Source of the DNA: Quercus robur
Lineage: Eukaryota; Streptophyta; Magnoliopsida; Fagales; Fagaceae
DNA: 64,000 bases
Assembly (NCBI RefSeq): GCF_932294415.1
Contig: NC_065538.1
Coordinates: forward strand, 17,955,656 to 18,019,655
Direction: 5' to 3'
The notes beneath the pieces were generated by a model. That model had not been told where the DNA came from. It saw only the letters and a program-made list of their open reading frames with translations, and did not search any database. Position numbers and translations under genes: made by a program. Positions 1 through 64,000 of this stretch are shown here, piece by piece; position 1 is the stretch's first letter, and every line of letters begins with the position of its first letter.

Positions 1-1110
1 AGAGTGACAACAAAAGAAAGAAGATGCAAGGTATATGTTGTTCGGCTTAATAATCAATGTTCATGGAGGAAAGTTTTAACGGCTACATCTTCACTATAAT
101 ATAAATTTTCAACTTTATTACATTAATCTTGGATATGGGGCATTTATAGGAGACTAAACGATAAACTAATCATACAATAGACTATGATTACTTGACTTGT
201 AGTAAAAGTAGTATTATTAGCTTGCACATTAAGGATTGAGTCTGGGCCTAGACTATGATTGGACCCAATGCCTCTAATCACCTAGAAAGTTTAAAGATGC
301 TTACTATGTTTAATTTTCCAATAATTTGGTTTCATAAATTTAGGATGGAAGGAGGATAAAAAAAAAATGTTAAAATTAATACTAATTTTACTAAAAGAGA
401 GTTAATGAATTGATGTGATAATGAAAATGTAATTCATGCTACATAAACATAATAAATATATTTCTGAATTACTTTTTTGTGTGTAGAATTTTAACTCATT
501 ATCTTGTAAGATTTATATAATCTTTTTAATATATAAAAGAAGATGAGAAAAAGTTTGATCAAGAACTTTAATTGGATTTTAATTTTTAATTGCATCTTAA
601 TTTTATGTCGAGTGTTATTTTAAAGTGAGGTGTTATGCCCATAATATTTTCACAACACTTTCATGACAAATTATATGTGGTAAGTTGTTATTGATTTTAA
701 TTTAAACTTACCACTGAAATTATTTTTGTCCACTAATAATAACTTGTAACAATCTGTTACGTATGATTTATTGTGAAAACATTTTGGACATAACATTTAT
801 CTATTTTAAATGTCCTATTATTGATGCCAAATGTTTTTAGATTTGAAATATACTCAAATTTCTTGCCAAATGTCATTTCATTATACTCTAATTTTGTGTC
901 AATTATGTTTACATGGAAATTCATATATCTAAACTTATAAAAATATAGAAGACTAAATTCGAATTTTTTATACATCTAATTCAAATTCAAAAGCTTGTTC
1001 CTTTCCTCATATTCTTCCTTGCGAAGAATAGGTGTTTTACTCGTGGGTACCCACACTAGTCACACTATGGCTTTTATTGTTTTGCTGTGATGGGTCCTAG
1101 GGAGATAAAT
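1..1110. repeat. Segmental repeat block D, copy 0
   Basis: This AT-rich stretch is recognisably similar to 17690-18610 and to 61430-62180. Shared landmarks in order are a segment about tatgcaaggt/ggaggaaag, a CAATAGACTATG segment, TTTAATTTTCCAATAATTT, AATTCATGCAACATAAACAT-like text, and near the end TTTTGCTGTGATGGG followed by CCTAGG. No credible gene is inside; the short reading frames are in low-complexity DNA. It lies upstream of the acid-phosphatase-like gene. The outer border is cut by the window edge. Confidence 0.75.
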
Positions 1111-2530
1111 TTTTTTTTTTTTTTTTTCCTCCTGAATAATACAATTTATTGTAAGAAGAAGAATTGATGGAAAATTAAATCCAACGTGCAATTGGATTTG
1201 TGGCCCAATATATCGAAGCTAGTTTTATTTATGTCCGTTTGAGTCCAATCAAGAATTCAAGATGCTTCACTTTGTTGTTATTGTTGTTTTCTTTCCCCTA
1301 CTCAAAAGATCTAAAATGTTGCACGAATTATAAGAAAGCTACAGTCCTTTTATCCACAACAACAGAGAAACCAATGAGAAAGCCGGAAAAGACGATGGAG
1401 GGAAAGAACCCATGCATGCTGCAGTATCAGATACATGTCAACATGTGCTGTATTTCAGTCATACTTTTAACTAGAGACATGGTAAAATAAAAAGCAACCT
1501 TCCCACATGCGTAGGGCAATAAGTAAATCATAATAATTGAAATGAAAGATATTATTAGAAACATTATTTACAGATTTTTACCATCACATATGTTGTATAA
1601 ATTAATGTGTCAATTTATATAAAAAAAAAGTAGAATTAAGAAATATATTATCTTGTTGATTTGGCAATTGGCTCCGATCACATTAATTTCCTTTTTGTGT
1701 GGTTTGTTTGTTGATTTGAACATTAGATGTTTCCATTTGAAATACCAAGATGTGCCAATCAATTTAGTTACAAGAATTTTAATAATCACATTAATTATTA
1801 TGTCATTTTATAATTTGTGGTTAAAAGAAAAAGAAATCCAAGAGAGATAATATTTCTTACAATGAATTGGAATCATTTAGAGTTTTTAGTGTAACTACTA
1901 ACTATCACGTGGTTTTGAAAATATTTTTCATTCATTTGGAAATGAATAGATTGAATTTTGCATTGTTATTTTAAATAAATATCAAAATCATGACAATCAA
2001 TATTTTTAAAATGTTGGTAGTGGTAAAATCTGATTCACAATGTCAAAATGAATGCACAAAATTTTAGAAACTCTATAATGAAATTATCTTAAGAATTATA
2101 GAGGATTTTAATCATTTTTCAATTTTTTAAAACAATTGTTAGCTTTATTTGTTATAATTGGAGTAACATCACTTGGACTTGAATTCACTACTAATACTAG
2201 TTTTATTATGCATCAATCAAAATAGACCATTTTAAATTTTAAATAGATCTAAAACAAAAATTATTTTCTTAGACTCATTGAAAGGGAAAAAAATGTTAAA
2301 ATTATTGACATTTTTACTATAAAACAGTTTACAAATTGCACTGATAATAAACAAGATTTGTTTTGTATTTTAAAATTGATAATAACTCTACTAAAACATC
2401 TTTTTATAAAATTAATAGGGTTCGTTTACCAAGTGTGTCTCACTGAATTTCCATTTGAAATGATATTTATTGGACCAGTGGTGTTTGAGTAAATTACATC
2501 CCTAAGTAAGGTCCCTTTGCAAAGTTAGAA
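1111..2530. other. Intergenic, upstream of acid-phosphatase-like gene
   Basis: AT-rich DNA with a T run at about 1111-1128 and no open frame with recognisable protein content. I see no repeat with clear boundaries here. The last few hundred bases are the presumed promoter of the gene at 2610. Confidence 0.6.
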
Positions 2531-2532
2531 CC

Positions 2533-2540
2533 TATATATA
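2533..2540 (+). promoter_or_regulatory. TATA box of acid-phosphatase-like gene
   Basis: TATATATA lies about 75 bp upstream of the ATG at 2610, a normal plant spacing that leaves a 5' leader of roughly 40-50 bases. No other strong TATA lies nearer the start codon. Confidence 0.65.
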
Positions 2541-2609
2541 GAGGCACCATGCAGTGAAATCTATCAACTTCTACAAACTACTCTCTAGCTCTTTCCCTTA
2601 CAAATAACC

Positions 2610-4590
2610 ATGAAGGTTTTATCGTTGTTCTTCTTCCTTGCCACAATTATAGCAACATGCCAAGGAGCCCCCCACCACCACAATCCCGGCTTTGACTGCC
2701 TCAGTTGGCGTCTAGCCGTCGAAACTAACAACATGCGTCATTGGTCTGTGGTTCCACAAGCTTGTGTAAGCTACGTTGGGCACTACATGCTCGGCTACCA
2801 ATATCGTAAGGATGTTCAAGCTGTGGCTGATCTTGCTTACAACTTTGCCAAGACCGCCCCACTCCCCAGGGACCTCAGGACAAATCTTTGGATCTTTGAC
2901 GTTGCTGATACTGTGCTCTCTAACTTGCCTTATTATGCTCAACCTGATGTTGCTTTTGGGTAAGTAATTAAATTTTAATAACAAACATTTACCCCGAGAT
3001 AACCTAAAGAGTAATAATGCATGGTAACAATCACTGTGAAATTTGATACTCATTATTTATGTACTGCTTGAGTTTGATTCGTGCTAAATGCATATTCCTT
3101 CCTCTCACATGAATAGAGTCCTATTAATTAAATTATGGTGGGATTCATCATTCATGTGAAAGGAAGGAGTATGCATTTATAATATTCTAAGAGTATCTAA
3201 TAATTTTCTTACTTAATATATAGCAATATTGTAGTAAATATCTGCTTACTAATTTAGTTTGTTTCCACCTTAATAATAGCATTGTTTTAAATATATCTGC
3301 ATCTGATGGGTTATCTTTTTTCTCATCACTTTTATCAATATTTATTTCAGGGGAACGCCATATAACTCGACAAAATTCGCAATATGGGAACAGAAAGGCA
3401 TATCACCAGCAGTGCCTGGGATTCTTGACCTATACAAGAAAGTGCAAAGTCTTGGGTTTAAGATTGTCTTTATTTCAGGAAGGTCTGAGAGCTTGAGGGA
3501 AGTTACAACAAAGAACCTGAAGAATCTAGGTTTCACCACTTGGGAGAAGCTCATACTAAAGTAAGCACCAAGCATTTTAGAGTTATAAAAAACTGCACCA
3601 TACAGTTCCTAAATGCAATCACAACCTTGAGTCTTAGACCAATGTCTTATAGTATATTTATATATGATACAGTAGTTTTTTTTTTTTTTTTTTTTTTCGG
3701 GGGTAGAAAATTATGCAGTATTTATAGCTTTGGTTTTTGAGATACTTTGGAGTGAATACAAATCTCATGTCTTATACTAAGTATTACACTTTACACTCTT
3801 TCAATTAAAAGTTTGTCGTGCATCTTCGCCCACTTTTCAGTTCTCTTTATAATACCATAAAAAAGATTAAGTAATATCACTCAACAATTAAGTTCTCGAC
3901 AAAATGTCATTTTGATTATAATTAAATATATATGAAAATATTTGTATTCTCTACAATTTATTTATTTTTATTATTATGAAAGGAAGGTACTTAGGAGGAG
4001 GATGATCAAAGTTGGCTTCTAATCTGAACATAATCATAGTAGCATTTTATTTGTTAGATTTAGTGAGCTATATATAGCTGCTCTAGTCCTACCACAACAT
4101 CGACGTACAAGAAACCGATGTTTCACTAATAATTTATACATGCTTCCAATTGTGGGAGTCAAACCAAGACCTAGTGTCCACAAAATTACTTCAGAATTGA
4201 GAGTAAGCCTATGACCAATGAACCACCACTAGCCTTGGTGGTTGTATCTCTCTCCTTTTTAAACTCTCTTTCTTGACTTCTTGTATCTGTTCTTAAGTTC
4301 TTTGATAGTTGGTACAAGGATCTCGTAAGCATCCTTAGTGTAAACCAAAAAAAAGAAAAAAAAAAGACCATCCTTACAGTTTTTGGTCACTCATAATTAA
4401 TTTTTGTGACAGGCAAACCTCTGATGCGGGTACCTCATCACAAATTTACAAAGAAAAGAAAAGAAACGAGCTTTTAGCTCAGCGTTACAGAATCGTTGGG
4501 AATGTGGGAGATCAATGGAGTGATCTAGTGGGAGAACATGTTGGCATCCGGACATTTAAGGTGCCTAACCCAATGTACTACATTAGTTGA
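2610..4590 (+). CDS. Acid phosphatase / vegetative storage protein-like (HAD family), three exons
   Basis: Exons 2610-2959, 3351-3560 and 4413-4590 join in frame with GT/AG borders and encode 245 residues, the usual size of plant class-B acid phosphatases and vegetative storage proteins. An N-terminal signal peptide is visible (residues 1-20, ending near TCQGA), implying secretion or vacuolar delivery. Family landmarks follow in order: SWRLAVETNN (32-41), the HAD motif I region IFDVADTVLSN (95-105) then LPYYA, motif II as ISGR in exon 2, and GDQWSDL plus RTFKVPNPMYYI near the C-terminus. Motif I is normally DxDxT. Here the nucleophile Asp97 is present but the second Asp is Ala99 (codon 2904-2906, GCT), so hydrolysis is probably weak or absent and a storage or non-catalytic role is likelier. 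Intron 2 is long and contains poly-T. No frameshift or stop interrupts it. Confidence 0.92.
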
Positions 4591-4778
4591 ACAATTCAAC
4601 TTTTGTAAGTCTGAGAGCTGATGGGATATGTTTGAAAATAAGGTAGATGAGCTTCAGCGCTGTGTTCTACCACTTGTGTCCTGCCAAGTTCGGTGTTATG
4701 AGTTGTGTTGTGTTATTAATTGTGAAAGAGTCAGTCTTTCTTTTTTTCTTCTGTTCCGTGTGTCCTTGTTTAGTCTGA

Positions 4779-4784
4779 AATAAA
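4779..4784 (+). terminator. Poly(A) signal AATAAA
   Basis: AATAAA lies about 190 bp after the stop codon of the acid-phosphatase-like gene and is the best 3'-end signal there. Confidence 0.45.
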
Positions 4785-4799
4785 TTGTCTATGGTTAAG

Positions 4800-5724
4800 A
4801 GTTTGTGCTGTGAGGAGTTAGTCCTAAGTCCTCTAACTCCCAAGTAAAATGTAGTTTTAATTTTTTATAAGAATTGAAATTATCTACCTTTTGTTGTGTA
4901 TCCTTATTTTATTTTAAATTAAGTTTTTTTTTTTGGTCTGTCTTGTCCCAACAAGTTAAATGACATAAATTTTTATATTTTTAGTTCTAAAATTATTGAG
5001 AAAAACATATTAATTAAATTTAATGTTGATCATAGGTTTATGTCCAATTTTTGCATTGAACAAAGATTTCCTATAAACCAGTTGGAGGAATTTCTTTCAA
5101 ATCTCATTTAACCACTGTGTGACGATTTATAAAACTAGTCACATGACTAAAAGTACATGTATATCATATTTTAACTATCATAGAGTGGATTGAAGCAAGT
5201 TTCCTCTAAACCAATTAAAAGGTAAATTTTTTCTCCGAAACTTATCTTATTAAATCATAGTGTTATCCAGCATTGGCAGAGATTCTAATGAAACTGAACC
5301 AGAGAACCTATTATCTTTAGCACAAATGGTGCTTTGACATGATAGTCAATTTACTTTGTGGTTAACGCAAAAAGGATTCATAAGATTAAATGTCAATTGG
5401 GACGTCAAGAACTTTATATCTCGATAATATTATTTGGTTTTATTTATAAGAAAAATTAAGATTCGAATGTCCTTCCCATTTATTATAACAATGAAATTAT
5501 TGAAAAATAAATAGATAATCATCTAATAAGGAAGAATATCTTTCTCACTCTCATCGAAGGAGGTGACTCAAAATCAAACACCTAAGCCAATCTATATATA
5601 TATATATATATATATATTTTGGTACGCCAAAATAAACTAAAGGGTATGTCATTTTAGAATTTGTATGAAGATATTTTGGTACGCCAAAAATTAAAGACGA
5701 AACATGAGAATCCTGTTATTAGTA

Positions 5725-5760
<36 letters not shown>

Positions 5761-5960
5761 TAAAATTTAATTAGATTTAGCATAAACCACCTAAATTTTA
5801 AAAACATTAATTCATAGAGATAAACTCCATGTTTAAAACAATATCACCACAATTGGGTATGATTAATTTTTAAAAATAAAACTCACACATTCATCACTCT
5901 CAATTCTCTCTACGTTTGTATCAAAAAAAAAAAAAAACTCTCTTTGTCTACCTCGATATT
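4800..5960. other. AT-rich spacer with two TA microsatellites
   Basis: No gene seen. TA dinucleotide runs lie at about 5593-5617 and 5730-5756. A short imperfect palindrome TTTTGGTACGCCAAAA occurs near 5616 and again near 5671, on either side of a spacer of about 40 bp. Confidence 0.7.
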
Positions 5961-5964
5961 GAAT

Positions 5965-6660
5965 TATTTTTGCTTCATCATAATTTCAAAAATAAACACT
6001 AATGATTTTTTTTATAATTCTCTATCTCTAAGGCTGCGTTTGAATCAACTTCAAAGTGATTCCGGAAATGATTTTCCGGAAAATGCATGCGTTTGGCTGT
6101 CACGGAAAACGTTATTTTCCGGAAAATGATTTCCGGTTGACCACGAATTTTCCCTTTGACCACGAAAAATGATTTCTGCCTTCATTTTCACTTCAATTCA
6201 CTTCCGGAAAAAGAGAGAGAGAGAGAGAAGAGAGAGCCCAGATCAGAGAGAGAGAGGGACGATCGCGCCGACGAGCGGCGCGGTGCACGATCGCGATCGT
6301 CGATCGAGCGGCGCGATCGACGATCGCGATCGACGAGCGCGCTCGTCTCTCGTCGATCGCGATCGTCGATCGACGAGCGCGCTCGTCGGATGAGCGTTTC
6401 GCCGGATTTGATGTATTTTCTGGTAAAATGATTAAATGAACCAAACACCAAAATTAATTTTCCGTAAAATGAATTTTGTGACAGCCAAACACATGAAAAC
6501 GTTTTCCTTTCCGGAAAATAGCATTTCCGGAAAATAAAATGATTTTACGCGAACCAAACACAGCCTAACATTGTTGAATTTTCAGGTGTTTGTGATGGTT
6601 TAAGATCTAAGAATATTGGGGGAAATTGTGGGGTTAAAGAGTACCTGTGCAGGTCTTTGT
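5965..6660 (+). pseudogene. Decayed copy of an orphan exon, split by a MITE
   Basis: The flanks 5965-6028 and 6569-6660 together match 6670-6848. After an intron-like TTTTCAG acceptor this copy reads VCDGLRSKNIGGNCGVK and then loses frame. It is a tandem duplicate of the better copy at 6761-6848, interrupted by the transposon at 6032-6565. I do not recognise the protein. Confidence 0.45.
6032..6565. mobile_element. Harbinger/Tourist-like MITE, 534 bp, TSD TAA
   Basis: The element begins GGCTGCGTTTG and ends CAAACACAGCC, imperfect terminal inverted repeats, and is flanked by TAA at 6029-6031 and 6566-6568. A 3-bp TAA/TTA duplication is the PIF/Harbinger signature. Subterminal regions on both sides carry many TTTCCGGAAAA motifs. 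The centre (about 6250-6400) is very CpG-rich and dense in CGATCG and GCGC palindromes, which is why overlapping open frames appear on both strands. It encodes no transposase, so it is non-autonomous. Confidence 0.8.
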
Positions 6661-6760
6661 AGTCGACCTTGGTATTTAATTATTGTTGATTCATCAAAAT
6701 TTTGAAAATAAATACTAATTATTTTTTTATTCTCAATCTCTATCATTTTTGAATTTTCAG

Positions 6761-6848
6761 GTGTTTGTGATGGTTTGAGACCTGACAACTTTGGGGGAAA
6801 TTGTGGAGTTAAGGGATTACCTGTGTGTGTCTGGACTCGTGTTGAAGG
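6761..6848 (+). other. Possible orphan internal exon
   Basis: Bounded by a TTTTCAG acceptor and a GTAAGT donor, it reads VCDGLRPDNFGGNCGVKG and then LPVCVWTRVEG. It splices in frame to 7919-7964, reading LIRWIKKKGLGFPT then stop. An alternative acceptor near 7053 also gives an in-frame terminal exon ending at 7143. I find no upstream exons or start codon, and do not recognise the family. It may be the 3' remnant of a gene whose 5' part is lost. Confidence 0.35.
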
Positions 6849-7353
6849 GTAAGTTTTATTAGTCTAAAGAAACTACTGGTAGCCACTTCCTTTAAATCAA
6901 TTTCACATAATTTTTTAGATCTTTCATTGTCACTAGTTTTGATTGTTTTAGTCTCATGTTGTCAATTTAAAAATGCTATATTTATTAAATAAACCTTATT
7001 AAAAAATTTATATGATTGAGCTATTTCCCTTCTAATGTCTTTTTTTGGATAGGCTACAACAATTAGATCTAGAGACTCAACAGACTGGTGGAGATACTTG
7101 CCATGAATATTACACACTCAATAGAACTCACAAATCTCCTTAGCATTTAGTATTCAATTTGAAGCCTTACGTATTGCACTTAAGGTTCTAAAAATTAAGT
7201 TTTACTCATTTGCGTATAAGTTAAGAGGATTATTTTTTTTGATTTTTTTTTCTCAAAAAAGAGGTTTTTTTTTTCTTAAAAAAAAGAAATAATATGTGAT
7301 TAGTCCCCTTCGCAATAATTTGTTTCTAATTTTTAATATCTTCATTTTTTTTT

Positions 7354-7688
7354 GGGTAAACTACGTATTTGGTCCCTATTCTATACACTATATTTCAATT
7401 TGGTCCCTAACTTTTCAATTGTGTCAATTTGGTCTCTAACCTTTCAGTACCGTGTCAATTAAGTCTTTACTATTATTTTTTGGATGAAAATTGATAATGC
7501 GTTTAATGGTCAAAATAAAATATTAGCTTTCATTGATGTAACAATACGCTATAATTTTATTTTAACCGTTTGACATTTCATCAATTTTCATCCAAAATAT
7601 AACAATAAGGACTAAATTGACATAATTGAAAGGTTAGAGACCAAATTGACATATGCTATAAAGGATAGAACCAAATATGTAGTTTACC
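7354..7688. mobile_element. MITE with long terminal inverted repeats, about 335 bp
   Basis: It begins GGGTAAACTACGTATTTGGT and ends with the reverse complement of GGTAAACTACATATTTGGTT. The TTTGGTCCCTAA phrases repeat inside both arms. It sits in T-rich DNA, so the target-site duplication cannot be read. The long inverted repeats suggest a foldback or Mutator-type non-autonomous element. Confidence 0.65.
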
Positions 7689-7692
7689 TCTT

Positions 7693-7694
<2 letters not shown>

Positions 7695-7737
<43 letters not shown>
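7695..7737. repeat. Poly-T tract
   Basis: An uninterrupted run of about 43 T follows the MITE at 7354-7688. Confidence 0.9.
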
Positions 7738-7918
7738 CTAATTGGATCATAGTACTAAAAAAAAATTCTTCAGAATTTTGATTTGAATTTATGCTATTTT
7801 GGGTTGTTGAGAATCATGGAAAAGGAAGCCAAATTTATAATATTCAGGAATAAATAGTTATATATATATATATACAATTTTTTTTACTAAGGTGATCCAC
7901 TTTTTGACTTATATGCAG

Positions 7919-7964
7919 GTTGATCAGATGGATTAAGAAGAAGGGCTTGGGTTTTCCTACATGA
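7919..7964 (+). other. Possible orphan terminal exon
   Basis: Follows a TATATGCAG acceptor and completes the frame of the exon at 6761-6848, ending at TGA 7962-7964. Unrecognised; see that entry. Confidence 0.3.
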
Positions 7965-8734
7965 CATGACATCTTCTTATTTTTCTTTTCTTTTTTTAAA
8001 TTTTTATTTTTTTTTCCCCTTGATGGATTGTTGTTATATATGTACTAATGTCGAAAGCAAGATAAAAGAATAAATATGAAAATGAAAAGCCTTCGATCAC
8101 TTGCGAAGCTGTAAATTTGTAATGAAATAATGAATAGGGAGAATGAATGATTCAAAGCTGAATACCCCTAGAAATTTTGGTGATTGAAAAATGCATCAAC
8201 CTCGAATTATAATCAATAAAATTTTTGCAATTATCAAAAAAAATAGAAAAACTTTTGAACACACGCATAATGCAACACGTGTACAAAGATGCTAGTATAT
8301 ATATAAAAATAAAATAAGAAATCATTACATCTTTTAGGAATATATAGTTTTAAAAAAGTGAAAGTTAATACTATATTTAATTTGAATTATTTCTTAAAAA
8401 CATGTATAATTATGATAATTTTTAATTGTATTTATGCATATACACGAGACTACACACAATAATTACAGCCCTTTGTACTTTTTTTTTTTTTTTTTTTTTA
8501 ACTTTATTGCAGTTTTATGTCATATTTTTGCAACTTTTAAATTGTGGGAGCAGTTTTATAGAGAGAAAAAAAATTGAAATAAATTATAGTGTCAATTTTA
8601 TGTTTTTTTTTTTTTTTTTGGTGTTGTTGTTGTTGTGATCATCATCAAATAAAACCCATGTTAGTGCAACATTAACCAGCAGCGTGCATGTTAACATTTT
8701 CGATAAACAAAATGACAAATTGGTCTATCCAGAA
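7965..8734. other. AT-rich spacer
   Basis: No gene or bounded element seen. Contains poly-T runs near 8480-8500 and 8600-8620. Confidence 0.6.
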
Positions 8735-8862
8735 ATTGGGACAATGACATGACAATATGACATCTCGTTCGCCGCATATTCGTCGCATCTTATCTATATT
8801 CGTCTCCTATCATTATCAACAGGGAAAAACAAAAACTCTCAATGACTTTTTAATATAGGATT
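8735..8862 (+). repeat. Segmental repeat block A, copy 0, first part
   Basis: Matches the start of block A at about 47505-47610, including CGCCGCATATTCGTCG and the following CATCTTAT and AAAAACAAAAACTC segments. It is cut off by transposon insertions to its right and resumes near 10830. Confidence 0.6.
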
Positions 8863-8866
8863 TTAT

Positions 8867-9024
8867 TAATGTGTGCCCTAAGGGCACACAATAATAAATC
8901 AATTTTAGAAAAAGTTTATCGAAAATTGAAAAAATTTTGACAGTTTTTTCAATTCCCAATAAATTCCCAATAAAATTTTTTTAAAACTGGATTTGTTAAT
9001 GTGTGCCCTTAGGGCATACGTTAA
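8867..9024. mobile_element. MITE with TGTGCCCTAAGGGCACA ends
   Basis: Both ends carry a near-perfect palindrome: GTGTGCCCTAAGGGCACAC at 8871-8889 and GTGTGCCCTTAGGGCATAC at 9001-9019. The interior is AT-rich and non-coding. A second, more diverged copy lies at about 10115-10265. Confidence 0.5.
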
Positions 9025-9067
9025 CCGGACCCTTTAATATATATATATATATATATATATTATATAC

Positions 9068-10124
9068 CCTTAAAAGCATTCTCATCAAGAATATTAAATA
9101 TTTTATCATTTACTACTTCAAAATCCTAATTTATCAATTTTAACATACCAGTTTACAATCCACAATCCACCATACATCAAATATTCTTTTTTTTTTTTTA
9201 CAACTTCATTTAAATAATATTATTTTTATTTTACCACTTTCTCTCTCTTTCCACCACTTTCTTCTCAACGGTTGGCCACTGTCAGCCCCACCACCATAAA
9301 CCATCAACATTCCACATCAAACCTAGACCCATGGCCAACCCATTGCCACCACAATCAGCATCCATCCAAAAATCAACCCCATAGCCAAAAAAAGAAAAAA
9401 GAAAAAAGAAAACAACAACAACAAAAACTAAATTAAACTTGAGAGAGAGAAGCCTTACCATGAGAGGAAGAGAGGGAGGTGGAGGATAGAGAAACCCATC
9501 AAACCCAAGACCCACGCCTCAGCCACAGCAACGCACCTCCACCTCTACCCACCCACCTCGTTCTCAATCCCAGCCAAAACCCACCTCCTCGATCTCAACC
9601 CCAGCCAAAACCGTCGCCGAGCACCACCGATACCCACCAAACATTACAGCCACAGCTTCAATCACAACAAGAAACCACCACCACAAGAACCACAAGACAC
9701 CGGCCACAACAACCACAAGAAAACACATAACATGCCGATCTCCACACTGGTCTCCACGTCGATCTCCTCCACGCCAATCTCATGCCATCACGCCGTTCTC
9801 CTCACCACCAAGCCGATCTCAAATGTACAATCTTGTTGTGAGGGAGTGAGGGAGGGAGTGTGAGGAAATGAGAGATGTAGGAGACGAAGAGAGAACCAGA
9901 GAAAGAGAGAGAAGAGGGAGACATAGAGCTGGAGAGATAGAATAAATAAATTAATAAAATATTATACAATACTACTACAGTGCGCTCTAAAAAATGAGAG
10001 TATACTGTAGCAGTATTGCAAATTTTATAACATTTACTGGGTTTGATGGAGTGGATTTTTGGGTTTAAGATGCTAAAAAATAGCATTTATAGCATATGCA
10101 AGGCTTGATAAGAATGCTCTAAGG
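9068..10124. mobile_element. Non-autonomous TIR element, about 1.06 kb
   Basis: Begins CCTTAAAAGCATTCTCATCA and ends with the reverse complement of CCTTAGAGCATTCTTATCA, giving about 20-bp inverted ends. The interior has a CCACCACC-rich stretch (9480-9730) and a GAGAGA stretch; the open frames there are compositional. No transposase seen. Superfamily undetermined. Confidence 0.55.
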
Positions 10125-10265
10125 GCATATATTGGTAAACAATTTTAAGAAACTTTATAGAAAAATGTAATAGTAATTGACTGTTTTAACAACATTTTCA
10201 ATTTTCTATAAAAAATTTCTTAAAATAAATGATTAATATGTGCCCTAAGGGCATACATTAGCCCG
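10115..10265. mobile_element. Second TGTGCCCTAAGGGCA MITE copy
   Basis: Carries CTCTAAGGGCATA at the left and ATGTGCCCTAAGGGCATAC at the right, as in the 8867-9024 element, with a similar AT-rich interior. A TA microsatellite follows at about 10270-10300. Confidence 0.45.
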
Positions 10266-10267
10266 AC

Positions 10268-10304
<37 letters not shown>

Positions 10305-10829
10305 TTGAGTTCAAGTTACACCATTTCTTAAAAAAAAAAAAAAAAAAATTCAGGTTACACTTGGTGTAATTCTAAATAATTTTACACCACCCAATAATTT
10401 GTTATAGAATTAATATCTTGAAAATCTCACCATTGAATTATATGTTCTGCATGTTTTTAACATTCAAGTAAATTTTCATGTCAATTGAATGTTATTTATC
10501 ATTCGATCCATAAACTCATTTTTTATGTATTATTTTAAACTTCAAAAACTTGAATTTAAACAATTAATTGATAACCTGACTATTAATTTTTTATCACCTT
10601 GAAATTTTACAAGCATGGAGAACATATGAAGATAATGTAATCTAAATGTGGATTTGTTAAAATTTACATCCAATTAAAAAATATTGAGTGATGTAACTTA
10701 AACCCAACATCTATATTTCTTGGTAAAAAAAATTAATTTTTAGGTAGACTAAATTTTCAGCCCAAACCAAACACTTCTTATCATGTGAAATATTTTCCCA
10801 ATTTTCCATTATGGCTGAAACAAACACAA

Positions 10830-11560
10830 CTTAAGATTATTACAAAAATTAAATTACTTAAAAATACTATAAATTGATGTGTTAATTTAAAAAAATAATA
10901 ATTAAAAACATTTATTTAATAGAATGATGTTAAAAACAACTATAAATTTTACCACACAAATTTTATAATTTGAAGTGTCAATTTTTAAACCCAAAACCAA
11001 AAGAAATAATTAAAAAAATTTATTTATTATTATGTTATAAATGTGATAGTCACCGAAAATTTATAAATTTTTATAATACGATTAATTATAATTTTATAAT
11101 TTTCTTTTGAGCTATTGAATTATCACTGGCCACATTTGATTGAGAGGTAAATTTATAAGATTTATATAAATCCAATTGTAACTTTCACACGTTTTTCTAT
11201 GTATAAAAGAAACAAATAATAGACCGACACCGACTCTCCACGTTTTTTATTTTTTGTGTGGATCACAAAGCAAAGAGGTACGTTGTTTCAATCTGAAGAA
11301 GAATAATCCTCAAAAAAATATCTGAAGACAAGAGGCCCAGCTAGAACCACTGGACCCCTTTAAATAGGTCCATTGTCTAAACATTTTGAACGTGGGTTCA
11401 CGTACACTTTGTATTGTGTGGCTACAAATTCTCAAAATCATTACCCATAAAGAAGGAAAATTAATTGTGGGCGACAAAAAAGTAAAGCCAGTGAATTGTG
11501 ACCGTTGGATGAGTTATTTTATCTTCCTTATCCAATTAGAAACGACAATACGTAATACAG
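10830..11560 (+). repeat. Segmental repeat block A, copy 0, continuation
   Basis: Matches 48230-48300 plus 49080-49640. Landmarks are CTATAAATTGATGTGTTAAT, AAACCCAAAACCAAAAGAAA, the GGCCCAG...CTGGaCCCC segment near 11335 and CATTTTGAACGTG near 11380. It lacks the solo LTR found in copy 2. No gene inside. Confidence 0.65.
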
Positions 11561-12065
11561 TACAAGGACTATATTTCTACAACCTTCTTTGCATGCATAT
11601 TTCATTACAATTTTACGACAAATTGATGAGAATGTTTTAGAGCATTCACCATAGTATGTGCATAATAAAAAAATATGTGATTTTCAAAAAAAAAAAAAAT
11701 TATATAATTAAAAAAATTATAATAGTGTAAATTTACAAATTTGCTGTAGTAATCTTATAAATTTACATCAAAACTATTTATTTTGCATTTAGTTGTTTAT
11801 TCATTTTTTTATATATTTCGAGGATAAAAGAAGAGAATGGATCGTGGTTGTTGTACGTGAAGAAAGATAAACAATTAAAAAAAAACAAGAAAATATGATA
11901 TTTTAATGAAATATAGTATAAAATAGATAATTTAATGTATGCTGTTTTGAAAAAGTGAGTATGTAAAATATAAAATGTAAGTTCTTATATTAAAATAAAT
12001 AAATTTTTACACTAGCTGATGCAAATGCTTTTATTGGTTTTAACATAAATTCACTACTAAAATTA
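11561..12065. other. AT-rich spacer
   Basis: No gene or bounded repeat recognised. Confidence 0.55.
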
Positions 12066-15000
12066 CTAGTCGTGAACCCGTGCGTTGCGCGTGATAATTA
12101 TTTTTATGATGGTTTTATTAATTTTTTTTTTACAATTTAAACTAATCTAATAATGAGTAATGTATTTTGTAATTATATTTTATTTATTGTAGGAACAATC
12201 CAAAACACCAAAAAAACGCAAACTAAAAAAATTAATAAAACTTAACAATGATTAATTGAACCAATATTAGGATAAAATTTTGTTTTTTATAATCTATTAA
12301 GGTTATTTTCTTTGTAGAAATTATAATTTTGGTCGCCCAAAACATGTTATCAAATAAAAAATTATTAGCAAAATCTAAGAATTAAATTTCTATACATGCA
12401 TTGTTATAAAATAATAATAAAAATAAAATTGCAGAAGTTAAAATTTTGTCACCTATCCGATTATTTTCATTTGGTTAACCTTTGCTTTTTTTTTTTTTAA
12501 AAAAAAAAATGGCATTATAGAGTACTTCTAATATAACTATTAAGAGTACTTTGTCCACCACAAGGATTAGAAAATAAGCAAAAATTAGTAAAGTCTCATA
12601 GTTTAATATTTAAACTAAGCACTATAAAAAAATCATGCTATGTAACAGAAGAAATACCAAATTATCCAAATTATGCTATGTAATAGAATAATATTATATT
12701 TTTATATGCTATATTTAATTCTATAGAACGCAATAGGATAACATTTAACAATCAAAGAGAATTTTTTTAAAAAAAAAACAACAACAATTTAAAAAAAAAA
12801 AAAAACAAAATCACAATTTAAAAAACAAAACTAAATCGCATTAACCCAAAATAGAGTTTTAAAGAATATAAAAAATTATCAACCAAAAGTAGAGATGCAA
12901 GAAAAATAAAAAAAAATCCACCAGAAAATTTAGAGAGAGAGAGAGAGAGGAAACTTTTTTTTTTTTTGTGAGGGAAAACTATGCATAGAATAGAAGAGAT
13001 AGTGACAAATTTGTAGTAAGAGGATGTGAATAAGAAGAGATAAAAATAAAGGAAGATGAAGGAAAGGAGGAAGAATGATATTAATGTAGAGGGTAGTGGG
13101 GAGATGAAAAAGTAAGGGAGAGAGAAAGATTGAAGAAGTAGTGGGGAGATGTGGGTTCCAGTTAGCTCAACTGGTAAAATCTCTGATCGTTGTATAAGAG
13201 ATCTGGGGTTCAATCCCCGCCTACACAAAAAAACTGATTGGTGTCTTGGCCTGATGATAAAGAGCTATCATTAGGAGCGGACGCCATAGGTTGAAACTCT
13301 CTCTCAAAAAAAAAAGAAGTAGTAGGGAGATGAAATGGTAAGAGAGAGAGAGAAATGTTGGAGAAGTGTAAATATTAAAAAAAATAAATGTTAAAAACAA
13401 TTATAAGAAAATTGGAAAGGAAAAAAAAATCCTAAAGCTTGAAAGGCTTCAATGTTTTGTTTTTTTTTTTTTTTTTTTTTTTTTTTTCTTCCTTTAAACT
13501 GAAAAAGCTCACACAAAACCCTAAAATTGAACTGAAAAGGTTTTGGGTTGGGTTTGATAGTGGAACTAAATAATAAGAGGTGGGCTGGATTAATTATACA
13601 GATTTATTATAGAGTGATAGTAGAAGTAAATAAATAAGCAGTGGGCTGGATTTATTATAAGGTGATAGTGAAAGTAAATAAATAAGTAGTGGACTGCATT
13701 TACAGGGTTAAAAATTGTAAAAACCATGCTATGTAACAAAATAAATACCTAATTATCCAAATTATGCTATGTAATAGAATAATATTATATTTTTATATGC
13801 TATATTTAATTTTTTAGAACGCAATAGGATAACATTTAACAATCAAAGAGAATAAAAAAAAAGAAAAAGAAAACAACAACAACAATTTAAAAAACAAAAC
13901 TAAATCGCATTAACCCAAAATAGAGTTTTAAAGAATACAAAAAATTATCAACCTAAAGTAGAGATGCAAGAAAAAAAAAAATCCACCAAATTTTTTTTTT
14001 TTTTTTTTTTTTTTTTGTGAGGGAAAACTATGCATAGAATAGAAGAGATAGTGACAAATTTATAGTAAGAGGATGTGAATAAGAAGAGACAAAAATAAAG
14101 GAAGATGAAGGGAAAGAGGAAGAATGATATTAATGTAGAGGGTAGTGGGGAGATGAAAAGGTAAGAGAGGGAGAAAGATTGAAGAAGTAGTGGGGAGATG
14201 AAATGGTAAGGGAGAGAGAAAGATTGGAGAAGTGTAAATATTAAAAAAAAAAATGTTAAAAACAATTATAAGAAAATTGGAAAGAAAAAAAAAAAACCTA
14301 AAGCTTGAAAGGCTTCAATGTTTTGTTTTGTTTTTTTTTCCCCCTCTAAGCTGAAAAGGCTCACACAAAACCCTAAAACTGAATTGAAAAGGATTTGGGT
14401 TGGGCTTGATAGTGGAACTAAATAAATAAGAGGTGGGCTGGATTAATTATACAGATTTATTATAGGGTAATAGTGGAAGTAAATAAATAAGTAGTGGGTT
14501 GGATTTATTATAAGGTGATAGTCGAAGTAAATAAATAAGTAGTGGGCTGCATTTATAGGGCTGAAAATTGTAAAAACCATTTTAAAATTGTAGAACAAAT
14601 TATATTTTAAAAAAGAAAAGAAAAAAAAGAATGACTTGGCAGTTAATGTGGTGCAACGTGAGAGCAGCAACATTAAACGATACGATTCAGCTTTTAGTAA
14701 TATATAGATAAAGTATAGATGCAAGAAAAATAAAAAAAAATCCACAAAAAAATTTAGAGAGAGAGGGGAAACATTTTTTTTTTGGTAATGGAAAACTATG
14801 CATAGAATAGAAGAGATAGTGACAAATTTATAGTAAGAGGATGTGAATAAAAAGAGACAAAAATAAAGGAAGATGAAGGGAAAGAGGAAGAATAATATTA
14901 ATGTAGAGGGTAGTGGAGAGATAAAAAGCTAAGAGAAGGAGAAATATTGAAGAAGTAGTGGGGAGATAAAATGGTAAGGGAGAGAGAAGGTTGGAGAAGT

Positions 15001-17195
15001 GTAAATATTAAAAAAATAAATGTTAAAAACAATTATAAGAATTGGAAAAAAAAAAACGCTAAAGCTTGAAAAGTTTCAACGCTTTGTTTTGTTTTGTTTT
15101 TTTTTTTTTCTTCCTTTAAACTAGAAAGGCTCACAGAAAACCCTAAAGCTGAACTGAAAAGGTTTTGGGTTGGGCTTGGTAGTGGAACTAAATAAATAAG
15201 AGGTAGGCTGGATTAATTATACAGATTTATTATAGGGTGATAGTGGAAGTAAATAAGTAAGTAGTGGGCTGGATTTATTATAGGGTGATAGTGGAAGTAA
15301 ATAAATAAGTAGTAGGCTACATTTATAGGCTGAAAATTTGAAAAACCATGCTATGTAATAAAATAAATACCAAATTATCCAAATATGCTAAATAATAGAA
15401 TAATATTATATTTTTATATGCCATATTTATTTTTTTAGAACGCAATAGGATAACATTTAACAATCAAAGAAAATTAAAAATAAAAAACAACAACAGCAAC
15501 AATAATTTAAAAAACAAAACTAAATCACAATTTAAGAAACAAAACTAAATTGTATTAACCCAAAATAGAGTTTTAAAGAATATAAAAAATTATCAACCTA
15601 AAGTAGAGATGAAAGAAAAAAAAAATCCACCAAAAAATTTATAGAGAGAGAGAGAGAGAGAGGGAACCTTTTTTTTTTTGGTGTGTGAGGGAAAACTATG
15701 CATAGAATAGAAAAGATAGTGACAAATTTATAGTAAGGGGATGTGAATAAGAAGAGACAAAAATAAAGGAAGATAAAGGAAAAGAGGAAGAATGATATTA
15801 ATGTAGAGGATGTGGAGATGAAAAGGTAAGGGAGGAAGAAAGATTGAAAAAGTAGTGGGGAGATGAAATGGTAAGGGAGAGAGAAATGTTGGAGAAGCGT
15901 AAATATTAAAAAATATAAATGTTAGAAACAATTATAAGAAAATTGGAAAGAAAAAAAAACCCCTAAAGCTTGAAAGGTTTCAACGTTTTGTTTTGTTTTA
16001 TTTTTATTTATTTTTTAAAATTTTTTTTTCTTCTTTTAAGCTGACAAGGCTCACACAAAACCCTAAAACTAAATTGAAAAGGCTTTGGGTTGGGCTTGAT
16101 AGTGAAACTAAATAAATAAGAGGTGGGCTAAATTAATTATACAGATTTATTATAGGGTGGTAGTGGAAGTAAATAAATAAATAGTGGGTTGGATTTATTA
16201 TAGAGTGATAGTGGAAGTAAATAAATAAGTAGTGGGCTGCATTTATAGGGCTGAAAATTGTAAAAACCATTTTAAAATTGTAGAACAAATTATATTTTAA
16301 AAAAGAAAAGAAAAAAAAGAATGACATGGCAGTTGATGTGGCGCAACGTGCGTAACGTGAGAGCAGTAGCATTAAACGATATGCTTTAGCTTTTAATAAT
16401 ATATAGATAAAGTAGAGATGCAAGAAAAATAAAAAAAATCCACCAAAAAATTTAGAGAGAGAGAGAGAGGGAACATTTTTTTGTGAGGGAAAACTATGCA
16501 TAAAATAGAAGAGATAGTGACAAATTTATAGTAAGAGGATGTGAATAAGAAGAGACAAAAATAAAGGAAGATAAAGGGAAAGAAGAAGAATGATATTAAT
16601 GTAGAGGTTAGTGGGGAGACGAAAAGGTAAGAGAGGGAGAAAGATTGAAGAAGTAGTGGGGAGATGAAATGGTAAGGGAGAGAGAAAGGTTGGAGAAGTG
16701 TAAATATTAAAAAAATAAATGTTAAAAACCATTATAAGAAAATTAGAAAGAAGAAAAAAAAAAAAAAAAAACCCTAAAGCTTGAAAGGCTTTAACGTTTT
16801 GTTTTTTATTTTATTTTATTTTCTTCCTTTAAACTGAAAAGGCTCACACAAAACTCTAAAACTGAACTGAAAATTTTTGGGATTGGGCTTGATAGTGGAA
16901 CTAAATAAGTAAAATGTGGGCTGGATTAATTATACAGATTTATTATGGGGTGATAGTGGAAGTACATAAATAAGTAGTGAGTTGAATTTGTTATAGGATG
17001 ATAGTAGAAGTAAATAAATAAGTAGTGGGCTACATTTATAGAGCTGAAAATTGTAAAAACCATTTTAAAATTGTAGGACAAATTATATTTTATAAAAGAA
17101 AAGAAAAAAAAAAAGAATGACGTGGCAGCTGATGTGGCCCAACGTGAGAGTAGCAGCATTAAACGACACGCTTCAACTTTTAGTAATATATAGAT
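12066..17195. repeat. Dispersed repeat amplified as an alternating tandem array
   Basis: The element opens with CTAGTCGTGAACCCGTGCG and closes with TTTTAGTAATATATAGAT. Between lie five homologous bodies, each with ACTATGCATAGAATAGAAGA (from about 12977, 14027, 14794, 15694 and 16492). The linkers come in two kinds: a long one with CCATGCTATGTAA and AACGCAATAGGATAACATTT, after bodies 1 and 3, and a short one with ACCATTTTAAAATTG and AACGTGAGAGCAG, after bodies 2, 4 and 5. After removing a SINE from the first unit, spacings are about 886, 767, 900 and 798 bp, a dimeric arrangement of roughly 1.65-1.7 kb. Reading frames here are poly-A/T and GA-tract artefacts. Confidence 0.75.
13152..13315 (+). 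mobile_element. tRNA-derived SINE, about 164 bp
   Basis: The head has pol III-type boxes, TAGCTCAACTGG (A box) and GGTTCAATCCC (B box). The body has CTTGGCCTGATGATAAAGAG and the end is an A-rich tail. It is flanked by GAAGTAGTGGGGAGATG (13135-13151) and GAAGTAGTAGGGAGATG (13316-13332), a 17-bp duplication with one mismatch. The sibling array units lack it. A diverged relative lies at 60880-61041. Confidence 0.85.
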
Positions 17196-17244
17196 TTGTT
17201 TATCCACTGTGAAAAAAGACGAAAGTTATTCTATTGTAAAGAGG

Positions 17245-17535
17245 AGATGATTGAAGGTCCAAAGGTCCTACTATATGTTATAAGACAACAAATTTTATAA
17301 TTTTTTTTCAACTTATTATAATTGAATATTGTGATTTTTTTTTTTTTTTGAGAATCAATTGAATATTGTGATTAATTCAACGTTACTTACAAATGTAATT
17401 ATCAATAACATCATTTTACTGCAATAATCACAATATGTGAAGTTATGAAATTTTTTTGAATTTATTGAAACATTTTCTTTTTTGCTGAGAATTTTATTGT
17501 AACATTTGACTTCTTGTACTGCGAAGGAGATATAT

Positions 17536-17574
<39 letters not shown>

Positions 17575-18610
17575 GCGTGGTGGCATCATATAATATTCAA
17601 AAAGATGGACCAATATGTCAAAGGTGAATCAAGGGTCTTCCAAATCTACATGTTCCTTTCCATAAAAAATTAAAAAAAAAAGTCTTCATGTTCCTAATGC
17701 ACGCCAGAACCTTACTGGAAATTTTTTTAAGTATTTTCTACTACATGGTAGGAAATTTAAAGATACTTACTATGTTTAATTTTCCAATAATTTGGTTTTA
17801 TAAATTTAAGGTGGAAGGAGGACAAAATAATGTTGAAATTACTATTAATTTTTCTAAAAAAAGAAGTAATGAATTGATGTGATAATGAAAATGTAATTCA
17901 TGCTACATAAACATAATATATATATATATATATATAAATATGTAGATATATATATATATATATATATATTTTGTGTGTGTGTAGAATTTTAACATATTAT
18001 CTTGTAAGATTTATATAATCTTATATAATATATAAAAGCAGATGAGAAAAAGTTTGATCAAAAACTTTAATTAGATTTTAATTGCATCACAATATTATGT
18101 TAAATGTTATTTTTTTTTTAGAGATAATTACAATATGTTGCTAACTCCGCAGTTCGAACCCTTTCTCCCTAGACCCCAAGCACTTTGTGCACTTTGTTAT
18201 TTCAAAGAGAGGCGTTACGTCCACAACATTTTCACAACAAACCATAGGTAATAAATAGTTATTGGTTTTAATTAAACCTATTGTTGAAATTACTTCTTTG
18301 CCCCTAATAAAAATTCATAATGACTTGTTATTTATGATTTGTTGTGAAAGTATTTTGAAAATGTTGTGGACATATTATTTTTCTATTTTAGAAGTCCTAT
18401 TATTAATGCCAAGTATTTTTAGATTTTAAATATACTCAAATTTCATGTTAGATATCATTCCAATTATACTCCAATTATATGTCAATTATATTTACATAAA
18501 AATTCATATATTTGAATTTGTAAAATATAAAATACTAAATTCGAATTTCTTATACATTTAAATTCAAATTCAAAAACTTGTTCATTTCCTCATATTCTTC
18601 CTTGTGACCA
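17245..18610. repeat. Segmental repeat block D, copy 1
   Basis: 17250-17600 matches about 60455-60870 (AAGGTCCAAAGGTC and a GACAACAAATTTTA segment), and 17690-18610 matches 250-1010. It contains TA microsatellites at about 17528-17571 and 17915-17970. No credible gene. Confidence 0.7.
18113..18194 (-). mobile_element. Short truncated SINE-like insert
   Basis: Flanked by TGTTATTT on both sides (18105-18112 and 18195-18202) and absent from block D copy 0 at the matching position near 620. On the minus strand it contains GGGTTCGAACTGCGGAG, a B-box-like GGTTCGAAC. Poly-T on the plus strand at its left edge equals a 3' poly-A tail. Confidence 0.55.
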
Positions 18611-18906
18611 TCAGAGCCACTCTTGGACAATGGGAGCAATGACCCAAATTATAAAAAAAAAAAAAAAAAAAGTTTATTAGTGCGTGTGTGGAGAGAGAGA
18701 GAGAGAGAGAACGCCTGCCATTTATGATTTGTTGTGAAAGTATTTTGGAAATGTTGTGAACATATCATTTTTCTATTTTAAATGTCCTATTATTAATGCC
18801 AAGTATTTTTGGATTTTAAATATACTCAAATTTCATGTCAAATATCATTCCAATTATAATCCAATTATATGTCAATTATATTTATATGCAAATTCATATA
18901 CCTGAA
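18328..18906 (+). repeat. Local direct duplication, about 0.2 kb, with insert
   Basis: 18328-18535 and 18719-18906 share TTTATGATTTGTTGTGAAAG, TCCTATTATTAATGCCAAGT and ATCATTCCAATTATA segments. The intervening 180 bp has a poly-A run and a GA repeat. Confidence 0.75.
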
Positions 18907-19021
18907 TAAAACAGATCTGAATTTTCTTGAAAAAGAGGACATCATTCATAAGGCAAATTGATTTAAATTAATTTTTTTCAAGTGTCTGTCATATGTGTTC
19001 AACATATCATTCAACATCATG

Positions 19022-19410
19022 CAAAAAAGGATATCTTGGTCATTAGAGTCTAGAAGACCAGACTCTGTCTAAGCGGAATGGGTGCTTAACACCTTCCCAT
19101 TCCGTAACCTAGCCCCCAAGCCTAGGATTTTTGGATAGGTAGATTAGTATTTTGTCTTTTAATTTTGGGAGATTGTAACTAGGACTCAAAGCCTTATAAG
19201 GTTAATTTACCAAAGTTGTACTTTTCTTTATTCAATCAATGACAATGAAGTATTTTGATCATGTAATTTGTATTTATTTTTTCTTATTTTTTTTGTATAA
19301 AAAAATAAGTGTCAACTCCATACCACTTACCCAAAAAAGAGATTTGAGAGATGCCCTTAAAAGCACTCAAATCTCTTTTTTGAGAGCACCCAATTTTCCA
19401 GTCTCTCACA
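19022..19410 (+). mobile_element. 3' part of an LTR (Ogre-like Ty3-gypsy)
   Basis: Text ending GTCTCTCACA at 19410 lies immediately before a primer-binding site, so it reads as the end of a 5' LTR. No upstream boundary or matching 3' LTR is found in the window. Confidence 0.55.
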
Positions 19411-19411
19411 A

Positions 19412-19427
19412 TGGCGACTCCATTGGT
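19412..19427 (+). other. Primer-binding site, TGGCGACTCC type
   Basis: TGGCGACTCCATTGG directly follows the LTR end. The TGGCGACTCC core is of the tRNA-Arg type reported for Ogre elements. The next roughly 770 bp to the gag start is leader with no convincing gene. Confidence 0.55.
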
Positions 19428-20198
19428 GATGTTGAGGGCTAAGTTTCGTGTTAGACTTTAAGTGACCAATTATATACCATTGTCTTTTGCATGATTTTGC
19501 ATGATATTGTTGATTGTTTGTTTATTTATGTCGTGAGATGTCTGTATGATATTTATGTTGTTATTTATGTTGCCATGTTTATTGTTAAGAGCTTTCCCTA
19601 ACTGTCATAATGTGTGCCATCAAAACAACAAATATGTATGCACCCATCTCAAACATATGGTGGTTGTAACAATGGATCATCGGTCTTCATTAGATTCGGG
19701 TACCTAGTGGTGAACTCACCAACTCATAGCCCAAAGTCACTAGATCACTTCTTGTTGACCATTAAAGATAGACCATGTCATTTGGACCAATGTAATGTTC
19801 ATTACATTACAAGTTGAGAGGTGTAACGTCCTAACTATGGGAAACAATGAAACAAAAAACCCACCCTATAATATAATGACTTAGAACCTACCCTTAGGCC
19901 GATCTATTTTAAAATTGCATTGCATGTTATGTGTGTTTGTTAGGATGATTGATTGATGTAGATGAGGACCTAGTTTTGATTGACCCAACCAAGCCTTTTC
20001 TTAAGGGAGAATTTGGTTAAGATCAGAAGGAAGATTCCAAAGAGAACCCAGGACCAACACTGAAGCTAGTAGTTCCAATTTCAAATCACGGTATTGAAGC
20101 CCGTAAGCATAGAAGACACTCCACTGTTGCAAGATCACAATCCAGTATTCGACCTATAAGACAGTTCAAGCCACAAGAAGTCTGAAGACTCCATCATT

Positions 20199-21434
20199 AT
20201 GGCGGAAGGGGGAGAACATCCAAACACTGAAGAACCCATGAACACCCAAGAGCAACTAAACACCATGGTAGCAAGTCAAATCCAATTGAGGGAGGACATG
20301 AGCCTTATGGCACAACAGTTTCAGAACCTGAAAAGTGGCCAAGAGGAGAACAAGACTGACCATAATCTTCCAACCATGGAGAATGAGAAGAAGATGAACG
20401 AAAGGATAAACAAGATGGAAGAGATGATCAAGAGAGCTCGCAAGATGGAAGACCTCATAGACTACCAATCACTCTTACTTTTCCCTGATATGAGATTGCA
20501 TCCCAAGTTCAAGATGCCAACCTTGGACAAGTTCGACGGGACTGGCTTCCCAAAGTCCCATTTGAAGATGTATATAAGGGCCATGCAACCCCTAGGAGCA
20601 ACTGAAGAACTACTTGCTCAAATGTTCCAAAACACCCTAACTGGCGCTGCTCTTGGGTGGTTCCTCAACCTAGATGATGCTAGAATAAGGAGTTAGGAGG
20701 ACATCTGTTGTGAGTTTCACAATCAATACAAGTACAACATAGAGGTGGATATGACAAGGAGAGATTTGGAGACCACGAAGCAAGAGCTGAAAGAATCTTT
20801 CTCTACCTTCATTACCAAGTGGAGGTCCAAAGCGGCACAGATGATGAATAGGCCAAGTGAAGAAGAGCAATTAACCATGGTTGTAAAAAACTTATTGCCT
20901 ATATGCCATAAATATTTGTTTGCCCAGTATTTTCCTAATTTTAAAGTTTTGATTGATACTAGAACCCAAATTGAGGATGCAATAAATAATGACACTATAA
21001 AGAATGAGGACCCACCAAGGTTCAAAAAGAATTTAGGATCTAGTTCTAAAACTACAGAAGTTTCTAATATATACAAAAATGATCCTTGCCAACTTATTGC
21101 TCCTATTGCCCTCGTGCCAATATCACAAGGGCCACCTCCAAGGCCTAGAAGGGAATTTCATGAGTTATACATGCCCGAGAGTCAAGTGTTTGAAAAACTA
21201 AAAACAAATGGGCTACTAAAATCCTTAGACCCAAGACCAATCCCAAACCCACTGCCTGTAAGATTTGATGTGACTAAGAGATGTGCCTACCACCAAAGCC
21301 CTGGCCATGATACTGACAAGTGTTTTGGCCTTCGTCATGTAATTCAGGACTTAATAGACAATAAGGTGATTGCACTACCTACAAGGCCTAGCATTACTAA
21401 TAATCTCTTACCCAATCACAATTTTGGGAGATGA
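20199..21434 (+). pseudogene. Ty3-gypsy gag remnant (Ogre/Tat-like)
   Basis: One frame of about 411 codons from ATG 20199 to TGA 21432-21434, interrupted by a single TAG at 20694-20696 (SWED-like context, TGG to TAG). It shows an acidic/coiled N-terminus, a gag core (FDGTGFPKSHLKMYIRAM, LTGAALGWFLNL), and a zinc-knuckle-like CAYHQSPGHDTDKC near the C-terminus. Gag packages element RNA into particles. Only degraded protease-region text (a YDIWSEDVTE-like stretch and GGRHFEP) follows to about 21770. RT and integrase are absent, so the element cannot act alone. Confidence 0.85.
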
Positions 21435-21933
21435 CCAAGAATTAATTGCTTAATGACTGAAGAGGAAAATGAAGAGGACCCGTCTGAGTTGATTTATGAC
21501 CTACCTGAGTGATTTATGATGACATGGGAAGAATTGATGGATATGACATCCGTTGCGAGGTATGATATATGGAGTGAAGATGTTACAGAAACCACAAATT
21601 ACCCAACATCCACAAATGGGGGGAGACACTTTGAGCCATAGCTTTAATCTCCACTGGTTTATATGCTTGTTTTACACTTTAAGCAAGTGATGCCAATAGC
21701 TAGACAGTTTGAGCTTGAGTATAGAGCCCCATTGTAATTAATTTTGAAGTAACCTGGTGGGGGAGGTTTTCACTTTATGAGTCTAGCTTGTGGAGTCCGT
21801 GTCTGAGTTATTGGATGGGTAGCGTTGAACTCACCTAGACATTCTGCAGCAACTCGGGGCACCTAATCAATGGACTGATGGGGCTGCTGATTATGCACCT
21901 AGTTCCACTGCTGCCATACACACCACGCTGTCA

Positions 21934-23015
21934 TTGAGAAAAGTGCAGCCCTCTTGCCATATACACCACACTGTCATTGAGAAAGGGAGATTCCCAAATA
22001 ATATATTCCACCTTCCAAACCTCCAGCTGCTCGATGTAAGTTACAACTACAATCTCATCGATTCCCTTCCAACATATAACTGGAGTACTCCTCTCAAGTC
22101 CTTGGATCTCTTTGGAACCGAATTTCCAATTGACTTACCTAATTTAATCAGCAATCTCAAGTCCTTAAAAAAATTGAACCTCAGTGGATGCAACATTTCC
22201 ACGGTCCCTCCAACATTTCTTCCTAATCTCACACAAATCACTTATTTGGATCTCTCATATAATAACTTTGGTGGTCAGTTTCCACGGTCCCTCCTAAACT
22301 TTGAAGTTCTTACTTACTTAGACCTCTTATACAACAATTTCATAGGGCAGCTTCCGGAAGTTCCGACAAACTTGACCCAAATTTTCTCTTCAAAAAATTC
22401 TTCTAATAGTCAACTAGTCAACAAGATTCCTTCCAATCTAGAATATCTCATCTTATCTAGTAACTTATTGAATGGGACAATACCATCTTGGGTGTATATA
22501 ATACCATCTTTGCTTGAATTACATCTTGATTATAACCAATTCACTGGGCATATTGGCGATTTCCAGCATAACTCATTGGTTGCTCTTTGGTTGAACAATA
22601 ACAACCTACATGGTCCCCTTCCATTGTCAATCTCTAAATTGATGAGCCTTAATCATTTATCACCTCTGCCACTAATATTTTTCCCAAAATTTACTCATTA
22701 AAATTGTCTTCTTCTAACATAACTGAAATTCCACAGTTTTTACGAACCGCAAAGTATATACAATACTTAGACCTTTCCAACAACCATGTCAAAGGCAATA
22801 TTCCAACCTGGTTATTCGATGTGGGGAAGGATTCATTCTATTGCTTTTCAGTCCCAAGGAATAATTTAACTGGACACAACCCTTCCTTGATTTGCAATCT
22901 CAGTTCCCTCATGTACCTTGATTATATGCCTAATGAAGGAATTTGCCCAAAAAACAAAGTAGTTCATGACTGTAAGGCGGTGAGTTTTGATCCTTACAAA
23001 GGTCATCTTATTTAG
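21934..23015 (+). pseudogene. LRR receptor-like protein fragment, frameshifted
   Basis: Two overlapping-frame segments, 21934-22701 and 22704-23015, encode plant-type extracellular leucine-rich repeats of the Cf/RLP class (LTQITYLDLSYNNFGGQFP, IPSNLEYLILSSN, then ITEIPQFLRTAKYIQYLDLS). The frame changes around 22640-22690: the second frame already reads FPKIYSLKLSS upstream of the first frame's stop. Signal peptide, N-terminal cap, island domain, membrane segment and tail are missing. Intact proteins of this class are surface receptors in defence or development. The 5' edge carries a 40-bp direct duplication (about 21916 and 21956) and abuts the retroelement remnant, so it looks like a rearranged fragment. 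Confidence 0.85.
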
Positions 23016-23406
23016 CGTGATTCTATTGTTGGCACTGAAAATTTCTACTAGTATTTTGCTACTTCTTGAACTTCTTGAATATAGATTTCTGACAGTGTCT
23101 CAATTCAAGAAAAGTTTGTGATATCCATTTTACATCACTTGCATATCATATTAAGACTTCAATATAAGAGTAAGATTGTGCATGTAATCATATTACCACT
23201 TCCCATGCACACTTATTTTTTAAATGCATGTTTGAATGAAAATCACCCATTAATACTTTTAGTAGATATTGAAGCAAACTCAACGTAGTGAAAATGTATT
23301 ACATCAAATATATGCATAATTCCTTTTAAAATATGTGTATCACATATTATGGAAATGATAATACATATAGTAAATATATGAGATAATTTCCATATAGTTG
23401 ATATGT
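23016..23406. other. Spacer between LRR fragment and TYDC 3' end
   Basis: AT-rich, no gene seen. It is the presumed 3' flank of the minus-strand decarboxylase. Confidence 0.6.
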
Positions 23407-24970
23407 TCAATATCCGCTGAGCAAAGCATCTGCATGTTCTTGAGCAACCTTCCAAGCCATGATCACATGTCGTTCCTCTGTCAGGGTCGCACCTATAGCA
23501 CACCGAATTATGTATACTCCATCGACCACAGTAGGACTCATGTAGACATGGCCTGACCTATTGATTGAGTCCAACAGCTTCTGGTTTAGTTCATTTACAC
23601 GTTCCAAGTCTAAGGCCTTCTCATCATGGTTAGCCACACCATTCTCATAAACTTTTTTAAAATTTGGCTTAGGCAAAACCCTAAAGCAGACCAAAGCAAA
23701 ATTTCTAGGGGCCACAACCTCAAACGTATTATCAAGCCTTACAAGTTCTTCAAAAAGCTTTGCCATTTTAACATGGCTTCTTAAAAAGCACCTGAGGTTC
23801 GCCACGCCGTAGCTTCTGAGCACAAGCCACAATTTCATGGCTCGGAATCTTCGACTTAAGGTTATTTGCCAGTCTTTGTAGTCCACCACTTGCTTTGAAT
23901 CAGTGGCCTTATTTCTCAAATACGCACGATTTGTTGAGAGTGATTTTATCAAGGCACTTGGATCCTTCACCCAAAGGCAGCAACAATCCAAAGTAGTAAA
24001 GAACCACTTATGTGCATTCAAAGTGAATGAATTTGCACCCTCAATGCCATCAATGAAATGCCGAAACTCTGGGCAAATGCAAGCACTTCCAGCATATGCG
24101 GCATCAACATGGACCCATATGCTATAATCTTTGGCTACTTCGCATAATGGCCCTATTGGATCAATGGCATTTGTTGAAGTTGTCCCAACTGTGGCACAAA
24201 GAAAGAATGGGACTAGTCCAGCTTGAACATCTGCTTGAACTGCATCACGTAATGACTTTGGGCATAACCCAAAAGAGGTTGACTTTGTTGTCTTGACAGC
24301 TCGGAAGTTCATTGGGTTGATTCCAGCAATTTTGGCTGCCTTTTGTATTGCACTATGCGTTTGGTCAGACCCATAAACCACCAACTTTTCCATCTTCTCT
24401 CTTCCAACTTGGCTTAGCATTTGATCCCTCGCTGCAGTTAATGTACACAAAATGGCCTCACAAGTAGTCCCTTGCAATACACCTCCACCATTGCCAGAAA
24501 AGAGGAAAGACTTTGGTAGTTTAAGCATTTCACCAAGCCAATCCATGACAATACACTCTAGTTCAGTTGCAGCAGGTGATGACATCCAATTGAATCCCAC
24601 TACATTAAAGCCAGTGCTAAGCATTTCTCCAAGAAAACCAGCAATGCTACCACTTGAAGGGAAGTAGCTAGGCAAAGAAGTTAGGACTCTGCCAGTGTGT
24701 GATCCCAGGTATAATATATTTCTGCACATCTTGGAGGATGGTTTCAATGGATTCAGGAGAGTAAGGGGCAGATTCTGGTAAGAGATTTCGAAGATAATTT
24801 GGCTCAACTTGGCTAAGGACTTGATATCTCTCTATGTTTTCATAATAATCTGCAATGAAGTCTATGATCATATGGCCTTGCCTCCTAAATTCCTTTGGGT
24901 CTAGAGGGTTAGTGACGAAGTGGGAATTGTTTTCTTGATCCTTATCAAAAGTGAGGCTGCCCATGATCAA
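23407..24970 (-). pseudogene. TYDC: Tyrosine/aromatic amino acid decarboxylase, broken by 4-bp insertion
   Basis: Intronless, as usual for plant group II PLP decarboxylases that make tyramine, dopamine or tryptamine. Start is ATG 24970 or, by family habit (MGSL), 24964. The first frame ends at FFA then TAG; the second continues [15 protein letters not shown], giving 519 residues when joined. The break is an extra CTAG at 24668-24671. Preserved landmarks: [21 protein letters not shown] lysine in NAHKW (codon 24009-24007), and VDYKDWQ with the loop Tyr that marks decarboxylases rather than aldehyde synthases. The C-terminal half ([27 protein letters not shown]) looks most like tyrosine decarboxylase. 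As read it would give only about 100 residues. A sequencing error is the main alternative, since the rest is clean. Confidence 0.88.
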
Positions 24971-25063
24971 GATATGGAATTTAAATGTTTTGGTGGTTTG
25001 ACAAAGGACAGAAAGGGTATGGAAGAATCAGAAGGTGATGTGCTAATTGAATGAGAAATAATG

Positions 25064-25109
25064 AATGAAGATAGGTTTCTTATATAGCAAAAAAATGAGT
25101 AGCATGCAG
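25064..25109 (-). promoter_or_regulatory. TYDC core promoter segment with TATA
   Basis: On the minus strand it contains CTATATAAG (about 25078-25086), about 110 bp upstream of the start codon. The same segment recurs at 27795-27841 with four or so mismatches, on the far side of a 2.7-kb repeat. Confidence 0.55.
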
Positions 25110-25130
25110 ATTGAATGAAAATTATATTAA

Positions 25131-25699
25131 CTAGTCGCAAACTCACGCTATGCATAGGAATATATGATTATTTTAAGATGTAGTCTAATATATAACTTAC
25201 TCTTTAACTTAATTGTATATAATTTGTTCTTCTAAAATATTAAACAATTTCTAAAAATAATTTCTAGCTATCTCTCTATTTTTACAAATATATAAATTTA
25301 TCATTTTTGGCGTTTTTGTTTGATATTATCCTTTTGATTGAAGGGGTCCATTTTCTTCTAAATATTTTTATTATGAATTATATTTTCTTAATTTCTTTTA
25401 TTACAACTAAAGTTTTTAAATTTAAAATTTTCATTCTCTCAAAGATATTATCATGATAATAAATAATTGTCACATAATTACAATTGACATTATTCAAATA
25501 ATTGATAGGCACATTTAAATTCATGATAGTCATGTAGATTGTGTTTTGATATAAACTCAAATTCTCACTTCCAAGCTAACTAAGGATTAACTCAAATAAA
25601 TATCAACCCAAAACTATAAGAGGGAGTAAAAAGACTTGTGATGCGAACTCAAAAAACACAACACCTAAATGTATCAAGAGTTGCAAGAAAGAATTATAC

Positions 25700-25730
<31 letters not shown>

Positions 25731-26076
25731 CACAGAGAGAGAGAGAGAGAGAGAGAGTATATCACATTTTTTTGGGGAGAGAATAACAAATATAGAATAA
25801 AAGATAATGAGAAGAATATTCAAAATAAAAGATATAGTTGTAAACACCAAATTATCAAAACCATGTTATGTAATAAAATAATATAATATTATTATATAAT
25901 ATATTTATAATAAAATAGGACCACATCTAACAATTAAAGAAAAAAAAAAGATAACAGCTTAAAAACACAACCAAATTAGATAAACTAAAAGTAGAGATGT
26001 AAGATTGAATTAAAAATACACCAAAAGAATATACACACAGGCACATACATACATAACACAGGCACATACATACATA

Positions 26077-26125
<49 letters not shown>

Positions 26126-26696
26126 CATTACCCTACAATGGAGACGCAAGAAAGAGACCCACCAAAAGGAAACCAAAAAAAAAAAAAAAAAACTATGAGA
26201 GAGAGAGAGAGAGAGAGTTATCATATTCTGGTGTGGGAAATATGGATTGAATGAGAGATAATAGTTTATTATAGTAAAGAAGATGGGATAAGAAGAGTCA
26301 AAATAAGAGGAAGATGAATGGATAGAGAAAGAGTAATGGTAGGGTAGAGAGGAGTGGGAAGATCAAAAGATAAAAGTTAAAAGCAGGGACGAAGCCAGAA
26401 CTTAAAATTGGGGGGGGGGGGGGCGGTTTTATTGTTAGTTATATGCAGTGGTTTCGGCTTTTGGCTCCATTGCTTAGCCGGCAAAGATTTTTTTTTTTTA
26501 TTATTTTTTTTTTTATGTGTGTGTAGAGTGTGTCTTTTGTTGGTAAGGACAAATTTATTTTGTTTAAAGTTTTTTAAAGGGTTAAGTTGTTTGTTTTTGG
26601 TAAAATCGGTTGATTAATCTCAAATTTTTTTTTTTTTTATTTTAGCTTTGCTACTGCCTATTGGTAATTTTTGTTGTTGGGCTAATATTTTGGGCT

Positions 26697-26727
<31 letters not shown>

Positions 26728-27199
26728 TTATTTATTTATTTATTTATTTTAGATCTATAAATTTTTTTATGGACTTTAGAAGGAGGAAAATACTAGATCT
26801 ACAAATTTTTGTTGTGATTAGTGGTTATTAGTAAGTAAAAAAGTGATATAAGTGGTGGATCCAGATGCAAACTAGTAAGAATTTGCTACCTCTATAGTCT
26901 GTAGAAATGTTGTAAAAAAGTTTGTAACTATAACATTTTTCCTATAATGATCAATAAGGGGGACAAATTGCTTAGCCGGCAAAGGTTTTCTTTTGTTATT
27001 ATTATTATTATTTTTTATGTGTGTGTAGAGTGTGTCTTTTGTTAGTAAGGACAAAATTATTTTGTTTAAAGTTTTTTAAAGGGCTAAGTTGTTTGTTTTT
27101 GGTAAAATTGGTTGATTAGTCTCAATTTTTATTTTTTATTTTTTAGCTTTGCTACTGCCTATTGGTAATTTTTGTTGTTGGGCTAATATTTTGGGCTTG

Positions 27200-27230
<31 letters not shown>

Positions 27231-27757
27231 TTTTTGGATTTTAGATCTACAAATTTTTTTATGGACTTTAAAAGGAGGAAAATACTAGATCTACAATTTT
27301 TTTTTTACAATTTTCTTTTATGATTAGTGGTTATTAGTAAGTAAAAATGTGATATAAATGGTGGACCCAGATGCAAACCAATAAGAATTTGCTACCTCAA
27401 TAGTGTGTAAAAATGTTGTAAAAAAGTTTGTAACTATAACATTTTTCCTATAATGATCAATAAGGGGGATAAAATGTAATTTTATTGAAGAAAGTTGCTA
27501 AAATTAGTACCTAAATATATAGTTATATAATTATATTATTTAAAAAAAAAATTAGGGGGGGCCATTGCCCCCCTTGGTCCATGAATGGCTCCGTCCATGG
27601 TTAGAAGGAAATGTTAGAGAAAGTGAGAAATTAATAAAGGGAAGAATAATTAAAAATGAGAGAGTAAGAGTTGAAAATAAGTGGATAATTTGGCACAATA
27701 AGAGAGTAGCAACATTAACTTCTACGTTTTAGTTTTTAGATATATATAAATATAGAT
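25131..27757. repeat. Second member of the array repeat family, disrupted by a hAT-like element
   Basis: Opens CTAGTCGCAAACTCACGC and closes with TTTTTAGATATATATAAATATAGAT-like text, as in 12066-17195. It shares the AAAGTAGAGATGTAAG landmark, the GAGAGA tracts and the AGAAGAGTCAAAATAAGAGG segment. It has a single body, unlike the array. CT/GA microsatellites lie at about 25716-25757, 26081-26122 and 26199-26217. Confidence 0.65.
26384..27599. mobile_element. hAT-like non-autonomous element, 1.2 kb, 8-bp TSD
   Basis: Left end CAGGGACGAAGCCAG and right end (reverse complement) CATGGACGGAGCCAT form imperfect inverted repeats. Flanks are GTTAAAAG (26376-26383) and GTTAGAAG (27600-27607), an 8-bp duplication with one mismatch. 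The interior is a direct duplication of about 498 bp (TTGCTTAGCCGGCAAAG at about 26470 and 26968). No transposase seen. Confidence 0.7.
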
Positions 27758-27794
27758 GAATGAAGATAGATTTTAAATATATATAGATATAGAT

Positions 27795-27841
27795 GAATGA
27801 AAATAGATTTCTTATATAGCAAAAAAATGAGTAACATGCAG
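27795..27841 (-). repeat. Second copy of the TYDC TATA segment
   Basis: Near-identical to 25064-25109, including TTTCTTATATAGCAAAAAAA and the ATGCAG end. Confidence 0.75.
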
Positions 27842-28602
27842 GTCTCTGGACCTATCAGTTTAATATTTGATCCTGGCCTTTCTCCAGATCATCAATGGAC
27901 CAATTCCCTTTGGTGTAACCCATCTTTTGTCTTTTTCCCATTCTTTAATGTAAATCATTTTGATAGCAAAAGAAAAGTTTAATATTTGACAGGTGAGCCA
28001 CTGAGATAAACATAGGTTTATAGTATTTGCTTTAAATGTGAACACGTGATGTGTAGAGTCATAATTAAATGAAAACATGTTGGGCTTAGCTTTAAATTCT
28101 TAGCATTTCTAATAATATTCCAAACAAATCTTTAAATTCTTAGCATTGCCGATGGTTCTTAGATGTATGTTTCAAAGGTCATTGAGGTTCATTCGAACTC
28201 TCAAAATAGTATTTTTCATGGGTTTTCCATACTTTTTTCTAGAGTTTTGACCCTCGAAAAAAACCAAAATTTTTTATAGTGACATTACATGTTTATATGA
28301 ATAAATGTTTGAAATATACTTAAATACACTAGTGAATATTTTTTATAAATTTGTAAATAAATTCATAAAATACCATATAAAATTAAATAATTTATATGTA
28401 TATACTTATATACACTGGATATAAATAGTCCATTTTGTAGTAAAATTATACAAATTTTAACAATAGAAAAAGTTGGTAAATCTAATTTTTATAAGTTCAT
28501 AAAAAATCATTCTATCTAATTAACTCAAATAATACAATTATAATTAAAATTTAGTTATTAATTATTAGCATAATTTTGTGAAGGGATAAAATTTTAGTCT
28601 GA

Positions 28603-28634
<32 letters not shown>

Positions 28635-28969
28635 AAGCCCAAGATGAGAAAAAATTCAATTAGATTTTACTTATGGGATAATTTTGTGTCATGTATGTGT
28701 CCACTTAAGTTTCTTAGTCTTTGTGTTAATTAAGTAAGTTAATGAGTACAAAATAATAAAGTCCAAAATATTAATAAACTATTAAGAAAAAACCAATCAT
28801 ATATATACTTAATAAAAATCACCACACCTCCTATCTTATAAAAAATTATCATAATACATAAGTAGTGTTAAACTTAGGCTAGAGTTTAAACATACATCTA
28901 ATTACATTTATTTTTTCTAATAATTACATATATTTTTATGGTAAAAAAATATTTTTATTTTTAAATACA
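27842..28969. other. AT-rich spacer
   Basis: No gene seen. A TA microsatellite lies at about 28611-28634 and a small direct repeat of TTTAAATTCTTAGCATT at about 28091 and 28131. The part nearest 27842 may be the ancestral TYDC upstream region. Confidence 0.55.
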
Positions 28970-30091
28970 TTTATGTATATACATGGGTTACCAGCTAATT
29001 TTATTATTATTATTACTATTATTATTATTATTGTCGTTTGTAATTGTACGAGGAAGATAATAAAGGTAACACATCCAACAATCACATCCAACAATCACAG
29101 GCTCACAGCCTTTATTTACTGTTTTTTATGGATGGTCACACCCACACACTACACTACAGAGCACGTCAATCGACAGCACGTTCAAAATGTTGAGATAATG
29201 GAGCTGTCAAGGGGTCCAGTAATCCTGGCTGGGCCTCTTGTCTTTTTCTTTCTGATCTTTCTTTCTTTCTTTCTTCTAAATTACATGGGAATACGAGTGA
29301 AAGTTACTCGCAAATTTGTAAGAATCTTTAAATTGACCTATCAAATATAAACGTGATTAGTGTGATCAGTGACCCGTGTTATTCAATAGTATAAAAAAAT
29401 TGATAATTAATTGTATTATAAAAATTTGTATAATAGAATTAATTGCATCACGTTTATAACATATACTTAGGCAGTGTTTGCATTCGACTTATTCACGTCC
29501 ACGTTTTTCCCTGCTGCGTTTTTGTTCTTTTTTTTTTTTTTTTTTTTTGGTTTTCACGCGTTTTGGGTATTGCGGTTACTGTTCATTGAACAGTAACCGC
29601 AAAAGCTGACTTTCTGCAGTGAACAGTGCATATGTGTACTGTTCACGGTCCCACAAATTTCATTTTTTATCAATTTTTTCATTAAAAATAGGTCCCACAG
29701 CACTATTCACACATTTAAAAATTATTTTGCTACAATGTTTTCAGTTTTCAGTTTTCAGTTTCAGCAAAATAAGTTCTATCCAAACACACCCTTAATTTTA
29801 AAAAATTATTTCTTTTGGTTTTGGGTGTAAAAATTGACGCATGAAATTATAAAATTTATTAATTATATATATTTTTTAAATTAACACATCAATTTATAGT
29901 ATTTTTAAGTGATAAAAGTTTCATAACACTGTTAACATCACACTTTCAATAAATAAATACTATCTGAGCTTTAGTGTGCTCAACCAAAGTTCACATTTTT
30001 TGGTTTCTTTTTTGTTTTTGTTTTTACCGTTGTTGACAAGATTCGGATATTAAATAAGATACGGCGAATATGCGGCAAATGGAAATATCAT
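28970..30091 (-). repeat. Segmental repeat block A, copy 1, inverted
   Basis: Its reverse complement aligns with 47505-49660 once the insertions in either copy are removed: CGGCAAATGGAAATATCA pairs with 47510-47530, CACATCAATTTATAG pairs with 48250-48265, and the GGTCCAG...CTGGGCC segment at about 29212-29240 pairs with 49440-49465. It lacks the solo LTR and the MITE present in copy 2. Confidence 0.75.
29470..29791. mobile_element. Harbinger-like MITE, 322 bp, TSD TTA
   Basis: Starts GGCAGTGTTTGCATTCGACT; the reverse complement of the end is GGGTGTGTTTGGATAGAACT. TTA flanks both sides (29467-29469 and 29792-29794). Interior has repeated GAACAGT/ACTGTTCA. The matching site near 49150-49165 in block A copy 2 is empty. 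Confidence 0.85.
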
Positions 30092-30850
30092 TGTGGGGAC
30101 ACAATTTGGAGCCCAAACTCCTATCTTGTGAAGTCTTGGTCCAAAAAAGCCTAATATAATGAATTTTGTAGAGTATGGGTCAAAGAATTAGGTTTAGATA
30201 AGTTAAACAGAGGCTTGCATGGGATAAAGGAACACATGGACAAGAACAAAAGCCATTGTGTTGAAAGATCTCACGGTCTGAGGAGACTAAAAACTTAATT
30301 TGTGTATACAGACCAGTACATTAGGGTTCGTTTGCATGCTACAGTATTCTCCCTTCTTCTTTTTTTTTTTTTTTCTTTTTTTTTTTTGTCCCTTATGGGG
30401 GCTTCTATACATTATATAGGCCCTTCCTTATCATTGGGCTTTACACTTGTTGATCATCCAAGCCTCCACTTGAGCACATATCCCATCAGACACCTCTTTC
30501 AGTCCTTTGTGAGTTGTGATAGCTAAGGTAACGCTGTTCAAGGGTCTTTTCCACATTAATGCGACCAGGAAAGTAGTTGTAGTGCATTCAATGTGGTGGT
30601 GGCAGCTTTTACTTAGATATTTTGTGTTTCTTTCCTTTTCACGTATTTAGGGGATGTGCTTCAGTGGCTTGGACATACCTCCGCTCCGAATTTTCAGTGT
30701 TCGAGGAGGAATTCCTCCTCGGACCTTTTTTCTTTGTTTCCCATGATAAGGCTTAACGTGGATCTCGTAAGCCACGTTGCCTCCTTAGACAGGCTGCGTC
30801 CTCGAACGAGCCCAAGGCCCAACTCGTTACTTTGGGCCATAGTCTCCACA
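30092..30850 (-). mobile_element. 3' LTR of a truncated Tat-type Ty3-gypsy element
   Basis: On the minus strand it starts TGTGGAGACTATGG at 30850, directly after a purine-rich GTTTTGAGGGGC tract, and ends GTGTCCCCACA at 30092. This mirrors the 3' LTR border at 46178. The element is inserted into block A copy 1. Its internal part continues to about 33845 but gag-pol and the 5' LTR are missing. Confidence 0.8.
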
Positions 30851-31362
30851 ATAGCCCCTCAAAACTCTGGTTTTTATCTCCTTCTGAGGAGAAAAGCAGG
30901 GTTTTAACTTTTTAAGGGATAAGATCAATTAGTTTCCGGTTCACACGTGTGGGGACAATTGCTTCTGACACGTTGCAAGTTACGAGGCGCGGCTTATTAC
31001 TCCAGGCAGCTTTATGTCTCCCCCATCCAGTGGCGAAACGCAGATCTAACGGCTGGCATTCTTCCTAGAATTTTGAGCGGGAGTGACCTTCCCTTTTCTC
31101 CCTTGCTATATAAGGCCCTGGGGAAGCTCTTTCTGCTTTTCTTTTCTACTAATACTCAAGTTCGCCAGAGAATCCCAGCGCCCAGTTCTTCATTAACGTT
31201 TCAGGCCTTCGAATTTCCGTGACTACTTAAGTGAGAAACCTTTCCCTGAGGAAATCTCTAAGAGCTTCAGAGATTGTTGTAAGGATACTTGTAAGTTTTA
31301 CTTCCTCTTCGTTACCCCAATTTTCACCTCGGCCTTCCTCCTCGGCCCACCGGCTCAACTAG

Positions 31363-33845
31363 ATGGGTAGATTCAAGTGTCTAGTAGATACTCCGGCCGC
31401 CATGGAGGCCTTTAGGGAAAAGTACCGCATCCCGCAGGGGGTGATTTTGGAGTATTGTCCTTCAGAACGAGTGCTGATCGATAGGGAAGTGGGTCCAGTT
31501 GTCATTCCCATGATCGCTTTTATAGAGGGAGGAATGACGCTTCCCATGCGTAGGATTACCCGGGACTATTTGCTTAACCATAGATTGACAACGCATCAGT
31601 GCACTCCCAACCTGTTTGGGGTCTTAGGCAGCATAGATGTTCTGAACAAACGGATGGGTTTAAGTCTTACATGGCATGATGTAGTTCACATGTACGAGTG
31701 CCACCATCTTGACAAAGAGGGGTACTATCTTAAATCTCGATTCGAGATCATTAGGTTGATCTCTTGTCTTCCTAAATCCAATAAGAGTATGAAGGATGAC
31801 TTCCTTATTGCCTCGGGAGAGTGGAGCGATGGTCTTCATTGTCCAACTTGGGCAGGAGATCCAGGTACGGTGCCTTTAGGATCAATCCCCTGGGAAGGGG
31901 GTTTAACCCTTTAGTTTTATTTTCCTTTGATTGAAGATTCAAAATTTTTGTAACTTAACTACAATTTCCTTCTCGGCTGTTTTGCAGATAGAGCACACGT
32001 CACTCCTTGGTTGAGCCACGTAAACGTTCAAGCCCTGAACTATCTTTTGAGGTCAGAGATCTACGTTAACGAGGACAGACAATTACGTGCGGCCCATCTG
32101 ATTTTGGGTTACGAACCCTTGTCCCGCGCTTTCCTAGACGTCGGCCAATCCATAAGAGCCGGTAGTCCAAGGTTGGCCAGGATCGACTTGTCGAAGCCGA
32201 GGTTTTTGGCTTGAGAAGATCTTAGGCCAGTTGTTTTGCCTGGCATTCAAAATCCTCAGCCAGCTACACAACCACTTCCACAAGATAATCCTGAAGTTGC
32301 AGCGCGTGTTGAAGAAGAGACTGAATCATCCCGTCTTTCTCTTGAGGAGGAGATAGATGAGTTCTACTTTGAGGAGGATATTCCAAAAGCTCCACTGATC
32401 GAGCTTTCAGACGTTGAGGGAGAATAGGATAGAAACTCTGTGATCGACACCCCTCTTATTATTGCCTGCTCGGACGACTCTTCAGATGAGGAAGTGGACA
32501 ACATGGCCTCCAACAAAGGAAAAAGTTTGCGAGAGCTGATGGCTGCCCGAGGTAAGGGGCAATCATCGAAGGTGCCTGCCAAGTCCCAAACCTCTGTTCT
32601 TCCTCCTACTGCTCCGTAAATCCCTGCCGATCTCGGCTTGAAAGTTAATCCCGACCTAAAGAAGAAAAGGCCGATTGAGTCCCTCGAGGAAGGCGAGGTG
32701 GGTCCTCGCCAGGGCAGTAAATAACAAAAAACGACTCGGGAACATCGGGACAAAAGGGCTCCATCTGTGGAGAGCCGAGAAGAGATGGAACGGGCTGAAG
32801 TGTGCATGCCTCCGTGCACTTGGAGCCCCCAACTTGAAGTGGACGGAGCAGTCATTCCCTATAATGCTTCAATCCGAGAGTATAATAGGGGCTGAGCAGG
32901 GTACATTGCTGAAACCCTGGAGCAGCCCGTTCTCCTTCCCAGGGACATGGAGGCTTACAGGCGATTTTCACAGCCTGAACTCTTCCTATCCCTGAAGAGA
33001 GATCTTGCAATAATAAGACAATTCATCCTCTCATCGGTAAGATCATTGGATCATGTCATATTTTAACTTGTCATCTTGTCACTTCTTGGGCATATCACTC
33101 AACAAGTATTTGTGGCCGAGGAGTGGTGCCACGACAATCGTAAGTTAGCTGATGTCGAAGCCCTCTCTCGTGCTGAGGTGGAGAAGGCTGTAGGAGCCCT
33201 TAAGCAGGAGCATTACGAGCTATCTAAGAAGCTCAAGGAGGCTGAGTTAGGCTGTAAGAGTGTTGTGGCTGGCTTAAAGACTGCTGAAAAACAAGCTAAA
33301 GATCAACGCTAAAAACTGTACGTGACTGAGACCAACCTTGCTACTGAAAAGCAAGTCGTATTGGATCTTAAAGCCTCGTTGCAGAAAGCCAAAGAAGAGG
33401 CCCAGCTTGCCAAGGAAGAAGCTCAGCTAGTTAAGGAAGCAGCTAAGGTCGAAAAAAGGGTTGCTTACCAGCTTGGAGCGAAGGGGATTGAGGCAAGGCT
33501 TTCTGAGGAGCTACTAGAGGTATGCAAGGATTACTGCAGTATTTCATGGGTTCAGGCTCTTAATGCTGCAGGGGTCCCTGCAGACTCTGCCTTGAGATTG
33601 CCCGAGAATGTCTTCTTCCCTCCAGAGATCCGGGAGATCCTTGCCGATACCACTGAAGCTTCCGAGTAGCCCACGGTTGTTCCTAATGCCATCCCCTTAG
33701 TTGAAATTACCGGGAGCTCTGGTCAGGTCGCCGTTCAGGTTGAGGATGTGGAGAAAGAGAAGGGTAAAGGCAAGGGTAAGGGAAAGAAAACCTCCTTCAG
33801 GGCCAAGGATCTCACTAAGGAAGCAAGCACTGAGGCACTGAAGCA
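31363..33845 (+). pseudogene. Antisense three-exon gene of the truncated Tat element
   Basis: It lies antisense to its element. Exon 1, 31363-31864, encodes a domain resembling PF04195 (putative gypsy-type transposon): GPVVIPMIAFIEGGMTLP, HQCTPNLFGVLG, LTWHDVVHMYECH, RLISCLPKS. A phase-1 intron leads to exon 2 at 31988-33036, acidic and low complexity, then LLPRDMEAYRRFSQPELFLS. Exon 3 from 33094 is a Lys/Glu/Ala coiled coil, then LPENVFFPPEIREIL. Exon 2 carries several in-frame stops (32212, 32425, 32617 and later) but its frame is maintained throughout. The exon 3 acceptor is AT rather than AG, and exon 3 has stops at 33310 and 33667. Gene structure matches the antisense gene at 43227-45691. 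Function unknown. Confidence 0.75.
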
Positions 33846-35409
33846 TTCACTCACATTTCAGTTCTCATATCTTATATCTTATATCCTATTTCTTTATTTT
33901 TTCTTAACTCACTTTCTATCGTGTTTGGCATCAAAACTTGGCTTAGTTGTCAGTTTAAAAAAGCAACTTTAACTCAAAATTTATTTAATTGAATGATGAT
34001 GTTAAAAATATTACATAAAATTTATAATTTCATGTGTCATTTTTATAACACCCAAAACCAAAAGAAATAATTAAAAATATATATTATTATATGTTATAAA
34101 CGGGATACAATTAATTGTATTACAAATTTTTATAATACAATTAATTATCATTTTTTTATATTATTGAATAACTCTGGCCCTCCATTTGTTGTTGTCTTTT
34201 TTTTTTTTGTGGATCAAAAAGCAAAGAGTTATGAGGTACGTCTTTCAATCTGAAGAGGGAAAAAAGAAAGATCAGAAAGAAAAAGACGAGGCCCAGCCAG
34301 AATCACTGGGCCCCTTCACAGCTCCATTGTCTCAACATTTTGAACGTGCTGGATTGACGTGCACTGTAGTGTAGTGTAGTATGTGACCCATAAAAAAGGA
34401 AAACAATTGTGCCGACAAAAGTAAAGGCTATGATTCTTGAATGAGTTATCTTTTCTTCCTCATCCAATCACAAACGACATTAAGCTACAAAGAATACAAG
34501 ACAATAAGACCTTGTTTGGTTCACCATTCACTTGCATTTCAGTTCTCATATCTTATATTCTGATTCTCTATTTTCTCTTAACTCACTTTCTATCGTGTTT
34601 GGCATCAGAACTTGACTTTAGTTGTCAATTTAAAAAAGCAACTTTAACTCAAAATTGTGGAGACTCACACTTAAGTGTGTGTTTGTTTCCACTTTCTTAA
34701 GCCAAAACGCGCTATGTGAAACTGAAATTTTAAAATAAGCGTTTGGTAACATATGTATGGTAGCATTTGGAAGAAGTTATGTTTTGAAATCCAAAGGATT
34801 GTGCGTTTCCTTGACCCTGGCCAGCCCCAACTTTTGCAAAAGCCACACTGCGTTTTAACATTACCGTTGGAAAGCCACCGTCTATTTCCCAACTTGCCTA
34901 CTGTGTTTTCTTAAAAACTCAATTTTACTCTTTGATAAATCAAGGTAGTTCGCCATCTGCAGTCCCATCCCAGAACCTTTTGATGAATTAATTGCTACAA
35001 AGACCACAAAAAAATAGCATCTGGCCAGGTTTAATTCAATAACAAATTTCCAAATCCAAACACACAAAAATTTATAACAAATTCCCAAATCAACTAAGGG
35101 GAAAGAAAAAAAAATCAATCCCTTGCAAATCAAGATTCCTCAAAATGCAAAACAAAAAAACATTGGAATATAGTGAAATCTTCCCTTATGCAGTATCTCC
35201 CTTTCGTCTGCTCTGCTCCAATTCAATCTTCAGTCAATGACCAGCAACCACCTCTCTCTCTTTATTGTTCTTTTTTATTTTTATTTTTTGGGTTTATCAA
35301 GATCTCTCTATTTTTCATTTTGATCTTTCTCACTCTCTCCCCTTTGATGAAGTAATAATTTAGAGGATGGTAAGATGCCACGAAGTGTACCACAGTTCCA
35401 AATTGTACT

Positions 35410-35446
<37 letters not shown>

Positions 35447-35825
35447 AAATTTGTGGTTCACAGCTTGCGGTTTTTAATGTTCTACTATTTTATGTCCTTT
35501 TTTTCAGAAAATATTTTGTCATATTTAAATTTAATAAAAGTAGTTTCCACTTTCCACTTTGATCGTTTGTTTATTTGAAAATGGTTTAAAATAATTAGTA
35601 TTTTTTTTTTCTTTTAGTATTTAATGAAGGAAATCATTCACAATTCATGCATATCATTCCATTGCTAATTCTATTTGGGGATAATAATTAGTATTATTTT
35701 TTATAATATCATGTAGTACAATTCAAAGTTGGATATTGGTAAGTATTTTATCATCTTTTTACATTATCATTTTGTGCTCCATGATGATGAAAAATTTTGA
35801 GATTTAATTGATATTGATAAGAAGT
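33846..35825 (+). repeat. Segmental repeat block B, copy 1
   Basis: Aligns with 49668-50223, 50983-51024, 52104-53147 and 59501-59883. It lacks the two solo LTRs and the MULE found in copy 2, so it shows their empty sites. A sub-repeat (CTTAACTCACTTTCTATCGT) occurs at about 33903 and 34580. A TA microsatellite lies at about 35411-35443. Reading frames inside match no known protein. Confidence 0.85.
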
Positions 35826-36556
35826 TGTGGGGGTAAAATTTATAAGTCAACAGTGGGCCTTGGGCCACGCGCAGAGTCCAGCCATGACAAGAAGGGAAAA
35901 CGGGGCCAGAAGACTTCCAGCCCAATCCTGTTGGGCCGGACTTATTTAAGGGGCGTCCAAGGAGGAATGTCTCCTCGAACACACCAAATGGGAGTCCAAC
36001 GTACGCCCTGCACACAGTGAGGAACCATCCCAAGCAGAAGGAAAATGTTAGACGTCCAGGAGGCAACCACAACTGCCGCATTAAATGCAAAGAAGCTACT
36101 TTTTCAGCCGCATTAATGTAGAGAAGACAAGTGAATAGTGTTATCTTGGCCAGTGCAACTCACAGAAAGATAAGGTGGATGTCCTATGGGACAGACACTC
36201 AAGTGAAGGTCCAGATGGTTAACAAGTGTAAGACTCTTATCAATTTAAGGATGCTATATAGGAGAAGGAAATCCCCATGAAGAGGGGATCGGAAAATTGA
36301 GAGAAAAAAGAGTAAGAGAGATTTAAGAATCCTGTAAACAGAGCAAGAGTGGCACTCATATGTCTCCTCGGATCAATATCTCTTAAACATAAATGAAACA
36401 TTCTCGCGTTCGGACTGTTGCATGGCATACAACTGATTAAAGTTCACTTTGTCCAGTCCTAGTCCTGTAACCCACTCTCTACAAATTTATTGTCAAGGGT
36501 CTCTTGGGCCAGAACCGCTCACTTACTGGGCTTGGGCCCCAAAAACCGTCCCTACA
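35826..36556 (+). repeat. 5' LTR of the Tat element
   Basis: TGTGGGGGTAAAATTT to CCGTCCCTACA, 731 bp. TGCTATATAGG at about 36252-36262 is a plausible TATA box for element transcription. Confidence 0.93.
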
Positions 36557-36557
36557 A

Positions 36558-36576
36558 TTGGCGCCGTCTGTGGGAA
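36558..36576 (+). other. Primer-binding site of the Tat element
   Basis: TTGGCGCCGTCTGTGGGAA begins two bases after the LTR. The TGGCGCCGT part resembles the 3' end complement of tRNA-Asp; the rest diverges. Confidence 0.65.
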
Positions 36577-36609
36577 AGACTTGTGTCTCGACAAGTGAAA
36601 CTTTAAGAG

Positions 36610-37929
36610 ATGGAAGGATCAGGTTCGCGCCAGATTGGACATGCAGACTCCCAACGACAAGGCAATTTTTTGAACCTCGAACGAGAGAAAGACCAAGACA
36701 GGCAACGAGAGGGTAGTGTGAACACCTCTCACACAAGTAGAAACCGATCGAAAGGGAAAGGCCATGCATCCCATAAGCAAAATGATCGAAAGGCTCTCCA
36801 GCAGGAGATTGATGATTTGAAGAAGAAGCTGCGCCAAGCGCAGCGAAAACATCCTTCACCCGGCTCGGACACTAGTAGTGATGAGGATAACGAATACAGG
36901 CGGAGGTCAAGAACCCCTCTGAGCGAGACATTTTCCTACGAGGAAGAGCAGCCTCGCAAACGCGGCCATAAAAGCCCATCTTACCAAGGTCTAGCCAACG
37001 ATGCTATGAGCAAGGCCCTCGATTGCATCTCCCAGTCACCTTTCACGCGTAGGATAGAGAGGGCAGTATTGCCTCGGCGGTTCCATTAACCAGCGTTTGT
37101 CATATACAATGGTCGGACTGACCCAGTAGAGCATGTAAGCCAGTTTAATCAAAGGATGGCCGTCCACTCCAGGGATGAAGCGTTAATGTGTAAGGTGTTT
37201 CCGTCCAGCTTGGGACCTATGACGATGAGGTGGTTTGATGCCCTCCAGCCGAATTCCATAGATTCTTTTAAACAGCTGACACAGGCTTTTGGTTCCCGCT
37301 TCATCACCAGCAGTAGAGTCCCTCGGCCCTTAGATTCCTTCCTATCTTTGTCTATGCGGGAAGGAGAAACGCTGAAGGCCTACTCAGACAGGTACTGGGA
37401 AATGTATAATGAGATAGAGGGAAATTATGATGACGTCGCCATTAGCACGTTCAAAAGGGGCCTGTTGACAGAACATGGCTTAAGAAAGTCCCTCACTGGG
37501 AAGCCAGTCACCAGCGTGCGATAACTCATGGACAGAATTGACAAGTACAAAAGGGTTGAGGAGGACCAGCAGATGGGGAAGGGTAAAGCGAAGGTTGTCC
37601 CTCAGGAGATGAGGGATTTCAGGTCGGACCGCTTTAACAACAGGCTGAGAAGAAACTACGCGGAACAGTCCGGATCTATCGGGGCTCAGGCAGTCCATGC
37701 CGTGTTCTGAGAACCATTACACAAGATCCTAGAGAAGGTGAAGTGCGAACCTTTCTTTCAATGGCCGAACAGGATGGCAGGTGACCCCTCGAAACGCAAT
37801 CAAAATCTGTATTGCGCGTACCACCAAGAACCAGGTCACACCACCGATGATTGCAGGAATCTGAAAAACCATTTGGACCGGCTTGTCCGAGAAGGGAAGT
37901 TGAGGCATCTGTTACATCGCCCTGAATGA
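36610..37929 (+). pseudogene. Tat element gag
   Basis: A single frame beginning at ATG 36610, with stops at 37087, 37522, 37708 and 37927. Order: charged N-terminal region with a coiled coil (KALQQEIDDLKKKLRQAQRK), gag core (MTMRWFDALQPNSIDSF, REGETLKAYSDRYWEMYNEI), basic segment, then the zinc-knuckle-like CAYHQEPGHTTDDC. Stops at 37522 and 37708 fit CAA to TAA and CGA to TGA. Gag forms the particle that packages element RNA. Confidence 0.85.
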
Positions 37930-38628
37930 TGGCAGGAATAGTCAAACATTGAAACCAGACAAAGCACGTTGAGGCCACCCATTGGCACAATAAATGTCAT
38001 TCTTGCCGCACCTAGAAGGACCGGTTCCAGCCCTTTCAGAGTAATGTCAGTGGGAAGGTTCTCGACTGAGCTGGACGACAGGGAGTCCAAAAGAACCAGA
38101 ATGATTCCCACGCCCTTAATCGGGTTCTCGGAAGAGGACAAACAAGGAACCCTTCAACCCCACGATGACGCCCTATTCGTCACTCTCAGAATTGGAGGTT
38201 ATGACGTGAAAATGGTGTTAGTTGATCAAGGCAGCGCCGTGAAAGTAATGTACCCTGACTTGTGTAAAGGGTTGAACTTGAAGCCAAAAGACCTGTCGCC
38301 GTACGATTCCCCTCTGGTCAGCTTTGAAGGAAAAACAATCACCCCGAAAGGCATGATTAGGCTACCTGTGCAAACAGACTCAGACGTGGTAGAAGTGAAC
38401 TTCATTGTGGTAGATGCGTACTCCCCCTACACAGCTATCGTGGCCCGACCGTGGCTTCATGCACTAGGGGTTGTGCCATCAACCTTGCACCAAAAAGTGA
38501 AGTATCCGTCAGGAGGTCAAGTCAAAGAAATAATAGGGAACCAAGGAATGGCTAGGCAATGCATGGTGTCGGCAATCTCACGACGACAGAATAGTGAACC
38601 TTCCACTTCAGCCGAGAATAGCTTATAG
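37930..38628 (+). pseudogene. Tat element aspartic protease
   Basis: Same frame as gag. The catalytic motif reads LVDQGSAVKVMYPDL (Asp codon 38224-38226), the DQGS variant of the retropepsin DTGS/DSGS motif common in this lineage, followed by the FIVVDAYSPYTAIVARPWL flap/C-terminal region. It ends at TAG 38626-38628, probably from CAG. It would cleave the gag-pol polyprotein. Confidence 0.85.
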
Positions 38629-39562
38629 CAGTTAATGAACCCGGTCCCACCTGCGGGTTGTGGAGGACCAGCCAGGGAGGTGAGCTGTGAGGATCTGGAG
38701 AAAGTACTCGTCGGATCAGACCCTGAGAGGTTTTTCCAAGTCGGTTCAGAATTACCACCCCAGGAGATTTCTACACTGATTGATTTTCTCCGACAGAATG
38801 TAGACGTATTCGCCTGGGATCCCTATGAGGCTCCCGGGGTTGAGTTAGATTTCATCTGCCATCATCTTAATGTTAACCCGGCTATAACACCTAAGAAGCA
38901 GGCTCCTTGGCGACCGTCGAAAGAACATACCGACGCTGTGAGAGAAGAGGTCGTAAAATTGAAGAAAGCAGGGGCTATCAAAGAGGTCTTCTACCCTGAA
39001 TGGTTAGCCAACACAATCGTGGTGAGAAAGTGAAGTATCCGTCAGGAGGTCAAGTCAAAGAAATAATAGGGAACCAAGGAATGGCTAGGCAATGCATGGT
39101 GTCGGCAATCTCACGACGACAGAATAGTGAACCTTCCACTTCAGCCGAGAACAGCTTATAGCAATTATGAACTCGGTCCCACCTGCGGGTTGTGGAGGAC
39201 CAGCCAGGGAGGTGAGCTGTGAGGATCTGGAGAAAGTACTCGTCGAATCAGACCCTGAAAGGTTTTTCCAAGTCGATTCAGAATTACCACCCCAGGAGAA
39301 GTCTACACTGATTGATTTTCTCCGACAGAATGTAGACGTATTCGCCTGGGATCCCTATGAGGCCCCCGGGGTTGAGTCAGATTTCATCTGTCATCATCTT
39401 AATGTTAACCCGGCTATAACACCTAAGAAGTAGGCTCCTCGGCAACCGTCGAAAGAACATACCGACGCTGTGAGAGAAGAGGTCGTAAAGTTGAAGAAAG
39501 CAAGGGCTATCAAAGAGGTCTTCTACCCTGAATGGTTAGCCAACACGGTCGTGGTGAGAAAG
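38498..39562 (+). repeat. Tandem duplication of about 533 bp within pol
   Basis: 38498-39030 is repeated at 39031-39562. Both copies contain TGAAGTATCCGTCAGGAGGT, PPAGCGGPAREVSCEDLEKV and FAWDPYEAPGVE. The left copy breaks off at VVRK and the right one continues into RT. A 1-base deletion near 39165 in the right copy means downstream pol lies in a frame shifted by one. Confidence 0.9.
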
Positions 39563-40720
39563 AAGAACGGGAAATGGCGGGTCTGCGTGGACTTCACGGA
39601 CCTAAACAAGGCCTGCCCGAAGGATCCCTTCCCTATGCCACGGATAGACCGAATGGTAGATTCGACTGTCGGACACTCTCGAATGAGTTTTTTGGATGCC
39701 TTCCAGGGCTACCATCAGATACCCCTGGCTGCTGAAGACTAAGAAAAGACTGCTTTTGTCACCCCAGTCGGAAACTATCATTATAAGGTGATGCCCTTTG
39801 GCTTGAAGAATGCCGGGTCGACCTATCAAAGGATGATGACTAGGATGTTTGAACAACAGATGGGTAAGAGCGTTGAAGTGTATATAGAAGACATGGTGGT
39901 AAAAAGCAGGTTGGTGGCCGATCACATCAAAGACTTCGGTGACATTTTTCAAATTCTAAGAAAGTACAAGCTACGACTGAACGCGTCCAAATGTTCATTT
40001 GGGGTGGGATTAGGAAAATTCTTGGGTTATATGGTGACCCACAGGGGTATAGAAGTTAACCCTGACCAAATAAGAGCCATCCATAGCTTGCAGCCTCCTC
40101 GGAATCTAAAAGAGGTTCAGAAGCTCACCAGCATGATAGTTGCTTTAAACCGTTTCATCTCACACTCAGCAGACAGATGCAGGCCATTCTTCCTCCTATT
40201 ACACAAGTGGAAGGGTTTCGAGTGGACTGAGGAGTGTGCTTTAGCTTTCCAACAGCTCAAGGAATACCTCGCCCGACCACCAATTATGTCCAGTCCCGAT
40301 GCCGACGAGGTGTTGTTCTCCTACATCGCAGTAGCCTCTTATGCAGTGAGCTCAGTGCTAATCTGAGAGGACAACGGCACGCAACGACCAGTCTATTACG
40401 TGAGCAAATCATTGCAAGAGGCAGAAACCCGTTATCTCCCCCTCGAGAAGGCTATCTTGGCCATCGTACAGGCCACACGAAAGCTTCCCCACTACTTTCA
40501 AGCACACACTGTAGTTGTGCTAACTCAACTTCCCTTAAGGTCCGTCCTCCGCAGCGCCGATTACACAGGCAGAATTACAAAATGGGGAACGATTCTGGGC
40601 GCCTTCGACATTAAATACATGCCTCGCACTGTTGTAAAAGGCCAAGTCCTCGCCGATCTAGTAGCAGAATTTATGGAGCCCATGCTAGAAGGAAAGGAGG
40701 TGTCGGGATTACTCGGTACT
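38635..40720 (+). pseudogene. Tat element reverse transcriptase and RNase H
   Basis: RT landmarks in order: VCVDFTDLNKACPKDPFPMP, MSFLDAFQGYHQIPL, the MPFGLKNAGSTYQRMM motif, and VYIEDMVVKS where the catalytic YxDD box should be. The first Asp of that pair is Glu (codon 39887-39889). RNase H follows (GTQRPVYYVSKSLQEAETRY, LPLEKAILAIV). Stops at 39431, 39740 and 40364 fit CAG, CAA and CGA to stop. Because of the upstream duplication, the first 400 bp of the connection region are present twice. Reverse transcription by this copy is impossible. Confidence 0.9.
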
Positions 40721-40739
40721 GATGAGAAACTGATCAGCA

Positions 40740-41160
40740 CAATTTCCCAGCATGAGCACACTTGGTGGAAAGCACACATCGATGGTGCAGCGAACCAAAG
40801 AGGCTCAGGGGTAGGACTCGTTTTGCTTTCACCCGAAGGGATAACCATAGAAAAGTCGTTGAGGCTCGGATTCTCGGCCACAAATAATGAAGCCGAGTAT
40901 GAAGCGCTATTGGAGGGAATGTTAATGATCCGGAAAATGGGTGGAAAATCCGTGAACATGTTCTCGGATTCGAGACTGATCGTGGGATAAGTAAATGGAG
41001 ACTTGGAGGCCAAGGATGAAAGAATGCAAGAGTATTTGGTCCGGGTTAAGCACCTGCAGACCCATTTCCATCACTTCCGCTTGACATATGTACCCAGAAG
41101 TGGAAACACTCATGCTGATTCTCTCGTGACGCTGGCTACCTCCTTGGCTCAGCCCCTTCC
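40740..41160 (+). pseudogene. Second RNase H domain of the Tat element
   Basis: After RT-RNase H comes WKAHIDGAANQRGSGVGLVL (catalytic Asp), NNEAEYEALLEGM (Glu) and MFSDSRLIVG (Asp), then SGNTHADSLVTLATSL. This is a cellular plant-like RNase H module, the feature that assigns the element to the Tat clade. One TAA at 40988-40990, fitting CAA to TAA, interrupts it. Confidence 0.85.
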
Positions 41161-41179
41161 TCGAGTCATTTTGGTAGAA

Positions 41180-42487
41180 GACCTCTTCCGTCCAATAACG
41201 GAGAAGACCAATGGAATTCGGGTACATAGCATCAGGGCAGGGCCAAGCTGGATGGATCCTCTAGTGCTGTTCTTAAAGCACGACACCTTGCCAGACCATA
41301 AGGTTGAGGCCGACATAATCAGGAGAAAAGCTACTCGATTCTGGTTGTCCGAGGACCCAAAGCTTTACAGACGCTTGTTCTCAGGGCCGTACCTGCTGTG
41401 TGTGCACCCAGAGGCTACTGAACTCATCCTGGAGGAGTTACACGAAGGAATTTGTGGAAGTCATACGGGGGGTAGGTCCTTGTCCCACAAGGCCATAACG
41501 CTGGGTTACTGGTGGTCGAGTATGCATAAAGAAGCCCTGGAATATGTGAAGAAGTGCGACTAATGCCAAAGGTTCGCCCCAAACATACACCAGCCTGGTG
41601 GAGAGCTTAACCTGCTGTCCAGTCCCTGGCCATTCGCACAATGGGGTCTAGACATACTAGGGCCATTCCCCAAAGCTGCAGGGAACAAGAAATTTCTTCT
41701 TATCGGCACCGACTACTTCACGAAGTGGGTGAAAGTTGAGGCACTGGCAAACATTAGAGATGTCGATGTTAAGAAGTTTGTTTGGAAAAATATTGTCACT
41801 CGGTTTGGGACCCCACACGCCTTGATATCGGACAACGGGCTCCAGTTTGACAGCAAAGCCTTCAGAAGATACTGCAATGAGCTGGGAATTGTCAATCGGT
41901 ACTCCACACCGGCTTACCCACAGGGAAATGGACAAGCGGAAGCTATCAATAAAACCATAGTGAATGGGCTGAAAAAGAGGTTAGACGATGCGAAAGGAAG
42001 ATGGATTGATGAGTTAGCCCATGTCTTGTGGAGATACCGTACCACACCTCGTAGGTCCACGGGAGAAGCCCCATTTTCAATGACCTACGGAGCCGAGGCT
42101 GTCATTCCACTAGAGGTAAACTTCCCAACACAGAGGACTACTGCCTTCTGCCCCGTTGCTAATGACAAACTTCTGGAAAAAAGCCTGGACCTCATCGACG
42201 AAAGAAGGGAAAGTGCAATGGTCCACCTAGCTTACTAACAGCAAAAGCTCAAACAGGGCTACGACGCCAAGGTGAAGTCAAGACCATTGGCACCAGGGGA
42301 TCTAGTACTGAGGAGGGTCCTGGGCATCGCAAGGAACCCTGCATAGGGAAAACTCGGACCAAACTGGGAAGGCCCATACTGTATCACTTCCGTAGCCGGC
42401 ATAGGAGCCTACTTTTTGAAAGATTTGGATGAACATGTAGTGCCACGCCCTTGGAATGTAAACAACCTAAAAAGGTACTGTTATTAA
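41180..42487 (+). pseudogene. Tat element integrase
   Basis: An HHCC zinc-binding region (ELHEGICGSHTGG, then the CDxCQR pair with TAA 41561-41563 between), followed by the DDE core: WGLDILGPFP, ALISDNGLQFDSKAF and GNGQAEAINKTIVNG. Then WRYRTTPRRSTGEAPFSMTY and a C-terminal [10 protein letters not shown] segment. Stops at 42236 and 42344 also interrupt. The natural end is TAA 42485-42487. It would insert the DNA copy into the genome. Confidence 0.9.
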
Positions 42488-42537
42488 TGAAAGATATAAT
42501 TCTTGATGTCGTATTACTATGCAGCTACTTGGTCTAG

Positions 42538-43023
42538 GTGTTAAACAGAACCCAAGTCCTGCCTGGCTCCTCAAACTACAGACTTGGGGGAAATTAACCA
42601 CGAAGCTATTTTCACTAGGTGTTAAACAGAACCCAAGTCCTGCCTGGCTCCTCGGGCCACAAACTTGGGGGAAATTAACCACGAACCTATTTTTACTAAG
42701 TGTTAAACAGAACCCAAGTCCTGCCTGGCTCCTCGGACCACAGACTTGGGGGAAATTAACCACGAAACTATTTTCAGTAGGTGTTAAACAGAACCCAAGT
42801 CCTGCCTGGCTCCTCGGACCACAGACTTGGGGGAAATTAACCACGAAACTATTTTCACTAGGTGTTAAACAGAACCCAAGTCCTGCCTGGCTCCTCGGAC
42901 CACAGACTTGGGGAAAATTAACCTCGCAGCTATTTGCTCTACGTGTTAAACAGAACCCAAGTCCTAGATGGCTCCTCGGACCACAGACTTGGGTGAAATT
43001 AACCTCGCAGCTATTTTGTCTAA
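42538..43023 (+). repeat. 81-bp minisatellite, six copies, in the Tat 3' region
   Basis: GTGTTAAACAGAACCC recurs at 42538, 42619, 42700, 42781, 42862 and 42943, an exact 81-bp period (27 codons), so a frame stays open through the array on both strands. The unit includes CCTGCCTGGCTCCTCGGACC and ACAGACTTGGGGGAAATTAA. Copies 3-5 are most alike. It starts 50 bp after the pol stop, where Tat-lineage elements are known to carry variable tandem repeats. Confidence 0.95.
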
Positions 43024-43226
43024 TTATCGACTACCATTTTTTCACATATTCATTCGCTTATGCTTGGTTTTCAACAGTTAAACATCCATTCATGACGAAA
43101 ATAGAAGAGAAAGTAAAACAACGAGATTTAAAGGAAAACAACTCTTCTCATTAAAATCCAAAAGCGGTCCTTTTTACAAACATTAACAAAACAAAAGATG
43201 AAGAGTAAAACAAAAAAAATCCTACA

Positions 43227-45691
43227 CTACTTTCCTAAGTCTGAACCCTGAGTAGGAATTGGCTGATCGTCAGCTGCCTGGGGTCCCGAAACAGTCTCTT
43301 TAGCCTTTGCAACAATCTCACTGATGGAAAGGCTGTCCTCGGGCAACTTGTCCTGTGCGGTCGGCTGTGCATCCCCAGCTTCAGGCACGGAGGAGTCCGA
43401 GGCCAAGGCCTTCGTTGGGAGAGGCTCTTCGGGGGCAACCTCGTCGGGGATCTCACGTATATCCTTCGGAAAAAAGATATTCTCAGCCTTCCGGAGATCG
43501 GAGTCCGCTGGGACTGCTGCCCAATCCAAGGCTACACCCCCAGACATGGTGATGTAATCCCTGCAAACGGCGGCCACCTCTTCGGTCAGCCTGATCTCAG
43601 TATCATGGACTCCACGATCATATGAGGCCGCCACTGCCTTCTTAGCCGCCTCCCTAGCCAAACGGGCCTCCTCCTTGACTTTCTCCAGCTCGGCCCTGAG
43701 AGCTGAAACCGCCTGCTTCTCTGTCGCGAGCTTTTCCTCAGACTGGCGGAGCTGTATGCGCAGATCATAAGCCTGCTTAGTTGCGTTTTTGAGGCCGGCA
43801 TCCGCGCTCGCAAGACTCCTTTTCGCCTCCTTTACTTCATTGCTCAGGCGATCCTTGTCCTACCTGAGATCGCCAGCAATCTTCTCGGCAGCACAGCGGG
43901 ACTGAGCCTCACTGTGTAGGTCCTCACGAGCCTTCTTGGCGTATTCCTCAGCAACGTAGATTTGTTGAGTAACCTGCGCCCGGAAAGTAAAGGCCTAATT
44001 AAAAGATGATGATGAATAAATAGATACGTAAATAAGAGAACAAGATAGAATTTTTCACTTACCATAGCCATGTCCCTCTTTAGCGACATGAAGAGGTCTG
44101 GTTGCCGAGTACTCCGGAGACCCTCCATATCGCGAGGTAAAAGAAGAGGCTGCTGCAGGGCCTTAGCCAAGAATGACGCCTGCCCTCGTTGGGATTCCCA
44201 CAGGGTCGCATCCCAGGAAATTGGGGCGCCGTCTAATTCGAGTCGTGGCGACTATGTCCGCTGTTCCCTCCGAATAGCCGCCTCGTCTCGGCTATCGACG
44301 GACCTAGTCCTTTTCTCCCTGGGCTCTTTAGTCTCCTTGCCTTTCTTCTGGGGCTTGGCCTTGTCATGGCCAACCTCGCCCTCCTCCAGTTCCTCCACAG
44401 GCCTTTGTCGCCTCAAATTTGGCATAGGCTGTAGTGCCGCATCCGATGTGGGAGGAAGAGGAGGAGCAGGAGCCTTAGAAGCAGGTTGTTCCTTAGGGAC
44501 ATCCTTGGAGGATTGCCCTTCGTTCCTGCATGATAGGAGGCCCCTAAGACTAGACCTTGGTTTCAAATCCATTCCTTCTTCCTCGGTCTCTTGGCTGGTG
44601 TCGACTTGTACAATTACCAAACCAAGATCAGGGGCTGCCAAGGCGCGGTCTAAATCTGTGTCGGAGTCCGAGAGCTCTACCAGCCTGGCCGACTCCTCTC
44701 CTTCCTCGGCAAACTGGAACTGGTCCATCTGATCCTCCAAGGACGATTGCGAGGAATCAGCCTCCTCCTCAGGGACAACTGCTGCGGGAGGGGCACTCTG
44801 AGCAGGCAGCTGGATAGGAGGTAAGTCTCTCGAGACAAGAAATCCTATTATGGAGATGTCAATGCGTGCTAATCTTGGACTACCAGCCCTGATAGCTTGA
44901 TCGGCGTCCACCAAGGATCGCGAAAGGGGAACGTAGTCCAAAATCAAAGGAGCGGCCTGTAATTGTCCGTCCTCGCTCACGAAAATCTCAGATCTCAGGA
45001 GGTAATTTAGAGCCGGGACGTTGACCAAGCTCAGCCGAGGAGACGTTCGCTCCTTATCTACAAAGCCCATAGAAAGGGTTACGTTAGTCCGAGGAGGCAA
45101 GTGAACCAAACCCAAAAAAAAAAAAAAAAGGGGGGGGGGGGAAGCTCAAAACTAAGGTCCCCTCCACGGAATCTAATTCTACGATGCCCCACCTAGCGTT
45201 CCTACCTTGGTCGGACAATGAATACCGTCGTGCCATGGTCCGGAGACGATCAAAAGGTCGTCCTTCAAGCCTTTACTGGACTTGGGAAGGCAGGATATCA
45301 ACCTCACCTCGTCGGACCTGGACTTTAAGTAATATGAGTCGCCGAGCTTATGGCATTCATATAGATGAACCACATCGTGCCATGAAAGGCCGAGGTTCAT
45401 CTGATCATTCAGGACGTCTGTGCATCCCAGGATCCGGAATAGGTTCGCGGTGCACTGGTGAGGGGCCAACCTATGACCACGCAGGTAGTCCCTAGTTATT
45501 CTCCCCATTGGAATCGTCATTCCTCCTTCCACGAAGGCTATCATTGGAATGGCGACCTGCCCTGTCCTTCTCTTGAACAAAATTTCCTCCTGATGGCAAT
45601 ACTCTAAACCTATCTTCGGTGAAATACGATACTTCGCCCTGAAGCCTGCCATATTGGCCGGAGAGTCTACCATTTTTTCAAGTTTACCCAT
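43227..45691 (-). pseudogene. Antisense three-exon gene of the Tat element (PF04195-like)
   Basis: Lies between pol and the 3' LTR, opposite to gag-pol. Exons 45691-45193, 45057-44063 and 43973-43227 join in frame with GT/AG borders (746 residues). Exon 1: GQVAIPMIAFVEGGMTIP, HQCTANLFRILG, LSWHDVVHLYECH and RLISCLPKS, resembling PF04195. Exon 2: ALNYLLRSEIFV, an acidic Ser-rich linker and a basic segment, ending PRDMEGLRSTRQPDLFMS. Exon 3: a long Lys/Glu/Ala coiled coil, then KAENIFFPKDIREIP. Only two stops interrupt it: TAG 44254-44252 and TAG 43862-43860. This is far fewer than in gag-pol. Such antisense genes occur in some plant Tat elements; their role is unknown. A promoter would lie near 45700-45900, just inside the 3' LTR. 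Confidence 0.85.
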
Positions 45692-46162
45692 CCCCTCTAA
45701 TCCTAGACAACGCGAAGACGGTTTACTTAAGGAAGAGTAACGAAGAAGAAATGCGCACTTACGGGTGAGAAACTTGACGGAATCTTCAAGAGAACTGCTG
45801 CGAAGGCGTGGGCGTGTTGAAGGAGAAGGTGCTGAAATGCTTTGAGTACTTGAGTGTTCGTCAAAAAGTGGGGAATGAATGCCTTCAAAATCTTATATAC
45901 TCAGGGGAAGTTGGACAGACATACTCCCGCCTAGAGAAAAGAAAATAATATCAATCGTTGATCTGGTCCCCAACCGTCAGATCAAAAGAGCGTAAAACGC
46001 CAAACGCAGCAATTAACTCCCCCCGAGTCATTAAATGCCTTCAGCATTAATGAGGCACGTGGGAGCACATCCCCGCATGGGTGAAGTGGGAATCCCCAAT
46101 AAATGATCCTGTGGGTATCAAAATCCCGCCTTTCCTCCTCGGACAAAAGAGAAAGAGTCGGA

Positions 46163-46177
46163 ATTTTGAGGGGCAAT
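46163..46177 (+). other. Polypurine tract of the Tat element
   Basis: A G/A-rich tract with TTTTGAGGGGCAAT abuts the 3' LTR start, and the truncated relative has TTTTGAGGGGCTAT in the same place. Confidence 0.65.
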
Positions 46178-46908
46178 TGTGGGGGTAAAATTTACAAGTC
46201 AATAGTGGGCCTTGGGCTCCGTGCGGAGTCCAGCCATGACAAGAAGGGAAAACGGGGCCAGAAGACTTCCAGCCCAATCCTGTTGGGCTGGACTTATTTA
46301 AGGGGCGTCCGAGGAGGAATGTCTCCTCGGACACACCAAATGGGAGTCCAACGTACGCCTTGCACACAGTGAGGAACCATCCCAAGCAGAAGGAAAATGT
46401 TAGACGTCCAGGAGGCAACCACAACTGCCGCATTAAATGCAAGGAAGCTACTTTTCCAACCGCATTAATGTAGAGAAGACAGGTGAATAGTGTTATCTTG
46501 GCCAGTGCAACTCACAGAAAGATAAGGTGGATGTCCGATGGGACAGGCACTCAAGTGAAAGTCCAGATGGTTAACAAGTGTAAGGCCCTTATCAATTTAA
46601 GTATGCTATATAGGAGAAGGAAATCTCCATGAAGAGGGGATCGAAAAATTGAGAGAAAAAAGAGTAAGAGAGATTCAAGAATCCTGTAAACAGAGCAAGA
46701 GAGGCACTCATATGTCTCCTCGGATCAGTATCTCTTAAACATAAATGAAACATTCTCGCGTTCGGACTGTTGCATGGCATACAACTGATTAAAGTTCACT
46801 TCGTCCAGCCCTAGTCCTGTAACCCACTCTCTACAAATTCATTGTCAAGGGTCTCTTGGGCCAGAACCGCTCACTTACTGGGCCTGGGCCCCAAAAACCG
46901 TCCCTACA
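46178..46908 (+). repeat. 3' LTR of the Tat element
   Basis: 731 bp, the partner of 35826-36556, with about 30 differences by eye. Confidence 0.93.
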
Positions 46909-46913
46909 GAAGT

Positions 46914-47500
46914 CATTAATAGTAATAACAAATAATTATGACACTACGAAAAACTAACACAAACATTATTAAAATAATACCAATAATATATTTACTATCA
47001 TCATCATCATTATTATTAAATAGTTGATTTAAGTATGAAATAAACTCTCTTATATATACTTTGTCATTTTTGGTAATTTACAACTTAAACCGCTACTTTT
47101 ATAAGTGCTAACCAAATACTCAACTTTTTCAAAAAGCACTTTTTAATAGATTTTACCAAATGTTCAGGTTTTTAAAAAAACCCATTTTCATACCACACTT
47201 TTTGAAACTGCCACTTTTTCAAAAAGTACAATATCAAAAAGCTGAACTAAATTCACCATAAACAGTAGTCCATAGAAGAAAGAAAGACAAAAGCAAGAAG
47301 GAAGAATAGAACCCATTTTCACAAATTTCATTATCATTTGATAAAGTGCTAAAATGTGCTGAGTATGATATCATTTTCATATGTGACTACTACTTATATA
47401 CCAATCCACCACCTTATTAGCAATGAAAAAAGATGAAATTTTTATTACATCATTACAACATGTTAATATGTAATTCATAAACCAACAAAATATTTTCCAC
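46914..47500 (+). repeat. Segmental repeat block C, copy 1
   Basis: Aligns with 59885-60480: TCATTAATAGTAATAACAAA, ATCATCATCATCAT and AAATGTGCTGAGTATGATAT segments. No gene. Confidence 0.85.
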
Positions 47501-47637
47501 CTTAGAGACGATGATATTTCCATTTGCCGCATATTCGTCGTATCTTATTCAATATCTGACTCTTGTCAACAACAGTAAAAACAAAAACAAAAACAAAAAA
47601 GAAACCAAAAAATTTCAACTTTGTTTGAGCACACTAA

Positions 47638-48180
47638 GAGGGTGTTTGGTCATTGATTTCAAAACATATTGTTTAGTGTTTAAACACTAAACAATATTGT
47701 TCAAAAACAAAAAAAATATGTTTGGTCATTGATTTCAAAAAGTATTGTTTAAAAAATATTGCTCAAAACATATGTTTAAAACAATAGTTTTTGAAATCAG
47801 CTTGGGACTGATTTTGAACAACAAAAACCATTGCTGAGTGGCACTTTTGTAATTAAGTTGAACAGTACCGGTCAGCTTTTTCACCCACACAGACACAACC
47901 CGGCAGCATTTAAACAATATTTTATATTTTTTTTGTACTTTGCTGATTTAAAAAATATTTATTTTGTACTTTGTTCAGCTTTTTTTTACCATCTAACACA
48001 CACATACCAAACACATATTTTATGTTTTTGAACACTGAAACATGTTATTTAAACCATGATACCAAACACATTTTTTTGTTTTATAAACACTAAAAACATG
48101 TATTTCAATAACACTTTTTAAACTACAATTTTCACATATTTTTAAACAATAATTTTTGAACTCTATAACCAAACGGACCC
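47638..48180. mobile_element. MITE, 543 bp, TSD TAA
   Basis: Left end GAGGGTGTTTGGTC, right end ACCAAACGGACCC, flanked by TAA (47635-47637 and 48181-48183). The matching place in inverted block A copy 1 (near 29968) reads straight through. The interior has repeated ATGTTTAAACAC-like text. Harbinger-like by its TSD. Confidence 0.75.
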
Positions 48181-48304
48181 TAAAACTCAGATAGTATTTA
48201 TTTATTAAAAGTTGTTAACAGTGTTACAAAACTTTTATCACTTAAAAATACTATAAATTGATGTGTTAATTTAAAAAATATATATATATATATATAATTA
48301 ATAA

Positions 48305-49071
48305 TGTGGGGCCCAAGAGTCTATGGGCCCGGCTTGCTCGCTTATAGGGAGTCCACAGGTCCCCAAACTAAAGGAGGCCAGGGCCCAAGCTCAAAAACAG
48401 TGAGCCCGATGTGGTTCAAGGGCACGTCCGAGGACCGCTCCGTCCTCGGAAAGCCCAGAACCCCATTAACGAAAATGGGATGCAGGCAGACTTGAAAGAT
48501 CAGAAAATATCTCACGGAAATAGTCCTTAATACCCTTCACTGACATGACACCGCCCCAAACAGATCCGGATTTTTAGGCTTTATGGACCATCTCCCACAA
48601 TTCAGGGATTAGACTGATGGGACAGATATCTACCCTGGAAAGATCGACCCTACACGTGGACGAAGGACAACGAACGTAGGCTAGTATAAAAGAGAATGTT
48701 ATGTGACCAAGAAAAGGGGGAGGGATCAGGCCTCCATCTAGCTTCTGGAGAAAGGCTTGAAGAAAGAGAATGTCTGGATAATACACGCCGGACACCACGT
48801 AAAAACCCCTCGACGGGTAACCGGGGGCAGCGCCAACGCTCCTCGGACATGATCCGAGGAGCCAAATCCTCCTAGATACAGGATTGATGGGCCTGAATAT
48901 CCAGCCCAAAGCTCTATCTCATATCAGTTCACCTGTAGTCCGACTCGAAATGTCGCCTCGTGCCCCAACGCTGGCCTTTCAAGCCCACTCTCTACAAATA
49001 TTATTGTGAGGGACTTTCCGTGTGCGAGCCCAACGTCGATGTCGGGCCGTTAGAGATTTTGTGTCCCTACA
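48305..49071. mobile_element. Solo LTR, 767 bp, TSD AATAA
   Basis: TGTGGGGCCC to GTGTCCCTACA, flanked by AATAA at 48300-48304 and 49072-49076. The empty site with a single AATAA is in block A copy 1 near 29860. CTCTCTACAAATATTATTGT resembles a segment of the complete Tat LTR, so it is probably a related Tat family. It contains no internal region, so it is the product of LTR-LTR recombination. Confidence 0.88.
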
Positions 49072-50223
49072 AATAAATTTATTTAAATAAATTTTATAAT
49101 TTCATGCGCCAATTTCTAAACCCAAAACCAAAAGAAATAATTTTTTAAAATTAAGTATATGTTATAAACGTGATGCAATTAATTGTATTATACAAATTTT
49201 TATAATACAATTAATTATCATTTTTTTTATACTATTGAATAACACTGGTCACTGATCACACTAATCACATTTATATTTGATAGGTCAATTTAAAGATTCT
49301 TATAAATTTGCGAGTAACTTTCACTCGTTTTCCCATGTAAAACAAAAAAAAAAAAAAGTAATTAATAGACAGGCCCTCCATGTGTTTTTTTTCTGTTGAA
49401 TCTGGAATAAAGAAAGAAAGATCAGAAAGAAAAAGACAAGAGGCCCACCCAGGATTACTGGACCCCTTGACAGCTCCATTATGTCAACATTTTGAACGTA
49501 CTGTCAATTGACGTGCTCTGCAGTGTAGTGTGTCCATCCGTAAAAAAAAGTAACGGCTGTGAGCCTGTGATTGTTGGATGGGTTACCTTTATTATCTTCC
49601 TCGGCCAATTACAAACGACAATGCTGCAAAGAATATAGAGACAATAAAACCTTGTTTGGTTCCCATTCACTCACATTTCAGTTCTCATATCTTATATCTT
49701 AATTCTCTATTTTTTCTTAACTTACTTTCTATCGTGCTTGGCATCAAAACTTGACTTAGTTTTCAGTTAAAAAAAGCAACTTTAACTCAAAATTTATTTA
49801 ATTGAATGATGATGTTAAAAATATTACATAAAATTTATAATTTCATGTGTCATTTTTATAACACCCAAAACCAAAAGAAATAATTAAAAATATGTATTAT
49901 TATATGTTATAAACGTGATACAATTAATTGTATTACAAATTTTTATAATACAATTAATTATCATTTTTTTATACCATCGAATAACTCTGGCCCTCCATTT
50001 GTTGTTGTTGTTGTTGTCTTTTTTTTGTTTTTTTGTTTTTTTCTTTTTGTGTGGATCAAAAAGCAAAGAGTTATGAGGTACGTCTTTCAATCTGAGGATG
50101 GAAAAAAGAAAGATCAGAAAGAAGAAGACAAGAGGCCCAGCCAGAATCACTGGGCCCCTTCACAGCTCCATTGTCTCAACATTTTGAACGTGCTGGATTG
50201 ACGTGTACTGTAGGGCAGTGTAG

Positions 50224-50982
50224 TGTCGGAAAAAAATCTTAACCCTATTTATGTCTATGTATGAATTAAAATATATAACTATCAAATAATAGTAATATTA
50301 TGAAAATTAAAATTTCAACAAGCACCATATAAACACAACCATATAATAACACCAAATTTTATGTAGAAAACCCTCTAGTGTAGATAGAAAAACCATAGAG
50401 CAGCTCTGAAAAATATCCATTATGAAATAAAAATTACAATTATCAAGTTTACATTACACTTGAGTCTACAATAAATTGGATATACAATAAAATAAATCTC
50501 AATGAGTAAATACAATCTCACTACAAAGTTAATAGCAAAATCTTCTTCTGAATACTCCAACTTTCAATGGTTGTAGCATTCAAAAAACTCCATGAGAACT
50601 CCACAAATTTATCTTCCTTGTGTGTAACTTAAGTAAAGAAAAATGTATCCTTTTTCTTTTTCACTTTCTCACAATCTCACTGTGTTTCTCTCTATCTTTT
50701 TGGACTGCACCTCTTAGCTGAAGCTCTCTATTTTTTGTGTTTTGCTCTTTCTGGAACTCATACAAAAATGACCGAATTGCTCTGTGTGCTTCAGCTCTTC
50801 ACTCAAGGCTGAATGGCCTTTGTTTTCTTTGTTTTCTTCTTTTCAATTCCAACATGTCTCACACGCTTAAGTCGTTGCCCAAGGAATGGCATGCTGACTT
50901 TGGAAGCTTGAGGAAGTAAGCTCATTTAATGAGCTTTGACCTAAGCATGTGGGTTGGACCCACACAGTGCTTGCGCCCAACA
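50224..50982. mobile_element. Solo LTR, 759 bp, TSD TGTAG
   Basis: TGTCGGAAAA to GCGCCCAACA, flanked by TGTAG (50219-50223 and 50983-50987). The empty site is at about 34367-34380 in block B copy 1. Copia-type LTR features are likely but no coding sequence is left to prove it. Confidence 0.85.
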
Positions 50983-51024
50983 TGTAGTGTGTGACCCATA
51001 AAAAGGGAAAATAATTATGGCGAC

Positions 51025-52103
51025 TGTAAATGTGTGATTTACAACTATGTTTTATGTTGGGTTTATTCTATGACAAAAAATGTTGTAATTGCTTTAATTT
51101 TGTTCCTTGTATTTTGTGGGATTTTATTGTATTGAGTTTAGTATTAAGTTGGTGAAGACTCAAGCTTCAATGAAGAATCAGTTGATTTCACAAAAAGCTC
51201 ACGAGTAGCTAAGCCACTTAAAAGCCACGTGAGGAGCACATGATTGGAAGCTGAAGAGTCACACCAAACTGTCGTTTTCGTGAGTGTCTCGTGGGTAAGG
51301 CCTTTCCGCAAGACAGTCGCGAAACATTCTGCCTGAAGGATTTTTAAGTGTGTCTTTCTTACTCTTCACTCATACTATATATACCCCCATTACCTACAAA
51401 TGTAAAGGAGACCATTCAGAGAGAAAAATCCTAGATAGGTTTTCTACAATACACACCCATCTTTTAGAGAGAAAGCTACTCATCCTTAGTGAGAAATCCT
51501 TGTAGCCTCTTCTCCTTACTTCTCACATTGTCATACTTTGAAAGGAGATTTGTACCCAAACACAATCCATACATTTTCAGAGTGTAGAAAGTGTTTTGGA
51601 GCTTAGGAAGTTTTGGGGAATTGTCGAAAGAAGCCGGTGAGGCTTGGCTGATGCAATCGGGTGTCTTGCGGGATCCGAAAAGCTAGACAAGACACAGTTT
51701 CGAGAAACCTTGTTGGATTAAGAGCTTGGAGGGCTTAGGTACATCGGGTAGATTAGGCTTGGAGGGTCTCTTGCTAACCCATGTATCCCAACTGATTGTC
51801 TAGTGGATCAATTACCGCTTGGAGGGTGGCAGAGAGGTTTTACGCCGAGTACTTCGGTTTCTTCTTTAATAAAACATTGGCGTGTTATCTTGTATTTGCA
51901 TTCTCTCTTCCCTACTCTTTTACATTCCATTTTACTGTTGTGTTGTCTTGATTATGGATTAGAGTAGTTTGTTTGTTTATTTATTCGCCTGTATTTACAC
52001 TATTCCGCACTTAGTATTAAGTTAGTGTAAAATCTATCAAGTCGTAACTTTTATTTGAGGGTCTAAATAGCTCTTGTATTTTTAATACATTTTCGAGCTC
52101 TCA
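51025..52103. mobile_element. Solo LTR, 1079 bp, TSD GCGAC/GTGAC
   Basis: TGTAAATGTGTG to CGAGCTCTCA, flanked by GCGAC (51020-51024) and GTGAC (52104-52108), one mismatch. Block B copy 1 reads continuously through GCCGACAAAAGTAAAGG at about 34410. Contains a TATA-like ACTATATATACCCCC near 51375. No internal region. Confidence 0.82.
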
Positions 52104-52972
52104 GTGACAAAAGTAAAGGCTATGATTCTTGAATGAGTTGTCTTTTCGTCCACATCCAATTACAAACGAGTGAACGACAATAAGCTACAAAGAATATAGA
52201 GACGATAAGACCTTGTTTGGCTCACCATTCACTCGCATTCCAGTTCTCATATCTTATATACTGATTCTCTATTTTCTCTAAAATCACTTTCTATTGTGTT
52301 TGTTATCAGTACTTGACTTTAGTTGTCAAAATTAAAAAGCAACTTTAACTCAAACTTGTGGAGCCCACTAGTTAGTCATACTTAAGTGTGCATTTGTTTC
52401 CACTTTCTTGAGCCAAAATGCACTTTTTGAAACTGAATTTTTAAAGTGAGCGTTTGGTAACGTATGTATGATAGCGTTTGGAAGAAAGCTATGTTTGAAA
52501 TTCAAAGGATTGCACGTTTCCTTAACCTTGGCCAGCCCCAACTTTTGCAAAAATCATAGTTGCGTTTTAACATTACTGATGGAAAGCCACCATCTATTTC
52601 CCAAATTGCCCACTGTGTTTTCTTAAAAACTCAATTTTACCCTTTGATAAATCAAGGAAAATCACCATTTGCAGTCTCATCCCAGAACCCTTTGATGAAT
52701 TAATTACTACAAAGACCACAAAAAAATAGAGTCCAGTCCAGGTTCAATTCAATAACAAATTTCGAAAGCCAAACACAAAAAAAATCTTTAACAAATTCCC
52801 AAATCAACTAAGGAAAAAAAAAAAAAAAAATCAATCCCTTGCAAATCAGGATTCCTCAAAATGCAAAAAAAAAAAAAAAAAAAATTGAAATATAGCGAAA
52901 TCTTCCCTTATGTAGTATCTCCCTTTCATTTGCTCTGCTCCAATCCAATTTTCAGTCAATGACCGACAACCA

Positions 52973-53006
<34 letters not shown>

Positions 53007-53147
53007 GGGTTTATTGAGATCTCTCTATTTTTCATTTTGATCTTTCTCACTCTCCCCTTTGATGAAGTAATAGTTTAGAGGATGGTATGATGCCACGAAG
53101 TGTACCACAGTTCCAAATTGTACTTATTATTATTATTATATTTTAAT

Positions 53148-53892
53148 GGGAAAAATGCTCATACACCCCTTAAACTTTTAACTACTGGCCAAAAGACCCC
53201 CTTAACTTTTTTATTGGCCAATTTACTCCTTAAACTATTCACAACTGCCAAATTAATACTTCAGTTAGTCACACGTTAAAACACTAACGGAATAAACACA
53301 TGCCACTCACGTGGCTTTTAAATACAAACTGAAAAAATCCCAAACATCCAAAACCCAACGGAAGAGAAGAGAACCAGTCCAGGTCCGGCAGAGAGAGAGA
53401 GAGAGAGAGAGAGAGACTGCACGCCATTCAGCCACTGCCAAGCTTCTCTCTGCCGTCTCGCCGCCCTTGTCCCGGCGGCTCCTTGGTGGTTCCGCCGCAC
53501 TGTTCAATCTGGGTATGTCTTTTTTTTTTTTCTTCTTCTTCTTCTTACGTCTTGCTATTTAAATCTTCTAAGAACTTTTATTTTTTTTTAATCTCCATGT
53601 GCGAATTTTTATTGTAGAAATTCTTGTTTTGGTTTAATTTCTGGGTTGGGTCTCTATGAAATTCTTGGTTTTTTACTTTCTCCATGTGCCTTTCACCAAC
53701 TGTTGCGTTTGAGTATGCCATAGAGCTGTTTGATTAAATGCCTGAGAGAGATATGGCTACTTCTAAGGGGGTTTGGTTGCTTGGTTATCCAATTTTCCAA
53801 ATATGCTGGCCTTCCAAGTTTCCCTTGCAACCCATTTGCTACAAAAAAATATCAAACACAATAATTGGTTCTGTAATGATCCAGAAGCCAAT
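53148..53892 (+). repeat. Left TIR of the MULE
   Basis: About 745 bp, the inverted partner of 58754-59500. Includes a GA microsatellite at about 53391-53415 and a GC-rich stretch at 53440-53510. Confidence 0.92.
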
Positions 53893-54597
53893 TATTGTAT
53901 TTGGAATCAAGCACCTCCTTACTTGAGTTAACCTTGGGTCTGTACTTCCACATAAAGGTTGTCACAGATGCTTAATATCTTATTTCTGCTTAGGTTACTT
54001 AGGCCATTAAGTTCTGTATAATTGGATAGGCATAAGCAAAGAATGTAAATTTATATGTTCTTGAAAGATGTTTCATATAGACTCAGTCCAGTGTTTTGGT
54101 AGCAATTTTGTGCACATCATTTTATTTAAGGCCAGGCCTCCTTTATTAGATCATCTTTTGGTCAACAATCTTTTGGACTATGCAGCTGCTACTTGGTTTC
54201 CTTTGTGCGTGCCTGTATGTGTTACATGTTTTCATTAAGAATGTAGCAAATGATGGCTATAATTATGGATTTGTCTGCTATTACTTAAGCAAATCATGTT
54301 GATAATGGTGCTAGACATTTTAACCTTTTAATCTATAACCTTATCTATAACCTTTTAATCAATTATGTTTAGTATATTGCCAATATAATGGTGCTAGACA
54401 TTTGTCCCATGTGTGATAATAGTTTATCAATTTGATGATTCTACTAACTTATTTGGAATCGAGGCCTTGTTACTAACCTAATTGGAATCAAGACTACTAA
54501 AAGCTTGTCTGTTTATATAGCACTTCAATTATTATTTCTTAATTTTCTCCTTCTTCATGTAGAAATCAACCCTAAATATTTCCCTTATTTGTTTCAG

Positions 54598-54730
54598 CAA
54601 ATCAGAGAATGTAATTTACAAGCTCAAAGAGATGGGAAAGATTGGGGAGAAAGATATATTGCTGACCTGCGATTACTTCAGTAAGCTTGATCGCAACAAC
54701 TTTGGGAAGATAACACTACCAGATCTTTAG
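54598..54730 (+). pseudogene. Captured terminal exon resembling a two-pore K+ channel (TPK/KCO) C-terminus
   Basis: After a TTGTTTCAG acceptor, the phase-2 frame reads VIYKLKEMGKIGEKDI, then a C-terminal EF-hand-like FSKLDRNNFGKITLPDL and a stop. This matches my recollection of the C-terminal calcium-binding region of plant tandem-pore potassium channels, whose last exon encodes it. No pore or membrane exons are present. It lies inside the MULE, opposite in orientation to the transposase. The preceding AT-rich DNA (53893-54597) may be captured intron, and the DNA after it the 3' UTR. The TAG directly after DLx may itself be a truncation. Confidence 0.65.
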
Positions 54731-55437
54731 GAACCTTATGACTGCAAGAAATATGAAATCTGTTTCTATTCTTTAGATGGAAGAAATGTATAGTTACATT
54801 TTTTTTTCTTCTTCCATTGATACTTGTAAAGGTTTCAAGTCATATAGGAGCAATGAAAAATAGAAGCCAATGGGATATGTCCCCCTTCTGTTATAGGTTC
54901 TCTTACAGCCATTAAATTGAGAGGCTGCTATGGAGGGTTTGAGTTGTATGATGTAGATTTGACGCTGTAATAATTCAAGTAGTCAACAAGGAAAGTAAAC
55001 AATCTTGGGATGATCTTACTTCTTCTCTTTATTTTGATTCAAGTTGTATGAGTGATTTGGTTGATGCGTACTTCTTCTCTTTATGCAATAACCACCAAAA
55101 ATGAATGTGTCCCAATCTGCCATGAATTGAACTTTATGCAATAACTCTAAGAAAATAAATCAATAATTACACTTTTCCAGCAATATTGAAAAACAAAAGT
55201 ATACTGGCTCCATCAGTATTCTTAAAAGGATCTCAATATGCCATGAATTGAAATATCAAATAAGTGTTTACAAATGGTATATTGTTTGCCAAAAAAATAA
55301 CACTCAATGAATCAATAATTACACTTTCCAAGCAATATTGAAAAACAAAAGTATACTGGCTCCATTAGTATTTTTAGAAGGCTGTGTATCACTAAACAAA
55401 TTATTGAACTAAAAAATTATTTATCTTCTTGCTGCCA

Positions 55438-57923
55438 CTAAACCTTAGCCTTTCCCTTATCCTTGCTTCCACTAGTGTTGTCCTTTGTATGACTTTGACT
55501 GGACTGTTGAGTACCTATATTTGATTGCTGAGTACCCTATAAAGAGCCAAAAAAGTTGGAAAAGTTTAACAAAGTAGTACTTGAAATTTGGATGAAAAGT
55601 TCAACAAAGTAGTACTTGAAATTTACCAATAATTTTTTACTCCCTTTAGCTCCAGATGTAGATGATTGTCCTAATTGCCCTTTCTTTTTCTTTTTATAAG
55701 CCTTCTTGTTGGGGTTATCAGGAGCTTTACAAGTTCTTTGATTATGGCCCCACTGGAAACAATTCCCACATTTCATGGCAGTTCCTTTCTTGCTCACCCT
55801 AAATGCATTAATAGGTTCTCTTGCCTCCCTCTTTCTTACCTTCTTACGCTTGCCTACTTTCTTTGTAAATTTTGGGGGCTTGATTCGGTCATAGGGTGTC
55901 TTTGGCCACTGTTCATGGCTTGGAAGTGGGCTTACCATCCATTGGTAACAACTTAGGAATGTCTCCTTAGTGTAAGCAATGTCTACATAAGTCTCAAGTT
56001 GCTCTCCATGCTCAATTATTGCAGCAGCAGCATGAAAACAATGGATTCCACTCAATCCCCATCTCCCACAACCACAAGTCCTCTCATTCAAGTCCACCAC
56101 ATATCTTCCACCATAAATATACTCCACCTCATATTTGGACTCTCCATTCCAACGAGAAATGCAATGTCCAACCTCGCTTTTTATCCTCTCAAGCTTCTTA
56201 TAGATTCTTGGACAAACCCTCCCTTCATACCTTCTCATATGATCTCTTTTGGTTTGCAACCTTTGCATCAACATCACTCTTATGATCTCCATCATTGTCA
56301 ACACTGGTTTATCCCTAGCCTCCAAAATCCAAGCATTGAAAGACTCTGCTATATTGTTTACTAGAGTGTCACTCTTGCTTCTTGGATTAAAAGCATGTCT
56401 GCTCCATGTTCTCACATCTAACTTCACAAGCCACTCATATGCCTTCACATCTAGCTTCTTCAACTCATCCATGTGGAAGTCAAAAGAATTCTTTGTTGTT
56501 GCCCTAGCAGCACTCCACATTGCATCTTTGAGTACCTTCCCAGGAAAATCCTTCTTGAAATTTGCATATAAATGCCTAACACAAAATCTGTGCTCTGCAT
56601 TAGGCATCAAATCTTTAAAGGTCTCTACTAATCCCTGCCATAAAAAATACGCAAATATACATTAGTAATTCAAATTCAGGTTATAGATCATGATATTTTT
56701 AAAAAATAAATAAATAATTCACATGCACATTAATTGTTTCTTACCTTCTGTCAGTCTGAGATAAAGACCCATCCATTCTCATCCACATGTCCAATGTCAT
56801 CCAACAAGCATTGTAGAAACCAGGTCCAAGAGCTTTTATTCTCAATTTCAACGATAGCAAAAGCGATTGGGAAGATATTATCATTCCCATCCTTTCCAAT
56901 AGCAACCAGCAACTGTCCACCTGTTGTCCCCTTCAAATGACAACCATCTATCCCAATAAGTGGCCTACAACCTGCTAAAAATCCCCTTTTGCAAGCATCA
57001 AGACAAATATACATTCTCTCAAACACATCATTCGCAGTTTGTATCTTCACTGTGCTACCCACATTCCACTTCCTAATAGCAGCTGCATAGTCCCAAAGTC
57101 TCTCATACTGCTTCTCCTCAGCACCATGTATCATCTTGAATGCCATTCTCTTAGCCTTATAACATTGGTCCAAAGTCACATCAACTTCATGGCCCCTAAA
57201 CACTGCACCCTTCAATGCATTTGCTATCCAAGTATGATCATCTCTAAAGAATGGCAAATATTTATTGGCTAGCCACCTTGAAGAAATCTTACTATTCTTA
57301 TGATCCTTGCCACACGTATGAATGCTTTTAAAACTTTTGATTTGAAAGGCATCTCCCATTTGTGTTTGGGATGCATGTATCTTCCAACCACATTTTTTTT
57401 TACATACAGCTATCACTCTCCACTTATCATTGTGCTTATACTCAAAATCATGTTTTTCTTTAATACACCACTCCTTTAGTGCCTCCTTGAAGATGACATG
57501 TGATGCAAATTTTTGATCCTTCACTAGCTGTACATTCTCCATGCCAATGCGCTGGTTAAACTCAGGGAACCTAGGCCTTGAATTCCCTTCATCATCAGAT
57601 GACCCTTCTGCACTCCTTAACTCATCACTATCCCCATGATCTGAATCTCCTTCACCATTCCAAACTCCCTCAAGCTGCTTGCCTCCAATTGCTCTATTGA
57701 TTCCATCATCCTCCATACCAAAATCTTCAATTATATCATCATCAGATTCAGAAAAATCACGCAAATTGTAATCTTCGTCATCCTCGTCATCCTCCACATC
57801 AATTGGAACATTAACAATTTCAGATTGGCCATCAGCCTCAATAGAATCATATTGGGATTGAGGGGCTTGTACATTTGGCATAGAAGGTGAATTTCCAGGG
57901 AGTGATAGTGGGCATTCATCCAT
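55438..57923 (-). pseudogene. MULE transposase (MURA-like), three exons with one nonsense codon
   Basis: Exons 57923-56745, 56634-55627 and 55536-55438, all phase 0 (761 residues), with introns of 110 and 90 bp. Order: acidic N-terminus, MuDR DNA-binding region (ALKEWCIKEKHDFEYKHNDK, CGWKIHAS), DDE core with PLIGIDGCHLKGTTGGQLL, WTWFLQCLLDD, GWVFISD, then LMPNAEHRFCVRHLYANFKK. The SWIM zinc finger is CGCGRWGLSGIHCFHA; a CCHC knuckle CGNCFQWGHNQRTC and a Gln/Ser-rich tail follow. Immediately after FISD the codon is TGA (56753-56751) where the family has Arg, fitting CGA to TGA. Otherwise clean, so recent loss of function is likely. Confidence 0.9.
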
Positions 57924-58753
57924 GGCTACAATACAAAATTAACAAGAACATTAATAGAAGAGCTGGAGAAAACATAATTAAAAAAAAAAAAAAAAACAAT
58001 ATAGAGAATAGTGAGAAAAAAAATATAACAATTTGCTTATGCCCATGTGCATGATTGCTGCTAGTTCAATTCACATAATTCAAAATATTACAACATGCTG
58101 GCTTAGTCAGTAGACCATATGGCTAGAATCATTACATCGAGACCCAGTATCTTTAACACTAACCAAAAGCCATATCTTTAACAGTAAACTATATATTACA
58201 TATTAATATTACTTAGCTGCACCCAGTATCTTTAGGGGAAAAAAAAAAAAAAAAAGATGCACCCATCAAGAGTAGAAAAATGTAAAAATTAATAATATTC
58301 TTTTTAATGGATCCATATTCCAAAGTATTTAGAAACCTTAAATCAGTTGAGTTACAAAGACATTCGGCGATCAAATTCCCTCTATCCCAACTAATGAATT
58401 ATCATAAAAAATAAACTTATTTGGATCAAACTAGGTAAAATCTTTAGTGACTTAATGCAAATTTTGAAACTATGTTTATGATTTTTCAGTATCAACTGCT
58501 TCGTCATTGCAAATGTTGCATAAGATGGTTGTTAAGACATTAAGACCGTAAGGCTTACTTACAAAGTGACCTTGCCTGAACATATGGAAAAACTACATTA
58601 TCTTCTCATAATAAAAAAGAAAAGGGATTCATAAACAGGATTTTGGATGTTCATGATCAATCCTTATGTAGCTCTGCATTATTTCTTGGATGGATACACG
58701 GCATATTTGCAAGTGACAAAATTAATGAAATTTCTCTAATTGAAGATTTAGTT
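57924..58753. other. MULE 5' region of the transposase gene
   Basis: AT-rich, no gene seen. It is the presumed promoter/leader between the transposase start and the right TIR. Confidence 0.6.
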
Positions 58754-59500
58754 ATTGGCTTCTGGATCATTACAGAACCAATTATTGTGTTTGATATTTT
58801 TTTGTAGCTAATGGGTTGCAAGGGAAACTTGGAAGGCCAGCATATTTGGAAAATTGGATAACCAAGCAACCAAACCCCCTTAGCAGTAGCCATATCTCTC
58901 TCAGGCATTTAATCAAACAGCTTTATGGCATACTCAAATGCAACAGTTGGTGAAAGGCACATGGAGAAAGTAAAAAACCAAGAATTTCATAGAGACCCAA
59001 CCCAGAAATTAAACCAAAACAAGAATTTCTACAATAAAAGTTCGCACATGGAGATTAAAAAAAAATAAAAGTTCTTAGAAGATTTAAATAGCAAGACGTA
59101 AGAAGAAGAAGAAAAAAAAAAAAAAAAAAAAAGACATACCCAGATTGAACAGTGCGGCGGAACCACCAAGGCGCCGCCGGGACAAGGGCGGCGAGACGGC
59201 GGAGAGAAGCTTGGCAGTGGCTGAACGGCGTGCAGTCTCTCTCTCTCTCTCTCTCTCTGCCGGACCTGGACTGGTTCTCTTCTCTTCTGTTGGGTTTTGG
59301 ATGTTTGGGTTTTTTTCAGTTTGAATTTAAAAGCCACGTGAGTGGCATGTGTTTATTCCGTTAGTGTTTTAACGTGTGACTAACTGAAGTATTAATTTGG
59401 CAGTTGTGAATAGTTTAAGGAGTAAATTGGCCAATAAAAAAGTTAAGGGGGTCTTTTGGCCAGTAGTTAAAAGTTTAAGGGGTGTATGGGCATTTTTCCC
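58754..59500 (-). repeat. Right TIR of the MULE
   Basis: Inverted partner of 53148-53892. Differences include indels in the poly-T and CT tracts. Confidence 0.92.
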
Positions 59501-59883
59501 TATTTTAATTTGTGGTTCACAGCTTGTTGTTTTTAATGTTCTACTATTTTATGTCCTTTTTTTAAGAAAATATTTTATGTCATATTTAAATTTAAAAAAA
59601 GTAGTTTCCACTTTCCACTTTGATCGTTTGTTTATTTGAAAATGGTTTAAACTAATTAGTACTTTTTTTTTCTTTTAGTAATTTAGTGAAGGAAATCATT
59701 CACAATTCATGCATATCATTCCATTGCTAATTCTATTTGGGAATAATAATTAGTATTATTTTTTATAATATCATGTAGTACAATTTAAACTTGGATTGTT
59801 GGTAAGTATTTTATCATCTTTTTGCATTATCATTTTGTGCTCCATGATGATGAAAAATTTTGAGATTTAATTAATATTGATAA
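59501..59883 (+). repeat. Segmental repeat block B, copy 2, right part
   Basis: Aligns with 35444-35825, including TTGTGGTTCACAGCTTG and TTCCACTTTGATCGTTTGTT. Together with the left part it brackets the MULE. Confidence 0.88.
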
Positions 59884-60450
59884 GAAGTCATTAATAGTAA
59901 TAACAAATAATTATTACACTAAGAAAAACTAACACAAACATTATTAAAATAACACCAATAATATATTTACTATCATCATCATCATCATCATCATTATTAT
60001 TACGTAGTTGATTTAAGTATGAAATAAACTCCCTTATATATACATTGTCTTTTTTGGTAATTTACAATTCAAACTGTCACTTTTATAAGTGCTAACAAAA
60101 CAGTCAACTTTTTCAAAAAACACTTTTTAATAGTTTTTACCAAATGCTTAGGTTTTTAAAAAAGCCCATTTTCATTCCACACCTTTTGAAACTGCCACTT
60201 TTTCAAGAAGCACAATATCAAAAAGTTGAACTAAACTCACCATAAATAGTAGTCCTTAGAAGAAAGAAAGACAAAAGCAAGAAGGAAGAATAGAACCCAT
60301 TTTCACAAATTTCATTATCATTTGTTAAAGTGCTAAAATGTGCTGAGTATGATATCATTTTCATATGGGACTACCACTTATATACCAATCCACCACCTTA
60401 TTAGCAATGAAAAAAGATGAAATTTTTATCATGTCATTAGACTTATTGTT
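59884..60450 (+). repeat. Segmental repeat block C, copy 2
   Basis: Continuous with block B here, whereas the Tat element separates the two in unit 1. Matches 46909-47480. Confidence 0.85.
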
Positions 60451-60500
60451 AAACATGAGGTGACAGAAGGTCCAAAGGTCTACTTACAACATGTTAATAT

Positions 60501-60606
60501 ATGGCAAAAGCCTTATAATTCAACTGGTAACACTTCCTGATGTTTGTAATGGAGATATTTTGGGTTCAAATCTCCTACTTCCCAACTATCAATGTACAAA
60601 AAAAGG
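60501..60606 (+). mobile_element. tRNA-derived SINE, short
   Basis: A-box-like AATTCAACTGGTAACAC and B-box-like GGGTTCAAATCTCC, with a short A-rich end. Flanks GTTAATAT (60493-60500) and GCTAATAT (60607-60614). Absent at the matching place in copy 1 (about 17270). Confidence 0.6.
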
Positions 60607-60879
60607 GCTAATATGAACTACCACAATATTATAGACAACAAATTTTACTATTTTTTCACAACTTATAAAGGTTGCAGATTGTAATTAATGCAATTTTATT
60701 TATGCATGAAACCATCAATGGCATCATTTTTACTGTATTAAATTATTAATCACAATATGTTATGTTATGAAAAATTGAGAATATTTGTTGTAGCATTAAT
60801 TAAGCTTATTATACTACAAAGGATTGATAAAGATATTAGATACATATGGTGGCATCATATTATATTAAAAAGATGGAAC

Positions 60880-61041
60880 GATGTGACTTCCAATTAACTT
60901 GATAAAGTTTCTTGTGGTAGAATAAGCGATTTAGGATTCATTCTCCACCTACACCAAAAATTTATTGGTACTTTAGCTTGATGATAAAGAGCACAATCAT
61001 CAAAAGAGGACGTCATAAGTTGAAACTCTATAAAAAAAAAA
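60880..61041 (+). mobile_element. tRNA-derived SINE, diverged
   Basis: Similar to the SINE at 13152-13315: a decayed head, then CACCTACACCAAAAA, CTTGATGATAAAGAGC, GTTGAAACTCT and an A tail. Absent from block D copy 1 near 17605. Confidence 0.65.
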
Positions 61042-62180
61042 TATTAAAAAAATAGACCAATAAATAATGTCATAGGTGAATCAAGTATTCACGTCAAAAA
61101 TGGACAAATTTTAGGTTTTTTACTGCACGGTAAGAATTGGCAAAGAACATGATATATAGCAATAGGCATAGCAATAGGAATCAATATAGGTTCCACTTTT
61201 CAGGGGTGTCAAATGATACAAGAGCATTCCACAGCACTAAAGAAACATTAAAAAATATAGAATCCAAGCGAAAGTTTGAACGACTAATAAGAATACCAAC
61301 TTTAAGAGATTACCTTTTCTAACCAAACTTTTAACGATTGACAAATGACATGGGTAAAAAAAACTTTTCATGGAAAATATAGGTATGAAGAAATTGACTA
61401 TCACTATTAGATTTTACGAATAAATAAAGAAAGAGAGTGAAGATAAAAAAGAGAATATGCAAGGTTTATGCAGTTCAGCCTAACGGTCTATGTCTATGGA
61501 GGAAAGCTTTAACTCCTATATATTCATTATAAACCCAATTCTTCAATTATAATGAACCTAGTATGACATATTTATAAGAGGTTAAACCCAAAACAACCAT
61601 ACAATAGACCATAGTTAATTGGCTTGTAATACAAGTAGTATTCTTGACTTGCACGTCAATGATTGGGCTTTAGCCTAGACTATGATTGGGTTCTATACCT
61701 CTGTCAATCACCTAGGAAATTTAAAGATCGTTATTATGATTAATTTTCCAATAATTTAGTTATATAAATTTAGGATAGAAAGGGGATAGAAAATGCTAAA
61801 ATTACTACTAATTTTACTATAAAAAAATAAAAATTAAAAATTAAAAAAAAGCTAATAAGCTGATGTGATAATAAATGTAATTCATGCAACATAAACATTA
61901 AAAAAAAATTTGAATTACTTTTGTTTATTCTCCCACGCCTCTCAACATTAGCCATGAAAATGAAATGATTTGTTCCTTTTGCTCACATTATTCCTCGTAA
62001 CAAATCCGAATAGGACCACTTCTTTTTGTATTTCTCATGTACCCCACTAATTAAATTCATGGTAGATCTATTATACATGTAAGAAGAGTAAACATGTGTT
62101 CCGAAAACATTTAATAATTTTTCATGTTTCACACTATGACATTTGTCGTTTTGCTGTGATGGGACCTAGGCAGATTTTTG

Positions 62181-64000
62181 TACCAAGTTGTGCTTTTTGG
62201 ATTATGGTGGGTCTAATTGAGCAGTATTTCAAAAGCTATATGAGTGAAGTATGAGAAAATTTGATGAATTTTTCAACCTTTTTTTGGGGGGGTAAAAAAA
62301 TGATACGCTAAGAATATATCAACCCCTTGGGTAAATTAACCAATTAATTAGCCAAGTGAATTAATTAAGTGAATTTAACATGCAATACGCATGGTAACAC
62401 AAACAAATCACCAAATAAGTAAATGCAACAGAAATTAAATTTGACGTGGATAATTTGTTTACGAATGGGGAAAACCATCAAGGCAAAACCCTACCAAGTG
62501 CATTTAAGGTCATTAATCCCGCAAATTCATTAGTATCAAAAGAAGCCTATTCCTTTAAATTGACACGATAGACTGTTTGTATTATAGAAAATGTATTAAA
62601 GTGAGAGTATACAGAAATGTTTGTATTATAATACAAACAGCCTATTCCTTTCTCAAAATTATAATTAAACAGCAATCTCAAAATTATAATTAAACAGCCT
62701 ATACAAACAACAATTTTAAAATTAAACATGATTAATTTTTCCACAATTTTAATGCTTTTCTAATAAGGTTTTTGAATTGAAATCTGATTTTTGACCTAGA
62801 AATTAGCCATTTTATTATTTATAGCCAAATAATGTGAAGATGCATGATTTATACATTCTTGAATAATTAATTAATTTTCCCAAATTAAGGATAATTAATC
62901 AATCATTTAAATTTTTTTAGAGTTAATCAATCATTTTAATTAAATTCATCATCTTAAGCTATATGTTCTAAATTATCTAAAAGTTAGGGTATTATAAATT
63001 TTGCTACATTGAGATTACAAACTAATGTATTACCAATTACAAAGAGACTATTCAAATATTTATTTACGAGGCAATTGAAGTCCACCAATTAATTCATTGA
63101 CACATCAATTTGTAAGTTTTTTCTTGTAAAACCTATAGTAATTTTAGTATTTTTCATATTATCTCACCCACCCTTCAATGCCAAGAAGAAGAAAAGGACG
63201 CCGAAGCCGACCACCAACATCCATCCACCATCACAACTAACCAACCACCACCACAACCAACCCATTACAACATCAATTTAATCCAAACACAATCAACCCA
63301 AAATTAATGAAAATCATCACAAACCCAACTTAAAATTAACTCAAAGCAAAATCAACTCAAAATAAAACACAATAGAAAACCTATTTGGCGACATACAAAT
63401 CAACTCAAAACCCAAGCTTGCCACCGCCATGAGAGAGAGAGTGTGTGAGTGTATTAAGCCATGGTGGCTTGGTAGAGAGATCTTTTTTTTTCAAATTTGA
63501 AGAGAGCCCCAATTTGATAGAGAAAGATTGGGGGAGAAAGAGAGAATTTTTTTTTTTTTTTTTTTAGAAATAAGAAAGAAGAAAAAGAAAGAAAGAAAGA
63601 ATAGCAAAAGAAAAAGAAGAAAGAAAGAAGATGCTGAAGGTGAAAAATCGTAGAAGAAAAAGAGAGAGTGTGTGTTCAGAGAAGTGGCGTTTGCCATCCT
63701 CATCAATCATCTTAGAATTTAAAATTTTCACGAATCGTCTTTACTTTCATACGTACTATTTCTGGTTTGTAATAGTCTAGTAGATGAATGGACCCACAAG
63801 TACCAAAAATAAAAAAATACTACACCAGGAATAGATGTACCAACACCCTGAGGGACATCATTAACAAACAAAAAAAATAACAAAGAATTGTCCGATTTAA
63901 CACATCAATAATGTGTAATGACAGTGTACAAATAGAAAGTGCATGTGAGCAAAGCCAAAGCCCATTAAAATAAATAATAAAAGGCTTGTCAAGTGATATT
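62181..64000. other. AT-rich spacer with low-complexity tracts
   Basis: No gene seen. A local inverted repeat of about 15 bp (GACTGTTTGTATTATA and its complement) lies within 62570-62645, and CTCAAAATTATAATTAAACAG occurs twice at about 62653-62697. 63180-63300 is CCACCA-rich. 63540-63640 is an A/G-rich GAAA-type tract. Confidence 0.6.

Follow-up and report, generated by a model that had tools for sequence, protein, structure and literature searches.

A 64,000-nucleotide stretch of the Quercus robur genome (the window) contains a retrotransposon, element A, that carries a three-exon gene antisense to gag-pol. We put at about 0.95 the probability that this gene is an accessory one, carried antisense by a Tat (Ty3/gypsy) element of Retand type, and that it was under selection. 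The gene class itself is already known, as antisense TRP28/PF04195 ORFs of Retand. Comparison with a truncated relative in the same window, element B, supports the view that purifying selection preserved the antisense protein while the lineages were mobile. Regulation of the element appears to be the likeliest role of the gene.

Structure of the element and of its antisense gene

Element A (35826-46908) is a complete Tat-clade Ty3/gypsy retrotransposon with an internal part of 9.6 kb. It is bounded by the TSD GAAGT (35821-35825 and 46909-46913), and its LTRs end in TG...CA. The 5' and 3' LTRs differ at 29 of 731 positions (K2P 0.041). In a Pfam scan of eight gag-pol pieces, five gave matches (PF03732 gag, RVT_1, RT_RNaseH, RVT_3, Integrase_H2C2, and rve), and these six families are ordered gag, RT, RH, aRH, then integrase, which is the Tat-clade order. 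The pieces 37942-38625 and 38629-39030 matched no Pfam family at E<=0.01, and a protease was not found in the scan of the eight pieces. Two features that characterize the Tat clade and its Retand lineage are present: the aRH precedes integrase in the Pfam scan, and a long region with an antisense ORF separates pol from the 3' LTR. This region, which holds the tandem units and the antisense gene, extends from the end of the last pol ORF at 42238 to 46177. Its length of 3.9 kb falls within the 2.9-6.6 kb of the 2025 survey. Within pol, a tandem duplication of ~530 bp (38494-39466, copies 96-99% identical) breaks the frame.

The antisense gene of element A has 746 codons and two in-frame stops (Table 1). 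The initial annotation proposed a three-exon spliced gene antisense to gag-pol, and this model is right in A, where both introns are GT-AG. As read from the sequence, retention of intron 1 would add an in-frame stop in both A and B, and retention of intron 2 would shift the frame in A (89 nt) and add a stop in B. T is more frequent in the coding introns (0.38-0.44) than in the exons (0.19-0.28).

Element B lies in the opposite orientation (30092 to about 33849) and retains the 3' LTR, leader, and antisense gene only. All three of its exons align with those of A without a frameshift, and they carry seven in-frame stops (0, 5, and 2 in exons 1, 2, and 3). When four exon pieces of A were compared with the window by tblastn, B was matched by exon 1 (E 3.7e-69), by the two ends of exon 2 (E 3.4e-24 and 1.5e-21), and by exon 3 (E 9.5e-32); among the matches listed, all besides B were at E 0.22 or worse. 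The claim that both elements share the same intron phases (1, then 0) holds for intron 1. It is weaker for intron 2 of B (33013-33093), which has neither GT nor AG and was placed by homology alone. The introns themselves are near-random in alignment: between A and B, intron 1 reaches just the identity of the best among 100 shuffles, and intron 2 is barely over the best shuffle (0.66 vs 0.64). The first 135 nt of exon 1 (0.68) and of exon 2 (0.72) beat all shuffles (0.65).

Table 1. Coordinates of features of elements A and B and of solo LTR C in the window
Feature	Position	Strand	Remarks
Element A, 5' LTR	35826..36556	+	731 bp; decayed U3 dyad 35956-35979, two mismatches
Element A, gag-pol, broken	36607..42238	+	gag, RT, RH, second RNase H (aRH), and integrase in separate pieces
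Element A, six 81-bp tandem units	42534..43017	+	CTCCTCGGAC intact in four units; one unit has a single mismatch and one has lost the word
Element A, exon 3	43227..43973	-	predicted coiled coil; internal stop 43862-43860, terminal stop 43227-43229
Element A, intron 2	43974..44062	-	GT-AG, phase 0
Element A, exon 2	44063..45057	-	ends conserved, acidic linker divergent and bearing basic clusters; one stop, 44254-44252
Element A, intron 1	45058..45192	-	GT-AG, phase 1; half-site at 45087
Element A, exon 1	45193..45691	-	TRP28-like domain, no stop
Element A, candidate 5'-UTR intron	45703..45762	-	60 nt, GTAAGT...CTAG; homologous donor context in B; prediction
Element A, candidate TATA box TATATAAG	45892..45899	-	208 nt before ATG; common to B at 31107-31114
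Element A, half-site CTCCTCGGAC in antisense leader	46135..46144	+	between polypurine tract and TATA box
Element A, 3' LTR	46178..46908	+	perfect U3 dyad TCCGAGGA-N8-TCCTCGGA at 46308-46331
Element B, 3' LTR	30092..30850	-	U3 dyad 30700-30723, one mismatch
Element B, antisense gene	31363..33849	+	exons 31363-31864, 31988-33012, 33094-33849; 7 stops; truncated near 33849
Element B, intron 1	31865-31987	+	GT-AG, phase 1; place homologous to A
Solo LTR C, third family	48305..49071	+	TSD AATAA; perfect U3 dyad 48427-48450; second, outward pair 48840-48860

The core of exon 1 of A resembles PF04195 at 12.4 bits (E 0.19), and B does so at 16.1 bits (E 0.014). Both scores are below the Pfam cut-off of 26.2 bits, and the domain is therefore called TRP28-like only; what had been described as a PF04195-like N-terminal domain keeps a weak, sub-threshold likeness. 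The full exon 1 of A matched no Pfam family at E<=10. For exon 1, no relative of solved structure was found at E<=10, and a search of viral contigs for relatives gave six pattern matches, none of them confirmed. The proposed C-terminal coiled coil is supported by heptad contrast, as only 2 of 300 shuffles reach the value of A and 12 of 300 that of B. A SUMO-interaction motif, which in exon 2 fits the strict pattern in A but not in B, was dropped.

Elsewhere in the window, a MULE-like element (53145-59504) has terminal inverted repeats of ~750 bp with 96.8% identity and contains two minus-strand ORFs (55537-57938), which we take to resemble a MuDR-type transposase. Minus-strand ORFs in two overlapping frames at 23407-25027 presumably resemble an aromatic amino acid decarboxylase. 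An array of five diverged repeats, ~770-1050 bp apart and with strong G skew, occupies 12628-17113.

Stop codons and constraint on the protein

The LTR divergence of element A predicts 1.23 stops in the antisense gene, and two are found (P 0.35); thus the gene was probably intact when the element inserted. Nine gag-pol pieces have 9 stops vs 2.93 expected from LTR age (P 0.003), a count that leaves out 37525-37941 with 3 more stops in 139 codons. The last of the nine stops may be the natural end of pol, in which case 8 remain (P 0.010). The gag-pol excess (36607-42238) could perhaps mean that the element was defective before moving, or that decay is fast in methylated DNA. The initial annotation described the two stops over 746 codons as far fewer than in gag-pol. 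The count stands, but the comparison does not: 2/746 codons vs 9/1605 gives a Fisher p of 0.52, as does 8/1605, and relative to the LTR-age expectation no significant difference separates the gene from gag-pol (binomial 0.32). Fewer stops than gag-pol was dropped as a signal of selection on the ground of the Fisher test.

The evidence for selection comes from the codons that A and B share. Protein identity is 62% in exon 1, 50% in exon 2, and 38% in exon 3. Synonymous sites are saturated (pS 0.80, 0.79, and 0.79 in exons 1-3; overall 0.795), and pN is 0.23, 0.34, and 0.42, so that constraint judged by pN decreases from exon 1 to exon 3. By NG86, the full sets give an infinite dS, and of 500 bootstraps no more than 80, 48, 38, and 4 yield a finite value; therefore, pS/pN and a codon ML fit were used instead. 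The comparison used 728 of 737 aligned codon pairs, leaving out gap columns and 9 pairs with a stop. Pairwise omega is 0.16, 0.04, and 0.10 for exons 1-3 and 0.09 pooled, an estimate from two sequences with saturated synonymous sites (fitted t 2.3-9.1), and omega = 1 is rejected in every exon (2dlnL 63.5, 141.3, and 61.9). The five remaining reading frames, taken from these alignments as controls, give 0.83-2.11, with the exception of the wobble-sharing reverse frame (0.18-0.33). The alignments were built in the gene's own frame, which barely affects exon 1, with its single one-codon gap.

Because omega is low and the control frames are higher, it is reasoned that the protein was selected while the lineages were mobile. 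The earlier claim that the gene was kept by selection is supported by this constraint, and dN/dS is not near 1 in any exon. The frame-specific constraint and the tblastn E-values also rule out a chance ORF.

Two other readings bear on these results. One holds that the antisense RNA is the functional part, pairing with genomic RNA and feeding or blocking silencing, with the protein secondary. A 2020 review names this possibility (PMC7264820), but frame-specific constraint with saturated synonymous sites requires a protein, and we regard the RNA reading as improbable. The other takes the gene for a passenger or relic that was captured a single time from the host or from a DNA transposon and whose coding signal is left from an earlier life. 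The introns suggest capture at the DNA level and both copies are broken today, which also rules out domestication of copies A and B (2 and 7 stops). Nevertheless, a mere passenger is very improbable, given the constraint between two diverged retrotransposon copies, the fit of the two stops of A to the number expected since insertion, and the finding of the 2025 survey that antisense TRP28 ORFs are missing from just two of 63 recently active Retand clusters (PMC11963269).

Candidate promoter, U3 dyad and half-sites

The antisense gene has a candidate TATA promoter of its own just inside the 3' LTR. The TATATAAG box lies 208 nt (A) and 256 nt (B) before the start codon, between the polypurine tract and the gene, and ACTCAAGT is found 44 nt (A) and 47 nt (B) after the start of the box. 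A candidate 5'-UTR intron of 60 nt in A and 72 nt in B begins with GTAAGT, with TCTTCGTTAC 15-16 nt past its start, and ends at a CTAG a little before the start codon in both elements. Its A-B alignment is no better than shuffles (under the best of 100).

A 24-bp dyad, TCCGAGGA-N8-TCCTCGGA, occupies the same U3 position in the LTRs of three diverged families, those of A, B, and the solo LTR C. The window was scanned for both arms in either orientation, with a spacer of 0-24 and at most two mismatches in total. Of the seven pairs found, four are inward with a spacer of 8, one in each of four LTRs (two mismatches in the 5' LTR of A, none in its 3' LTR, one in B, and none in C), at offsets from the LTR start of 131 and 131 in A, 128 in B, and 123 in C. 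In 300 base shuffles each of the A 3', B, and C LTRs, the best score was three mismatches. The LTRs of A, B, and C have three 9-mers in common vs a null mean of 0.02 (maximum 1 of 200); two are the dyad word, and the remaining one, CTCTACAAA, lies close to the end of the LTR. In the ten-base arms the innermost pair is G/C in A and C/G in C, with the symmetry preserved. Apart from this, the alignment of solo LTR C to A covers 24 bp only, and C does not align to the LTR of B; therefore, the dyad is viewed as a footprint. The LTRs of A and B are partly alignable and partly homologous, so their shared site may be inherited for another reason, e.g. a host factor.

Non-redundant element A holds four copies of the half-site CTCCTCGGAC, counting the two dyad arms, vs 0.03 expected (maximum 1 in 30 dinucleotide shuffles). 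If one mismatch is allowed, the count is 9 vs 0.57 expected (maximum 3). CCGAGGAG and TCCGAGGA come directly after poly-A in a ranking of the 8-mers of element A that counts a single LTR and a single repeat unit. The window holds 26 half-site matches with at most one mismatch, 17 in A, 6 in B, and 3 in C; these elements make up 15.6 of the 64 kb, are its GC-rich part, and are CG-rich like the word itself. As six of the 26 lie in coding sequence, the word is not limited to non-coding DNA. The first 81-bp tandem unit has lost the half-site, and a half-site with one mismatch lies at 31338, in the candidate 5'-UTR intron of B.

That the dyad is the target of the element's own antisense protein is a tentative and rather unlikely proposal, the main alternative being that a host factor binds it. 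The latter belongs to a broader reading in which the selected protein acts after transcription, in nuclear entry of the cDNA complex, in insertion-site choice, or as a coiled-coil part of the particle, and a host transcription factor binds the dyad. The coiled coil and the basic clusters would suit this as well, a link to nuclear entry of the complex is proposed in PMC7264820, and nothing links the dyad to the antisense protein. However, a promoter of its own and splicing on the antisense strand imply that the gene is expressed independently of gag-pol, and half-sites are present in the gene's own leader and intron. On balance we consider a post-transcriptional role possible but doubtful.

Proposed role and comparison with known systems

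Under the regulatory reading, the antisense gene would be transcribed and spliced independently of gag-pol. Its introns would survive reverse transcription because those of an antisense gene would not act as intron signals within the sense genomic RNA. Since the introns were retained through rounds of reverse transcription, the gene appears to travel as antisense DNA and not to be re-copied from its own mRNA. The protein would enter the nucleus by means of the basic clusters of exon 2 and dimerise via exon 3. Its TRP28-like N-terminal domain may bind element DNA, with the U3 dyad and the half-sites in the 81-bp repeats as first candidates, and the protein could then determine, from the two LTRs, whether the element is transcribed or silenced. 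Judged from sequence features, the protein would be a nuclear and probably dimeric regulator acting on element DNA. A nuclear regulatory role has about an even chance of being correct, and the odds are equally balanced for the reading of a gene, spliced and selected, with a protein that regulates the element irrespective of what it targets. The initial annotation called the role unsettled, in agreement with the 2020 review and the 2025 survey.

According to the survey passages, antisense TRP28 (Transposase_28, PF04195) ORFs mark Retand elements, and TRP28 is predicted to bind DNA, its role being called unknown (Vicient 2025, PMC11963269). In a 2019 survey of ORFs with 250 codons or more, 23% of Retand elements are reported to carry Transposase_28 (PMC6317226). 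The gene of element A resembles the ORFs of the 2025 survey in antisense orientation, position between pol and the 3' LTR, TRP28-like domain, tandem repeats beside pol, and size range. The survey's ORFs are predicted unspliced, whereas that of A is one three-exon gene; the word "intron" has no occurrence in the text of PMC11963269. Further differences are that A and B score under the Pfam cut-off and that the U3 dyad goes without mention in the survey passages. An intron-aware model matters because ORF-based surveys would split such a gene into separate antisense ORFs.

The antisense ORFs of Grande (gene23), RIRE2, and Silene Retand have the same position and orientation and are likened here by the description in PMC7264820. 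That review describes a nuclear protein and a promoter of its own for Grande gene23, and it urges the study of antisense and spliced transcripts. Neither introns of antisense Retand genes nor the dyad were found in the literature searched. As far as PMC11963269, PMC6317226, PMC7264820, PMC12786077, PMC11728184, and PMC5735166 go, the additions made here are the model with introns, the estimate of selection, and the dyad; the original Grande, RIRE2, and Silene Retand reports fall outside this scope and may describe introns.

With HBZ of HTLV-1, a comparison drawn in PMC11963269, the gene of A has in common that it lies antisense at a retroelement's 3' end; HBZ is also a nuclear regulator, the role proposed for A. 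In contrast, the gene of A has no bZIP match in Pfam scans (E<=1 and E<=10, excluding 44063-44251 and 43863-43973 of A), and its candidate TATA box lies between the polypurine tract and the gene, outside the LTR; homology is not claimed.

VANC of the VANDAL elements (PMC5735166) is similar in that an element protein is encoded beside a short motif repeated in the element's own non-coding DNA, its tandem repeats and introns included. VANDALs, however, are DNA transposons, and the gene of A has no DUF1985 or DUF287 match in Pfam scans of the same thresholds and extent. VANC also binds its clustered motif and lifts DNA methylation from the element; of these properties, A shows the clustering in its sequence. 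It is unlikely, in our estimate, that gene and dyad form one self-recognition system, in which a dimeric TRP28-like protein, expressed from a promoter next to the 3' LTR, would read the dyad in both U3s and the half-sites in the 81-bp repeats and switch transcription or silencing of the family. If true, such a system would be an analogue of VANC of independent origin in LTR retrotransposons, and it would explain why Retand elements retain both the antisense gene and the tandem repeats. Antisense TRP28 genes occur in almost every recently active Retand cluster covered by the 2025 survey. The dyad offers a concrete and cheap binding test of the protein's action.
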